NCBI GenBank assembly: GCA_947650365.1
Contig: OX393551.1
Coordinates: 62,365,173-62,429,172, forward strand
Source: Chamaelirium japonicum
Taxonomy: Eukaryota; Streptophyta; Magnoliopsida; Liliales; Melanthiaceae
Direction of reading: 5' to 3'
Length of the DNA: 64,000 nt
Of this stretch, positions 1 to 64,000 are shown in pieces (position 1 is the stretch's first letter; each line of letters opens with the position of its first letter). The translations under genes were made by a program, and so were the position numbers. The notes under the pieces were generated by a model. The model had not been told where the DNA came from. It saw nothing but the letters and a program-made list of their open reading frames with translations, and ran no database searches.

Positions 1-3000
1 TTCCAGGCTTAGTTTTTCAGGCAAATTTTGGCAGCTGTTTGGTGCGCCACGCTTCGAAGTGCGCATTCAAGACTTAGTTTTTTGGGGGAATTTTGGCCGG
101 TCTTCGGTGCGCCATGCTTCAGGGTGCGCATTCAAGACTTTGTTTTTTGGGCGAATTTTGGCCGATTTTCGATACCCCACGCTTCGGGGGTGTACGTTCC
201 TGACTTAGTTTTTCAGGCGGATTTTGGTCGGTCTTCGGTGCACCACGGTTCGAGGGTGCGCGTTCCAAACTTAGTTTTTCGGTCAAATTTCTACCGGTCT
301 TCGGTGCGCCACGCTTCGGGGTGCGCGTTTTGGACTTCGTTTTTCGGGCAAACTTCAACCGGTCTTCGGTGCGCCACGCTTCGGGGTGCGCATTCCGGAC
401 TTAACTTTTCGAGCGTATTGCGGCCGATCTTCGGTGCGCCATTCCGGACTTAACTTTTCGAGCGTATTTCGGCCGATCTTCGGTGCGCCATGCTTCGGGG
501 TGCGCGTTCCAGACTTAGGTTTTCGGGAAAATTTTGGCCGGTCTTCGGAGCACCACGCTTCCAATTTGCATGTTCCAGACTTAGTTTTTCGAGCGAATTT
601 CAGCAGGTCTTCGGTGCGCCATGCTTCTGGGTGCGCATTCCGGACTTAGTTTTCCGGCGAATTTTGGCTGGTCTTCAGTGCGTCACGCTTCGGGGTGCGC
701 ATTCCAGACTTAGTTTTTCGGGCGAATTTCGGCCGATCTTCAGTGCGCCACGCATCGGGGTGCGCGTTCCAGACTTAATTTTTCGGGCTAATTTTGATCG
801 GTCTTCGGTACGACACGCTTCGGGGTGCGTGTTCCGGACTACTTTTTCGGGTAAATTTCGATCGATCTATGGTGCGCCACGCTTCAGGGTACGCATACCA
901 GACTTAGTTTTTTGGGCAAATTTCGGCCGGTCTTTGGTGCTCCTTGCTTCAAGGGTGCGCGTTCCAGATTTAGTTTTTCGGACGAATTTCGGTCAGTCTT
1001 CAGTGCGCCACGCTTCACGGAGCATGTTCCAGATTTAGTTTTTCGGGTGAATTTCGACCAGTCTTCGATGTGCCACGCTTCGGGGTGCGTATTCCAGACT
1101 TTATTTTTCGGGCGAATTTTGGCCGGCCTTCGGTGCGTTATGCTTCGGGGTACGCATTCCAGACATAGTTTTCTGGCGAATTACAGCTGGTCTTCCGTGC
1201 ATCATGCTTCGGGGTGCTCATTCTAGATATAGTTTTTCGGGCAAATTACGATCGGTCTTTGGTGTTCCATGCTTCGAGGGTGCGCGTTCCAGACTTAGTT
1301 TTTCGGATAAATTTTGGCCGGTCTTCAATGCGCCACGCTTCGGGGTGCGTGTTCTAAACTTAGCTTTTTGGTCAAATTTCGGCCGGTCTTCAGTGTGCCA
1401 TGCTTCGGGTGCGCGTTCTAGACTTAGTTTTTCGGGCGAATTTCGGTCGATTTTCGGTGCGTCACGATTCGGGGTGTGCGTTCCAAACTTAGTTTTTTGG
1501 GTGAATTTTGGTCGGTCTTCGGTGCACCACGCTTCGGGGTGCTCGTTCCAGACATAGTTTTTCGGGCGAATTTTGGCCAGTCTTCGGTGTGCCACGCTTC
1601 GGGGTGCGCATTCCAGATTTAGTTTTTTGGGCTAATTTTGGTCGGTCTTCGGTGCGCCACGCTTTAGGGGTGTGCCTTCCAGACTTAGTATTCCGGGCGA
1701 ATTTCGGTTGGTCTTCGGTGCGCCACGCTTCAAGAGTGCGCGTTCCAGACTTAGTTTTTCTGGCAAATTTCGGCTGGTCTTCGGTGCGCCACGCTTCGGG
1801 GGTGCACGTTCCAAACTTATTTTTTCGGGCGAATTTCGGCTGGTCTTCAGTGCGCCACTCTTCGGGGTGCGTGTTCCAGACTTAGTTTTTAGCGAGAATT
1901 TTGGCCGATCTTCGATGCACCATACTTCAGGGTGCGCATTCCATACTTACTTTTTTGGGCAAATTTCTGCTAGTCTTCGGTGCGCCATGCTTCGGGGGTG
2001 CGTGTTTGGATTTAGTTTTCAGACGAATTTCGGATGGTCTTCGGTGCACCACGCCTTGGGGTGCTCGTTCCAGACTTAGTTTTTCGGGCGGATTTTGGCC
2101 AGTTTTCGGTGCGCCACGCTTTAGGGTGCACGTTCCAGACTTAGTTTTTCGGGCTAATTTCGGTCGGTCTTCGGTGTGCCACGCTTCGAGGGTGCGCGTT
2201 CCAGACTTAGTATTCCGGGCGAATTTTGTCGGTCTTCGGTGTGCCACGCTTCAAGGGTGCGCATTCCCGACTTCATTTTTCTTGCAAATTTTGGCTGGTC
2301 TTCGGTGCGCCACACTTCGGGGGTGCACGTTCCAGACTTATTTTTTGGGCGAATTTCGGCCGGTCTTCGGTGCGTCACTTTTCAGGGTGCATGTTACAGA
2401 CTTAGTTTTTAGGGAGAATTTTGGCTGATCTTCAGTGCACCATGCTTCAGAGTGCGCGTTCCAGACTTACTTTTTTGGGCAAATTTTGGCTGGTCTTCGG
2501 TGCGCCATGCTTCGGGGTTGCACGTTCCAGACTTAGTTTTTTGGGTGAATTTCGGCCGGTTTTCGTTGTGCCACGCATCGGGGGTGCGCGTTCCAGACTT
2601 AGTTTTTGGGTAAATTTCGGCCGTTCTTCGGTGCGCCACGCTTCGGGGTGCACGTTCGAGATTTAGTTTTTTGGGCGAATTTTCGCCAGTCTTCGGTGCG
2701 CCACACTTCGGGGGTGCACGTTCCAGACTTTGTTTTTCGGGCAAATTTTGGCCGGTCTTCAGTGCGCCATGCTTTGGGGTACACGTTCCAAACATAGTAT
2801 TTCGGGCGAATTACGGTCGGTCTTCCATGCACCATGCTTCGGGGTGCGCGTTGCAGACATAGTTTTTCGATCGAATTACGATCAGTCTTTGGTGCGCCAT
2901 ATTTCGAGGGTGCGCGTTCCAGACTTAGTATTTCGGGCAAATTTTGGCCGGTCTTCGGTGTGCTACGGTTCGGGGTGCGTGTTCCAGACTTAGTTTTTCG

Positions 3001-6000
3001 AGTGAATTTCGATCGATCTTCGGTGCGCCACGCTTCGGGGGTGTGTGTTTCAAACTTAGTTTTTCAAGCAAATTTCGGTAGGTCTTCGGTGCGCCACGCT
3101 TCTAGGTGCGCGTTCCAGACTTAGTTTTCGGGCAAAATTTCGGCTGGTCTTTGTTGCACCACGCTTCGGGGGGTGCGTTCCAGACTTAGTTTTTTAGGAG
3201 AATTTCGGCCGGTCTTTGCTGCTCCACATATCGGGGTGCGCGTACCAGACTTAATTTTTCGGGCGAATTTTGGCCGGTCATCGGTGTGCCATGCTTCGAG
3301 GGTGCGCGTTCCAAACTTAGTTTTTTGGGCGAATTTCGAACGATCTTTGGTGCGCCATGATTCGGGGATGCGCGTTCTAGACTTAGCTTTTCGGACGAAT
3401 TTCGGTCGGTCTTCAGTGCGCCATGCTTCGGGGGTGCGCATTCAAGACTTAGTTTTTGGGCAAATTTTGGTTGATCTTCGGTGCACCACACTTCGAGGTG
3501 CACATTCCAGATTTAGTTTTTCAGGCGAATTTATGCCGGTCTTCAGTGCGCCACGCTTCGGGGTGCGTGCTCTAGACTTTGTTTTTCAAACGAATTTTGG
3601 CAGGTATTCGATGCGCCACGCTTCGGCGTACGCGTTCCTAACATAGTTTTTCGGGCAAATTACAACTGGTCTTTCGTGCGCCACGCTTCTAGGTGCGCGT
3701 TCTAGACATATTTTTTTGGGTGAATTACGGCCGGTCTTTGGTGCACCACGCTTCGAGGGTGCGCTTCCAAACTTAGTTTTTCGGGTGAATTTTGGCCGGT
3801 CTTCGGTGCGCCATGCTTCGGGGTGCGCGTTCCAGACTTTGTTTTTTGGGCAAATTTCGGCCAGTCTTCGATGCGCCACGCTTCGGGGTGCGCATTCCAG
3901 ACTTAGTTTTTCGGGCGAATTTCGGCCGGTCTTCGGTGCTATGTTCGTTCCAGACTTAGATTTTCGGGCGAATTTCGGTCGGTTTTCGGTGCACCACGTT
4001 TCGGGGTGCTCGTTCCAGACTTAGTTTTTCGGGCGAATTTTGGCCAGTCTTCGGTGCACCACATTTCGGGGTGCGCGTTCCATACTTAGTTTTTCGGACG
4101 AATTTAGGTCGGTCTTCGGTGCTCCATGTATCAGGGGTGCTCGTTCTAGACTTAGTTTTTTGGGCGAATTTTGGTCGGTCTTCGGTGCGCCACGTTTCAG
4201 GGGTGCGCGTTCCAGACTTAGTTTTTCTGGTAAATTTTGGCTGGTCTTCGGTGCGCCACGCTTCGGGGGTGCGCGTTCAAGACTTAGTTTTTCGGGCGAA
4301 TTTTGGCCGGTCTTCGGTGCGCCATGCTTTGGGGTGCACGTTCCAGACTTAGTTTTTCGGATGAATTTCGCCCAGTTTTCGTTGCACCACGAATCAGGGT
4401 GCGCGTTCTAGACTTAGTTTTTCGGCCGAATTTTTGCCGGTCTTCGGTGCGCCACGCTTCAGGGTGCGCATTCCGGACTTAGTTTTTTGGGCGAATTTTG
4501 ACCGGTCTTCGGTGCGCCACGCTTCAGGGTGCGCATTCTAGACTTAGTTTTTTGATCTAATTTCGGCCGATCTTCGATGCGCCATGATTCGGGGTGCGCG
4601 TTCCAGACATAGTTTTACAGACGAATTTCGACCGATCTTCGATGCGCCACGCTTCGGGGGTACACGTTCCAGACTTAGTTTTTCAGGCGAATTTCGGCAA
4701 GTTTCGATGCGTCATGCTTCTGGGTGCGTGTTCCAGACTTAGTTTTCGGGCGAATTTTGGTCGGTCTTCGGTGCGCCATGCTTCGGGGTGCGTGTTCCAG
4801 ACTTAGTTTTTTGTGCGAATTTCGGTCGCTTTTCGGTGCGCCATGCTTCGGAGTGCACATTCAAGACTTAGTTTTTATAGCGAATTTCAGTCGGCCCTCG
4901 GGGTGCGCGTTCCAGACTTAGTTTTTCGGGCGAATTTTGGCCAGTTTTCGATGCCCCATGCTTCAGGGGTGTACGTTCCTGACTTAGTTTTTTGGTCGAA
5001 TTTTGGTCGCTCTTCGGTGCACCACGGTTTGAGGGTGTGCGTTCCGGACTTAGTTTTTCGGGCGAATTTATACCGGTCTTCGGTGCACCACGCTTCAGGG
5101 TGCGCGTTCCGAGCTTAGTTTATTGAGAAAATTTAAGCCGATCTTCGGTGCGCCATACTTCGGAGTGCGCGTTCCAAACTTAGTTTTTTGGGCAAATTTT
5201 TGCCGGTCTTCGGTGCGCCACATTTCGGAAGTATGCATTTCAGACTTAGTTTTTTAGGCAAAATACGATAGGTCTTCGGTGCGCCATGCTTCTGGGTGCA
5301 CGTTCCAGACTTAGTTTTTTGGGCAAATTTTGGCCGGTCTTTGGTGCGCCACGCATCAGGGTGCGCGTTCCAGACTTAGTTTTTTGTGCGAATTTCGATC
5401 GGTCTTTGGTGTGCCAGGCTTTGGGGTGCGCGTTCCAGCCTTAGTTTTTCGGGCGAATTTCAATTGATCTTTGGTGTGCCACGCTTCAAAGTGCGCGTTC
5501 CAGATTTAGTTTTTTTGGCAAATTTCGGCCAGTCTTCAGTGCGCCATGCTTCAGGGGTGCGCGTTCAAGACTTAGTTTTTCGGGCGAATTTCGGCCTGTC
5601 TTTGGTGCACCACGCTTCGGGAGTGCGCATTCCAGACATTGTTTTTTGGGCAAATTTCAGTCGGTATTCGGTGCGCCATGCTTTGGGGTGCGTGTTCCAT
5701 ACTTACTTTTTTAAGCGAATTTCGGTCGATCTTTGGTGGGCCACGCTTCAGGGTGTGCATTCCAGACTTAGATTTTTTGGCAAATTTCGGCCAGTCTTCA
5801 GTGCTCCATGCTTCAGGGGTCCGCGATCTAGACTTAGTTTTTCAGGAGAATTTTAATCGGTCTTCGGTGCACCACGCTTCGGGAGTGCGCATTCCAGACT
5901 TAGTTTTTTAGGCGAATTTTTGCCTGTCTTCAGTGAGCCACGCTTCAGGGGTGAGCATTCCAGACTTAGATTTTGGGCGAAATTTGGCCTATCTTCGGTG

Positions 6001-9000
6001 CACCACGCATCGAGGTGCGCGTTACAGATTTAGTTTTTCGAGCGAATTTTGGCCGATCTTCGGTGCGTCACTCTTCGGGGTACGTGTTTCAGACTTTGTT
6101 TTTTGGGCGAATTTCAATCGGTCTTCAGTGCGCCATGCTTTGGGGTACGCGTTCCAGACATAGTTTTGTGAGCGAATTATGGCCGATCTTCTATGCGCCA
6201 TGCTTCGGGGTGCGCGTTCCAGATATAGTTTTTCGATCGAATTATGGTCAGTCTTTGGTGCGCCACGCTTTGGGGGTGCGCGTTCCAAACTTAGTTTTTT
6301 GGGCGAATTTTGGTTGGTCTTCAGTGCGCCATGCTTCGGGGTGCGTGTTCCAGACTTAGTTTTTCAGTTGAATTTCAGTCGATCTTCGGTGCGCCACGCT
6401 TCAGGGTGCGCGCTCCAGACTTAGTATTTTGGGGAATTTCGGTCGGTCTTTGGTGCGCCACGCTTCGGGGTGCATGTTTCGGAATTAGTTTTTTGGGCGA
6501 ATTTCAATCGTTCTTCGGTGTGCCATGCTTCGGGGTGCTCGTTCCGGACTTAGTTTTTCGAGCGAATTTTGGCTGATCTTCGGTGCGCCATGCTTTAGGG
6601 TACGCGTTCCAGACTTAGTTTTTCAGGCGAATTTTGGCCGATCTTCGGTGCATCACTCTTCGGGGGGGCGCGTTCTAGACTTAGTTTTTTAGGCGAATTT
6701 CGGCAGATCTTCGGTGCGCCACGCTTCTGGGTGCGCGTTCCAGACTTAGTTATCGGGCGAATTTTGGCCGGTCTTCGGTGCGCCTTGCTTCGGGGTGCAC
6801 GTTCCAGACTAAATTTTACGGACAAATTTCGACTGGTCTTCGGTGCGCCACGCATCGGGGTGCGTATTCTAGACTTAGTTTTTCAGGCGAGTTTAGGCCG
6901 GACTACGGTGAACCACACTTCGGGGTGCGCGTTTCAGACTTAGCTTTTCGAGCGAATTTTGGCCGATCTTCGGTGCGCCATACTTCAGGTTGCGCATTCC
7001 AGACATAGTTTTTTGGGCGAATTTCAGCAGTCTTCGATGTGCCATGCTTCGGGAGTGCGCATTCCAGACTTAGTTTTTCTAGCAAATTTTGGCCGGTCTT
7101 CGGTGCGACATGCTTCGGGGGTGCGCGTTCCAGACTTAGTATTATGGGCGAATTTCGGACTGTCTTCGGTGCGCCACGCTTAGGGGTACACGTTCCAGAC
7201 TTAGTTTTTGGGTGAATTTCGACCGGTCTTCATTGCGCCAAGCTTCGGGGTGCGTGTTCCAGACTTAGTTTTTTGGGCTAATTTTGGTCGATATTCGGTG
7301 TTCCACGCTTCATGGTGCGCGTTCCAGACATAGTTTTTTCGGCTAATTTCGGTCGGTCTTCGGTGCGTCATGCTTCGGGGGTGCGCGTTCCAAACTTAGT
7401 TTTTTGGGCGAATTTTGGCCGATCTTCGGTGCGCCACGGCTCGAGGGTGCGCGTTCTGGACTTAGTTTTTCAAACAAATTTTTGCAAGTCTTCGGTGCGC
7501 CATGCTTCGGGGTGCACATTCAGGACTTAATTTTTCGGGCGAATTTTGACCGGTCTTCGGTGCGCCAAGCTTCGGGGTGCGCGTTCTTGACTTAGTTTTT
7601 TGCGCGAGTTTCGACCGATCTTCGATGCGCCATGCTTCGGGGTGCGCATTACGGACTTAGTTTTTTGAGCGAATTTCGGCCGATCTTCGGTGCACCATGC
7701 TTCGGGGGTGCGCGTTTCAGACTTAGTTTTTTGGGAAAATTTTGGTCGGTCTTCGGTGCGCCACGCTTCGGGGTTGCGTGTTCCAAAATTAGTTTTTCGG
7801 TCGAATTTCGGTAGGTCTTCCGTGCGCCATGCTTCTGGGTGCGCGTTCTAGACTCAGTTTTTGGGTGAATTTTGGCTGGTCTTCGATGCGCCACGCTTTG
7901 GAGTGCATATTCCAGACTTAGTTTTTCGGGCTAATTTCGGTTGGATTTTAGTGCGCTACGCATCAGGGTACGCATTCCAGACTTAGTTTTTTGGGCGAAT
8001 TTCGGCCAGTCTATGGTGCGCCACGCTTCGGAGTGCGCATTCTAGACTTAGTTTTTCGAACGAATTTCGGTCGACCTTCGATGCGCCAAGCTTCAGGGTG
8101 CGGGTTCCAGACTTAGTTTTTTGGGCGAATTCGGCCGGTCTTCAGTGCGCCATGCTTCGGGGGTGCGCGTTCCCGACTTAGTTTTTTGGGTAAATTTTGG
8201 CCAGTCTTTGGTGCGCCACGCTTCGGGGGTGTGCATTCTAGACTTAGTTTTCAGGTGAATTTTGGTCGTTCTTCGTTGTGCCATGCTTCGTGGGTGCACG
8301 TTCAAGATTTAGTTTTTGGGCGAATTTCAGCCGATCTTCGGTGCGCCATGCTTCGGGGTACGCATTTCAGATTTAGTTTTTCGGGCGAATTTCGGCTGGT
8401 CTTCGATGCGCCACACTTCGGCGGTGCGCGTTCAAGACTTAGTTTTTTTGGTGAATTTTGGCAGGTCTTCGGTGCGCCATGCTTCTTGGTGCGAGTTCCA
8501 GACTTAGTTTTCGGGCAAATTATGGCCGGTCTTCGTTGTGCCACACTTCGGGGTGCGCATTACAGACATAGTTTTTCGGGCGAATTTTGATCGGTCTTCG
8601 GTGCGCCATGAATCGGAGTGCGCATTCCAAACTTAGTTTTTTGGGCAAATTTTGGCCGGTCTTCGTTGCGCCACACTTCGGGGTGCACATTCCAGACTTA
8701 GTTTTTTGGGTGAATTTCGACCGATCTTCGGCGCGCCACGCTTCATGTTGCGCGTTCCAGACTTAGTTTTTTGAGCAAATTTTGGCCAGTCTTTGGTGAG
8801 CCATGCTTCGAGCGTGCGCATTCCAGACTTAGTTTTTCGAGGGAATTTTGGTCGGTCTTCAGTGCACCACGCTTCTGGGGTGCGCATTCCAGACATAGTT
8901 TTTCGGGTAAATTTCGGCCAGTCTTCAGTGCGCCATGCTTCGGGGGTGCTCGTTCCAGACTTAGTTTTTGGGCGAATTTCGGCCGGTCTTCGGTGCTCCA

Positions 9001-12000
9001 CGCTTCGGGGTGCGCGTTCAAGACTTAGTTTTTCGAGCAAATTTCGGTCGCTCTTCGGTGCGCCACGCTTCGGAGTGCGCATTCAAGACTTCGTTTTTTG
9101 GCCAAATTTCGGTCGGCCTTCGGTGTGCCACGCTTCGAGGTGCACGTTCCAGACTAAGTTTTTCGAGCGAATTTCGGCGGTTTTTGGTGCCCCACGCTTC
9201 GGGGGTGTGCATTTCTGACTTAGTTTTTCGGTTGAATTTTGGTCGCTCTTCGGTGCGCCACAGTTCGAGGGTGCGTATTCCGGACTTAGTTTTTTGAGCG
9301 AATTTCTGCCGGTCTTCGGTGCACCACGCTTCGGGATGCGCATTCCGAGCTTAGTTTTTTGAGTGAATTTCGATCGATCTTCGGTGCGCCTTGCTTCGGG
9401 GTGCGTGTTCCAGACTTAGTTTTTCGGGTAAATTTTTGTCGATCTTCGGTGCGGGTTCAGGGGTGCGCGTTCCAGACTTAGTTTTTCGGACGAATTTTGG
9501 TAAGTCTTCGATGCGCTATGCTTCTGAGTGTGCATTCCAGACTTAGTTTTCGGGTAAATTTCGGTCGGTCTTCGGTGCGCCACGCTTCGGGGTGCGCGTT
9601 CCAGACTTAGTTTTTTATGCGAATTTCGATCAGTCTTTGGTGCACCATGCATCGGGGTGCACGTTCCAAACTTAATTTTTTTTTGCGAATTTCGGTTGGT
9701 CTTCGGTGCGCCATGATTCGGGGTACGTGTTCCAGACTTAGTTTTTTGGGCGAATTTTGGCCAATCTTTGGTGCGCCCCGCTTCAGGGTTCGCGTTCCAG
9801 ACTTAGTTTTATTGACAAATTTTGGCCAGTCTTCGGTGCGCCATGCTTCGGGGATGCGCGTTCCAAACTTCGTTTTTCAGGCGAATTTCGCCGGTCTTCG
9901 GTGCACCACGCTTCGGAAGTGCGTATTCCAGATATTGTTTTTCGGGCGAATTTCGGCCGATCTTCGGTGCGCCACGCATCGGGGGTGAGCATTCCTGACT
10001 TAGTTTTTGGGCAAAAATTGGCCTTTTTTCGGTGCACCACGCTTCGAGGCGCGCGTTCCAGATTTAGTTTTTAGGGCAAATTTCGGTCGGTCTTCGGTGC
10101 GCCATGCTTCGGGGTGCGCATTCTAGACTTTGTTTTTCGGGCGAATTTCGGCTGGTCTTCGGTGCGCCACACTTCATGGTACGTGTTCCAGACATAGTGT
10201 TTAGGGCGAATTATGGCCGGTCTTTCGTGCGCCATGCTTCGGGGTGCGCGTTCCAGATATAGTTTTTCGGGCGAATTATGGTCGGCCTTTGGTGCGCCAC
10301 GCTTCGGGGGTGCGCGTTCCAGACTTAGTTTTTCGGGCTGATTTTTGCCAGTCTTCGGTGCGTCACGCTTCGGGGTGCGCGTTCCAGACTTAGTTTTTCG
10401 GGCAAATTTTGACCGGTTTTCGGTGCGCCACGCTTCGGGAGTGCGCGTTCCAGACTTAGTTTTTCGGATGAATTTCGACCGGTCTTCGGTGCACCACGCT
10501 TCTGGGTGCGCGTTCTAAATTTTTTTTTCGGGCAAATTTTGGCCAGTTTTCGGTGCGCCACACTTCGGGGTGCGCGTTCCAAACTTAGTTTTTCGGGCGA
10601 ATTTCAGCCGGTCTTCGGTGCTCCATATATCAGTGTGCGCATTCTAGACTTAGTTTTTCCGGCAAATTTTGGTCGGTCTGAGGTGTGCCACAGTTCGGGG
10701 TGCGAGTTCCTGATTAGTTTTTAAAGCGAATTTCGGTCGATCTTCGGTGCGCCATGCTTCAGGGTGCACGTTCCAGACTTAGTTTTTTGTGCAAATTTCG
10801 GTGCGCCATGCTTCGGGGGTGCGCGTTCCAGACTTAGTTTTCAGGCGAATTACGATCGGTCTTCGGTGCACCATGCTTCGGGGGTGTGCGTTCCAGACTT
10901 AGTTTTTCGAGCGAATTTTGGCCGGTCTTCGTTGCGTCAAGCTTCGGGGGTGCGCGTTCCAGACTTAGTTTTTGGATGAATTTCGGTCGGTCTTCGGTGC
11001 ACCACGCTTTGGGGTGCGCATTCTAGATTTAGCTTTTTGGGCAAATTTTGGCCGGTCTTTGGTGCGCCAAACATCGGGGGTGCGCGTTCCAAACTTAGTT
11101 TTTCGGGTGAATTTCGGTAGGTCTTCGGTGCGCCACGCTTCTTGGTACGAGTTCCAGACTTACTTTTCGGGCGAATTTCGGTCGGTCTTCGGTGCACCAC
11201 ACTTCGGGATACGTATTCCAGACTTAATTTTTTGGGGCGAATTTTGGTCGGTCTTTGGTGTGCCACGAATCGGTGTGCGTATTTAAGACTTAGTTTTTTG
11301 GGCGAATTTCGGCCGGTCTTCGATGCGCCACGCATCGGGGTGTGCGTTCCTGACTTAGTTTTTTGGGAGAATTTTGGCCGATCTTCGGTTCGCCACACTT
11401 CAGGGTGTGCGTTCCAGACTTAGTTTTTTGGGTGGATTTTGGCCAGTCTTCGGTGCGCCATGCTTCAAGGGTGCGCGTTCCAGACTTAGAGTTTTGAGGG
11501 AATTTCGGCCGATCTTCGGTGCGCCAAGCTTCGAGGGTGGGCGTTCCAGACTTAGTTTTTCGGGCAAATTTCGGCCGGTCTTCGGTGCACCACGCTTTGG
11601 GGGTTCTCGATCCAGACTTAGTTTTTGAGCGAATTTCGACCGGTCTTCAGTGCGCCACGCTTCGGGGTGCATGTTCCAAACTTAGTTTTTCGAGCGAATT
11701 TCGGCCGCTCTTCGGTGCACCACGCTTCGGAGTGCGCGTTCAAAACTTAGTTTTTTTATAGAATTTCAGCCGGTCTTCAGTGCACCACGCTTCGGGGTGC
11801 GCGTTCCAGACTTTGTTTTTGGGTAAATTTTGGCCGATCTTTGGTGCGCCACACTTCAGGGTGTGCGTTCCAGACTTAGTTTTTTTGGCAAATTTCGACC
11901 GGTCTTCGGTGCGCCATGCTTCGGGGGTACGCGTTCCAAACTTAGTTTTTCTGGCGAATTTTGGCCGGTCTTCGGAGTGCCACGCTTCGGGTGCGCATTC

Positions 12001-13400
12001 CAGACTTAGTTTTTCGGGCGAATTTTGGCCGGTCTTCGATGCGCCACGCTTCAGGGGTGCGCATTCCAGACTTAGTTTTTGGGCAAAATTTGGCCTGTCT
12101 TCGGTGCGCCACACTTCGAGGTACGCGTTCCAGATTTAATTTTTCGGATGAATTTTGGTTAGTCTTCGGGGTGCCACGCTTCGGGATGCGTGTTTCTGAC
12201 TTTGTTTTTCGAGCAAATTTTTGCCGGTCTTCGGTGAGCCACGCTTCGGGGTACACGTTTCAGACATTATTTTCCGGGCGAATTATGGCCGGTCTTCCGT
12301 GCGCCATGCTTCGGGGTGCGCGTTCCAGACATAGTTTTTCGGGCGAATTACGGTCGGTCTTTGGTGTGCCACGCTTCGGGGGTGCGCGTTCCAGACTTAG
12401 TTTTTCGGGCGAATTTTTGCCGGTCTTCGGTGAGCCACGCTTCGGGTTGCGCGTTCCAGACTTAGTTTTTTGAGCAAATTTCGGCCGATCTTCGGTGCGC
12501 CATGCTTCGGGGGTGCGTGTTCCAGACTTAGATTTTCGGGTGAATTTTGGCAAGTCTTCGGTGCGCCACACTTCTGGGTGTGCATTCCAGACTTAGTTTT
12601 CAGGCAAAATTTGACCGGTCTTTGGTGCGCCACGCTTCGGGGTGCGCATTCCTGGCTTAGTTTTTCAAGCGAATTTCGATCGGTCTTCGGTGCTCCACGC
12701 ATCAGGGTGCGCGTTCCTGACTTAGTTTTTCGAGCGAATTTTGGTCGGTCTTCGGTGCGCCACGCTTTGGGGTGCGCGTTCTAGACTTAGTTTTTTGGGA
12801 GAATTTCGGCCGATCTTCGGTGCGCCACGCTTCAGGGTGCGTGTTCCAGACTTAGTTTTTTGGGCGAATTTTGGCCGATCTTCGGTGCGCCATGCTTCGG
12901 GGGTGCGTGTTCCAGACTTAGTTTTCGGGCAAATTTCGGCCTGTCTTAGGTGCGCCAGGCTTCAGGGGTGCACGTTCTAGACTTAGTTTTTTAGGCAAAT
13001 TTTGGCCGGTATTCGTTGCGCCATGCTTCGAGGGTGCGCGTTCCAGACTTAGTTTTTGGGCGAATTTCGACCGGTCTTCGATGCGCCAGGCTTCGGGGTG
13101 CGTGTTCTAGATTTAGTTTTTTGGGCAAATTTTGGCCGGTCTTCGGTGCGCCACACTTCGAGGGTACGCGTTCCAGACTTAGTTTTTCGGGCAAATTTCA
13201 GTAGGTCTTCGGTGCGTCACACTCCTTGGTGCGCGTTCTAGACTTAGTTTTCTGGTGAATTTCGGTCGGCCTTCGGTGCGCCACGCTTCGAGGTGCGTGT
13301 TCCAGACTTAGTTTTTCGGGCGAATTTTAGTCGGTCTTCGATGCACCACGAATCAGTATGCGCATTCCAGACTTAGTTTTTTGGGCGAATTTCGGCAAAT
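1..13400. repeat. 65-bp satellite array, about 205 copies
   Basis: The whole stretch is a head-to-tail array with a 65-66-bp period. A typical unit runs through GGTCTTCGGTGCGCCACGCT, then GGGTGCGCGTT, then CCAGACTTAGTTTTTCGGGC, then GAATTTCGGCC. Copies differ by scattered substitutions and 1-2-bp indels, and a few units are shortened, for example two ~51-bp-spaced copies at about 386-489. Because 65 is not a multiple of three, many 60-180-codon open frames appear on both strands; they are shadows of the repeat. The array starts outside the window and ends abruptly at about 13,400, where a 70-bp repeat begins. It may be an independent satellite or the interior of the LTR element that ends at 16,613. 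Confidence 0.95.
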
Positions 13401-13410
13401 TTTGAGTGCC

Positions 13411-13830
13411 AATTGGTCTTCGCCGAATGCCGAGGCAGCGAATGCTCCTCGAACTTTGCATTCGAGTGCCAAGGCTATCTCCTTGGGCTTCGCCGAATGT
13501 TGAGGCAGCGAGTGCACCTCGGACTTTGCATTTGAGTGCCAAGGCTGTCTCCTTGGGCTTCACCGAATGCCGAGGCAGTGAGTGTGCCTCGGACTTTGCA
13601 TTTGAGTGCCAAGGCTGTCTCCTTAGGCTTCGCTGAATGCCAAGGCAGCGAGTGCGCCTCGGACTTTGCATTCGAGTGCCAAAACTATCTCTTTGGGCTT
13701 CACCGAATGCCGAGGCAGCGATTGTGCCTCGGACTTTGCATTCGAGTGCCAAGGCTGTCTCCTTGTGCTTTGCCGAATGCCGAGGCACCGAGTGCACCTC
13801 GGACTTTGCATTCGAGTGCCACTCGAAGAC
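13411..13830 (+). repeat. 70-bp tandem repeat, 6 copies
   Basis: Six units have an exact 70-bp period: the block GCCGAATGCCGAGGCAGCGA recurs from 13,421, 13,491, 13,561, 13,631, 13,701 and 13,771 with few changes. Each unit also carries CCTCGGACTTTGCATT and GAGTGCCAAGGCT. Open frames on both strands (for example 13,536-14,069) arise from the lack of stops in the unit and show no domain. The GAGGC/CCTCGG-rich composition resembles the 96-98-bp repeat at 55,985-57,430, which supports common ancestry of the two host elements. Confidence 0.92.
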
Positions 13831-13892
13831 ATAGTTCGGAGCGGTCGTTGGCTCTTAAACTTTCATTTCCAATTCTATCCAACCAATGCTCC

Positions 13893-14605
13893 AAGGCCGA
13901 TCAACTGCAACAGTACAAAGCTATGTGCCCCGATGTTGGTTCGACTGAAATGGCGCTTCGCCTAAGTCGACCGATACAAAGGCACTACGCTGCATACTTC
14001 GAATCATCGACGTCGCGCATACTCCCGAGTCTCGTAAGAACTCATGCACCCGTGCCTCGCCACAGTTAGATCGGTTCGCGTTGCGACACGACCGACTAAC
14101 CTGCAACAGTACAATGCTACGTGCCTGAGACGTAGGTTCGACTGAAACGGCGCTTCGCCTAAATCGACCGATACGAAGGCACTATACTGAGTACTCCGAA
14201 TCGTGGGTTTGCACACGCTCCCGTTGTCACGTAAGGACACATGTGCTCGTGCCTCACCACAATTAGATCGGTTCGCGTTGCGACATGACCGACTAACCTG
14301 CAACAGTACAAAGCTACGTGCCTGAGACGTAGGTTCGACTGAATGGCGCTTCGCCTAAGTCGACCGATACAAAGGCACTACGCTGAGTACTCCGAATCAA
14401 TGGTGTTGCACACGCTCCCGTTGTCACGTAAGGACACATGCCCCCATGCCTCACCACAGTTAGATTGGTTCATGTTGCGACACGACTGACTAACCTGCAA
14501 CAATACAAAACTACATGCTTAAGACGTAAGTTGGGCTGAAACGGTGCTTCGCCTAAGTCCAATCGATACAAAGGCGCTACGCTAAATACTCTGAATTCTA
14601 ACCTT
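13893..14605 (+). repeat. ~197-bp tandem repeat, about 3.6 copies
   Basis: The landmark CTAACCTGCAACAGTACAA recurs at about 14,097, 14,294 and 14,491, with a diverged first copy near 13,901, giving a 196-197-bp period. Each unit contains GGTTCGACTGAAACGGCGCT, a CGATACAAAGGCACTACGCT segment and GCTCCCGTTGTCACGTAAGG. The same unit, at a 200-bp period, forms the array at 55,010-55,945 in the gag-bearing element. The last copy decays at about 14,600. Confidence 0.9.
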
Positions 14606-14930
14606 CATCATTCAAACAAGTCCGAGTTATTGACCTGACACTCAATGACAAGCAACACCGAGGCCCTATAAGTGGTTGTAGGTCGTGAATCCAGTAGCAG
14701 CCTCATCTACGCCACCCTTGACTCCGATCAGCATAGTTGCAGTGTCTCCTATCTTCACCGACAATGTCAACTCTACTACTGATCGGGTGTTGGCGACCGA
14801 TCGATCACCGGCAACTGGTCAAGATTTCATCGATCGGTTTCCAGGAGGGTTATTTCATCTGATGCAGTGCAAAATCACTCGATCGGCAATCTCCTCTTCC
14901 TCGACACCGGCAGGCAGTGCCCGATTACGA
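14606..14930. other. Unique interior segment of the LTR element
   Basis: This segment lies between the 197-bp and 136-bp arrays. It contains dispersed CGATCGG-type words that grow into the next array. A short open frame from 14,685 has no recognisable domain. I see no gene here. Confidence 0.5.
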
Positions 14931-14939
14931 CCGGCAGCC

Positions 14940-15605
14940 ACAACCCAGTGACCGATCGGTCAAACTTGTCCGATCAGGCAATTTTGACCGATCACCTTAC
15001 AAGACTTCACCCGTTTGACAGACAGGCGATCAGGCAAATTTCCACAGGATCGGGCAGAAAACTTGTTTTTCTGCCCGATCGCCTCAACCTCTACCGGTTG
15101 AACTTGATCGATCGGTTAAAACTGTCCGATCAGACAATTTTGACCGATTGGGTAAATTCGACCGATCGGTCGATTTCCTATAGGATCGAGCAGAAAACCT
15201 GTTTTTCTGTCCGATTGCCTCAACCTCCACCAGTTGAATTTGACCGATCGGTTAAAACTGTTCGATCGGACAATTTTGACCAATCGGACAAATTCAACCG
15301 ATCGGTCGATTTCCCACAGGATCGAGCAAAAAATATGATTTTCTGCCCGATCGCCTCAACTCCCACTGGTTGAATTTGACCGATCGGTCAAAACTGTCCG
15401 ATCAGACAATTTTGACCGATCGGGCAAATTTGACCAATCGGTCAATATTCCATTGGATTTGGCAAACCCGGCTACTTTTTGCCCGATCGACCCAAGTTCC
15501 ACCAGCTGAATTTGATCGATCAGTCAAATTTGACCGATCGAACAGATTTAATCGATCGGTCAGATTTGACCGATCGGATGAATTTGACCTATCGACTGCA
15601 GATCG
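14940..15605 (+). repeat. ~136-bp tandem repeat rich in GACCGATCGGTC palindromes
   Basis: The start of a GAATTTGACCGATCGGTYAA-like block recurs at about 15,100, 15,236, 15,372 and 15,508, a period of 136 bp. Each unit also has a TTTTTCTGCCCGATCGCCTC segment. The perfect 12-bp palindrome GACCGATCGGTC and one-base variants occur several times per unit. Copies degrade on both sides. Open frames through it, rich in DRSNLTDR-like peptide, are repeat artefacts. Confidence 0.88.
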
Positions 15606-15730
15606 ATTTATCAATGAGTTTTTCTTCTTTGCAGACACCAGAGTTCTACGAAAGCCAACTGGCACATACCTTTTGCAGGGGGTTTGGCCTTTGCACCTAA
15701 ATTCCAAGTCAGCCAGGTTAGCCCCTGTCT

Positions 15731-15747
15731 AACTTGGAGGGGGTAAT
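15731..15747 (+). other. Polypurine tract (plus-strand primer)
   Basis: The sequence AACTTGGAGGGGGTAAT lies directly before an LTR starting TGTGGG. It matches the tract before the LTR at 60,151 (CTGGGAGGGGGTAAC), including the upstream CCAGGTT block. In LTR elements this is where plus-strand DNA synthesis starts. Confidence 0.75.
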
Positions 15748-16613
15748 TGTGGGTGCAAATTTTGGTTAAAGTACTTCACACACCGCGGGACCCACCAACA
15801 CTGCCTGGGGGGTCCACGAAGACTACCGCGGGACCCACCGACCCTGCCCGGGGGGTCCACGAAGACTACCGCGGGACCCACCAGCCCTGCCTGGGGGGTC
15901 CACGAAGACTACCGCGGGACCCACCAGCCCTGCCTGGGGGGTCCACGAAGACTACTGCGGGACCCACCGGCCCCTCCTGGGGGGTCTACGAAGACTACCG
16001 CGGGACCCACCAGGTCTGCTTGGGGGGTCCACGAAGACTACCGCGGGACCCACCAGCCCTGCCTGGTGAGTCCATAGAAACTACAGCGGGACCCACCAGC
16101 CCTGCCTGGGGAATCCCCGAATACAAAGGCAAAAACCGCCATTTGCCCCGGATTTCCTCCCAGGAAATCCTATAAATAGCAGAGACTTCAAATGTAAAAG
16201 AGATTCAGAGATCGAGATCTGAAATCTGAAATCTGATTTCAAAAACCAGAGAACAGAATTCAGAATCCCAGAGCTCTGGAATCCCAACTTTCGATATTCC
16301 AGTTTCCTCAATCTTCTTCTTGTCTCTGAAGAGTTCAGTGACACTCGGCCTGTCGAGGTCACTTCAAGCAAAGAGTTAGTGAATTTGGGTTGCTCCCTAT
16401 AGCACGGAGACGTAGGCTTCGGCTGAACTCCGAGATCATAACTTGTGTCAACCTTCTCTCTGTTTGCATATCGAAAGTCTTAACTCAAAGTCACCAAGGC
16501 ATCGACCTTCGGACCAACCTTTCAATCAACAGATCGATCAAAAACCTACCACTCAACTTCAATTGACTGGTGGAGTGAAGTCTTCGGATCGGCATGAAAA
16601 TTTTTCCCCCACA
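15748..16613 (+). mobile_element. LTR (3' LTR) of a TGTGGG...CCCACA family element
   Basis: The 866-bp LTR begins TGTGGGTGCAAATTTTGG after a polypurine tract and ends in CCCCCACA, giving the inverted terminal pair TGTGGG/CCCACA. Its 5' part is a 43-bp minisatellite. A later TATAAATAG-like box (near 16,172) fits a promoter, and a GGAGACGTAGGCTTCGGC segment is shared with the LTRs at 52,545 and 60,151. The partner LTR would lie left of the window. The flanking 5 bp (CTGGC) is therefore untested as a target-site duplication. Confidence 0.8.
15782..16105 (+). repeat. 43-bp minisatellite in the LTR, about 7 copies
   Basis: ACCGCGGGACCCACC recurs every 43 bp (15,782, 15,825 and on), each copy followed by a GCCTGGGGGGTCCACGAAGA-like block. 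The last two copies are more diverged. The related LTRs at 52,545 and 60,151 carry a homologous 40-bp array in the same place. A 142-codon open frame through it is a repeat artefact. Confidence 0.9.
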
Positions 16614-19092
16614 CTGGCAGTGACCTTTCATATCGATCCAAGGAGAGGGGTCGACGGAGGAGAACGTGAGTTTGCTTGCATTTGACCCTTATCCCTAAGT
16701 CAGAAAAGGTGTTGGCTGCCATAGTCTAGGCCTTACTTCTCTCGGTAGGGGTAACCGTTGGCGAGCTAATCGCGTGCGATCTAGGTGCGTGCCAATAGCG
16801 AGCCACCTTACGGTATGTGCCACCTATTGGCAAAAGTGGGCGAGCTGGTGGTGAGACAACCGTGGGCGAGCTGATCGCATGCGGGTTAGGCAATGTCCTC
16901 GTCCGACACCTTATACTGGACTCTTAGGCAGCGAGCTGGTGCTGATTTTTTGGGCTCCGTCAGTTTTCATGATGGCAGAAAATATAAATTTGATGAACTT
17001 CGGTTGGGAATTATTGTCCTTTTTTTCTTTTTGGATCAGCATGATTTCGAGAGGGGCCTAGTGCAAAACAGAACTTGCAGAGTGACTTATTGCAAGTAGG
17101 TACTTTTGTCAGAGACCTATCACTAAGTCCCCCTTTTTTATTTATTTCTGGGTCCCACACCCTATTGCATCATGGCTTAACATGTCCCTACAGTAAATCA
17201 TGTATTCGTGAATATGTCATTAGCTTTGTTCTGGGTTCCAATCTTCATTTCATCGATATTTGATTTTATTTTATTGTTATAATTTTTAATGTCTTGATTG
17301 ATTTTCTTCTTTTTTTTTTTTGGTAGTGTCTTGATTAATTTTCCATACCCTAATAGACCAATCTATTTTACCCAGCATGTTTTGAGAATTTTAGTTGTGC
17401 AACCTGACATAGCACCTGATCATAGCCCTCATTCCCTTTGTCTAAGCGTGGGATTGGGTGCAACTATGATGATGCCACATCAAAGTTAGATAAATAAAAT
17501 TGACAAATTAGGTTGGACAAATAACCACTCCATCTCATATGTGTTGATCTGTTTTAGACTGAGAGCTAAGAATTGTAGCAGCAAACAAGCTTGTCGTCGT
17601 CATTCCAACTCATAACTCGTGTGTTCCCATGTTTATTATTGGGTAAAGAGCAATGCTATACAGCCATTCAGTTGTCCATCTGGATCGAGCCATCTTCACG
17701 TGACATCGGATTACAGTCGTCGTTTGCCTGCTGGTCGGGCTAAGTGCGGTTCGCCTGCTGGGGCTGAGGTGAAACAGATAGATGTGATCAGGTACCACAG
17801 AAGGATGGCCTGATCTGGATGGAAAGTAAAGTAGCTGAGAAGCATTTTTCCTCGCACAATTATGAATTACGCTTTATTTTTGTCAAGGAGTCACAACTCA
17901 GTTGATATTGATTGTTTTGAAAGTTCATTACATACAAAATTCAAAATTTTATACCCTCCATAGAAAGAGAGCATGATGTTCAGCTAAAGAGTTTCTTCCT
18001 ACCTATTGGAAAAAATATTATAAAAAACCCCTCACATCTTTACACATTTGCTGTTGAAGCCATCTTTTTTTATTTTTTTTGTTATCAAATTATTTTTCAG
18101 CTCTGTTTTTTAATTTTTATGTGGAGTGTTCCTTTATTTGGTGCTCAGCAAGGAGTTATCAACTAGCGATGCGAAGAGATGAATGCAATCTCTCACCGAA
18201 GAATGTAGTGAATAAAGTACCTACTGAAAATGTCTTGTACTTGTCTTCATCGTGTGGTATTATCAATTTTTTTCACGCTTAGTACATCACTTGCTAATGC
18301 TTAGAACACAACATAGTCGAGGATTCGGCACCGACCAAGGGCGTGCAACGCACGTGCCCATCAACTAGTGACTCTAAAGTGTATAGATATGATTATATAA
18401 GCTGAAAATATGACCATAGACGTACAAGACAAATATTTGGTCATTTAAAAAATTGTATATAGTCATTTCCGTAATCTAGTCATTTTTAAATATTTACAAA
18501 ACTATCATAAAAATGTAATATTGCCACTGTTACGTCATGTTTGGTAGTTGATTTAGAAAGAGCTCCGTCGCCGTATTTATTTAGGTTTTTTGGTCTGATC
18601 TGGTATAGCGTCTTATGTCTTATGCTTAGGGGTGGCAATTAACCCGGTTAGCAGGGTTACCCGACCTGACCCTATTAGGACAGGATTGGGTCACTCAAAA
18701 ACGAGTTTAGGGCGGGCTTGGGATTTAGATCTGAAACCCGATTGGGTTAATTGTCATTTGAAAGCGAAGAAGTGGGCTCGCAGCACATCTGATTGAAAAT
18801 TCGCCATTTTTATTCATTAGTCTATATTATTAGACAATTAATATCATAACTTATCATTCTAATTATACTTATACTAGTGCATACACGTGCCTATCTGCAC
18901 TTAGATGGTCGCCTTCGACATTGCAGCGACAAAATCTCATATGGATTTTTTTTTTCTAAAAGAGGATCGAGATTTTTCTAACAAGGGGTGACTGGAGCAA
19001 TGAAATCTTAAAGCAGCCTGGAAGGATGGATGATCGCAAGGGGATCAAGATTTTTTCTTGAAAAGGGGGCTACTGGATCAACAAAATCGGAG

Positions 19093-19093
<1 letters not shown>

Positions 19094-19135
<42 letters not shown>
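19094..19135 (+). repeat. Poly-G run (42 bp)
   Basis: An uninterrupted run of 42 G ends in AGGGAG. Such a run is prone to sequencing and assembly length error. It can form G-quadruplex structures. Confidence 0.9.
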
Positions 19136-19136
<1 letters not shown>

Positions 19137-19403
19137 GGGAGAAAACTAGACGTCGCGTTTTTTCTTGCTCATTATCTTGCTTATTATGGCACAAAACATT
19201 TATGCATGCCCAATTGATGTACAGCACTTGCTTCTTGTGGTCCAAATGTGGTGTCCATTAATTACATTTTTTTCCCACTGATAGATTTGTTGCACTTGTT
19301 TATTATGTCCCAAATATGGTGTGCTCATTATGCCCACTTACTTATTATAACCCAAAGAATTTATACCTGCCCAATTGATTTCTTCACACTTAATAAGGCC
19401 CAA

Positions 19404-19404
<1 letters not shown>

Positions 19405-19454
<50 letters not shown>
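19405..19454 (+). repeat. (CT)n microsatellite
   Basis: About 25 uninterrupted CT dinucleotides. Confidence 0.95.
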
Positions 19455-19456
<2 letters not shown>

Positions 19457-19499
19457 ATCATAGTAATTTTTTTTCTTACCGAGCTAACTCAATCACAAC

Positions 19500-20630
19500 T
19501 GTTGGGGGTAGCTGAAATCTGCCCTGGAGTTCGCACCCCCCCCCCCCCCCCCCCCCCCCCCTCCCGTGCTCACCAAATCACCTTGACAGGGAGCGAGATC
19601 CACATTAGGCTGAAAGAGCCTAGGCCAAGAGCACTCTTAGGAGCTCGCCTAAGCTCGATGGAGCTCGCCTGAGATCGCCCAGGAGCTCGCCTAAGCTCGC
19701 TCAGGAGCGCGCTAAGCTCGCTCAGGAGCTCGCCAAGCTCACCCAGGAGCTCGCCAAACTCGCCCAGGAGCTCGCCTAAGCTCGCTCAGGAGCTCGCCAA
19801 GCTCACCCAGGAGCTCGCCCCGGAGCTCGCCAAGCCCGCGCGAGAACTCGCTGGCAGTGATAGCGGGAGTTAGACCGTCATGCATAACGAAGACACCGGC
19901 ATCGCAAACGCCCCTAGCTCGCGCAGGAGCTCGCCCCTAGCTCGCGCAGGAGCTCGCCCAAGCTCCCGAAGGAGCTCATCCAAGCTCGCTCAGGAGCTCG
20001 CCCAAGCTCGCCAGAATTCCCCAGTTTATCGAAGAAGTTGCTCCCGCGAGGTCCGACTCTTGATAGATGTGGAAGAGAAGGCGGAGCAATGGAGGGCGGG
20101 CTCACCTTAGCTCCCCATCGGAGGTCGCCCACAATGTATGAGAGGATGCCAGGTGTCAAAACCCCACGGAAGCTACGCGGACAAACATGGTCCACGGAAG
20201 CTCGCTCGAATCAGTTCGAGACCTCCCAGACTTGAACATTCCAGAATGGCCACCTGGCCACGACAAGAAAGATTCCCTCCCCCACTCAAACCGCCTGGCA
20301 GGCTTGACGACAGAATGTCAGGGCGCGAGTACCAAGGACTGTCAGACCCACGCGAGCCAGAACGTGGGGGGTCTAAAAGGCGCCAGAAGAATCTCCACGT
20401 GTCGGGCCACGGTAGGCCGCCGATTGCTATAAATGCTCACCCCCAGGCTCCATAGTGGAGGTTGGAATTCCTTTTCCCTACCACTTTGGTATACCGCAGC
20501 TCGCCGTTGTGCCACCGTGACTGACTTGAACGTCGGAGGGTCTGCGCTCCTAAGGGAGCCAGCCGTTCTCACGTTCTCTTTTCTTTGTCTTGCAGGCAGC
20601 CCGCACGGACCAGCGAAAAATCCCCGAACA
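19500..20630 (+). mobile_element. Solo LTR with intact 5-bp TSD
   Basis: The element begins TGTTGGGGGTAGC and ends AATCCCCGAACA, giving the terminal pair TGTTNGGGG/CCCCGAACA. It is flanked on both sides by ACAAC (19,495-19,499 and 20,631-20,635), a perfect 5-bp target-site duplication. No internal region or second LTR is present, so it is a solo LTR left by LTR-LTR recombination. It contains a 26-bp C run (19,536-19,561), a GAGCTCGCC minisatellite and, near 20,430, a TATAAATG box. Its last ~110 bp match, in inverted orientation, the sequence at about 36,880-37,000. Confidence 0.85.
19640..20020 (+). repeat. GAGCTCGCC minisatellite inside the solo LTR
   Basis: The words CAGGAGCTCGCC and AAGCTCGCTCAGGAGC recur at irregular ~20-21-bp spacing, with a unique interruption at about 19,850-19,910. 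The open frames over it are repeat artefacts. Confidence 0.8.
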
Positions 20631-20635
20631 ACAAC

Positions 20636-21217
20636 CATCCATTTATTCCCTTAGAATTATTATATCTATTTCATTAATTATTGTCGAGTTGGCTTTGTCC
20701 TAGTCAGCTTGTCCTAGTCAATCACAAACCGCCGTACTTCCTAGTGCTATTTAGGATGGGTTTGGTAATTGCCCCAAAACTCCTACGCCGGTTTGGCACG
20801 GGTCCAAGGCAGGATAAAATTTAGCAGGATGGGTTCAGAATAGGACTGACCCGTTGCCATTCGTAGGCTACTCTTAAAATTAAAAAAAAAAAGGGGGGAC
20901 TTAGTGATAGGTCCCTGATGGAGGCATACCTTAACAATAAGGACGCTTAGATTTGCAACAGAATAAGTGATGCAACCAATGGCCCTGATGGCAAGATTGC
21001 TGACAATTTCTTATAAGAAGGTAGCAATACTTATCACTAGCAAAGAAAATGGATGAAACCACTTTCAGAACTGAAACTGATTCGACAACAACATAAGATT
21101 GACGACCTAAATTACAGTTCATAATACTTCGAGAAGTAAAACTCGGATCTTATTCATGACAAATTTGGAACTATCACCAAAGATTTGATGATTAAAATGT
21201 GTCCTTCAAGATGCAAC
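20636..21217. other. 3' flank of the MVD gene
   Basis: No coding region is seen. On the minus strand this is downstream of the MVD stop codon and should contain its 3' UTR and polyadenylation site, but I cannot place them. At 20,745-20,880 there is a GGCACGGGTCCAAGGCAGG-type segment resembling the dispersed repeat at about 18,640. Confidence 0.5.
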
Positions 21218-23259
21218 TCACTTCGGAAGCCCGGTTTCAATACTTAGCAGAGCTTGATCTTCATCGGGGAGCACCGTAATGCCTCTCCCGGGCCTAGTGC
21301 ATATGAAATAGCTAACTTCACCCGGAAACCTTTGAAGTGGAATCTTGTCCTTAACTTCAGGCAGCGGAAGCAAGGCTTCAACATCTTCCAGAGTCTGTAG
21401 CCCAGATTCATGCAGTATGGATTTGTCCCCCAATACATAGCTGGAAAAAAAAAAGATGGTGATAACACCGGTAAAGCCATATTTTTCTACCAAATAAAAG
21501 CATACTATTAAAAGTAAAAGAACACAATGACCTGTTCAATTCATTGTCTGGAGGGGGAGGGAAGTAGAAGAGCAGCCTTTGAAGAAGAGTAGTAGCAACT
21601 TTCCGATTTCGGGCGATCATAACCGCATTTGGACCCGCATCAAACGTGTAGGCCACCTATGATGTATCCTGGGTCATTATTCTCAATAATATGATAGGAA
21701 TGCAAGTAGGTTTGTGTATTTCACACGACACAAAAAGTTCCAAATCCTGAGGTACAAAATCTTGTTAATGAGGACTGCAAGATGGCCTAGAGTCGGGCCA
21801 TTGATCACTAGGAAGTGTTAATAATGTAATGGTTCATGGATTGAGTCAATTGACATATTGATCGGGCTGTAGGAGTTTAATATTCACTATGTAACTTGAA
21901 CATAGTTGTGCAATTTTTCAAATTCCTTTATTGATTAGGATTTTTTTAGGTGATGGACGAAATAAGCCATCAAATTGTTTTCTTGACGAAATAAACATGA
22001 AATTGCTTTCTGTGGACGCAGACTGTTGCATTACCCTACGGAGGATGGGAAATAACCTTGATATGTGGGATATTATGGAGATCTTTGAAATCTCCATAAT
22101 ATAATTATGACAATATATTTGGCATAATTAGAAAAGAGATTATATGATTTAAGAGAATTGAGGGATATTATGGAGATCTTTGAAATCTAAGATATTTAAT
22201 ATGAGATGCTGGAATATTTCATTCACAATCTATAGATACTATTGTAAACCTTGATACAAAAGTAATCAAGAAAAAAATTGTCTCGTCTGTGTGCTGCCTT
22301 GGCTTCCTTCTCTGATGGTTCACGAAACTCTTTATGGCATCAGAGCCTTTGAAGTCTCCTAACGGATATCCCTTGGCCTATATTCATCATCTTCTTCTCC
22401 TTTGATGTTTAATCCTTCCGCAGTCACTGCACTCTCAATCAATCACCAGTTTCCATAACCTCCATTAAACTTCATGTTGTCGTACCACTATCTCAGCTTC
22501 GTCGACCATGTCAAATCCACCTTTGCCATAGATCTGTGTCAAAATCATCAAACTTTTTTATTTTACTAGCCTACTTTAAATAAACGAGATTATTTTTCTC
22601 GTGAAATACGCATCCTTACTCCATCGTCAGGTATACAAAAAGTGGATCGTCTTTACAAAGTCGGATCTAAAGGACATGCCATAGATAGATAGAGCTAGAA
22701 CCTAAGCCAAAAGAAAGGCGAAAATCGATGTGATGCAACACAACCGAAAGGCCTCACAAAAAATGGTTAAAGAAGCTTGCTCAGGATAAAGGAAGGGAGA
22801 AGAAGGATAACTATGGCCTCTCTTCATTCCAAACTCACTCTGGTTCCAAGGAATCACTCCCGGGGGTCTTGAACCACACTAGAAGAGAAAGGTTGCAACA
22901 AATTTTTCATTAACCAATCAATAATCATTCCAACATTCTTTTATGATACTTGGGGTTTTTAAATAGGCTTACAACTAAGGGTGGACATGGACCTTGTGAC
23001 CCGCCCAGCCTGGCCTAACCATATACGAGACTCGAGCTAAATATAGAGGCCCTTACAACCAGATTTATAAAAAAGAAAGAGATAACCAAAACAACTAAAA
23101 AAGATAACCCTACCTAATTTAAAAAGATTTGAATCTAACCAAGCCTTATCCGAAAACCCATATTTAAAATATACTATTTAATATTTTTTTAAATAAAAAA
23201 TTATTTTCGAAAAAAAATAATATTTTATTTCAAAAATACTACTTTTAGCCATTATAAAT

Positions 23260-23328
<69 letters not shown>

Positions 23329-26300
23329 GGTGTGCCTACATCACGATACCAAAGCAAGTGCCTAGGCTAAAGCTCGAGCCAGTACAAGGAAAGTCGGGTC
23401 CAACTACAAAGCCGAATGAGGAATTGTCTTTTCTGCAAAGTGCAAACGAAACATTACTATGTCGATGTTCAGTTTGAGAGGGAGTGTTAGGATATATAAT
23501 TATGATTTATGACAATATATTTGAAAAAATTAGGAAAGGGATTATATGATTTTAGATATTCACATGATCTGAGAGAATTGAGGGATATGATTATATTTAG
23601 AGAGATCTTTGAAATCTGATGGAATTAATATGAGATATGAAAGATCTCTTCATAAACATATTTGTCTCATCCTCTCCTCTGTGTGTTGCCATGGCTCCCT
23701 TCTTTGATGGTTCGCAAAACCCTACCCAAACAGACATCAAGAAGGTTCCACGACCAACATCGTATGAGGTTGCCTTTTTTAGAGTGAGTCTAACATTCCT
23801 CCACAAAAATCAGTCAGCTATTAATGACAGCAACTCTCCAATTGAAATAGCTATATCATAGAATAAGCGCACATGTTAGGAATATTATTGGCAAATTCGG
23901 TAGGCACCACTAAGTGATTCTATAGTGTGAGCTAGTCATTGAAAATACAAAAAGTCCCCGGTGAAGCTTGGCTGGAGGTTCGGGTTGAAGTTCAAGTTAG
24001 AAGCTACTTCAAGCTGAGAGTCATTGCCACTCATTAAGACAACGGAATGTGACTTAGAGATACCCAGAATGCCTTTATGATTGCATTATGAAATTTGTAT
24101 ACAGATGCTAGGTTACTTACAACTTTGTAGATTCATGATTTCTTCCATTAACTTGTTTTGAAAAGGTTTTGAAAAATATCTTCAAATTGGCTTTTAGGGA
24201 TGTACGATCGATCCTTCTCATTGATCGAGCAATCGTTATAGCAAGAGTGTCCAAGACAGAAATTTATCTATTTGATCGATCTTAAAGAGCTACACGATAC
24301 ATCGATGGTATGTTCCTGTTATCAAAAAAATGTTTCTTAAAACTAATCAATGTGGACTTTGTTTCTATATCTTATCGGGTGCTCTTTAGGGGTTTGAGAA
24401 GGCTTTCAAGCACAAAATTGTATGAGGTCTGGGACCGTTTGATAGTTGTTTCCTTGAATGTTTTTTTAGGTTTTGGATTTGAGCTTTCTTTGGAAAACTT
24501 CATATTCTTCTATCATGCATCATGTTTTGATCTTTTGAGAAATAGCATATTCGTTTCAATGAGCTTTGTGAGATCTTCTGCTTAGAACCTAGGAAAGCTT
24601 TTACCACACATGCTCAGCCTTGATTATATTGAGGAATAGATTCCATCGCTTGACGAAGCCCTTGCATGGGGTATCGAGTCATGTGAGGTTTGTGATGGTG
24701 AATTGATCACATGGAGACATAGTCATAAAAAACTCTAACTTATTGAAAAAGTCGCATTTTAAACTCAAACTTAACATAAGCTAAAAAATTGCAGATTTTT
24801 GACGTCAGCTTGTTCAAATCACCAAAATTGCAAATTATTAACACGACTTTGGTGACAATGAATCCTTTAGAAAAAGAAAAGAACATACCAAAATGTAATT
24901 CAAATTTGGGATTCGATACTATTGATGAGTTGATGAATTCTAACAAGGATATTATAGAATTTTTAAATTTTAATCAATAAATCCTAAACATATTGGGGCT
25001 TGTAATATTGTAGTTTTATTGATAGATCTTAATTGGGATGTGAATTTTGTTTTCATTGACTTGTTGTCTAATATTATTATATTTATATTTATGAATTATG
25101 AATGTCTTATATGCTTAATTATAGGCTAGAAAGTTGAAAGAATTTTTAATACATTAAATACATATATTATTCTGATTTTTAAGTCCTAGAGTTCTTCAAA
25201 TTTTTCCTACTTTATCGATTTTTTTTCAAACTTCACCATAGCCGATTGAATCCCGAACCCGATTTTTTTCGAATTTTTTTATTTTTACAGATTTTTATAG
25301 AACTTTACATGAACCGAGTAATTATCGAACCCGAACTAGGTGACTATGCTTGGAGGAGAGTTATAGTCCAACGACATATTAGTATACTTGTGAGGAGAGT
25401 GGATCTTGTGAGATTCGTCAACGTGCACTTCAAAATGTTTACAAAGAAGATTGGACATTGAGGCTCATGGACTTGCAAGCGTAGCTTGGTGCAATAACAC
25501 CGGAGATGACGAACTCGAGTGCAAACTTTGGGCAGTGAAACTTGTTGAGTCATGTATACTTTGAAGTTTGACCTCTCAATGGTAGATCATTCATCTGGAT
25601 TCAGTCCCGTGGATGCAGACAACCAGAATGAAGTCGAACCACGAAAGTCATGTGTGAAGATTATTAGAATGTTTTAAGTATTCCCAAATCAACTACTTTC
25701 TTACTATATCTTAGATTCTTCTTTGATGTAGCCTAGTCAATATATGAGTCGAATATAATCTTTTTATATGTGATATACTTGTGGTTCATATAATTTGAAT
25801 ACCTGAAAACTTTCAGGTTTACTTTTACATGAATAACAAGCATTTCTTCTAATGACATCTCTGATGTCTTATATGAATTTAACAGGTGAGTGAACTAGAT
25901 TCCACTAGGTTAATTGAAAATTAAAATTGGGCATATCTAACAAAGAGATCCTATTCACCCACCCCCATCTAGGTATCACATCCAAATCAGAGCTTGGTAT
26001 TCTGTTATAATTCTATTCTATTCAATCGGTAAGCCTTAGTCAAGCCCATGTAACGAATTTCATCACAATTCTCTAGCACCCATGTATCTATGTTAGAAAA
26101 TTCCTGAACAAAAAACGACTAATTGGATAGTTTGGCCGTCGAATACTTGTCTAGAAGAATCCTTTTAGCCACAAACTCCCCTCTGTAGTCTCTTCCCACC
26201 AATTTTTTCACGCCATTCGTATACTTCCGATGTCCAACTTTATAGAAACTTTAGAACTGAAACTCTCTTTTCAGAACAGAAGATACTTCCCTAAACCCTG

Positions 26301-29300
26301 AGAAACCATAGATTGCGCAAAGCGTTAAGACGCTGCATTGCTTTCCTACCGGTCTTGCATACCTTATAAAACTAATGAGGGGAATCTTTATACCATCCTC
26401 TGAGTCATACTTTAAAATTTATTTGGAGATATTGAGTTTCACCCACCAGATCCATAGGCATCTCAACCAATCGGAAGGTTGCTTAAGTAGATCCAATAAG
26501 TATGATACAGAATTTTACAATTGTACATCGTCGAACTGCTTTGTTCCATCAATATGATTGGGTCCCAATCTGACTCACTCTATGTGAAGCACAAAGAAAA
26601 AACACAAGATATATCCTTAATAGACTTCTAAAGGATAAGAAAACCATGTAGTGTTTTCTAAGCAACTTCATTTTGTGATGGAACTCCACTGACATATTCT
26701 TTCACGGATGACTGTTATTCAGACCCAATGCCTGCACATGAGTACTTTACATGTTGCAACAAGTAAAAAGTATTCGGCTACAATACCCAAGTTACGTGAA
26801 TGATATTACTTATTGCAAATTAACCCAGATCTTCTGAGTATAAGGTGCAACATACCTGTGGCGTTCCTTCAGACCGGTTCCATCTTTCCATGAGGTTGAT
26901 TATCCTGGTGTGTAATTTGTTTATAAGGTCATATTTCTTGATTAATGGAAAAATTAACATTAGTTCACATGTGAACATGAACATGAGCAACCAAAGAAAA
27001 AGATTCTTAAGGAACGCATGGTCATAGAATGTACAAATGCAGAAATACAAACTAGGTCATGCCTGTGAGATGTATCATTCATGTAGAATATTGGAGGGCT
27101 TGTATCCAAACAGATTGCATGGAACTGATTGCTGTCTGCACAGGTTAATCGAGCAAAAGATGCAAAATCACGATTTCTAATGGCTTCTTCCATTTGCAAT
27201 ATTCGACTAGGAGCTACCACCTGACAAAGCACAAAAGAGAATACGCTACTAAGATACGTTAGAGTTAGTATCAACATGTTTGCGTGTTTCAATAAGGATA
27301 GTTAATCCGCAATGCCAAATAATCAACAAAGAAAAGCATATTACTCTTGAAAATATGAAGGCTTGAAATCAATAAAAATAGAATTTCAATTACTAGGATG
27401 TAGAAGCAGATAAATTATATGCCCTTAAAAATAAAAAGGAGAACCACGACCTTTGAAAAGATGAGAATATAAAGATACCTTGGCCCTGTATTCTAAAAGA
27501 GCACTAGTCTCAACACTGTCATGCATACCACTGGTGCTACTTGTATCCTTCTGCCTCGAACTCACCTGAAATCAAACACATTGGCCCACTGAACCACATA
27601 ACAACGTGCAAATAATAAATTATATGACAAAGGAATTGTCATTCATGATAGCCAGCTAACAACTATGGTAGCTAATAGCTTATTATAATATTTAAAACAA
27701 GTAACTAAAGCCGATGTCTACATAAAAGAACTACTGTCACATAACAATTCATAAGCGTAATGGAACCTGCATGGAGGCTAGTATAAAGCAACATAAATTA
27801 TATAATTATTAGAATACAGCTCAACTAAGTGAGCAATCAATTGGAGTGTGGAGTAAATCTAGAAACACGATTTTACCCTAAAGACCCACCACCGTCATGT
27901 AATCCGGCAACTTAGACTAGAATTAGTTTAGTTGTAGGTTTAGATCAAGTTCAATGTGTGTGTGTGTGTATAGGGCTGTTAGGTCGAGCTGTGAGCTGCC
28001 GGTTTAGAAAGTGAGCTGCGCTCACTTTGACCCCCCTAGAAGTTTTAGAATTTGATGAAATTTGGTAAGGGTGTTGTCTAGGGTAAGATGATCATCCTCA
28101 CCAATTTTCATCAAATTCCAAAACTTCTAGGGTCATCAAATGATCGAAGCAAAATCTGTCGTCCGCAGTCACCGTTATAATCTGCAAATTTTGCTTCGAC
28201 CATTTGATGACCCTAGAAGTTTTGGAATTTGATGAAAATTGGCAAAGCTGATCATCTTACCCTAGACAACACCCTCACCAAATTTTATCAAATTCTAAAA
28301 CTTCTAGGGGGGTCAAAGTGAGCGCAGCTCACATTCTCCTCCGACAGCTCATAGCTCACTGTAACATTCCTTTTTTATATTTTATTTAATTATTAATATT
28401 TATTTATATATTTATTATATATTTAATTAATTAAAACATACACTCGCTTAAGGTTTACACCTCACGCCTCAAGGCTTTGACCAGCAAAACGCCTTCGCAT
28501 CTGAAAACTTTGACTAGGACACTTCAGACCATCTAATCTATTAAAATATTAGTTTGCATCTTCACAACCGTCCATACAAAGGTGTGATCAAGGTTATCAT
28601 AGATGCTCTCTTCCCATATTATCCCATGTTTCTCTCCCAAAACGATCGCATCCATTCTGATCTCTCTCTTCCCCACAATCTCTCCCCCATTCTGATCCCT
28701 CTCTCTCTCTTCCATCTCTCTCTCTCTGTCTCTCTTCCCCACGATCTCTCCCTCTCCATCTCTCTCTCCCCCCATTATGATCTCTCACTTTTCCCCACGA
28801 TCTCTCTCTCCGTCTCTCTCTTCACCACGATCTCTCTCTCTCCGTCTCTCTCTCTCTTCACCACGATCTCTCTCTCCGTCTCTCTCTTCCCCAATGGGGG
28901 GGTCGCGCCGAAGGCTCCCACTTCGTGCCAATCGGCACGCCAGCACGGGCATGCACTAGTGTGTGTGTGTGTGTATATATATGGGTCGAGATCCGTGGAC
29001 ATTAAATTTTAACATGTCGTCAAGTAAACCAAAATGAAGGTATTAGAATTCGCTGATTTTTTGTGAGGATGTTCAACTGGCCACATATGGCAAATCCACA
29101 AAAAATCAATCAATCCTGAAACCTCAAGATGCGACAAATGTGATGAGGTTTATCAACTGTTCGTTTTAACCATTGATTTGAGGAGCACACTTGATGCAAC
29201 TAAAGGTTTTAGAATTTATTGATTTTTTATGAATATGCCATCTATGACAAGATAAGCATCCTTGCAAAAATTAAGCAAATTCTAAAACCTCCATGTAGGT

Positions 29301-29362
29301 TTACTTGACTACATGTAAAAATTACATATCCACGAATCCCAACCCTATACATGTATATGTAT

Positions 29363-29402
<40 letters not shown>

Positions 29403-32400
29403 GAGAAACTTCAGTTCACATATTTTGAGTCTTCAAGTTTGCAGGTTTGGATAAATTTCATTTCATATAGTTGGAGTCCTTTAATTCAATCGTTCATTGG
29501 CGGTTAATTTTTAAATATTACAAAGCCTTAATTGCATAATTACTAGTTATTTTATAAGTAACCAATTTTGGATCCTGTAATTGCCACAAACATTTGACCA
29601 ATTCTTGAGTTCTAGTAATTCAACATAAGCTTATAATATATATTTATGTGGTGTCTCAAGGAAGTGTTAAGAGACCAAATGGGCCAATTTTCACTAAGTT
29701 ACAATGGATTGAAAGCATTAATCAAGGAATAAGAATCTAGAAGATTTTTATCTGTTCTTTAGTTATATACCCTTTCGTCCAATCGTAGGATTGCTAGGTT
29801 ATCTCAGCGGTTTAAATTCAAACTAGGGTTTTAAGGATTTAAGTACGAATCTAACATATGTAGAAGATTAGTTGTATAAACTAATTAATAGACAAATATA
29901 ACTAATTATCTTTTGTCTGAGATTTACTTCCTCAAATCCTCTCTAAAATCAGGGATAGTAACATTGCAAATTATCACCCTCGTACAAATCAATTCCCATG
30001 AAGGATAATCTTGAGAGCAGAGAAATTTAAATATAACTACTTAAAGTTATAAGAGATAATAGAATCCATGGGGCAAAACCAATCATAATACCTTTCACGC
30101 AAGCGCGCGCACACACACACATGAGGTATGTTTATCTACAAGTGAAAATATTAAACAATACATTGTAAGAATGTAAAATTTGTACAATGTAAGGACTATA
30201 TAGACTATACAATGATGTATATTCATGATACAATCCCTAAGATGCACCAGAAACAAAATAAGAGCTGAAGAGTGTCTCCTCAACAAGCCTATGTGAACAT
30301 AATTTATCAAATCTCTCCCACTACATCCACCATTATGAATTCCACCTGCATTAATTTCAACTATCCAAATCGTTGACTTGTAGAAATATTTACATCATCG
30401 AAATGCTTTGTCAAAGCCTCTTTCGCATCCAAAACCTTGTGGTTCTATCTTAAATCTTCATGAGTGAAGTTTTCTTGGTATTGTAAGTACATGGTTATGG
30501 CCCTCAACGAATGCACTGACAATTCAATTTGCGATTGACTGACACCTCACGACACTTAATTTTGCCTTGCAACCCACACATACAAACCTCTATTTCTTGC
30601 AAGTTGAATGAAATTGGTTAATTTGTCCATGGTCATTCAATTTCTTTAACTCTCTCTTTTGATAAGCACCATCTGTGTCTCCTTCCTTGTTACAAACTAG
30701 TTGTTTTCAATAATAATTCATTTGCCCAATTTTTTATTTTAACAAATTCTCATAAACCCAACTTCTTTTGCAGATGCATTGTAAAATGATGTGTCATTTA
30801 TTGAGCCTGCCTAACTTTTCTAGTAATTAAAATTTTGAGGATTATATAATTCAACACAAGTATTCTTCTATCCTATGTTTAGTACATTGAAAAGATAACA
30901 AAGCAAATCGTTGAGAATCTACAAACATTAAGTATCGGTTATAGAAGAATCAATGTTGCTCCAATGAATTCCTAAAATTAAAAGCACTTTCAGATATAAA
31001 AATTAATCAACGAAACGCATACAAAAATTTAAAGAATCAATAACATTATTACATTAAAAATATAAAATTTTATAGTCATAAACTTAACCTAACCAAAATG
31101 GCAAGTCACAGATCCCCTACCTCCTTTTGGTTTTTGGGGATAAACCTCAGAAAACTCGAGAGAGCAACCAAAATATAAAACTATGGAAACCATAACTCAA
31201 GGCTAAACTACCTGTGAAATTTAGACCATATATACACATCATAGCGACAAGATGGGATTTAATTATCTGAATGTCAACTCATATGATCATATCGTAAAGA
31301 GAAACTTTATCTTGAATCTAAATAACTCGATTGAAAAAGAAAGTATCATTATATTAAAAAAAACTCATAAATTTACCAATTTCAATACCACAATTTCCAA
31401 GTATAGGATAATACCCACTACTGCTTACAACATAATCTGAACCTAAAGTAGATTGATGCTTCAAGAATGAAACAAGCAAAGAAAAATAAAAAAGGATCAA
31501 AAAAGGATAAGATTACAAAGCACTAATGGATCCATTCAAGTAATCAGGAGCAAGCAGATGAATGTAAAAATTTTATGGAAAATTAATCAGCGGGACGATG
31601 AGTTATGGGTTCCATTGGATGATAGTGGTATGGTTAAGTGGTGAAAATCGGTCAAAAGCCTAAAGCTTTTACCACATTCTTAGAATAGAAAAGAAAAAAG
31701 AAAAAAAATCTCAAGAACCATATTTGCCAGAGTTTAGATCGCGCCGTTGACGGGAAATTTGAGCATGTCAGGGGCGGAGGAAATTTTGGGGTTCATTGTG
31801 AGATTAAACTCAAAATATGGAAATTTTGGGGGCATTATTCTCCAGCAAAATTTGGGTACCACTCAACAACAAATTTTGGGGTTCACCGGTACAATACTCA
31901 CAACTAGTGTAATACAACAGTGAACAACGAAAGAATCTAAGGACATGGCTTTTGTGGAAAAGGAACCCAGGCAACTGCCTATCAAGCAATATAATTCAAA
32001 GACGTACAAAACCACTTACCACTGCTATGATAATAACTATATCATTCCAATGTGTGTCACTAGCAAGTTGAATTGCTTTGCTATCACTTCCATGAGCATC
32101 CTGAGAATACAATAACATCTAAATCAAAAGAGCAGTTGATCACATAAGGGGCACTCTTCTATTCACATTCTGGTGCCAGCATTGGTAGTGTAATACATTT
32201 GTAATCGCTTCATTGTCTTACATTTCCCATGGTCCACTTGACAAATCCACCATACAGACTTCGACATGCACTGCCTGAACCTTGCCTGAAAAAAAAAATG
32301 CATCAACTCAAATTTGCATACCAATGACATATGCAACCATGTTGATCGTTAATTGAACAAGGTGCAACTCTGTTAGGAATAGTTTATAGAATGAGATAAT

Positions 32401-35400
32401 GTAGACATATACATGGTGAAACATATATTTTGTGCAAGCATACAGAACAAGAGCATCTATAAAAAGTGGCACTACAAATCGAAAGATATTAAACATGCCA
32501 ACAAAAACTCACCTCGCAATAGTGGAAAGTTCATCAAGTTCTTCCTTCACATTCATTAGTTTTGCAAGAGAGTAAACTACAAACAAAAAGATTTTGGTTA
32601 GAATTAAAAACAAAGGATTGAATAAAATAATCCAATTGTGTGGTGGTTATAATCAATTGAACTTGCAAATTAACTGAGCTAGAGACTGGTTTCAATGGAT
32701 TCAAAGTGGGAAGAGGTCAAAATGTGTGTTTTTTAAACAAGGCAAACAGATGATCAAGAGGTTGGGAAAATCCCAATAGGAAGATTAAACTCGATAAAAA
32801 ATTCCTAAGTCTTTCAAACATAAGAAAAGTGAGAGTGCCAGATCTCAATTTTCCAGCAGGAAAATGGAAGACGTTTGCACTCATTGAAGGCTCGGTGTAC
32901 CTACAACCATAACCGCTCCCTGCATCTTCCTCACTAAAGATTAAAATATGTAAGGTCACTGTATTCTGATTCCACTACCCATTGCTATGTAGAATCACTT
33001 TTCTTCATTTCCCTTTATTTCTGATGCTTGAAGTGTTCTTTAAAATGAAAAAGCAGCATTCTGCTAGTCTGAGGCATTTCACAAAACACTGATAACACCT
33101 CTAGTTGTCATTCTTTCCGGTTGTTTCTCCAACATTAAAAATCGATTCAAGAAAACATATGAATAAATTTTTGTACTACTAAAAAAAAGTTGAAGAGGAA
33201 GGTTGGAAAGCTAAATCTCATAGCCACGAAGCCAGATATGTAAAACCACAAGAAACAGCAATATGAGTATACAGCACACTCCTAAAGAATCTATTAGCCC
33301 ATAAACTAATGGAATTATCTTTTTTTCTAGACGGTGGTACACACTTGACCAAGGATAGTAATATTCTCTCTTAAAGAGCACTAGTTACTATCCCGTTGGA
33401 AACTAAATGTCGGAACTCAGAAGTAAAACTTGACATGCATAAGATGCCTGCCTAGCCACTCTGCGTGGTGTGACCTCTCCAAAAGAAGCCTATTATTCAC
33501 TAGGTTAGGTCTCAGATGCTTTCATTGACTTAGGGGTTTAGAGGGTTCCACTAAGTTGCATTCACTATCATGAAAGCAAAAGGCATAATTTCCTAATTTA
33601 TTAATTAATGAATGTTCTTCTTTTGGATCACACAACCCACCTTATAAAGAACCAGAATAATTTCGATGGATAGAGTTATCACCACCGGAAGGAAAACTTG
33701 GACATTGTACAAGATATGAATATATTTGAGTATGTTATGTCAGAGGAGTGGCAGTCGTCTTTGGTCCTATATCTAGCCCAATTGAAGGATAAGCTTAAGA
33801 AATGGCAAAAGGCAAACATGGAGGCTACGAACATGGTTTAATAGTTTGTTCGAACCAGTTCACCAATACCGATCTTAATTTTTGCCAATCCAAGCCGAAA
33901 GGCAACATCTTACCAAACTCAAAGTATACCCCAGTTATAATCTCTTTTCTTTTACCAAATCGGATGGATTAGATCCTAAACAGGCTGAATTAAACCTGAT
34001 TCGGTTAAATCAAACCCGAATAAGCCGAATCAGGCCTCATTAAACCCAAATTGCCCGAATCAGGCCCTAATCAAGCAAACAAGATTTGAGTTTGCCGAAC
34101 CAGGCATGATTTTCTAGGTTTTTTTGTTTTTAATATTTTTTCCAAACGATCGAACCAATTAATTTTTTTGCTCAATACGGACATGAACTCCAATTCTCAA
34201 ACGTAGGGTAGGAGCAGTGTTTTAAAAACTCGCCCCGAGGTAAGCCCAGGGAGCGTCCTGGGGCAGGGCGGTCCTAAAACGTCCGGAGCGGCTCAATCTG
34301 GGGCTTTTTTTCCTGTGGGGCTTACGCCCGAACCACTGGGGCGTACGCCCGAGACGGCTCAATCTGGGGATTTTTTCCTATGGGGCTTACGCCCGAACCA
34401 CTGGGGCGTACGCCCCAAACGCCTAGGCACGTCTTTTACGCCCCAATGATCTGGGCTTACGCCCCACTGGAGTTTGTCTGCATAATTGAAAAAAAATGAT
34501 TTGATTGCTACCGTGTGATCTTTTATATGCGTCTTACTCTCTTGGATGGCGATTATGACATTTTTGAAAACTAAAGTTGTTTTAAATTGGTTATATATCA
34601 TGTATAGAGTGATAGAATCTATGGAATATAAACGTAGATAGTTTGAATTTTGGTTAGAAATTTAAAATTAGATCTTAAATGATATTGAAAGACAATGATA
34701 AGTTCATTTTTATTATCGTTTTGTATATATTTGTGATTTATCAATCCATTTTGTAGGCTTAAATGCTTTGTTTGTTCATAATATTTTTTATTTTATTTAT
34801 TTTTAATCTATTTTCACTATTTATATAATATTTTTTATTTCTATATATTTTTTAAATTAAAAAATAAAAAATTCGTGGGGCTTACACCTCACGCCGTGGG
34901 GTTTACGCCCCGCCCCGCCTTACGCCCCCGCCTCTAAAAACACTGGGTAAGAGCTACATCATTTCCTGTATGTAGTGATGAAGATATTTGGATAACCTAA
35001 CCGTGTTGTTAGACACAAGGCTTTAGAGATTGGAGAGCATATTAACTATTAAGATGGTGGATGGGAACTCAGTTAAGAACCATGTTGATAGGATGGTTAG
35101 CCTTTAGAAGAGCTTGCGGTCCGAATGTATAGATCATATAATTGTAGATGTCAAGTTGAGTTAACAGGGAATGTGCTTAAGTAAATGATAGTTGAGTTGT
35201 TAGTATACATTAAGACAGTCATAGTTGAATTGTAAAACAAAGAGTAGCAGAAAGGACGAGAACAATCAATAGCCACCCACAAAAACTCAAACATGTTTAC
35301 CATGTAAGCACATACTTTGCTCTAAAGGATGGGAAGGCTGAATCATCTGAAATGGGTTCTGCTAAACACTTAAACTAGGCTCTTCTCTGCTCAAAATATC

Positions 35401-35971
35401 ATGTCACCAACCTTGATATGGTTCAAAAGACTAGAAGAATTTGATCGATGGCAGTCTTTGCTTACCAAGACAGGCAAAACCAGCCGCCGACGAAGCCAAG
35501 CCAGCGGCTGTAGGGAAGTTATTGTATGAATCAATGTGGACATGCAGCCTCCCCCAATCCTCCTTACGGATCCGAATACCCTTCTTCTCATCCTCAAAGT
35601 CCCCTGCCCGGCTCCGGATTTCTCTCAGACACGTCTGGTATCTCTCCCCAGAAAGGGAAATCTCCTGCACAGCCCAAAATCGAACTTTTGATCCACAGTC
35701 TAACTAACAAGACAGGATCTAAGTACAGAACTGTAAGAGCAGGAAGACCCACTACCTTTTTATTGAGCCACATTCGGTCCTTCTCGAAGCTAGGGCTGAC
35801 GGCGACGGTGGTGGTGGCGGAGAGGTGGTCCGGATCGAGCGTGATGCTGATGCTGTCGTTGATGGGGAGGATCAGGGTCTCGTCGCGCTTCCCCCAGTAC
35901 TTGATCACCGCGATGTTCGTCGGAGCTCTCGCCGTCACCAACAGAACCCATTTCTGCGACTCCCACGCCAT
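21218..35971 (-). CDS. MVD: Diphosphomevalonate decarboxylase, 10 exons, complete
   Basis: It converts mevalonate 5-diphosphate to isopentenyl diphosphate with ATP, the last step of the mevalonate pathway; plant enzymes act in cytosol/peroxisome. Exons: 35,756-35,971; 35,466-35,664; 32,513-32,576; 32,222-32,285; 32,020-32,100; 27,479-27,565; 27,063-27,220; 26,856-26,904; 21,532-21,656; 21,218-21,440. They join in phase to 1,266 nt (421 codons plus TGA), the usual plant length. Visible motifs are [15 protein letters not shown] near the N-terminus, the PTS2-like SITLDPDHL (residues 42-50), the GHMP-kinase ATP loop [12 protein letters not shown] (123-134), [12 protein letters not shown], and [10 protein letters not shown] with the catalytic Asp at about 312. 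The start is the first ATG (GCAATGGCG context) and matches the family start. Intron 7 uses a GC donor; the other introns are GT-AG. No stop or frameshift is seen. Confidence 0.95.
22060..23730 (+). mobile_element. Decayed Copia-type LTR element in MVD intron 8
   Basis: Two related ~240-280-bp blocks flank about 1.1 kb. Both contain AATTGAGGGATAT, GATCTTTGAAATCT and a TGTGTGCTGCC/TGTGTGTTGCC segment followed by TCTGATGGTTC-like ends. The left block is followed at 22,335 by TGGCATCAGAGCC, close to the initiator-Met-tRNA primer site of plant Copia elements. The right block starts TGTTAGGATAT at 23,485 after GAGAGGGAG, a polypurine tract. The internal region is too short for gag-pol and shows no domain, so this is an internally deleted remnant. 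Confidence 0.65.
23264..23323. repeat. (TA)n microsatellite
   Basis: About 30 uninterrupted TA dinucleotides lie inside MVD intron 8, in the decayed Copia element. Confidence 0.95.
26905..27062 (-). other. MVD intron 7, a GC-AG intron
   Basis: The coding strand reads TCTCACAG then GCATGACC at the donor, and CACACCAG at the acceptor. The exon phase (two bases AG before, G after, giving Arg) restores the conserved TSHRII junction. No alternative GT donor keeps the frame at this conserved position, so the intron uses the minor GC donor. Confidence 0.85.
27972..28372. mobile_element. Foldback MITE with nested palindromes
   Basis: The left arm (about 28,000-28,160) is inverted almost perfectly in the right arm (about 28,190-28,335) around a ~25-bp loop. 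The outer ends GAGCTGTGAGCTGCCGG and CCGACAGCTCATAGCTCAC also pair. Inside each arm, CCTAGAAGTTTTAGAATTTG and its near-complement CAAATTCCAAAACTTCTAGG form a second hairpin. No open frame is present. Exact ends and the target-site duplication are not resolved. Confidence 0.75.
28655..28905 (+). repeat. CT-rich minisatellite
   Basis: TCTCTCTC tracts alternate with CCCCACGATCTCTC and CACCACGATC words at irregular ~30-45-bp spacing. The apparent open frames rich in Ser-Leu-Pro or Arg-Glu-Gly come from this composition. Confidence 0.85.
28981..29347. mobile_element. Foldback MITE with ~95-bp terminal inverted repeats
   Basis: The left end GGTCGAGATCCGTGGACATT, then ACATGTCGTCAAGTAAACC and a GGTATTAGAATTCGCTGATT segment, pairs with the reverse complement of the right end (GTTTACTTGACTACATGT, then ATCCACGAATCCCAACCC). 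It sits in a TATATA-rich flank, and TA- or TATA-type duplication is possible. It has no open frame. Confidence 0.65.
32577..35465 (-). other. MVD intron 2 (2.9 kb)
   Basis: The donor GTAAGC follows the conserved FACL residues; the acceptor TGTAG precedes YSLAKLMNV. It contains a 731-bp hAT-type element. The remaining sequence has no gene; segments near 33,650-33,830 and 34,970-35,200 read faintly like decayed retroelement coding sequence, but I cannot assign a domain. Confidence 0.75.
34215..34945. mobile_element. Non-autonomous hAT-type element, 731 bp
   Basis: The terminal inverted repeats are CAGTGTTTTAAAAACTCGCC at the left and, as reverse complement, CAGTGTTTTTAGAGGCGGGG at the right. 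The flanking octamers GGTAGGAG (34,207-34,214) and GGTAAGAG (34,946-34,953) match at 7 of 8 positions, which fits the 8-bp target-site duplication of hAT elements. The ends are GC-rich with repeated GGGGCTTACGCCC and GGGGCGTACGCCC palindromic blocks; the centre is AT-rich. No transposase is present. Confidence 0.8.
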
Positions 35972-36420
35972 TGCCAGGAACAGGAACCACCGGCAAGGTG
36001 GTGGGCAGTTTTCCGGCAAGGGAGGAGGACGGAAAACCACCGGTGGGGGCGGGGGCGGGGGCGGGGGCGGGGGCGGGAGGCGAGGTGCTTTGGGCCTCCT
36101 CCGGTCTCTGCTTGTCTTGAGGATCGCCCGTGGGAAAACTAAACGGGCACGTGCATTGGGTGTGGCTGACGAGGTATGGGTATATTTACGTAATTAGCCC
36201 TGGTTGAGATCAGGCTTTCATTTGATGGACGGCTAGCAAGGCTCGTTCCTTCAGGGCCCATTCAACGGACGGTTAGGACCACAGGAGCAGTCCGACAAAT
36301 ATTAAATTGTCGCGGGCTTTGGATATCTGGCGAGGTTCAGTTTGTCCGACTCACTACCCACCCACGTGATTCACGTGTGGTTTCCTTTTATCTCACTCCG
36401 CTCTGTACACCCTGTCACTA
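35972..36420 (-). promoter_or_regulatory. MVD upstream region with G-rich 5' repeat
   Basis: This lies directly upstream of the MVD start codon. At 36,043-36,081 the plus strand has six to seven GGGGGC repeats, so the MVD sense strand is C-rich here. CACGTG-core boxes occur at about 36,149 (ACGTGC) and 36,363 (CCACGTGATTCACGTGTGG), motifs bound by plant bZIP/bHLH factors. I could not place a TATA box or transcription start. Confidence 0.45.
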
Positions 36421-36879
36421 ACCACGAAAGACGGCGTTCGGATCTCCGCCAGTCGGTCGGCCCCGGTCGATGGGCCTGGCACGTATCACAGTCGTATGCA
36501 GTCAGCTGAAGTACGATTCACTTTGGATCGCCTGCCGTCATGCGGCTGTGATGGGCGACGGCTCACTAACTAAGGAGATCCGAACTCCGAGAGACGGAGT
36601 CGTAGCGATGGCTCGCCTCTCTTGCTTCACGTTCTCCGAAGTGGGTTCGAGGGGCCGGATGAATCGGTAAAAATGGGTTGATCTTATCCGTCGGTTTTGA
36701 AATCGATGGCCGATCCTTTTCTTAAACGAGAACCCAAATGTTTATTAAAATTTTTATTAGAGTAAGGGATTGGAACGGTGCGGTTTTGGACAAAACCAAA
36801 ACCGCATTGTACCGTGACGGTGTATCATTATGTAAAACCAAAACATTTTATCGTGGTTTTCAGCTTTAAACCGTATCGC
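36421..36879. other. Intergenic stretch without a recognised feature
   Basis: The sequence between the MVD upstream region and the LTR-like repeat X holds only short open frames with no recognisable protein. I see no gene. Confidence 0.5.
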
Positions 36880-37850
36880 TGTTGTCGAGGGAAAATTTCG
36901 CTTGCTTGGATGCTCGACCTGCAAGGTAAGGAAAACGTGAGAACGGCTGAATCTGTGAGGAACGCAGACCCTCCGACGCTCAAGTCAATGATGGTTCGAA
37001 AGTTATGAGGTTTGGAAGTAGAAAAATGTCTCAATTTTTGAGTTTCAAACCTATACTTTGGAGCCGAGGATTATACCTTTATAGACCTTTTGCAGACCGC
37101 CAGAGTCTGACACATGGCCACTCTTTCCCGCACCTTCTACACCTTCATGTGCCAGTCCACATGGGCCCTTTAATGGCCTTTGTCATTTAGCTTGTCAGGC
37201 GGTGGTGGTCTAGGTTAGGTGGACATTCCTAAAGGCTCTAGTCGGGGGCATTCTAGACCGACTTTGGCCAGTGAATGTGGCTCGCAATCGTCCACGTAGT
37301 TTCAGGGGTGATGACATCTGTCGATTTGTTAGCGTCTTACTATAGGCGACCCCTGCGGGTAAGTAGGCGAACTCCTATGCTGTTATGTAATCAGGCGAGC
37401 TAATCGCGAGCTCCCGGGCAAGCTATGGGCATTGAATCTTCTGAGGGATTCTTTTAAGCTATGCCAGGGGCGACCTCTTCCGCGTGCGGTCAGGGCAAGC
37501 TGTGGGCGTTAGCCAGGAGCGATCTTTTCCGTGTGCGAGTCGATCACATATGGTCAGGGCGATCTCCCGAGGGAGCTGTGGGTGTTAGCCAGGGGCGACC
37601 TCTTCCGCGTGCGAGCCGATCGCATGCGGTCAGGGCGAGCTCCCGGGTGAGCTGTGGGTGTTAGCCAGGGGCGACCTCTTCTAAGTGCGAGCCAATCACG
37701 TGCGGTCAGGGCGAGCTCCCAGGCAAGCTGTGTCTCATAGTACCTTATAAAATAAGACCTCGAGGAAGATGCTGCTCTGTCCAAGGGACGCGGCGATCCG
37801 CTACTATAAAAGGCTTTGGCTAGACGATCCGGACTTCGGTTGGTACTACA
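36880..37850 (-). mobile_element. LTR-like repeat X, left part (interrupted by the CACTA element)
   Basis: About 36,900-37,000 is the inverted counterpart of the end of the solo LTR at 20,520-20,630 (shared GAGAACGGCTG and CTCCGACGCTCAAGT words), so a related LTR lies on the minus strand. At 37,570-37,850 the sequence GGAGCTGTGGGTGTTAGCCA onward matches 60,905-61,183 closely, and its continuation is found at 52,397-52,544, beyond the CACTA element. Internal GAGCTGTGGGTGTTAGCCAG blocks are repeated two to three times. No coding domain is seen. Confidence 0.55.
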
Positions 37851-37867
37851 CACTACAAGAAAGAGGG

Positions 37868-38420
37868 TCTTTACCGACGGACATTTTTATCACCGTCGGT
37901 AATAATACACATTTTACCGACGGTGACTATAATATTCGTCGGTATTATAACTTCAATTTTTTAATTTTTTTTTGCACATTTATTACCGACGGTCCAATAT
38001 ATTTCGTCGGTAAAACTATTTATACCGACGGTACATATATGTCCCGTCGGTAATATACTTTATACCGACGGCTACATAAATACCGTCGGTAAAATGTCAC
38101 GACGAAACTCAGGGTAAAAACCGAGCCTCTAGAAAAAAATATGACCCTGAGTTTCGTCGGAGAGTTTTACCGACGAACTTTATATCTCCGTCGGTATAAC
38201 TAATTATACCGACAGAAATTTTACGGCCGTCGGCACGATACCGACGGTAATTAAATATCCGTCGGTAAAAATATCACAACGAAACTCAGGGTAAAACCAA
38301 GCCTCTGGAAAAAAATGGAGCCTGAGTTTAGTCGTCGCTTTTTACCGACGGAGAATATGGTTCCGTCGGTAAAAAGGTTATTTTTACCGACGGAGGTAAA
38401 AATGTTCGTCGGTAAAAACC
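37868..38420. repeat. CACTA left subterminal repeats
   Basis: TTACCGACGG and its inverse CCGTCGGTAA recur about every 20-40 bp, often as hairpins with AT-rich loops. Two copies of a CACGACGAAACTCAGGGTAA / CCTGAGTTTCGTCG inverted pair lie within. In CACTA elements such subterminal motifs are the binding sites of the TNPA-type protein. Confidence 0.9.
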
Positions 38421-38478
38421 CTGTCTTAAATACCATTCAGCGATCCCCCCCTTCTGTTCTGTTTCGATCTAACCTCCC

Positions 38479-38480
<2 letters not shown>

Positions 38481-38546
<66 letters not shown>
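38481..38546 (+). repeat. (CT)n microsatellite
   Basis: About 33 CT dinucleotides lie inside the CACTA element, in the presumed leader region of its gene. Confidence 0.95.
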
Positions 38547-38549
<3 letters not shown>

Positions 38550-40010
38550 CTCCCCCCCTCCCCGGCCTCCCTCGCGTCGCATCCCTCCGGTCGACCGATC
38601 GACTGGCGGCAAGCTCCTCCTCCTCCTCGTGGGCTCCGGCCGGTGAGATCCTCCTCCTCCTCCTCCTCCCCCCGGTGAGCTCCTCCTCCTCCCATGGCCG
38701 AAGGATTTCTGTTGCTAGGATATACCTTATAATGTGTATGTTCCTTGTGTCGCTTCATGGGCCATAGTAAATTGAGTTTTCTACCAAGGTTGATTTGCTG
38801 TGATATTTAGTTCTGGTAATTGTTAAAAGTCATCTATTGCTAAATGCATGCTCTAATAAAAGGGAGTGATATTTAGTTCTGGTAATTGTTAAAAGTCATC
38901 TATTGCTAATGCATTCCCTAATGAAAGGGATATATTATTAACTTCTTCAACTAGAGTTTAAACATCTCAATGTGGATATTGAGGTAAACAAAAGCAACAT
39001 CTACGGGTACTTACCTTGCAATGATGTCATCCTTAAGTTGACCCGATCGCCCCTTGTTTATCTAGGTATGAAATTTTTGGGGTGCTGTAGGCTTATTGTT
39101 GATTCTTCACAGACTAGATTGTCTGCTTTGATTGAGATGTGTGCACATTATTACAGTCTAGTGCTCTAGAAAATTCCTATTGCTTAAGCATGGCTTGCCG
39201 AAGGGATGGTTTATAATGGAATTGGTTGTATTTATCGTTCAAATCCCATGCCATTAATAGTTAATTCAGTTCTTTACCTGCTTTTAAAACTTATTGTTGT
39301 ATTAACTTAATCAAAAGGACCTTCATGTCTATTAACTAACTCTATGCATCCAGCGGTTTTTATAATAATAATACATCAATATCCTATCATTTTAACAAAC
39401 TCATAATGACCAAGCAACTAAATACATAACCATAATAACAACCACCATCCAGCCTTGTCCCATCTAATCAAATTAGGATTCAATTCATTGTTTGAGTTGG
39501 TTTTTCACTACCGGCTTTCAACCTAACATCAACTTTTGACCTTTATCATCAGGGCTTGGGATTGGCATTGGCGGCCATATATTAAAAAACAAAATTTAAG
39601 TGAAAATATTTATATTTTTCGCTTTGTAAAGTGTATGTCCATCAGTGCTCTCCCTACTCTTATACCTTGACTTTAATAATCATCCCTCTTCTGGTCTTTT
39701 GTGGCCAATTTGGTTTTTTTGATGCACAATTATTCATCGACTGTATGATTTTAAGAAGATTGTAGGGGTTGATTTGTAAAAAAACTCTTTTAATGGGCTC
39801 CGGCCGGTGAGATCCTCCTCCTCCTCCTCCCCCCGGTGAGCTCCGACCGATTAACCGATTTAGAGTCTAACTGTTTCATATTGTTTCATATTGCGAGCGG
39901 GTTCATATTGTTTCATATGTAAATCATACTGTTTCATATGTAAATCAAACTGTTTCATATTGTTTCATATGTAAATCTTACTGTTTCATATGTAAATTAA
40001 ATTGTTTCAG
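38547..40010 (+). other. CACTA leader region upstream of the TNPA-like gene
   Basis: No coding region is supported. A GGGCTCCGGCCGGTGAGATC block followed by TCC repeats occurs at about 38,630 and again at 39,795, so part of the leader is duplicated. A ~66-bp segment containing TAGTTCTGGTAATTG is tandemly duplicated at about 38,800-38,932. At 39,875-40,005, TGTTTCATATGTAAATC is repeated several times. The final TTGTTTCAG just before 40,011 looks like a splice acceptor, so an untranslated first exon may lie within this stretch. Confidence 0.5.
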
Positions 40011-41676
40011 ATGGCATCACGGTCATATGTTCGTAGAGGCAGAGGCAGGGGTGGGGTAGCTCGGAGCGCTCCGGCTGCCACCCCAGGGTCCGAGGCTGAG
40101 CCGTCCGGATCTGGTAGTGTTGTTCCTCTCTCCACACCAGCACCTGCTGTGGTCGCAGCCTCTGGAGCTTCGAGCAGTGCTCAGCACTCGGCTACAGCGT
40201 CTACGCCCACAGGTAATGTTTAGATCTAAAGTTTTATACATGTTGTAAATACTTCTTCAGTACTGATGTATATTTTATTTGCAAGGTCGACCAGGCACGT
40301 AGGCGACCGGGGCGTGACGACGGCCCGGCGCTTGTCATCCTTACGCGAGCCGCTGTCCCTACAGTGGAGCGGCAGGACCTTTGTGGGCGAGCACGCTTCT
40401 GACGCCGCCACGTGGGTCGGCATTATAGTACGGGAGGAGAGGAATGCCCCGATTATGGGGTTAAGGGGGTGGAAGAACATTGATGCATCCTATAAGGAGA
40501 GGATGTATCAGCAGTTTTTGGTACGTTAGTTTCATTAAAGCATTTTAGAATAATATCGTACTTCTTTATAATTTGATTTGATAAAATGACTTGTTTCTAA
40601 ATTGATTTTACTGGAGAAATTTAAATAGGAGAACATGGAAACCGACACCCATCGGGAGGACTTGTGGAAGATGATGGGTGAGCTGTACAGGGATTACCGT
40701 CACGAGCTCTACCAGCTCTACGGTTACTTGGTCGGCCAGCCGGCTGAGGAGGTACAGACTGCGGCCGGGACGAGAGACGCGCCACCGCTACACATTCTAC
40801 AGTTTTTGGTCGCTCACTGGGCCACCCCTAGCTTTCAGGTATAATTATAATTTTGTTGATTCGTACTTGTTTTAATGTTATACTAAAAATTTGTATTGAT
40901 GTTTCGAAATTTAATCAATTGACACAGAGGAAATTTGCTATAGGCAAGCAGAATAGAAGTGCCTCGACGACACCTGCTCCAGTGAAGGGGAGGACCTCCA
41001 TGCCCCAGCTTGCCCAGCAGCTGGTAAATGATACAAACATTGTTATTATTTAAAGCTCTATACATGTTATATTAACTCATCTATTTATTTTATATGTCCA
41101 ACAGACACAGTCCTTGGGCCACGAGCCTAATAGGATTGACCTTTTTGAGGCCTCTAGGAGGCGGCGTATCGATGGGGCATTTCTGGACGACAGGGTTGCC
41201 TCGCAAGTGGTAAGTAATTAAATTACTGTTAATATATTCTTATACATATGCCATAAAATATCATTGAATATCATTGGTTGTTTTTATATAGGAGAGGATG
41301 CGACTTCTGGTGACCCCGTCGGGCGAGGCCGGCTCCTCCTCCAGCTCAGTATCTGTCGACTCAGCGATGGATACTGTGCTGAGACCTGCCACGCACGGCC
41401 GTGTCCTCTGTACGGGCCTTGGAGTCACGCCCTCCTCCTACTTTGGACGAGAGGGTATACGCTCGAGGGCATGGAACACCCAGACCGGTGCTATCACTCA
41501 GCTGCAGTCTGCACTAAACGCGGAGCGAGAGCAGAGGCAGGCCCTCGAGCAGAGGATTGAGGCGGAGCGAGAGCAGAGGCAGGCCCTCGAGTAGAGGGTT
41601 GAGGCGGAGAAGAAGGCCCTTGATGAGGAAAGAGAAGCTCGCAGGGAACTAGAGCGTAAATTTTATGAATTCATAA
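40011..41676 (+). CDS. TNPA-like CACTA protein (Transposase_24 type), spliced, with premature stop
   Basis: Six exons fit in phase: 40,011-40,212; 40,303-40,520; 40,629-40,838; 40,928-41,023; 41,105-41,209; 41,292-41,676. The product has an Arg/Gly- and Ala/Ser-rich N-terminus, a WKNIDASYKERMYQQFL segment, a KFAIGKQNRSAST segment and a Glu/Gln-rich coiled coil (AEREQRQALEQ repeated). This order is that of the plant Ptta/En/Spm Transposase_24 family, which binds CACTA subterminal repeats. A TAG at 41,592 ends the frame after about 377 codons; the preceding copy of the same 42-bp repeat has CAG there, so one C-to-T change explains it. The frame stays open beyond, to RKFYEF. The first exon may be preceded by another. 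Read by eye; boundaries of exons 1-2 are the least certain. Confidence 0.75.
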
Positions 41677-41724
41677 GTAAAAAAATATGAATCTTACTAA
41701 TTTGCGTTTAGATCATATTATCAC

Positions 41725-41780
41725 ACTTATGATTTTCCAACACTTAGACTCTAAATCGGTAAATCGGATCGTAAATGGTC
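41725..41780 (+). repeat. Isolated 56-bp fragment of the 181-bp satellite
   Basis: The sequence from ACTTATGATTTTCC through ACACTTAGACTCTAAATCGG to GGATCGTAAAT matches the start of the satellite unit at 44,549 onward, with one extra base loss before GGTC. It lies 2.7 kb upstream of the array, next to a short CT run, and carries the GGATCG variant. Confidence 0.9.
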
Positions 41781-41860
41781 TCTCTCTCTCTCTCTCATGG
41801 TAATGATGTAGCCTCTGTTTTTTTTTTAAATGATAGAATTTTGTTTTTTAATCATGCTAG

Positions 41861-41974
41861 GTGTGTGCCTCGTTGGAAGAGGGATATCTCCCTCATGTGA
41901 CATTTGTAGTGGACACAACAATATGCCACCCAACGGAGTTCGATTTCTATTTCTGCAGTTATGCTGGCATACAG
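41861..41974 (+). pseudogene. Captured Argonaute PIWI-domain exon fragment
   Basis: Between a GCTAG acceptor and a GTAAAC donor, 38 codons are open in one frame: [15 protein letters not shown], then [15 protein letters not shown], then FCSYAGIQ. These are recognisable pieces of the plant Argonaute PIWI domain, ending at the junction where plant AGO genes have an intron. The residues that normally lie between the VTF and VVDT parts, including the conserved Arg/His-rich stretch, are missing, so an internal in-frame deletion has occurred. The following AGO exon is not found downstream. It lies in sense orientation in the presumed last intron of the TNPA-like gene. I judge it a fragment captured by the CACTA element. 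Confidence 0.8.
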
Positions 41975-42837
41975 GTAAACTTTGACTGAAGCTTTGTAAG
42001 TGCAAATTATTTTAAATTCACTCATGCAATTGGTACTTTTTACGATTATACAAAGAGAATTAATTATAAGGATTATACCAATTGCATGAGTGAAGGGGTG
42101 TAATTGTAAGGATTTTCAAACTAGAGGGGGACATTTGTAGGGTTTTAAACATGAGGGGGTGAAAGTGATAATCACTAAAAAATACAGGGGGTCTCAGTGT
42201 AATGTACCTAAAAATTAACATGTGCTGTTGATGATGCAACTGAGAGAAGGGAGGAAGTTGTGTAGTTACTTGCAGGTTACTGTACATGTCAAATTGAAGC
42301 TCTTTTGTAACGTATACAAAGCTCCCTCTTTTTTGCATTCTACTGCAAGAATTAGGCTCCGATTTTTTCAAAGTAAAACTAATCAAAGTCAAACGTAAGA
42401 TATTATATTCATTCGTGGTATAAATACTTAGCTATATAAATATATTATTTCGTTTAAAGTAATTTTTTAGCCAAGTGTCTTGCCAAACCCAAGCTTTGTG
42501 GATTTGTTGGGGAACCTAGCCTTACCACAATGTCTGAAATTTTTCTGACGTAAAAGTAATTCCACAAGTGTTACTAATACTTCACTGCTTCGTAAATACC
42601 TCAAAACAAGAAAAAATTTGTGGAATTCCAAAATACTTACCAAAACATAACTCACCCCAATAAACGGAGTCTTAGAACAATTGGCAGGTAATGCCTTATT
42701 TTAATTACAATATTCTAAAGTTTTTGTTGTAATCAAAATTTTTATCTCTTTGAACATTGACACCCACAGAAGATGATGCAATCATTACTGTTCGTCATTT
42801 CTATGTCACCCTTGATATAATTTTGTTGTTTCTGCAG
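41975..42837 (+). other. Presumed intron with a small perfect hairpin
   Basis: TTCACTCATGCAATTGGTA (42,017-42,035) is perfectly inverted at 42,076-42,094. Beyond it are spaced GGGGG-containing words (AGAGGGGGACATTTG, TGAGGGGGTGAAAG, CAGGGGGTCTCAG) typical of small foldback repeats. No coding sequence is seen. Confidence 0.5.
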
Positions 42838-43300
42838 ACCCGTTATGGCCAGCAGAGGTAGGCTAGAGATTCCACCGAAGTCATCAAAACTAGACGGTCA
42901 TCTGGTGATCGACAAGATCCGACGCCTAATGCACCATCACGAATGGGTGATTATGCTGCCCCACTCTACTATATCTTGCGCACTGTCCTTCGTGGCTTTT
43001 TTTTTCTCTAATGCTTGAACTTTGTTATCAGAAAAAGGCCGTGGCAACGTCACACTGCTCACAGCCGAACACGATTGAGTACGAGATGGCGATGGACTGG
43101 ATACTGGTGCAAGAGAAATCCATTTGTTGGTTCAACCGGTTACATAAGGTCAAAAAGTAGTACTACAAATATTTCTGAAATGCTAACAATAATGTTCAGC
43201 ACCTCTGTCCGGTGTTTAAATGAGCCTTCTGAATCTTTTACAGGTGCATGATGATGAACTGGATTATTTTAAGAAGAGGTTTACATACAAACTAGAGTAG
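42838..43300 (+). other. Unidentified exon-like segments
   Basis: After a TTTCTGCAG acceptor, 42,838 onward reads TRYGQQR before a GTAGGC. A clearer pair follows: 43,032-43,148 (39 codons, with EYEMAMDWILVQEKSICWF) between ATCAG and GTCAAA, and 43,244-43,300 (VHDDELDYFKKRFTYKLE then TAG) after TTTACAG. Both are in phase 0 and join cleanly to a stop codon, as the end of a real gene would. I do not recognise the protein. They may be a second captured gene or distal exons of a CACTA gene. Confidence 0.45.
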
Positions 43301-43397
43301 TAAACTGGTGTACTTACTAACAATCCTGCACAAGATTTATCTTTCAAGGTATGAAAATATTATCCTTCTCCCCCTCCTATCCATTGAACATTAAGTA

Positions 43398-43812
43398 AAG
43401 GGGAAAATTACAAAAACCTTCCCTGAACTTTACACCTCTATTCATATTTGTCCCTCAGCTGTTTTTTTAAACAATTTGAACCCTGAACTATGCTCCGTCT
43501 GCATTTAGCTTCCTCCGTAAACTTTTTGTCCAAAAAAACACTTATCAATTTCCAAAAGGCTCATGATTTTTTGAAATTTTTAACTTATGCTTATTAGGAT
43601 AAAGGTAATGGTACCGAAAAGCTCATGATTTTTGAAATATTTAACTTATGCTTACTTGGATAAGGGTATGGGTGTTTTCGGGATAAAAATTGACAGAGGG
43701 GCTAAACGTAGGCGGAGCATAGTTCAGGGTTCAAATTAAAAAAAAAAGGTTGAAGAACCAATATGAAATTAGGTGTGCATAGTTTCAGGTGAGGTTTTTG
43801 TAGCTTGCCCTA
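43398..43812. mobile_element. Foldback MITE inside the CACTA element
   Basis: GGGGAAAATTACAAAAACCT at the left pairs with the reverse complement of the right end (AGGTTTTTGTAGCTTGCCCT). The inner words TTTGAACCCTGAACTATGCT and GCATAGTTCAGGGTTCAAAT also pair. The arms are about 130-180 bp. A central GCTCATGATTTTT block is duplicated. There is no open frame and no clear target-site duplication. Confidence 0.7.
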
Positions 43813-44426
43813 AATAAAATTACAGATTTGTAGATCCACATTTGAGGCTGACCATTCTTCATGCCATGGGACTGAATCAGAACATTACATATCTTTTTTG
43901 GATTCTGAACAAGCGACACATGTAAACAACCGACAGCTTCGACAATATCGACTTCGTTTCTTTGGATTTAGATCGTAGAAGAACGATGTAGCTGATTTTT
44001 GCCCCCTGGCTGACACATAATCCACACTGTCGCCAGTGTCGGGGAGTTAGTTTCCTGGAGCCGTCAATGTGGTACTCACTTGATGGAGATGGTGATCATA
44101 CCACACTGTTTCGATGGGTGTCCATTTTATAAGCATCGGCGAACCATGTGGCGATGGAGATGGTGATCCTCCCGCTCTGGGTGCACCCAAACCATCTAAC
44201 TTCGGGTCAGGTCATAGGATTGCAAGCCCCCGAAGTTTTTTACCCTAATTTGGGAATTCAACCACAGTTGATAGACAATCCTAGATATTTCTACAAGGTG
44301 CATTTCTCTTGTTCTATAGTTCAAGCCATCCATTCTCCTGCAATTAGCCCCGACCAAGTATTGACTAACCTTGTCTCTCTTATTTTCAATTTTATCTACA
44401 ATTTACTATTGGGCCATTCCCACCAA
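43813..44426. other. CACTA interior between MITE and satellite
   Basis: No recognised feature. GATGGAGATGGTGATC occurs twice (about 44,082 and 44,153). A 105-codon open frame from 44,148 has no recognisable domain and runs into the satellite. Confidence 0.5.
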
Positions 44427-47400
44427 CCAATTAGAACTCGCTCGCAAGTCCGAAATACGGAATAATTCCAACTTCGAATTATCGGATGCCGATCCGATGA
44501 CGATCCGATCGAATCCAAACCTATTTCATATCCGAAACACGCTAACTTATGATTTTCCAACACTTAGACTCTAAATCGGTGAATCGGAGCGTAAATTGGT
44601 CAAATATCCAATTAGAACCCGCTCGCAAGTCCGAAATACGGAATAATTCCAAGTTCGAATTATCGGATGCCGATCCGATGACGATCGGATCGAATCCAAA
44701 CCTATTTCATATCCGAAACACGCAAACTTATGATTTTCCAATACTTAGACTCTAAATCGGTGAATCGGGGCGTAAATTAGTCAAATATCCAATTAGAACT
44801 CGCTCGCAAGTCCGAAATATGTAATAATTCCAACTTCGAATTATCAGATGCCGATCCGATGACGATCGGATCGAATCCAAACCTATTTCATATCCGAAAC
44901 ACGCTAAGTTATGATTTTCCAACACTTAGACTCTAAATCGGTGAATCGGAGCGTAAATTGGTCAAATATCCAATTAGAACCCGCTCGCAAGTCCGAAATA
45001 CGGAATAATTCCAACTTCGAATTATCGGATGCCGATCCGATGATGATCCGATCGAATCCAAACCTATTTCATATCCGAAACACGCTAACTTATGATTTTC
45101 CAACACTTAGACTCTAAATCGGTGAATCGGAGCGTAAATTGGTCAAATATCCAATTAGAACCCGCTCGCAAGTCCGAAATACGGAATAATTCCAACTTCG
45201 AATTATCGGATGCCGATCCGATGACGATCGGATCGAATCCAAACCTATTTCATATCCGAAACACGCGAAGTTATGATTTTCCAACACGTAGACTCTAAAT
45301 CGGTGAATCGGAGCGTAAATTGGTCAAATATCCAATTAGAACTCGCTCGCAAGTCTGAAATACGGAATAATTCCAACTTCGAATTATCGGATGCCGATCC
45401 GATGACGATCCGATCGAATCCAAACCTAGCTATTTCATATCCGAAACACGCTAACTTATGATTTTCCAACACTTAGACTCTAAATCGGTGAATCGGATCG
45501 TAAATTGGTCAAATATCCAATTAGAACCCGCTCGCAAGTCCGAAATACGGAATAATTCCAAGTTCGAATTATCGGATGCCGATCCGATGACGATCGGATC
45601 GAATCCAAACCTATTTCATATCCGAAACACGCTAAGTTATGATTTTCCAACACTTAGACTCTAAATCGGTGAATCGGAGCGTAAATTGGTCAAATATCCA
45701 ATTAGAACCCGCTCGCAAGTCCGAAATACGAAATAATTCCAACTTTGAATTATCGGATGCCGATCCGATGACGATCCGATCGAATCCAAACCTATTTCAT
45801 ATCCGAAACACGCTAACTTATGATTTTCCAACACTTAGACTCTAAATCGGTGAATCGGAGCGTAAATTGGTCAAATATCCAATTAGAACCCGCTCGCAAG
45901 TCCGAAATACGGAATAATTCCAACTTCGAATTATCGGATGCCGATCCGATGACGATCGGATCGAATCCAAACCTATTTCATATCCGAAACACGCTAAGTT
46001 ATGATTTTCCAACACTTAGACTCTAAATCGGTGAATCGGAGCGTAAATTGGTCAAATATCCAATTAGAACTCGCTCGCACGTCCGAAATACGGAATAAAT
46101 CCAAGTTCGAATTATCGGATGCCGATCCGATCACGATCCGATCGAATCCAAACCTAGCTATTTCATATCCGAAACACGCTAACTTATGATTTTCCAACAC
46201 TTAGACTCTAAATCGGTGAATCGGATCGTAAATTGGTCAAATATCCAATTAGAACTCGCTCGCAAGTCCGAAATATGGAATAATTCCAAGTTCGAATTAT
46301 CGGATGCCGATCCGATCACGATCCGATCGAATCCAAACCTAGCTATTTCATATCCGAAACAAGCTAACTTATGATTTTCCAACACTTAGACTCTAAATCG
46401 ATGAATCGGATCGTAAATTGGTCAAATATCCAATTAGAACCCGCTCGCAAGTCCGAAATACTGAATAATTCCAACTTCGAATTATCGGATGCTGATCCGA
46501 TGACGATCGGATCGAATCCAAACCTATTTAATATCCGAAACACGCTAAGTTATGATTTTCCAACACTTAGACTCTAAATCGGTGAATCGGAGCGTAAATT
46601 GGTCAAATATCCAATTAGAACTCGCTCGCAAGTCCGAAATACGGAATAATTCCAAGTTCGAATTATCGGATGCCGATCCGATGACGATCGGATCGAATCC
46701 AAACCTATTTCATATCCGAAACACGCTAACTTATGATTTTCCAACACTTAGACTCTAAATCGGTGAATCGGAGCGTAAATTGGTCAAATATCCAATTAGA
46801 ACTCGCTCGTAAGTCCGAAATACGGAATAATTCCAACTTCGAATTATCGGATGCCGATCCGATGACGATCCGATCGAATCCAAACCTAGCTATTTCATAT
46901 CCGAAACACGCTAACTTATGATTTTCCAACACTTAGACTCTGAATTGGTGAATCAGATCGTAAATTGGTCAAATATCCAATTAGAACCCGCTCGCAAGTC
47001 CGAAATACGGAATAATTCCAAGTTCGAATTATCGGATGCCGATCCGATGACGATCGGATCGAATCCAAACCTATTTCATATCCGAAACACGCTAAGTTAT
47101 GATTTTCCAACACTTAGACTTTAAATCGGTGAATCGGAGCGTAAATTGGTCAAATAGCCAATTAGAACCCGCTCGCAAGTCCGAAATACGAAATAATTCC
47201 AAGTTTGAATTATCGGATGCCGATCCGATGACGATCGGATCGAATCCAAACCTATTTCATATCTGAAACACGCTAACTTATGATTTTTCAACACTTAGAC
47301 TCTAAATCGGTGAATCGGAGCGTAAATTGGTCAAATATCCAATTAGAACCCGCTCGCAAGCTCGAAATACGGAATAATTCCAACTTCGAATTATCGGCTG

Positions 47401-50400
47401 CCGATCCGATGACGATCGGATCGAATCCAAACCTATTTCATATCCGAAACACGCTAAGTTTTGATTTTCCAACACTTAGACTCTAAATCGGTGAATCGGA
47501 GCGTAAATTGGTCAAATATCCAATTAGAACTCGCTCGCAAGTCCGAAATACGGAATAATTCCAAGTTCGAATTATCGGATGTCGATCCGATGACGATCGG
47601 ATCGAATCCAAACCTATTTCATATCCGAAACACGCTAACTTATGATTTTCCAACACTTAGACACTAAATCGGTGAATCGGAGCGTAAATTGGTCAAATAT
47701 CCAATTAGAACTCGCTCGCAAGTCCGAAATACAGAATAATTCCAACTTCGAATTATCGGATGCCGATCCGATGACGATCCGATCGAATCCAAACCTAGCT
47801 ATTTCATATCCGTAACACGCTAACTTATGATTTTCCAACACTTAGACTCTAAATCGGTGAATCGGATCGTAAATTGGTCAAATATCCAATTAGAACCCGC
47901 TCGCAAGTCCGAAATACGGAATAATTCCAAGTTTGAATTATCGGATGCCGATCCGATGACGATCAGATCGAATCCAAACCTATTTCATATCCGAAACACG
48001 CTAAGTTATGATTTTCCAACACTTAGACTCTAAATCGGTGAATCGGAGCGTAAATTGGTCAAATATCCAATTAGAACCCACTCGCAAGTCCGAAATACGG
48101 AATAATTCCAACTTCGAATTATCGGATGCCGATCCGATGACGATCGGATCGAATCCAAACCTATTTCATATCCGAAACACGCTAACTTATGATTTTCCAA
48201 CACTTAGACTCTAAATCGGTGAATCGGAGCGTAAATTGGTCAAATATCCAATTAGAACCCGCTCGCAAGCTCGAAATATGGAATAAATCCAACTTCGAAT
48301 TATCGGATGCCGATCCGATGACGATCGGATCGAATCCAAACCTATTTCATATCCGAAACACGCTAAGTTATGATTTTCCAACACTTAGACTCTAAATCGG
48401 TGAATCGGAGCGTAAATTGGTCAAATATCCAATTAGAACTCGCGCGCAAGTCCGAAATAAAGAATAATTCCAAGTTCGAATTATCGGATGCCGATCTGAT
48501 GACGATCCGATCGAATCCAAACCTAGCTATTTCATATCCGAAACACGCTAACTTATGATTTTCCAACACGTAGACTCTAAATCGGTGAATCGGATCGTAA
48601 ATTTGTCAAATATCCAATTAGAACCCGCTCGCAAGTTCGAAATACGGAATAATTCCAAGTTCAAATTATCAGATGCCGATCTGATGACGATCGGATCGAA
48701 TCCAAACCTATTTCATATCCGAAACACGCTAACTTATGATTTTCCAACACTTAGACTCTAAATCGGTGAATCGGAGCGTAAATTGGTCAAATATCCAATT
48801 AGAACCCGCTCGCAAGTCCGAAATACGGAATAATTCCAAGTTCGAATTGTCGGATGCTGATCCGATGACGATCGGATCGAATCCAAACCTATTTCATATC
48901 TGAAACACGCTAAGTTATAATTTTCCAACACTTAGACTCTAAATCGGTGAATCGGATCGTAAATTGGTCAAATATCCAATTAGAACTCGCACGCAAGTCC
49001 GAAATACGGAATAATTCCAAGTTCGAATTATCGGATGCCGATCCGATGCCGATCCGATCGAATCCAAACCTAGCTATTTCATATCCGAAACACGCTAACT
49101 TATGATTTTCCAACACTTAGACTCTAAATCGGTGAATCGGATCGCAAATTGGTCAAATATCCAATTAGAACCCGCTCGCAAGTCCGAAATACGGAATAAT
49201 TCCAAGTTTGAATTATCGGATGCCGATCCGATGACGATCGGATCGAATCCAAACCTTTTTCATATCCGAAACACGCTAACTTATGATTTTCCAACACTTA
49301 GACTCTAAATCGGTGAATCGGAGCGTAAATTGGTCAAATATCCAATTAGAACCCGCTCGCAAGTCCGAAATACGGAATAATTCCAAGTTCAAATTATCGG
49401 ATGCCGATCCAATGACGATCAGATCGAATCCAAACCTATTTCATATCCGAAACACGCTAACTTATGATTTTCCAACACTTAGACTCTAAATCGGTGAATC
49501 GTAGCGTAAATTGGTCAAATATCCAATTAGAACCCGCTCGCAAGTCCGAAATACGGAATAATTCCAAGTTCGAATTATCGGATGCCGATCCGATGACGAT
49601 CGGATCGAGTCCAAACCTATTTCACATCCGAAACACGCTAAGTTATGATTTTCCAACACTTAGACTCTAAATCGGTGAATCGGAGCGTAAATTGGTCAAA
49701 TATCCAATTATAACTCGCTCGCAAGTCCGAAATACGAAATAATTCCAAGTTCGAATTATCGGATGCCGATCCGATGATGATCCGATCGAATCCAAACCTA
49801 GCTATTTCATATCCAAAACACGCTAACTTATGATTTTCCAACACTTAGACTCTAAATCGGTGAATCGGATCGTAAATTGGTCAAATATCCAAATAGAACC
49901 CGCTCGCAAGTCCGAAATACGGAATAATTCCAAGTTCGAATTATCGGATGCCGATCCGATTAGGATCGGATCGAATCCAAAACTATTTCATATCCGAAAC
50001 ACGCTAACTTATGTTTTTCCAACACTTAGACTCTAAATCGGTGAATCGGAGCGTAAATTGGTCAAATATCCAATTAGAACCCGCTCGCAAGTCCGAAATA
50101 CAGAATAATTCCAAGTTCGAATTATCGGATGCCGATCCGATGACGATCGGATCGAGTCCAAACCTATTTCATATCCGAAACACGCTAAGTTATGATTTTC
50201 CAACACTTAGACTCTAAATCGGTGAATCGGAGCGTAAATTGGTCAAATATCCAATTAGAACTCGCTCACAAGTCCGAAATATGGAATAATTCCAAGTTCG
50301 AATTATCGGATGCCGATCCGATGACGATCCGATCGAATCCAAACCTAGCTATTTCATATCCGAAACACGCTAACTTATGATTTTCCAACACTTAGACTCT

Positions 50401-51475
50401 AAATCGGTGAATCAGATCGTAAATTGGTCAAATATCCAATTAGAACCCGCTCGCAAGTCCGAAATACGGAATAATTCTATGTTCGAATTATCGAATGCCG
50501 ATCCGGTGACGATCTGATCGAATCCAAACCTATTTCATATCCGAAACACGCTAACTTATGATTTTCCAACACTTAGACTCTAAATCGGTGAATCAGAGCG
50601 TAAATTGGTCAAATATCCAATTAGAACCCGCTCGCAAGTCCGAAATACGGAATAATTCCAAGTTCAAATTATCGGATGCTGATCCGATGACAATCGGATC
50701 GAATCCAAACCTATTTCATATCCGAAACACGCTAAGTTATGATTTTCCAACACTTAGACTCTAAATCGGTGAATCGGAGCGTAAATTGGTCAAATATCCA
50801 ATTGGAACTCGCTCGTAAGTCCAAAATACGGAATAATTCCAAGTTTGAATTATCGGATGCCGATCCGATGACGATCCGATCGAATCCAAACCTAGCTATT
50901 TCATATCCGAAACACGCTAACTTATGATTTTCCAACACTTAGACTCTAAATCGGTGAATCGGATCGTAAATTGGTCAAATATCCAATTAGAACCCGCTCG
51001 CAAGTCCGAAATACGGAATAATTCTAACTTCGAATTATCGGATGCCGATCCGATGATGATCGGATCGAATCCAAACCTATTTCATATCCGAAACACGCTA
51101 ACTTATGATTTTCCAACACTTAGACTCTAAATCGGTGAATCAGAGCGTAAATTGGGTAAATATCCAATTAGAACTCGCTCGCAAGTCCGAAATACGGAAT
51201 AATTCTAAGTTCAAATTATCGGATGCCGATCCGATGATGATCGGATCGAATCCAAACCTATTTCATATCCGAAACACGCTAAGTTATGATTTTCCAACAC
51301 TTAGACTCTAAATCGGTGAATCGGAGCGTAAATTGGTCAAATATCCAATTAGAACCCGCTCGCAAGTCCGAAATACGGAATAATTCCAACTTCGAATTAT
51401 CGAATGCCGATCCGATCGAATCCAAACCTATTTCAAAACCAAAACACGCTAACTTATCATTTTTTAACGCTTAGA
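44427..51475 (+). repeat. 181/185-bp satellite array, about 38.6 copies
   Basis: Units starting at ATGATTTTCCAACACTTAGA recur from 44,549 to 51,286 with a period of 181 bp, or 185 bp when AGCT is inserted (CCTAGCTATTTC against CCTATTTC). Ten units are 185 bp: those starting at 45,273, 46,001, 46,186, 46,733, 47,642, 48,370, 48,917, 49,645, 50,192 and 50,739. Most copies differ at only a few positions. The first copy is partial and the last is shortened by a deletion near 51,411. Each unit gives a 62-68-codon open frame that is an artefact. The array lies wholly within the CACTA element. Confidence 0.97.
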
Positions 51476-51525
51476 CTCAGTTATAGATATAAACCATTTT
51501 TTTAACAAATACATGTTAATTGCAG

Positions 51526-51655
51526 GAGCAGGGCGACGTCAGGGGATCGATTAGAGCACCAGCGTTGGTGGCGGGCGGGGGTGGTTGAGATAGGGCGGCG
51601 TCAGGGGATCGATGAGAGCACCAGCGTTGGTGGCGGGCGGGGGTGGTTGAGATAG
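51526..51655 (+). other. Possible last exon of the TNPA-like gene, with 64-bp duplication
   Basis: After a TTAATTGCAG acceptor, one frame reads EQGDVRGSIRAPALVAGGGG and stops. The GCGTCAGGGGATCGAT-to-GGTGGTTGA segment is duplicated 64 bp downstream. If this is the terminal exon, the satellite array sits in a ~9.85-kb intron. The phase match to the exon ending at 41,676 is not exact with the donor I chose, so the link is tentative. Confidence 0.4.
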
Positions 51656-51934
51656 GGCATGTATCATCTCTCAGTTTTGGATTGTGTAAATATTATTTTG
51701 TAATATGTGGTTATTTTTTGTTCTTGTCTATAATTGTCGGGTACTGTGGTAATATTTGATAATTTACTGTAATTTTTTTATCAATTTAGGTAATATTTTA
51801 AAATTTGCGGTAATATTTTATAAATTATGGTAATATTTGATAAATTGTGGTAATATATTGTGGTATTGTTGTAAATCACAGGAATTAAATAACATTATTT
51901 AGGTAAATTTATTAAAAAAAAAAACATACTTATT
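51656..51934. other. AT-rich stretch with TAATATTT repeats
   Basis: GGTAATATTTTAAAATTTGC-type words repeat irregularly between the possible last exon and the right subterminal repeats. No gene is seen. Confidence 0.6.
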
Positions 51935-52393
51935 ACCGGCGGACATTAATTATTCCGTCGGTAATAATGTTTTCATTTTTTTAAAATTATAAATAATTTG
52001 CCGACGGCATATAATATCCGTCGGTAATATATATATTATTACCAACGGTACATATATATATGCGTCGGTAATATATATATTATTACCGACAGTATATACA
52101 ATAACCGTCGGTAAAATGCTTATATATTACCGACGTATTATTAAGTTTCATCGGTAATAATATATTATATTAATTTTTAATTGATTAAATATGATCGACG
52201 GCTTTAATATTACCGTCGGTAATAATTATTATTACCGACGGTAATATTTGGTCCGTCGTATTGTTTTCCCCGACGCCTTCTTTCCCGACAGCCAGCGACG
52301 GAAATATCTTCCGTCGCTATAAACTATTACCGACGGAATGTTAATATTACCGACGGATAGTTTCCGTCGGTAATAACTATTTTTTTTGTAGTG
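51935..52393. repeat. CACTA right subterminal repeats
   Basis: ACCGACGG / CCGTCGGTAA motifs recur densely with TATA-rich loops, mirroring the left end. The stretch ends in the terminal TTTTTGTAGTG. Confidence 0.9.
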
Positions 52394-52396
52394 ACA

Positions 52397-52544
52397 CCTA
52401 CCCATTGTCACCACTTCGTTAGTGCCCCTATGTTTTGCTAAGCTCCTTCCGCAGTGTTCAACGCCATTGTTCTAGGGAGGTAAATGTCGAGCTCAATTGG
52501 GTCAGCTCTAGCCCGGATGAATGTAGAGCTCAATTTGTTTCCGT
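52397..52544. mobile_element. LTR-like repeat X, right part of first copy
   Basis: CCTACCCATTGTCACCACTT through GATGAATGTAGAGCTCAATT matches 61,184-61,320. It is the continuation of 37,570-37,850 after removal of the CACTA element. Confidence 0.8.
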
Positions 52545-53305
52545 AGTGGGTGCAAAATCTGGCTAATGCCCAACGGTGGGACCCACAGCCCTACCTGGGG
52601 CCCACGAGTCCAACGGTGGGATCCGCATCTCTGCCTGGGGCCCACGAGTCCAACAGTGGGACCCGCAACCCTCTGGGGCCCACGAGTTTAATAGTGAGAC
52701 CCGCAGCCCTGCCTGGGGCCCACGAGTCCAATGGTGGGACCCGCAGCTCTGCCTAGGGCCCATGAGTACGACGGTGGAACCCACAGCCCTGCCTGGGGCC
52801 CACTTGCACTATCTCGGGTTTGGTAAATCCCCCCGAAAATTTACTAAACCCCGAATACTCTAAAGAATATTCTTAGAATATTCCTTAGATAAACCAAACT
52901 ACTATAAATACCAAACCCTGTAAATTATTCCGATCCCAAATTCCAGACCAAAAACCCACTTTCTGTTTTCCAGAGCTCCCTGAACTTTCTGGTTTTCAGA
53001 CTCCTTTTCCATACTCTGATTACTTGTAAGAAGCACTCCTCGGCCTATCGAGAGTAGCTCTATTGTTTACTCAGAGATAGTGGATTCAAAGGTTGCGACT
53101 TACCGCACAGAGGCGTAGGCTTCGGCCGAACTTCGTCACCACATCCTGTGTCATCTCTTTCTCTACCTTTCTACTCTACAGTGCTTGTGTGACAGCCCAG
53201 CAAGTCACAACTCAGCGCTTCGAAGCGCGCCATATCACGAAGGGTCAAACCTTCAATCGACTGTTGGAGGAGGATCACGTACGACGGCCGAAATCTTCCC
53301 CCACA
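52545..53305 (+). mobile_element. 5' LTR
   Basis: It begins AGTGGGTGCAAAATCTGGC, whereas the 3' LTR has TGTGGG, so the first base differs. It ends in CCCCCACA. The U3-like part (52,571-52,800) has six 40-bp repeats with CAACGGTGGGACCC and TGGGGCCCACGAGTCCAA. A TATAAATACC box at about 52,904 is a good promoter candidate. A GGCGTAGGCTTCGGCCGAAC segment lies downstream. Confidence 0.88.
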
Positions 53306-53306
53306 G

Positions 53307-53325
53307 TTTGGCGCCGTCTGTGGGA
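53307..53325 (+). other. Primer-binding site
   Basis: TGGCGCCGTCTGTGGGA starts four bases after the LTR end. This is a common primer-site form in plant Ty3/Gypsy elements of the Tat/Athila branch; it would pair with a host tRNA 3' end. I did not verify which tRNA. Confidence 0.8.
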
Positions 53326-53393
53326 TCCATCCTATCAACTTGCAACTTGCAACTTCCAAGCTTCACAGATCCTTCGCTGGAGGAAAACATTAT

Positions 53394-54725
53394 GCACCCA
53401 AACGCTCAGCATCCGATGACTCGCTCAATGAGTCGTCGGTTCGCTACGAGCCAACACCCAGAACAGCAACTTGCTGTTAATTCAAGGAGTAGCCCGTCGG
53501 TCGATCGCACCGCCTAGGCTCAACCTCGACAATCGTCTCAACTCACCGACCAAATTTTTCAGCACTTGGGGAAAGCACACATCTCTCCCGGTATCGGTGC
53601 TCAAGCGTCATACCAAATCACAACAGAGGACTATCAACTCCTTACCCTCATGAAGCAGAACGTCGCTCTCATGGTGGAAAGAGACTCCCTCCGACAGATT
53701 ATCGTCGAAGCAGGAACTGACCTCCCATGGCCTGCCGCTGGCATCAAAGACGGAGCAGACGTTTGCCGGTCGATTGACAAATCTCCCGCTCCTTCTAAAC
53801 GATCCATCGTCGACATCCCTCAATATTCTCTCAAATCCCTCTCAAGAGGACCCTCGCCTATTCCTTCCAGGCCGACTTTCTGGGGGCGTCTCAGTGAGTC
53901 TGCACGCCATCCCAAGTCTCTTTCCTTCGAGTCATCCTCTGATCCCTGTATCGTGAGGGTTATTCGGAATGATGGGGACAACTCCAAAGTTCAGCAATAT
54001 TACAATAGCGATCGAACCCCAGTTGGGCATCGGACGACGAGATGGACTCCAACGCCCTCTTTACCTCCTCTTCCTTCGAGACGTCTCTCCGACCAACGAG
54101 GTAATCATCGGAACAATCACGCCTCCGAAGGGCCACTTCATCAACACATTCTCCGAGCCCAGTTTCCTCGAAGTTGGAAAGCCCCTCTCTCCCCAGGTTC
54201 AACTGTTTAAAGGGAGATCCGACACTGCACATCCTCGCTTTCAAACAGGTACTGACACCGCACGACCACAACAACCAGGTTCTATGCCGCACCTTCGCTG
54301 GCAGCCTAGATGACATGTCGCTGGACTGGTATCACAACCTCCCTACGGCCTCCATAAGTCAATTCAGGGATCTGGCAGACCTCTTTGTTCAACACTATCG
54401 GCTAAACCTCAAGCCGGAGGAGAAGCTAGACTCCCTCTACCGGCTCAGGATGGGATCGGATGAAACCCTCCGAGAGTTCTCTTGGAGGTTCCGAAACGAG
54501 CATGCTTCGTTCTCTGGACATCACCTCGACAATGAAGCCATCATGCTCGCATTCCAGAATGCCCTATGCTTTGACCTCCACATCTACAATGACCTCATCC
54601 GCAATCCTTCTGCCTCCCTCGGGGTGCTATTCGATCGAATTCAAAAGGAAATCGAGGTGGATGACGATCAAGTCGCTCGCAAGAAACGTGACCTCGAGAA
54701 GCGCCTTTCTGATAGGCACCAATGA
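53394..54725 (+). pseudogene. Gag of a Ty3/Gypsy-type element, broken
   Basis: An ATG at 53,394 opens a frame that meets a TAG at about 53,515, then continues in the same frame to about 54,210 (with DYQLLTLMKQNVALMVERD, a coiled-coil-like stretch). The recognisable gag core is in another frame, 54,174-54,725: LSLDWYHNL-type motif (MSLDWYHNLPTASISQF), then DLFVQHYRLNL and LREFSWRFRNEHASF. This is the order of the Retrotrans_gag domain, the capsid part of gag. At least one stop and one frameshift separate the parts. A basic RKKRDLEKR tail ends it, and no zinc knuckle is seen. Confidence 0.78.
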
Positions 54726-55009
54726 GACCAATAGCTCAAGCTCGCAACGCTCAGGCTGAGGAAGATGGAACCTCTAAAAGGCCGAGGTGGGCAAACGATA
54801 GACCCATAGAGCCTCAGAAGACCACGGACACCAAAGGGAAGCACCCCATCAACTGATCATAGTAAAAGACCGTCGACTATCAATAACTCAAAAATTCCCT
54901 CATCTGAAATCCATGATGTAACATCTTCCAAGTTATCAATGAAATGACAGTTGCTTCAAGTTCTATCGAAGACTATCAAATTCTATCTCAACTTCTACTC
55001 AACGTCACA
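54726..55009 (+). other. Spacer between gag and 200-bp array
   Basis: No pol motif is seen; the frame closes at TGA in 54,723-54,725. The sequence runs directly into the tandem array. Confidence 0.6.
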
Positions 55010-55945
55010 ATTAGTTTGGTTCGCATTGAGACACGGCCGACTAACCTGCAACGGTACAAAGCTATGTGTCCGGATACATAGGTTCGACTAAAATGGCACT
55101 TCGCCTAAGTCCAACCAATACAAGGACGCTACGCTAAGTACTCCGAATCATTGGTGTCGCACATGCTCCCGTTGTCACGTAAGGACACATGCACTAGTGC
55201 CTCATTATAGTTAGTTCGGTTCGTGTTGCGACACGGTCAACTAACCTGCAACGGTACAAAGTTATGTGCCCCGATATGTAGGTTTGACTAAAACGGTGCT
55301 TCGTCTAAGTCCAACCAATACAAGGGCACTACACTGAGTACTCCGAATCATTGGCGTCGTACATGCTCCCGTTGTCACGTAAGGACACATGCACTAGTGC
55401 CTCACCACAGTTAGTTTGGTTCGTGTTGTGACATGGCCGACTAACCTGCAACAATATAAAGCTACATGTCCCGATACGTAGGTTCGACTGAAACGGCGCT
55501 TCGCCTAAGTCCAACCGATACAAGGGTGCTACGCTGAGTACTCCGAATCATTGGCGTCGCACATGCTCCCGTTGTCATGTAAGGACACATGCACTAGTGC
55601 CTCGCCACAGTTAGTTCGGTTCGCGTTACGACACGGCCGGCTAACCTGCAACGGTACAAAGCTACGTGTCTCGATACGTAGGTTCGACTGAAACGGCGCT
55701 TCGCCTAAGTCCAACTGATACAAGGGCGCTACGATGAGTACTCCGAATCATTGGCGTCGCACATGCTCCCATTGTCACGTAAGGACACATGTACTAGTGC
55801 CTCGCCACAATTAGTTCGGTTCGCGTTGCGACACAGCCGACTAACCTGCAACGGTACAAAGCTACGTGCCCCGATACGTAGGTTCAACTGAAACGGCGCT
55901 TTGCCTAAGTCTAACCGATACAAAGGACCACGCTGAGTACTCCAA
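55010..55945 (+). repeat. 200-bp tandem repeat, about 4.7 copies
   Basis: CTAACCTGCAACGGTACAAA recurs at exactly 55,041, 55,241, 55,441, 55,641 and 55,841. It is the same unit as in 13,893-14,605, with GCTCCCGTTGTCACGTAAGG and GGTTCGACTGAAACGGCGCT. The short minus-strand open frames are repeat artefacts. Confidence 0.95.
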
Positions 55946-55984
55946 ATTCTTACCCCATCGACCAATGAGTCCAAGGTCCCGCCC

Positions 55985-57430
55985 TTGGCCTTCAAAGGCA
56001 AAGCCCGAGATGGCGACATCACCTCGGCCCAAGGTGACAGCCTTGGCATTCAAAAGCAAAGCCCAAGGCAGGCTTCGCTCTCCTCGACCCCTGCCAAAGC
56101 ATGAGACGGCGACATCGCCTCGGCCCAAGGTGACAGCCTTGGCATTCAAAAGCAAAGCCCGAGGCAAGCTTCGCCCTCCTCGGCACTTGCCAAAGACCGA
56201 GACGATGACATTGCCTCGGCCCAAGGTGACATCCTTGGCATTCAAAAGCAAAGCCCGAGGCAGGCTTCACCCTCCTCGGCACTTGCCAAAGACCAAGACA
56301 GCAACATCGCCTCGGCCCAAGGTGACAGCCTTGGCATTCAAAAGCAAAACCCGAGGCAACCTTCGCCTCCTCGGCACTTGCCAAAGTCCGAGACGTCAAT
56401 ATCGTCTCAACTCGAGGCGACCTCTGCCTCGACGTGAGCAGACAAATTCCGAGGCAATCAACACCTCGGCAGTTAACAAGCTCAAGGCCCTACCCTTGGC
56501 ACTCGATGATAAAGTCCGAGGTAGGCTTCAACGCCTCGGCATCTTACGAAGCCCAAGACATCGGTAACGTCTCGGCCCGAGGCGACCTTCGCTTCAGCAT
56601 TCGAAGACAAAGTCTGAGGTAGGCTTCACAACCTCGGCACCTGATGAAGCCCAAGACATCGGCACCGTCTCGGCCTGAGGCAACCTTTGCCTCGGCATTC
56701 GAGACAAAGTCCAAGGCAGGCTTCACCGCCTCAGCACCTGACGAAGCCCGAGACATCGAAAACGTCTTGGCACGACGAGACCTTCGCCTCGGCATTCGAA
56801 AACAAAGTCCGAGGCAGGCTTCATCGCCTCGGCACCTGACGATGCCCGAGATGTCGGCATCGTCTTGGCACGAGGCGACCTTCGCCACGGCATTCGAAGA
56901 TAAAGTCTAAGACAGGCTTCACCGCCTCGGCACCTGACGAAGCCCGAGACATCGACAATGTCTTGGCCCGAGGCGACCTTCGCCTCGGCATTCGAAAATG
57001 AAGTCCAAGGCAAGCTTCACAGCCTCGGCACCTGACGAAGCCCGAGACATCGACAACATCTCAGCCCGAGGCAACCTTCACCTCGGCATTCGAAGATAAA
57101 GTCCGAGGCAGGCTTCACCGCCTCAGCACCGGACGAAGCCCGAGACGTCGGCACCATCTCGGCCCGAGGCGACTTTCACCTTGGTATTTGAACACAAAGC
57201 CCGAGGCAACCTCCGCCTCCTCGGCACCTGACGAAGCCTGAGACGTCGACACCGTCTCGGCCCGATGCGACCTTTGCCTGACATTCGAAAATGAAGTCCG
57301 AGGCAAAACTTCACCGCATCGGCACCTGACGAAACCCGAGACATTCGCACCATCTCAGTCCGAGGCGACCTCCATCTCGGTATTCAAAGACAAAGTCCGA
57401 GGTTTTCATCACCGCCTCAGTTCCCAACAA
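55985..57430 (+). repeat. 96-98-bp tandem repeat, about 15 copies
   Basis: The first part (to about 56,400) has a 96-97-bp period with CCTCGGCCCAAGGTGACAGC. The second has a 98-bp period with CACCTGACGAAGCCCGAGAC at 56,737, 56,835, 56,933, 57,031, 57,129 and 57,227. GAGGC/GCCTCGG words dominate throughout, as in the 70-bp repeat at 13,411. The open frames of up to 233 codons are artefacts. Confidence 0.93.
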
Positions 57431-57944
57431 AGAATGCACTGGACAATGTGCGACGGTCGACGCCAGACAACGCATCGACAGACGTGATGCCCTTCATTAG
57501 ACAACACGTCGGTGGACGCATCCCCGGCTGGCCCTTGGCAGGGGGTCGACAGGCGCGACCATCGACGCCGGTCAATGCAACGACGGGCTTGACAGCCGAC
57601 ACTGGACAATGTGGTGGCAGCCGCATTGCCCATCGTCGGACAACACATCGGCGAGCCCGACCGTCGACTCCGAACAACATGCACCGACAAGCTCGTTTGA
57701 GTTTGTTGGGTTACAAGGCAAGCTCAAGCAGGCCAAAGCTAGGCTCGGCTCGGCTCGTGTCGACTCCCTTCGGTCTCAACTATGCAGCCCCTTCTCTTGG
57801 ATTTTTTAGTGGGTGTGAGAGAGAGTTTGAGTGTGAGAGGGTGGCAAAAAAAAAATGATAGTAAAGTATGACACTTAGGTTCAATGCATGCACAATGCAG
57901 CGGCCCGTTGTTGAGCTGCCTGACCTCCTCTCCCCTGCGCCACC
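57431..57944. other. Element interior without a recognised feature
   Basis: The first part has dispersed GACGGTCGACGCC-like words similar to those of the 107-bp array further on. The second part is ordinary sequence with a GTGTGAGAGAGAGTTTGAG tract and an A run at about 57,847. No gene is supported. Confidence 0.5.
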
Positions 57945-58160
57945 TCTTGCAAGACACCCCCCTCTTGCAAGACCCCCCCCCCCCCCCCCTCTTGTAAGAC
58001 GCACCCCCTCTTGCAAGACCCCCCCCCCCCCTCTTGTAAGACGCACCCCCTCTTGCAAGACCCCCCCCCCCCCCCCTTTTACAAGACCCCCCCTCTTGCA
58101 AGACCCCCCTCACTTACAGGACCCCCCCTCTTGCAAGACCCCCCCTTGCAAGATCCCCCC
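57945..58160 (+). repeat. Minisatellite of CTCTTGCAAGAC plus C runs
   Basis: CCCTCTTGCAAGAC or CCCTCTTGTAAGACGCAC alternates with C runs of 5-17 bases, at ~20-33-bp spacing. C-run lengths are likely unreliable in the assembly. Confidence 0.85.
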
Positions 58161-58179
58161 TCAACACATACACCAAAAT

Positions 58180-58900
58180 AGACCCCCCCCCCCCCCCTCC
58201 CCATCTCCGGCGACTTCCGCCACCCGGCGCCACCTCCCGCCGCCCCATCACCACCACCATCACCAACCACCTCCACCATCACCACCACTCCGGCCAACAC
58301 CACCCATGCGTCCATATGCAAGCCCGAAGGAGAGAGAGGTGAGAGGAAGAACTAGAGAGTGAGAGAGAGACAGAGAGAGCTACAGAGTTAGAGAGAGAGT
58401 TTGAGAAAAACAGAGGAGGGAGAGTTGGAGGGAGGGCGGCGCTGGTACAGCAGCCCGACGGCCACTTGCGGACCGCCGGCGACCTCACCACCCCCTATCC
58501 GACCCCTGCACCCGAGCCCCCTACGCCGCAACCCGAGCCCAAGCCCCCTTCCCCGGGCCCGGCCGCCGCCGGCACCCCCACCCCCGCGCGCTCGAGCCCC
58601 CGGCCGCCGCCGCCACCCCCACCCCCGCGCGCCCGAGCCCCTGCGCCGCCGCCGCCACCCCCCCCTTCCCCGCGCGCCCAAGCCCCTTGTGCCGCCACCC
58701 GAGCCCGAGCCCCCTTCCCCGCGCCCAGCCGCCGCCGCCACCCCTACCCCCGCGCGCCCGAGCCCTTGCGGCGCCGCCGCCTCTGCTGCGCCCCGCAATC
58801 GCCGCCGCTGCCACCGCCCGGCCCCCCGAGCCGCCGCCGCCCGAACCTGTCCCCTCCCCTGTTCACCACACCCAGCACCAGCAGGCCAGCACCCGAACAA
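58180..58900. other. C-rich, proline-coding-like block
   Basis: The plus strand is strongly C-rich with CCGCCGCCGCCACCCCC and CGCGCGCCCGAGCCC words. Open frames exist in all three plus frames (up to 192 codons, Pro/Arg/Ala-rich) and on the minus strand (Gly/Arg-rich), so no single frame is favoured. A GA-rich tract (58,335-58,425) precedes it. It differs sharply in composition from the rest of the element and may be a captured piece of a GC-rich host gene, or simply an expanded low-complexity tract. Confidence 0.5.
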
Positions 58901-59209
58901 TTTTCCCTTTTTTTTGTTTTTGCACAAAACCCCCAAACTTTACAATTTTAGCCAAAATCGCCCACGCCGCCAATTTTGACTAAAAACACTTTCAGGGTTT
59001 TTTTGCATAAAAACCCATGTCTTCCAGAATATATGACAAAACCCCCCATTCCGAGTTCTTTTGCCCAAAACCCCCCGCCCCCGGGTTTTTGGCCCGAAAC
59101 CCCCGCCCTTAGGATCCCCCTGCCCAACCCCCACTTGCGCAATCGCCCACCAGCGCCGGTCGCCGGTCTTGCCCTGTGGATTCCCAATCAACCAGGTTCC
59201 TACCTGCCT
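58901..59209. other. Spacer with repeated TTTTGCNNAAAACCCCC words
   Basis: TTTTGCACAAAACCCCC, TTTTTGCATAAAAACCC and TTTTGCCCAAAACCCCCC recur at about 58,915, 59,004 and 59,059. The right end reaches an internal polypurine-tract copy. No gene is seen. Confidence 0.5.
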
Positions 59210-59226
59210 AACTGGGAGGGGGTAAC
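59210..59226 (+). other. Internal copy of the polypurine tract
   Basis: AACTGGGAGGGGGTAAC, preceded by CCAGGTT and CTGCCTA words, matches the block directly before the 3' LTR (60,136-60,150) and the one at 15,731. Here it is followed by ACACACGG and a tandem array, not by an LTR. Confidence 0.75.
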
Positions 59227-59234
59227 ACACACGG

Positions 59235-60100
59235 TTGGCCCCTCACAACAGGTCGACAGACGCACACACGGTCGACCCTCGGTAGGGTGTCGGCGGACCC
59301 AACGGTCGGCCTCACATAGCAGAGCGGCAGACAGGCGAGGGTCGGCCCCGCACAACGGGTCTGCGGGCCCAATGGTCGGCCCCGCGCAACGGGTCGGCAG
59401 ACGCACACCCGGTCAACCCCCGGTAGCTGGTCGGAGGCCCAACGGTCGACCCTGCGCAGCGGGTCTGCAGACAGACGAGGGTCGGCCTCGCATAATGGGT
59501 CGGCAGACGCACACCCGATCGACCCCTGATAGGGGGTCGGCGGGCCCAACGGTTGGCCCCGCGCAACGTGTCAGCAGACAGATAGCAGTCGGCCCCGCGC
59601 AACAGGTCGGTAGACGCACACACGGTCGACCCCCAGGAAGGGGGTCAGCGGACCCAACGGTCGGCCTCACATAGCGGGTCGGCAGATTGACGAGGATCGG
59701 CCTCGCACAACGGGTCGGCAGACGCACACCCGGTCGACCTCGGTAGGGGGTCGGCGGGCCCAACGGTTGGCCCCGCGCAATGTGTCGGCAGACAGATAGC
59801 AATCGGCCCCGTACAACGGGTCAGCAGACGCACACCCGATCGACCCTCGGCAGGGGGTCGGCGGGCCCAACGGTCGGCCCCGCGCAACAGGTCGGTAGAC
59901 ATATAGCAGTCAGCCCCAAACAGGGGGTCGGCAAACAGACAATAGTTGGTCCCGTGCAACGGATCGGCAAACGCATACCCAACCGGCCTCGGATAGGGGG
60001 TCGGCAGACCCAAAGGTCTGCCTCACGTAGTGGGTCGGTAGACAGACAACTACCAACTCCGAATAGAGGGTCGGCAGACGAACAACCAACTTTGCACTAG
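59235..60100 (+). repeat. ~107-bp tandem repeat with ~35-bp sub-repeats
   Basis: GGTCGGCAGACGCACACCCG recurs near 59,259, 59,400, 59,506, 59,613, 59,721, 59,827 and 59,969, a 106-108-bp period with two ~141-bp intervals. The extra ~35 bp equals one sub-repeat (GGTCGGCCCCGCGCAACGGG). Open frames of up to 232 codons across it are artefacts. Confidence 0.92.
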
Positions 60101-60135
60101 AAAATCTCAGCCAGCTAGGTTAAACACCTATCTAG

Positions 60136-60150
60136 CTGGGAGGGGGTAAC
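60136..60150 (+). other. 3' polypurine tract
   Basis: CTGGGAGGGGGTAAC lies directly before TGTGGG of the 3' LTR. Confidence 0.85.
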
Positions 60151-60904
60151 TGTGGGTGCAAAATCTGGCTAATGCCCAACGGTGGGACCCACAGCCCTAC
60201 TTGGGGCCCACGAGTCCAACGGTGGGACTCGCATCCCTGCTTGGGGCCCACGAGTCCAACAGTGGAGCCCTCTGGGACCCACGAGTCCAATAGTGAGACT
60301 CGCAGCCCTGCTTGGGGCCCACGAGTCCAATGGTGGGACCCGCAGCCTTGCCTGGGGCCCATGAGTACGATGGTGGGACCCGCAGCCCTGCTTGGGGCCT
60401 ACTTGCACTATCTGGGGTTTGGTAAATCCACTCGAAAATTTACTAAACCCCGAATACTCTAAAAAATATTCTTAGAATATTCCCTAGATGAATCAAACTA
60501 CTATAAATAGCAAACCCTATAAATTATTCCGATCCCAAATTCCATATCAAAAACCCACTTTCTATTTTCCAGAGCTCCCTGAGATTTCTGGTTTTCAGAC
60601 TCCTTTTCCATACTCTGATTACTTGTAAGAAGCACTCCTCGGCCTGTCGAGAGTAGCTCTACTATTTACTCAGAGATAGTGGATTCAAAGGTTGCGTCTT
60701 ACCGCACGGAGACGTAGGCTTCGGCCGAACTTCGTCACCACATCCTGTATCATCTCTTCCTCTACCTTTCTACTCTACAATGCTTGTGTGACAGCCCAGC
60801 AAGTCACAACTCAGTGCTTCGAAGCGCGCCATATCCCAAAGGGTCAAACCTTCAATCGACTGTTGGAGGAGGGTCACGTACGACGGTCGAAATCCTCCCC
60901 CACA
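60151..60904 (+). mobile_element. 3' LTR
   Basis: It begins TGTGGGTGCAAAATCTGGC and ends CCTCCCCCACA, matching the 5' LTR along its whole length with substitutions and a shortened minisatellite. A TATAAATAGC box is at about 60,503. Confidence 0.88.
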
Positions 60905-61330
60905 GGAGCTGTGGGTGTTAGCCAGGGGCGACCTCTTTCGCATGTGAGCCGATCACATACGGTCAGGGCAAGCTCCCGGGTGAGCTGTGGGTGTTAGCCA
61001 GGGGCGACCTCTTCTAAGTGCGATCCAATCACGTGCGATCAAGACGAGCTTCCAGACAAGCTGTGTCCCATAGTACCTCATAAAATAAGACCTCGAGGAA
61101 AATGCTGCTCTGTCCAAGGTACGCGGCGATCCGCTACTACAAAAGGCTTCGGCTAGACGATCCGGACTTCGGTTGGTACTACACCTACCCATTGTCACCA
61201 CTTCGTTAGGGCCCCTATGCCTTGCTAAGCTCCTTCCGCAGTGTTCAACACCATTGTTCTAGGGAGGTAAATGTCAAGCTCAATTGTTTCAGCTCTAGCT
61301 CGGATGAATGTAGAGCTCTTAGGCAATCTA
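60905..61330. mobile_element. LTR-like repeat X, second copy with empty CACTA site
   Basis: It matches 37,570-37,850 joined to 52,397-52,530. GGTACTACACCTACCC at 61,176-61,190 is the uninterrupted insertion site of the CACTA element, with a single ACA. A TATAAAATAAG box lies at about 61,080. Confidence 0.8.
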
Positions 61331-61721
61331 TTCTGCGAGCGAGCTGGCAGTAGGCGACGTACGCCCGGTGAGCTGTGAGATACCTTATGGTATATAACAC
61401 CTATCAGCAAGAGATGGTTTCTCTGCATGCGATCTGATCGCGTGCAAGCTTATCCTCATTCGAGCTGCGTGCGAGCTAATCGCGCGTGAGCTACTCGTGA
61501 GGGCGAAGGCCGTCTTCGTTGGGAGTGTTCTTTAAACTCCAAGACCTACTCTGGTCACAATGCTACTAAACCAAAAATTGGGATTGGCCTAGAATCTTAA
61601 GCTCACCCGGGGGGGGGGGGGAGCTTTTTCTTTACCTACCCAAGGTCGCCCCTTTGGTCGACCGAGGCCACTCAAGGTGTATCCAAAGGAGAGGACGACC
61701 CCCAGGGGGACCCTGATGTCT
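61331..61721. other. Degraded repeat-derived stretch
   Basis: GAGCTAATCGCGCGTGAGCT-type words link it to 16,730-16,960 and 37,380. A 13-base G run lies at about 61,609. No gene is seen. Confidence 0.5.
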
Positions 61722-62675
61722 TGTTGGAAATCAATCCATGGTAGAGACCCAAAGCGGAAGCAAAGTGAAGGTCCAAAGACCGAGAGCGGTGTGCGTTGTA
61801 TATCAAAATTTTCATTGAAACAATCTACACGTGCGTGTATGAATCTAGCATGGCAACTACGCGAACACCTAATGTCGATCTAACATGAAAGAACAATCAA
61901 GTATGCATGCATGTTCTATCTATACTAGATCTATATGTTAGAGATCATACCTGCGTGCGGATTCTTTCACCGCGACAAGTTACTTCTTTGTCGATGGAGA
62001 CGGCCTTGGATCTGCTTGACATAAATTAGGTGCGATGGCTATAAATTTCTGCTCCGAACTCAGATTGGGCTAAAATTTGGACTGCAGGTAGCCACAACTT
62101 TTTCAATAAGTTTCATCTCGTTTGGACTTCTGTAGCTCCCGAAATCATAGAAACAATGCTAATTTTTTTTGCAGATTCTGGACAGAAAAAGCTTACGGGA
62201 GATGCCTTCTAGTTCACCCGATCTCACACGATGCATAGCACCTCGTCGATGAATCTCTGAGTGCCTCCATCCAACGAGCCTTCCCCTTCTACAAAACACC
62301 ACACGAGGAAGACGAGTCGCCATCCAATGGCGCAAGCGAGGCAGAGAGAGACGAGAGAGGAGAAGAGAAGAGAGGAGAGGGGGCGGCTAGGGTTTCCCTA
62401 TGGCATGGCCGGCCCCCTCGGGCTTGTCATCCATTGACCCCCCTCTCCCCCATTACTCATATATAGAGTTGTCCTATCCTTATGGATAAGGCTAGTACGG
62501 ATAAGTTTCAACTAATTCAAACCTCTCCCTATATATCTCTCATTTATCTCTATCTTTTCCTTGGTTTTGAAAACGGTCAAAACCAGCCCATTTTCTGTGC
62601 CTCATGACTGACCCCTTCATTGGAGGCAACAACCTCCGGAAACCAATGGGGACGGCCTTGACCAGTCTCCCAACA
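61722..62675 (-). mobile_element. LTR of a minus-strand element (3' LTR)
   Basis: On the plus strand it runs from TGTTGGAAATCAATCC to CAGTCTCCCAACA, a 954-bp segment with TGTTGG/CCAACA termini. On the minus strand the bases just upstream, CTAAGGGGGTCGGCCCTAAG, can serve as a polypurine tract, and a CTCTATATATGAG box lies about 210 bp inside. It is therefore read as the 3' LTR of an element continuing right, beyond the window. The terminal bases suggest Copia, but no coding domain confirms it. Confidence 0.6.
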
Positions 62676-64000
62676 CTTAGGGCCGACCCCCTTAGTGCAT
62701 AGTGGCGTATGGTATGACCAAAACGCCCTTATGCCACTAGTTGGTCGTTCCTCGTGTACAAGACTTTGCAAGGCACACATAAGTGAAGTGCACCAGTGAT
62801 TTCACTATTCTCTGAGGTTCCCGTAGGGTGCCCCTAGTGAAGTCAACTAGTCAACTCGCAACATGTCTCAGTGCATCACACCCATGTGGCAAAGTCCACT
62901 TATGATAAGGAATTGTTATATGCGTCTCTGCACTAACGTAGGGTTTTCCCTTAGTGCACACATGTAGCTACGCATCTACCATGCACTAGTGCGAAGCACT
63001 CACAGAGCGTAGGCTTGGACTACTCGCTTCCTCTTACTGCGTCCTGTGTTTCGAGGAGATGGTACAAGGACTGTACATAATATCGATAAGGTGGAACCTT
63101 CATGGACCAGGGTTCATGGCTTCCAACTTAGACTCGATCGACACAGTACCCGAGTGTACCATCGATCCTTTGAGTCCGAGTTAACCTGCGTGGCCATCCA
63201 GAGTGCGACGCAGGCTGCACTCCAATTCCCCCGGACTTACTATGTTCTCCTGTATACCCCTGTTTTTCGCTTAGTATGGTAAACTCGATGTCCCTTCAAC
63301 TGGTGCCATGATGCAACTCGAGCGGTGGAGAATACCATCAGACTCGAATGCTCATATGACTTGGTTCCTTCCAAGTTGACCACATACATCGTACCTCCGA
63401 TTACTCTTCCGAGCAACCGGATCCGTCACCAGTCCAACTGATGACCACCTGACCAGGGTTTAATATGACGTAGATCAGACCAAGAAATGCACCTCCCGTT
63501 AGGGATGTGGATAGCCTGCAAGAGTAACACGCTGATGCAACGCCAGCCAGGTAACCCAGTACACCGTGGTTTTGGATCACTGCATCCAGATCCTCACACA
63601 TTGGTGCGCCAAAGCACCACACAACTGGTTAGTCCACCAGACATGGTTCCTCAAGGTTTAGGACCGTTTTACCCTAAGCAGAAACACGGCCTAGTGCATT
63701 GATGTTTGCTCACTGATCTGTGCACCGTGTAGGTTTCGTTTGGCCACAGATACTGTACCTCATAATGACCGTGGTGGAGACACCCATGCTCTGTCATCCC
63801 AACAGCTTATCCTAATAGGGTAACCAGCCCTAATCAGAGCTGCGAACGTATTTAGGTTACATAGGGCCAGCCCCTTGAGTCTCCCACTCAAGAGGATTAC
63901 CATGTAGCCATGGCTCTCTGTTTTGTGGTCAGAATACTTACTAAGGTACGTACCATGATGCAATCTTATACTATCAGCCATATATAGCTAAACTATAGGT
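62676..64000 (-). mobile_element. Interior of the minus-strand LTR element, partial
   Basis: No protein domain is visible in either strand; open frames are short (up to 78 codons). It is probably the non-coding region before the 3' LTR. It continues past the window edge. Confidence 0.45.

Follow-up and report, generated by a model that had tools for sequence, protein, structure and literature searches.

A probably non-autonomous CACTA element carrying a 181/185-bp satellite array and captured gene pieces in Chamaelirium japonicum

Results

Within a 64,000-nucleotide stretch of the Chamaelirium japonicum genome (contig OX393551.1; hereafter the window) lies a CACTA element, most likely non-autonomous, that houses a 181/185-bp satellite array, satellite scraps, and captured gene pieces. 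The account that we favour, to which we give about an even chance of being right, is that this element is possibly mobile in trans, that the array grew within it and was later split by a block of gene scraps, and that the array is cargo. The features on which this account draws are collected in Table 1.

Table 1. Features of the element and its related empty site, in window positions
Feature	Position	Strand	Basis
Complete CACTA (En/Spm) element, 14,543 bp	37,851-52,393	+	Termini, ACA duplication, related empty site
Left target-site duplication, ACA	37,848-37,850	.	Flank sequence
Left terminal and subterminal repeat region	37,851-38,430	+	CCGACGG/CCGTCGG motifs, 37,874 to 38,387
Diverged inverted satellite scrap, upstream	39,847-39,910	-	Comparison with consensus unit
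TNPA-like gene, PF03004 Transposase_24 (Ptta/En/Spm), six hand-spliced exons	40,011-41,690	+	Profile match
Detached satellite piece, unit positions 119-175	41,725-41,780	+	Comparison with consensus unit
2,646-bp block, captured and nested DNA between satellite piece and array	41,781-44,426	+	Sequence reading, repeat search
Captured Argonaute PIWI fragment, 38 codons	41,861-41,974	+	Protein match
Exon-like pieces of a second gene	42,840-43,302	+	Read by eye
Nested foldback, MITE-like stretch with inverted arms	43,401-43,810	.	Inverted repeats I1 and I2
Satellite array, 38 full monomers and a decayed 39th from 51,345	44,427 to ~51,478	+	TRF, anchors, alignment
Right subterminal repeat region and terminal repeat	51,920-52,393	+	Motifs, 51,955 to 52,364
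Right target-site duplication, ACA	52,394-52,396	.	Flank sequence
Related empty site, flank copy without the element	60,905-61,318	+	Alignment to joined flanks

The CACTA identity and boundaries put forward in the original prediction are borne out by the termini, the ACA duplication, the subterminal motifs and the related empty site. Both ends carry CACTACAA: the left end starts CACTACAAGAAAG at 37,851, and reading into the element from 52,393 gives CACTACAAAAAAAATAG first. These terminal inverted repeats are accompanied by a 3-bp target-site duplication, subterminal repeats clustered in both orientations and a TNPA-like protein, as in the CACTA superfamily. Of the motifs, 24 of the 28 exact CCGACGG/CCGTCGG 7-mers in the window fall in the two subterminal stretches, the remainder being one in a TNPA-like exon and three outside the element. 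When both strands of the whole window were scanned for the terminal 12-mers with at most one mismatch, the hits were the two element ends and single-mismatch copies at 17,317 and 20,259. Furthermore, the flanks joined with one ACA align to the empty site at 93.7% identity over 414 bp, ungapped across the joint, and that site carries a single ACA. The site is a paralogue, from a flank repeated locally, rather than the other allele, and therefore sets only an upper limit for the insertion. The element ends and subterminal repeats look intact enough for mobilisation in trans by a TNPD-type transposase supplied from a related element.

The TNPA-like gene had been described as damaged, and it is: there is one in-frame TAG near the C-terminus (41,592-41,594), and intron 1 is out of phase at the chosen GT-AG sites. 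The hand-spliced protein nevertheless matches PF03004 across residues 204-330 (E 1.1e-14; 55.1 bits against a cut-off of 28.7); an Orbi_VP5 match from the same profile search, like domain matches to Atrophin-1 and S4_2, fell below curated cut-offs and was set aside. No TNPD domain, which the original prediction had also failed to see, appeared in a six-frame scan of 37,851-44,426 and 51,490-52,393, a scan that also missed the exon-split PF03004; a TNPD-type transposase is most likely absent from the element. Proteins with PF03004 are frequent in plants, yet the TNPA-like protein gave no match at E 1e-3 among the 7,996 scored candidates sharing most words with it, so the searched database is probably poor in plant sequences.

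The predicted satellite array inside the CACTA element is also present, and it does make up nearly half of it: the TRF span (44,427-51,416; 38.4 copies, 94% matches, score 12,381) covers 6,990 of 14,543 bp, or 48%. Anchors placed 39 unit starts, spaced 28 times at 181 bp and 10 times at 185 bp, giving a long head-to-tail array of 38 full units of near-constant length, and satellite-like sequence stops at about 51,478. Tandem arrays are prone to assembly errors, and for this reason a misjoin of the array into this locus might be entertained. However, all 38 full monomers are distinct (mean pairwise identity 94.9%, no identical pair), no exact 250-bp repeat was found within the array, and satellite scraps are present elsewhere within the element, such that we consider an assembly artefact scarcely credible.

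The order of the units appears to be trimer-like. When units were sorted by alignment columns into types A (185 bp), B and C, 19 of 35 lag-3 comparisons matched where 11.3 were expected, a count reached in 19 of 5,000 shuffles (uncorrected for the ten lags examined). Neighbouring units are no more alike than distant ones (94.4% identity at lag 1, 95.0% at lag 10), and there is thus little sign of recent local duplication. Relative to the consensus, 175 of 6,878 array bases (2.5%) are substituted, comprising 52 private (0.76%) and 123 shared changes. This value bears on whether the array expanded at the locus only after insertion, from few or no units brought in by the element, and so never moved. 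The flank and the empty site differ by 6.3%, or about 3.1% per lineage, so turnover of the array may postdate the flank duplication, a comparison that weakly favours such in-place growth. On the other side, a paralogous empty site can serve only as an upper bound on the insertion, and private changes understate age if the array has been homogenised; we regard growth in place as improbable. Decay of the methylation type was considered and rejected, since private transitions (17 events) occur at 0.66% per CG site, 0.79% per CHG site and 0.48% per CHH site, with no concentration at CG.

The consensus unit contains a perfect dyad, CGATCCGAT, with 9-bp arms and a 4-base spacer, and as DNA it folds better than all 200 of 200 shuffles (z -2.67). 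As an array-wide feature the dyad fails, for at column 80, in one arm, 13 of the 38 monomers carry C instead of G, and the dyad is therefore not conserved throughout. The likeness to centromeric satellites would be founded on monomer length and on this 9-bp-arm dyad, neither of which defines a centromeric repeat. A role for the array as extra TNPA binding sites was likewise rejected, the unit having no exact CCGACGG or CCGTCGG; nine-mers common to the unit and the subterminal stretches number zero on the left and three on the right.

Satellite sequence also occurs in two places in the element outside the array. Aligned over 57 columns, the detached piece, just 3′ of the TNPA-like gene, is 94.7% identical to the consensus, and of the 38 units the five that score highest against it all belong to the 185-bp type. 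Being about as near to the consensus as the array units are, and scoring best with that type, it has the look of a fragment of the array and not of an ancient seed. Its last base corresponds to unit position 175, and beyond the 2,646-bp block the array takes up again from position 1, such that only 6 bp of unit are missing across the block; by simple counting, the chance of a phase within 6 bp is about 13/181. The block may thus perhaps have landed inside an older array. The upstream scrap is inverted and consists of unit positions 161-133 (29 bp, 93%) and 21-2 (20 bp, 90%), between which 15 bp stand in place of 111 bp of the unit. Its first stretch scores 44.6 bits (E 8e-7), and the second, at 28.3 bits (E 0.065) against 26.5 bits for the best of 30 shuffles of the element, is marginal when taken alone. 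Such scraps, of which one keeps the phase of the array's beginning, suggest a past for the array within the element, and no more than that.

The same scraps bear on the possibility that the satellite is an independent genomic family that supplied the element with an array already formed and with several scraps. Scraps in two orientations within one element resemble repeated uptake from a common source, and the comparable element of Chenopodium quinoa was interpreted as a capture (Belyayev et al. 2022, PMC8978399). On the other hand, no convincing trace of the satellite was found in the window outside the element (best 25.6 bits, E 0.79, at 16,580), although 64 kb says little about the genome. 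We consider capture a serious possibility, albeit one that we would put at nearer one in three than one in two.

The block itself holds the captured gene pieces. Captured gene pieces had been predicted inside the element, and we can identify one as an Argonaute PIWI fragment: 114 bp made of two stretches between which an internal deletion has removed 32 residues, counted on Argonaute 10, and bounded by AG before and GT after, resembling splice sites. The exon-like pieces of the second gene found no match in protein or domain searches; SoxA-TsdA and REC114-like matches were below curated cut-offs and were set aside. The block does not behave as a single element with terminal inverted repeats, as none of the 15 inverted repeats found joins its ends, nor as a Helitron, no Helitron ends being seen by eye.

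Discussion

In the account that we favour, the array would have grown inside the element, beside the TNPA-like gene at its 3′ end, a block of a few units being multiplied by replication slippage or unequal exchange; growth of this kind would account for the trimer-like succession of unit types and for the decay of the final unit. The gene-scrap block would have inserted afterwards, into the first unit of the array, and so separated the detached piece from the rest. The array most likely has no role in transposition and would move as cargo if the element is still mobile. The original prediction's view of the element as a vehicle or birthplace for the satellite is supported in part, in that an array does lie within a CACTA element with which it may have moved. 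In favour of this account are the boundaries and empty site, the lag-3 order, the distinctness of all monomers, the near-phase restart, the 185-type detached piece, and the lack of exact subterminal motifs in the unit. Against it, the phase coincidence of 7% is weak, the inverted upstream scrap is unexplained by a split array, neighbouring units are no more alike than distant ones, and uptake of a pre-existing genomic satellite fits nearly as well. Moreover, no stretch outside the array yields a whole monomer, and birth of the unit from internal sequence is thus not demonstrated. A far bolder reading, which we think highly improbable, would make the element family an active carrier that spreads a nucleosome-length satellite genome-wide, centromeres included, while transcripts of its Argonaute fragment could yield small RNAs that act against the host's silencing gene and so ease the spread of the family.

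Several known systems offer partial parallels. Tetris of Drosophila virilis, reportedly a foldback transposon linked to an emerging satellite, likewise ties a DNA transposon to a satellite but is an insect foldback element. For silencing genes, miR820 is said to be a microRNA of rice CACTA elements, and its target is DRM2; there too a CACTA element is linked to a silencing gene, although through a microRNA, whereas here the link is only a 114-bp Argonaute scrap. The closest parallel is the CACTA-like element with a captured satellite array on scaffold 3389 of quinoa, which spans 16,523 bp and whose array, close to its 3′ end, fills 5,550 bp with 32.5 monomers of 171 bp (PMC8978399). Related quinoa elements also capture gene fragments, but these are Neprosin and AP2 rather than Argonaute, the quinoa elements retain a Transposase_21 domain, and no detached satellite pieces like those seen here are described for the quinoa element in the sections consulted (PMC8978399). 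The two monomers show no similarity beyond 10-base chance matches. In a further case, the satellite CficCl-61-40 derives from tnp2 of the CACTA-like element Jozin and is tied, as an array, to a deletion-derived CACTA element; its monomer is about 40 bp and comes from a transposase gene, whereas here only scraps outside the array match the unit (Belyayev et al. 2020, PMC7320549). Arabidopsis Atenspm arrays and the Triticeae Afa and TM-2 repeats are named there alongside Jozin (PMC7320549). The present locus adds a further case to the satellite-bearing CACTA type already published in quinoa and does not stand for a new type.

The origin and spread of satellites is a long-standing question, and this locus provides a proposed order of events in which the array precedes the gene-scrap block. 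The Argonaute scrap is a second oddity that is open to testing. Under the proposed order, sister copies of the element are expected to have the detached piece or the first units of the array in common, and if such copies had arrays of different length with a common unit order, the carriage of a satellite by a transposon would be directly visible.

A complete CACTA element and its related empty site

The original prediction of a CACTA (En/Spm) transposon carrying a satellite array proved real and well described as to its ends, ACA duplication, empty site and array. The element is complete at 14,543 bp, each of its two ends opens with CACTACAA, and ACA stands on either side. When the flanks were joined by script with a single ACA, they matched a flank-like sequence lacking the element at 93.7% over 414 bp without a gap. 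Sequence 3′ of the element (52,546-53,306) also matches 60,152-60,905 at 92.9%; because the empty-site sequence is thus repeated locally, the site is a related copy rather than the opposite allele. The element boundaries are set by it, and an insertion age taken from it is an upper limit only. The whole window has 28 exact CCGACGG/CCGTCGG heptamers: the two subterminal stretches account for 24, a TNPA-like exon for one and sequence outside the element for three. The CACTA type, together with the PF03004 gene described below, suggests a plant host.

Several other repeats occur in the window. A 76-bp tandem repeat lies in the flank beside the insertion (37,498-37,732) and in the empty-site paralogue (60,907-61,065). 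The window start is occupied by a 13-kb array (1-13,396) of a 65-bp GC-rich repeat with 77-80% matches, for which units of 130 and 195 bp are seen too. On either side of the element, at 13,905-14,596 and 55,006-55,947, are tandem repeats of 197 and 200 bp with consensus sequences alike by eye, and a 40/43-bp family recurs at 15,782, 52,570 and 60,176. On the minus strand at about 21,200-21,700, a reading frame may, judging by eye, be the end of diphosphomevalonate decarboxylase.

Features of the CACTA element and its related empty site (window positions)
Feature	Position	Details
CACTA element	37,851-52,393	
5′ leader piece, first copy	38,630-38,683	54 bp
5′ leader piece, second copy	39,794-39,844	94.4% to first
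Inverted satellite scrap, stretch 1	39,847-39,875	44.6 bits
Inverted satellite scrap, stretch 2	39,891-39,910	28.3 bits, E 0.065, marginal alone
TNPA-like gene	40,011-41,690	
In-frame TAG	41,592-41,594	
Detached satellite piece	41,725-41,780	57 columns, 94.7%, 86.9 bits
Block	41,781-44,426	2,646 bp
Argonaute fragment	41,861-41,974	within block
Hairpin	42,017-42,094	perfect 19-bp stem, 40-base loop
Second gene fragment	42,840-43,302	
Foldback, MITE-like stretch	43,401-43,810	
Satellite array	44,427-51,416	38.4 copies (TRF)
Related empty site	60,905-61,318	

A damaged TNPA-like gene

The TNPA-like gene is damaged, as had been proposed: its hand-spliced protein matches PF03004, Plant transposase (Ptta/En/Spm), over residues 204-330 (E 1.1e-14), and it carries a single in-frame TAG, which sits in copy two of a 42-bp duplication past the matched domain. 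Introns 2-5 are bounded by GT-AG and preserve the frame. The GT donor of intron 1 joins out of phase, so that either a second lesion is present or the hand-assigned exon 1 is wrong. The statement that no TNPD is visible also held, with no TNPD-type domain found in six frames outside the array (37,851-44,426 and 51,490-52,393); that scan also failed to detect PF03004, whose domain is split, and a split TNPD could therefore escape too. We propose that the element is non-autonomous with usable ends, and that it could in principle be moved by TNPD acting in trans.

The satellite array and its scraps

Anchors placed 39 unit starts, spaced 28 times by 181 bp and 10 times by 185 bp. The 38 full units have a mean pairwise identity of 94.9% (range 89.7-99.4%), neighbouring units being no closer in sequence than distant ones. 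Relative to the consensus, their 6,878 bases contain 52 private and 123 shared substitutions, with one to nine in each unit. The full units all differ from one another, and exact repeats of 250 bp are absent from the array, evidence against an assembly built by copying. Ten of the 38 belong to the 185-bp type, which is marked by an inserted CTAG together with linked substitutions. With units labelled A (185 bp), B and C, the order of types tends to repeat every three units, most distinctly from unit 28 onward: lag 3 gave 19 matches of 35 against 11.3 expected, a count reached in 19 of 5,000 shuffles (uncorrected, ten lags having been tested). Lag 10 gave 13 of 28, reached in 428 of 5,000. The last unit has one deletion and more changes, and its resemblance to the unit ends at unit position 145 (window 51,478).

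A search of the array-masked element with the consensus unit hit the detached piece and both stretches of the inverted scrap, against a best score of 26.5 bits from 30 shuffles of the element. The detached piece covers unit positions 119-175, its top five scores among the 38 units are all to the 185-bp type, and the main array begins at unit position 1, leaving positions 176-181 as the sole part lost between them. The simplest reading is that an older array was interrupted in its first unit by the intervening block; by chance alone, phase would agree this closely (to 6 bp or less) in about 13 of 181 cases, and this reading is therefore a lead, not proof. The inverted scrap, immediately preceded by the second leader copy, does not follow from this reading.

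Captured DNA within the block

The Argonaute fragment encodes 17 residues fused to 21, and all 24 solved sequences matched by this peptide are Argonautes, the best being Argonaute 10 (7sva, E 1.3e-11). Its second part aligns to 7sva residues 862-885 (34.5 bits, E 1e-7) and its first, weak alone, to residues 817-835 (8.6 bits, E 29), with 32 Argonaute 10 residues absent between them; Pfam Piwi gave E 0.0013, below the family cut-off. Since a splice-site-like AG precedes the fragment and a GT follows it, its source was probably genomic DNA. The hairpin lies just 3′ of it. Similarity searches gave the second gene fragment no identity.

Origin of the array and known relatives

Because the unit holds no exact subterminal motif, the array is most likely cargo. 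On the preferred reading it grew within the element, beside the TNPA-like gene, and the gene-scrap block later split it. The main rival, almost as good a fit, is that the element captured a ready-made genomic satellite array, which is how the authors of a C. quinoa study interpret a 16,523-bp CACTA that carries, close to its 3′ end, a 171-bp satellite in 32.5 copies, three further CACTA-like elements of that genome carrying the same satellite (PMC8978399). That monomer and the unit here share no likeness beyond 10-base matches. The 40-bp major satellite of Chenopodium is reported as derived from a CACTA transposase gene (PMC7320549) and is counted among transposon-derived satellites in a review (PMC9659126). 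Among the listed titles and abstract openings on CACTA with satellites (centromeric ones included), tandem repeats, Argonaute or captured gene fragments, mostly from outside subscription journals, none showed a closer case. A link of the satellite to the centromere is unsupported. CACTA elements with satellite arrays are thus of a kind already known, to which this element adds another example, its own features being the Argonaute scrap and an array that was perhaps split.
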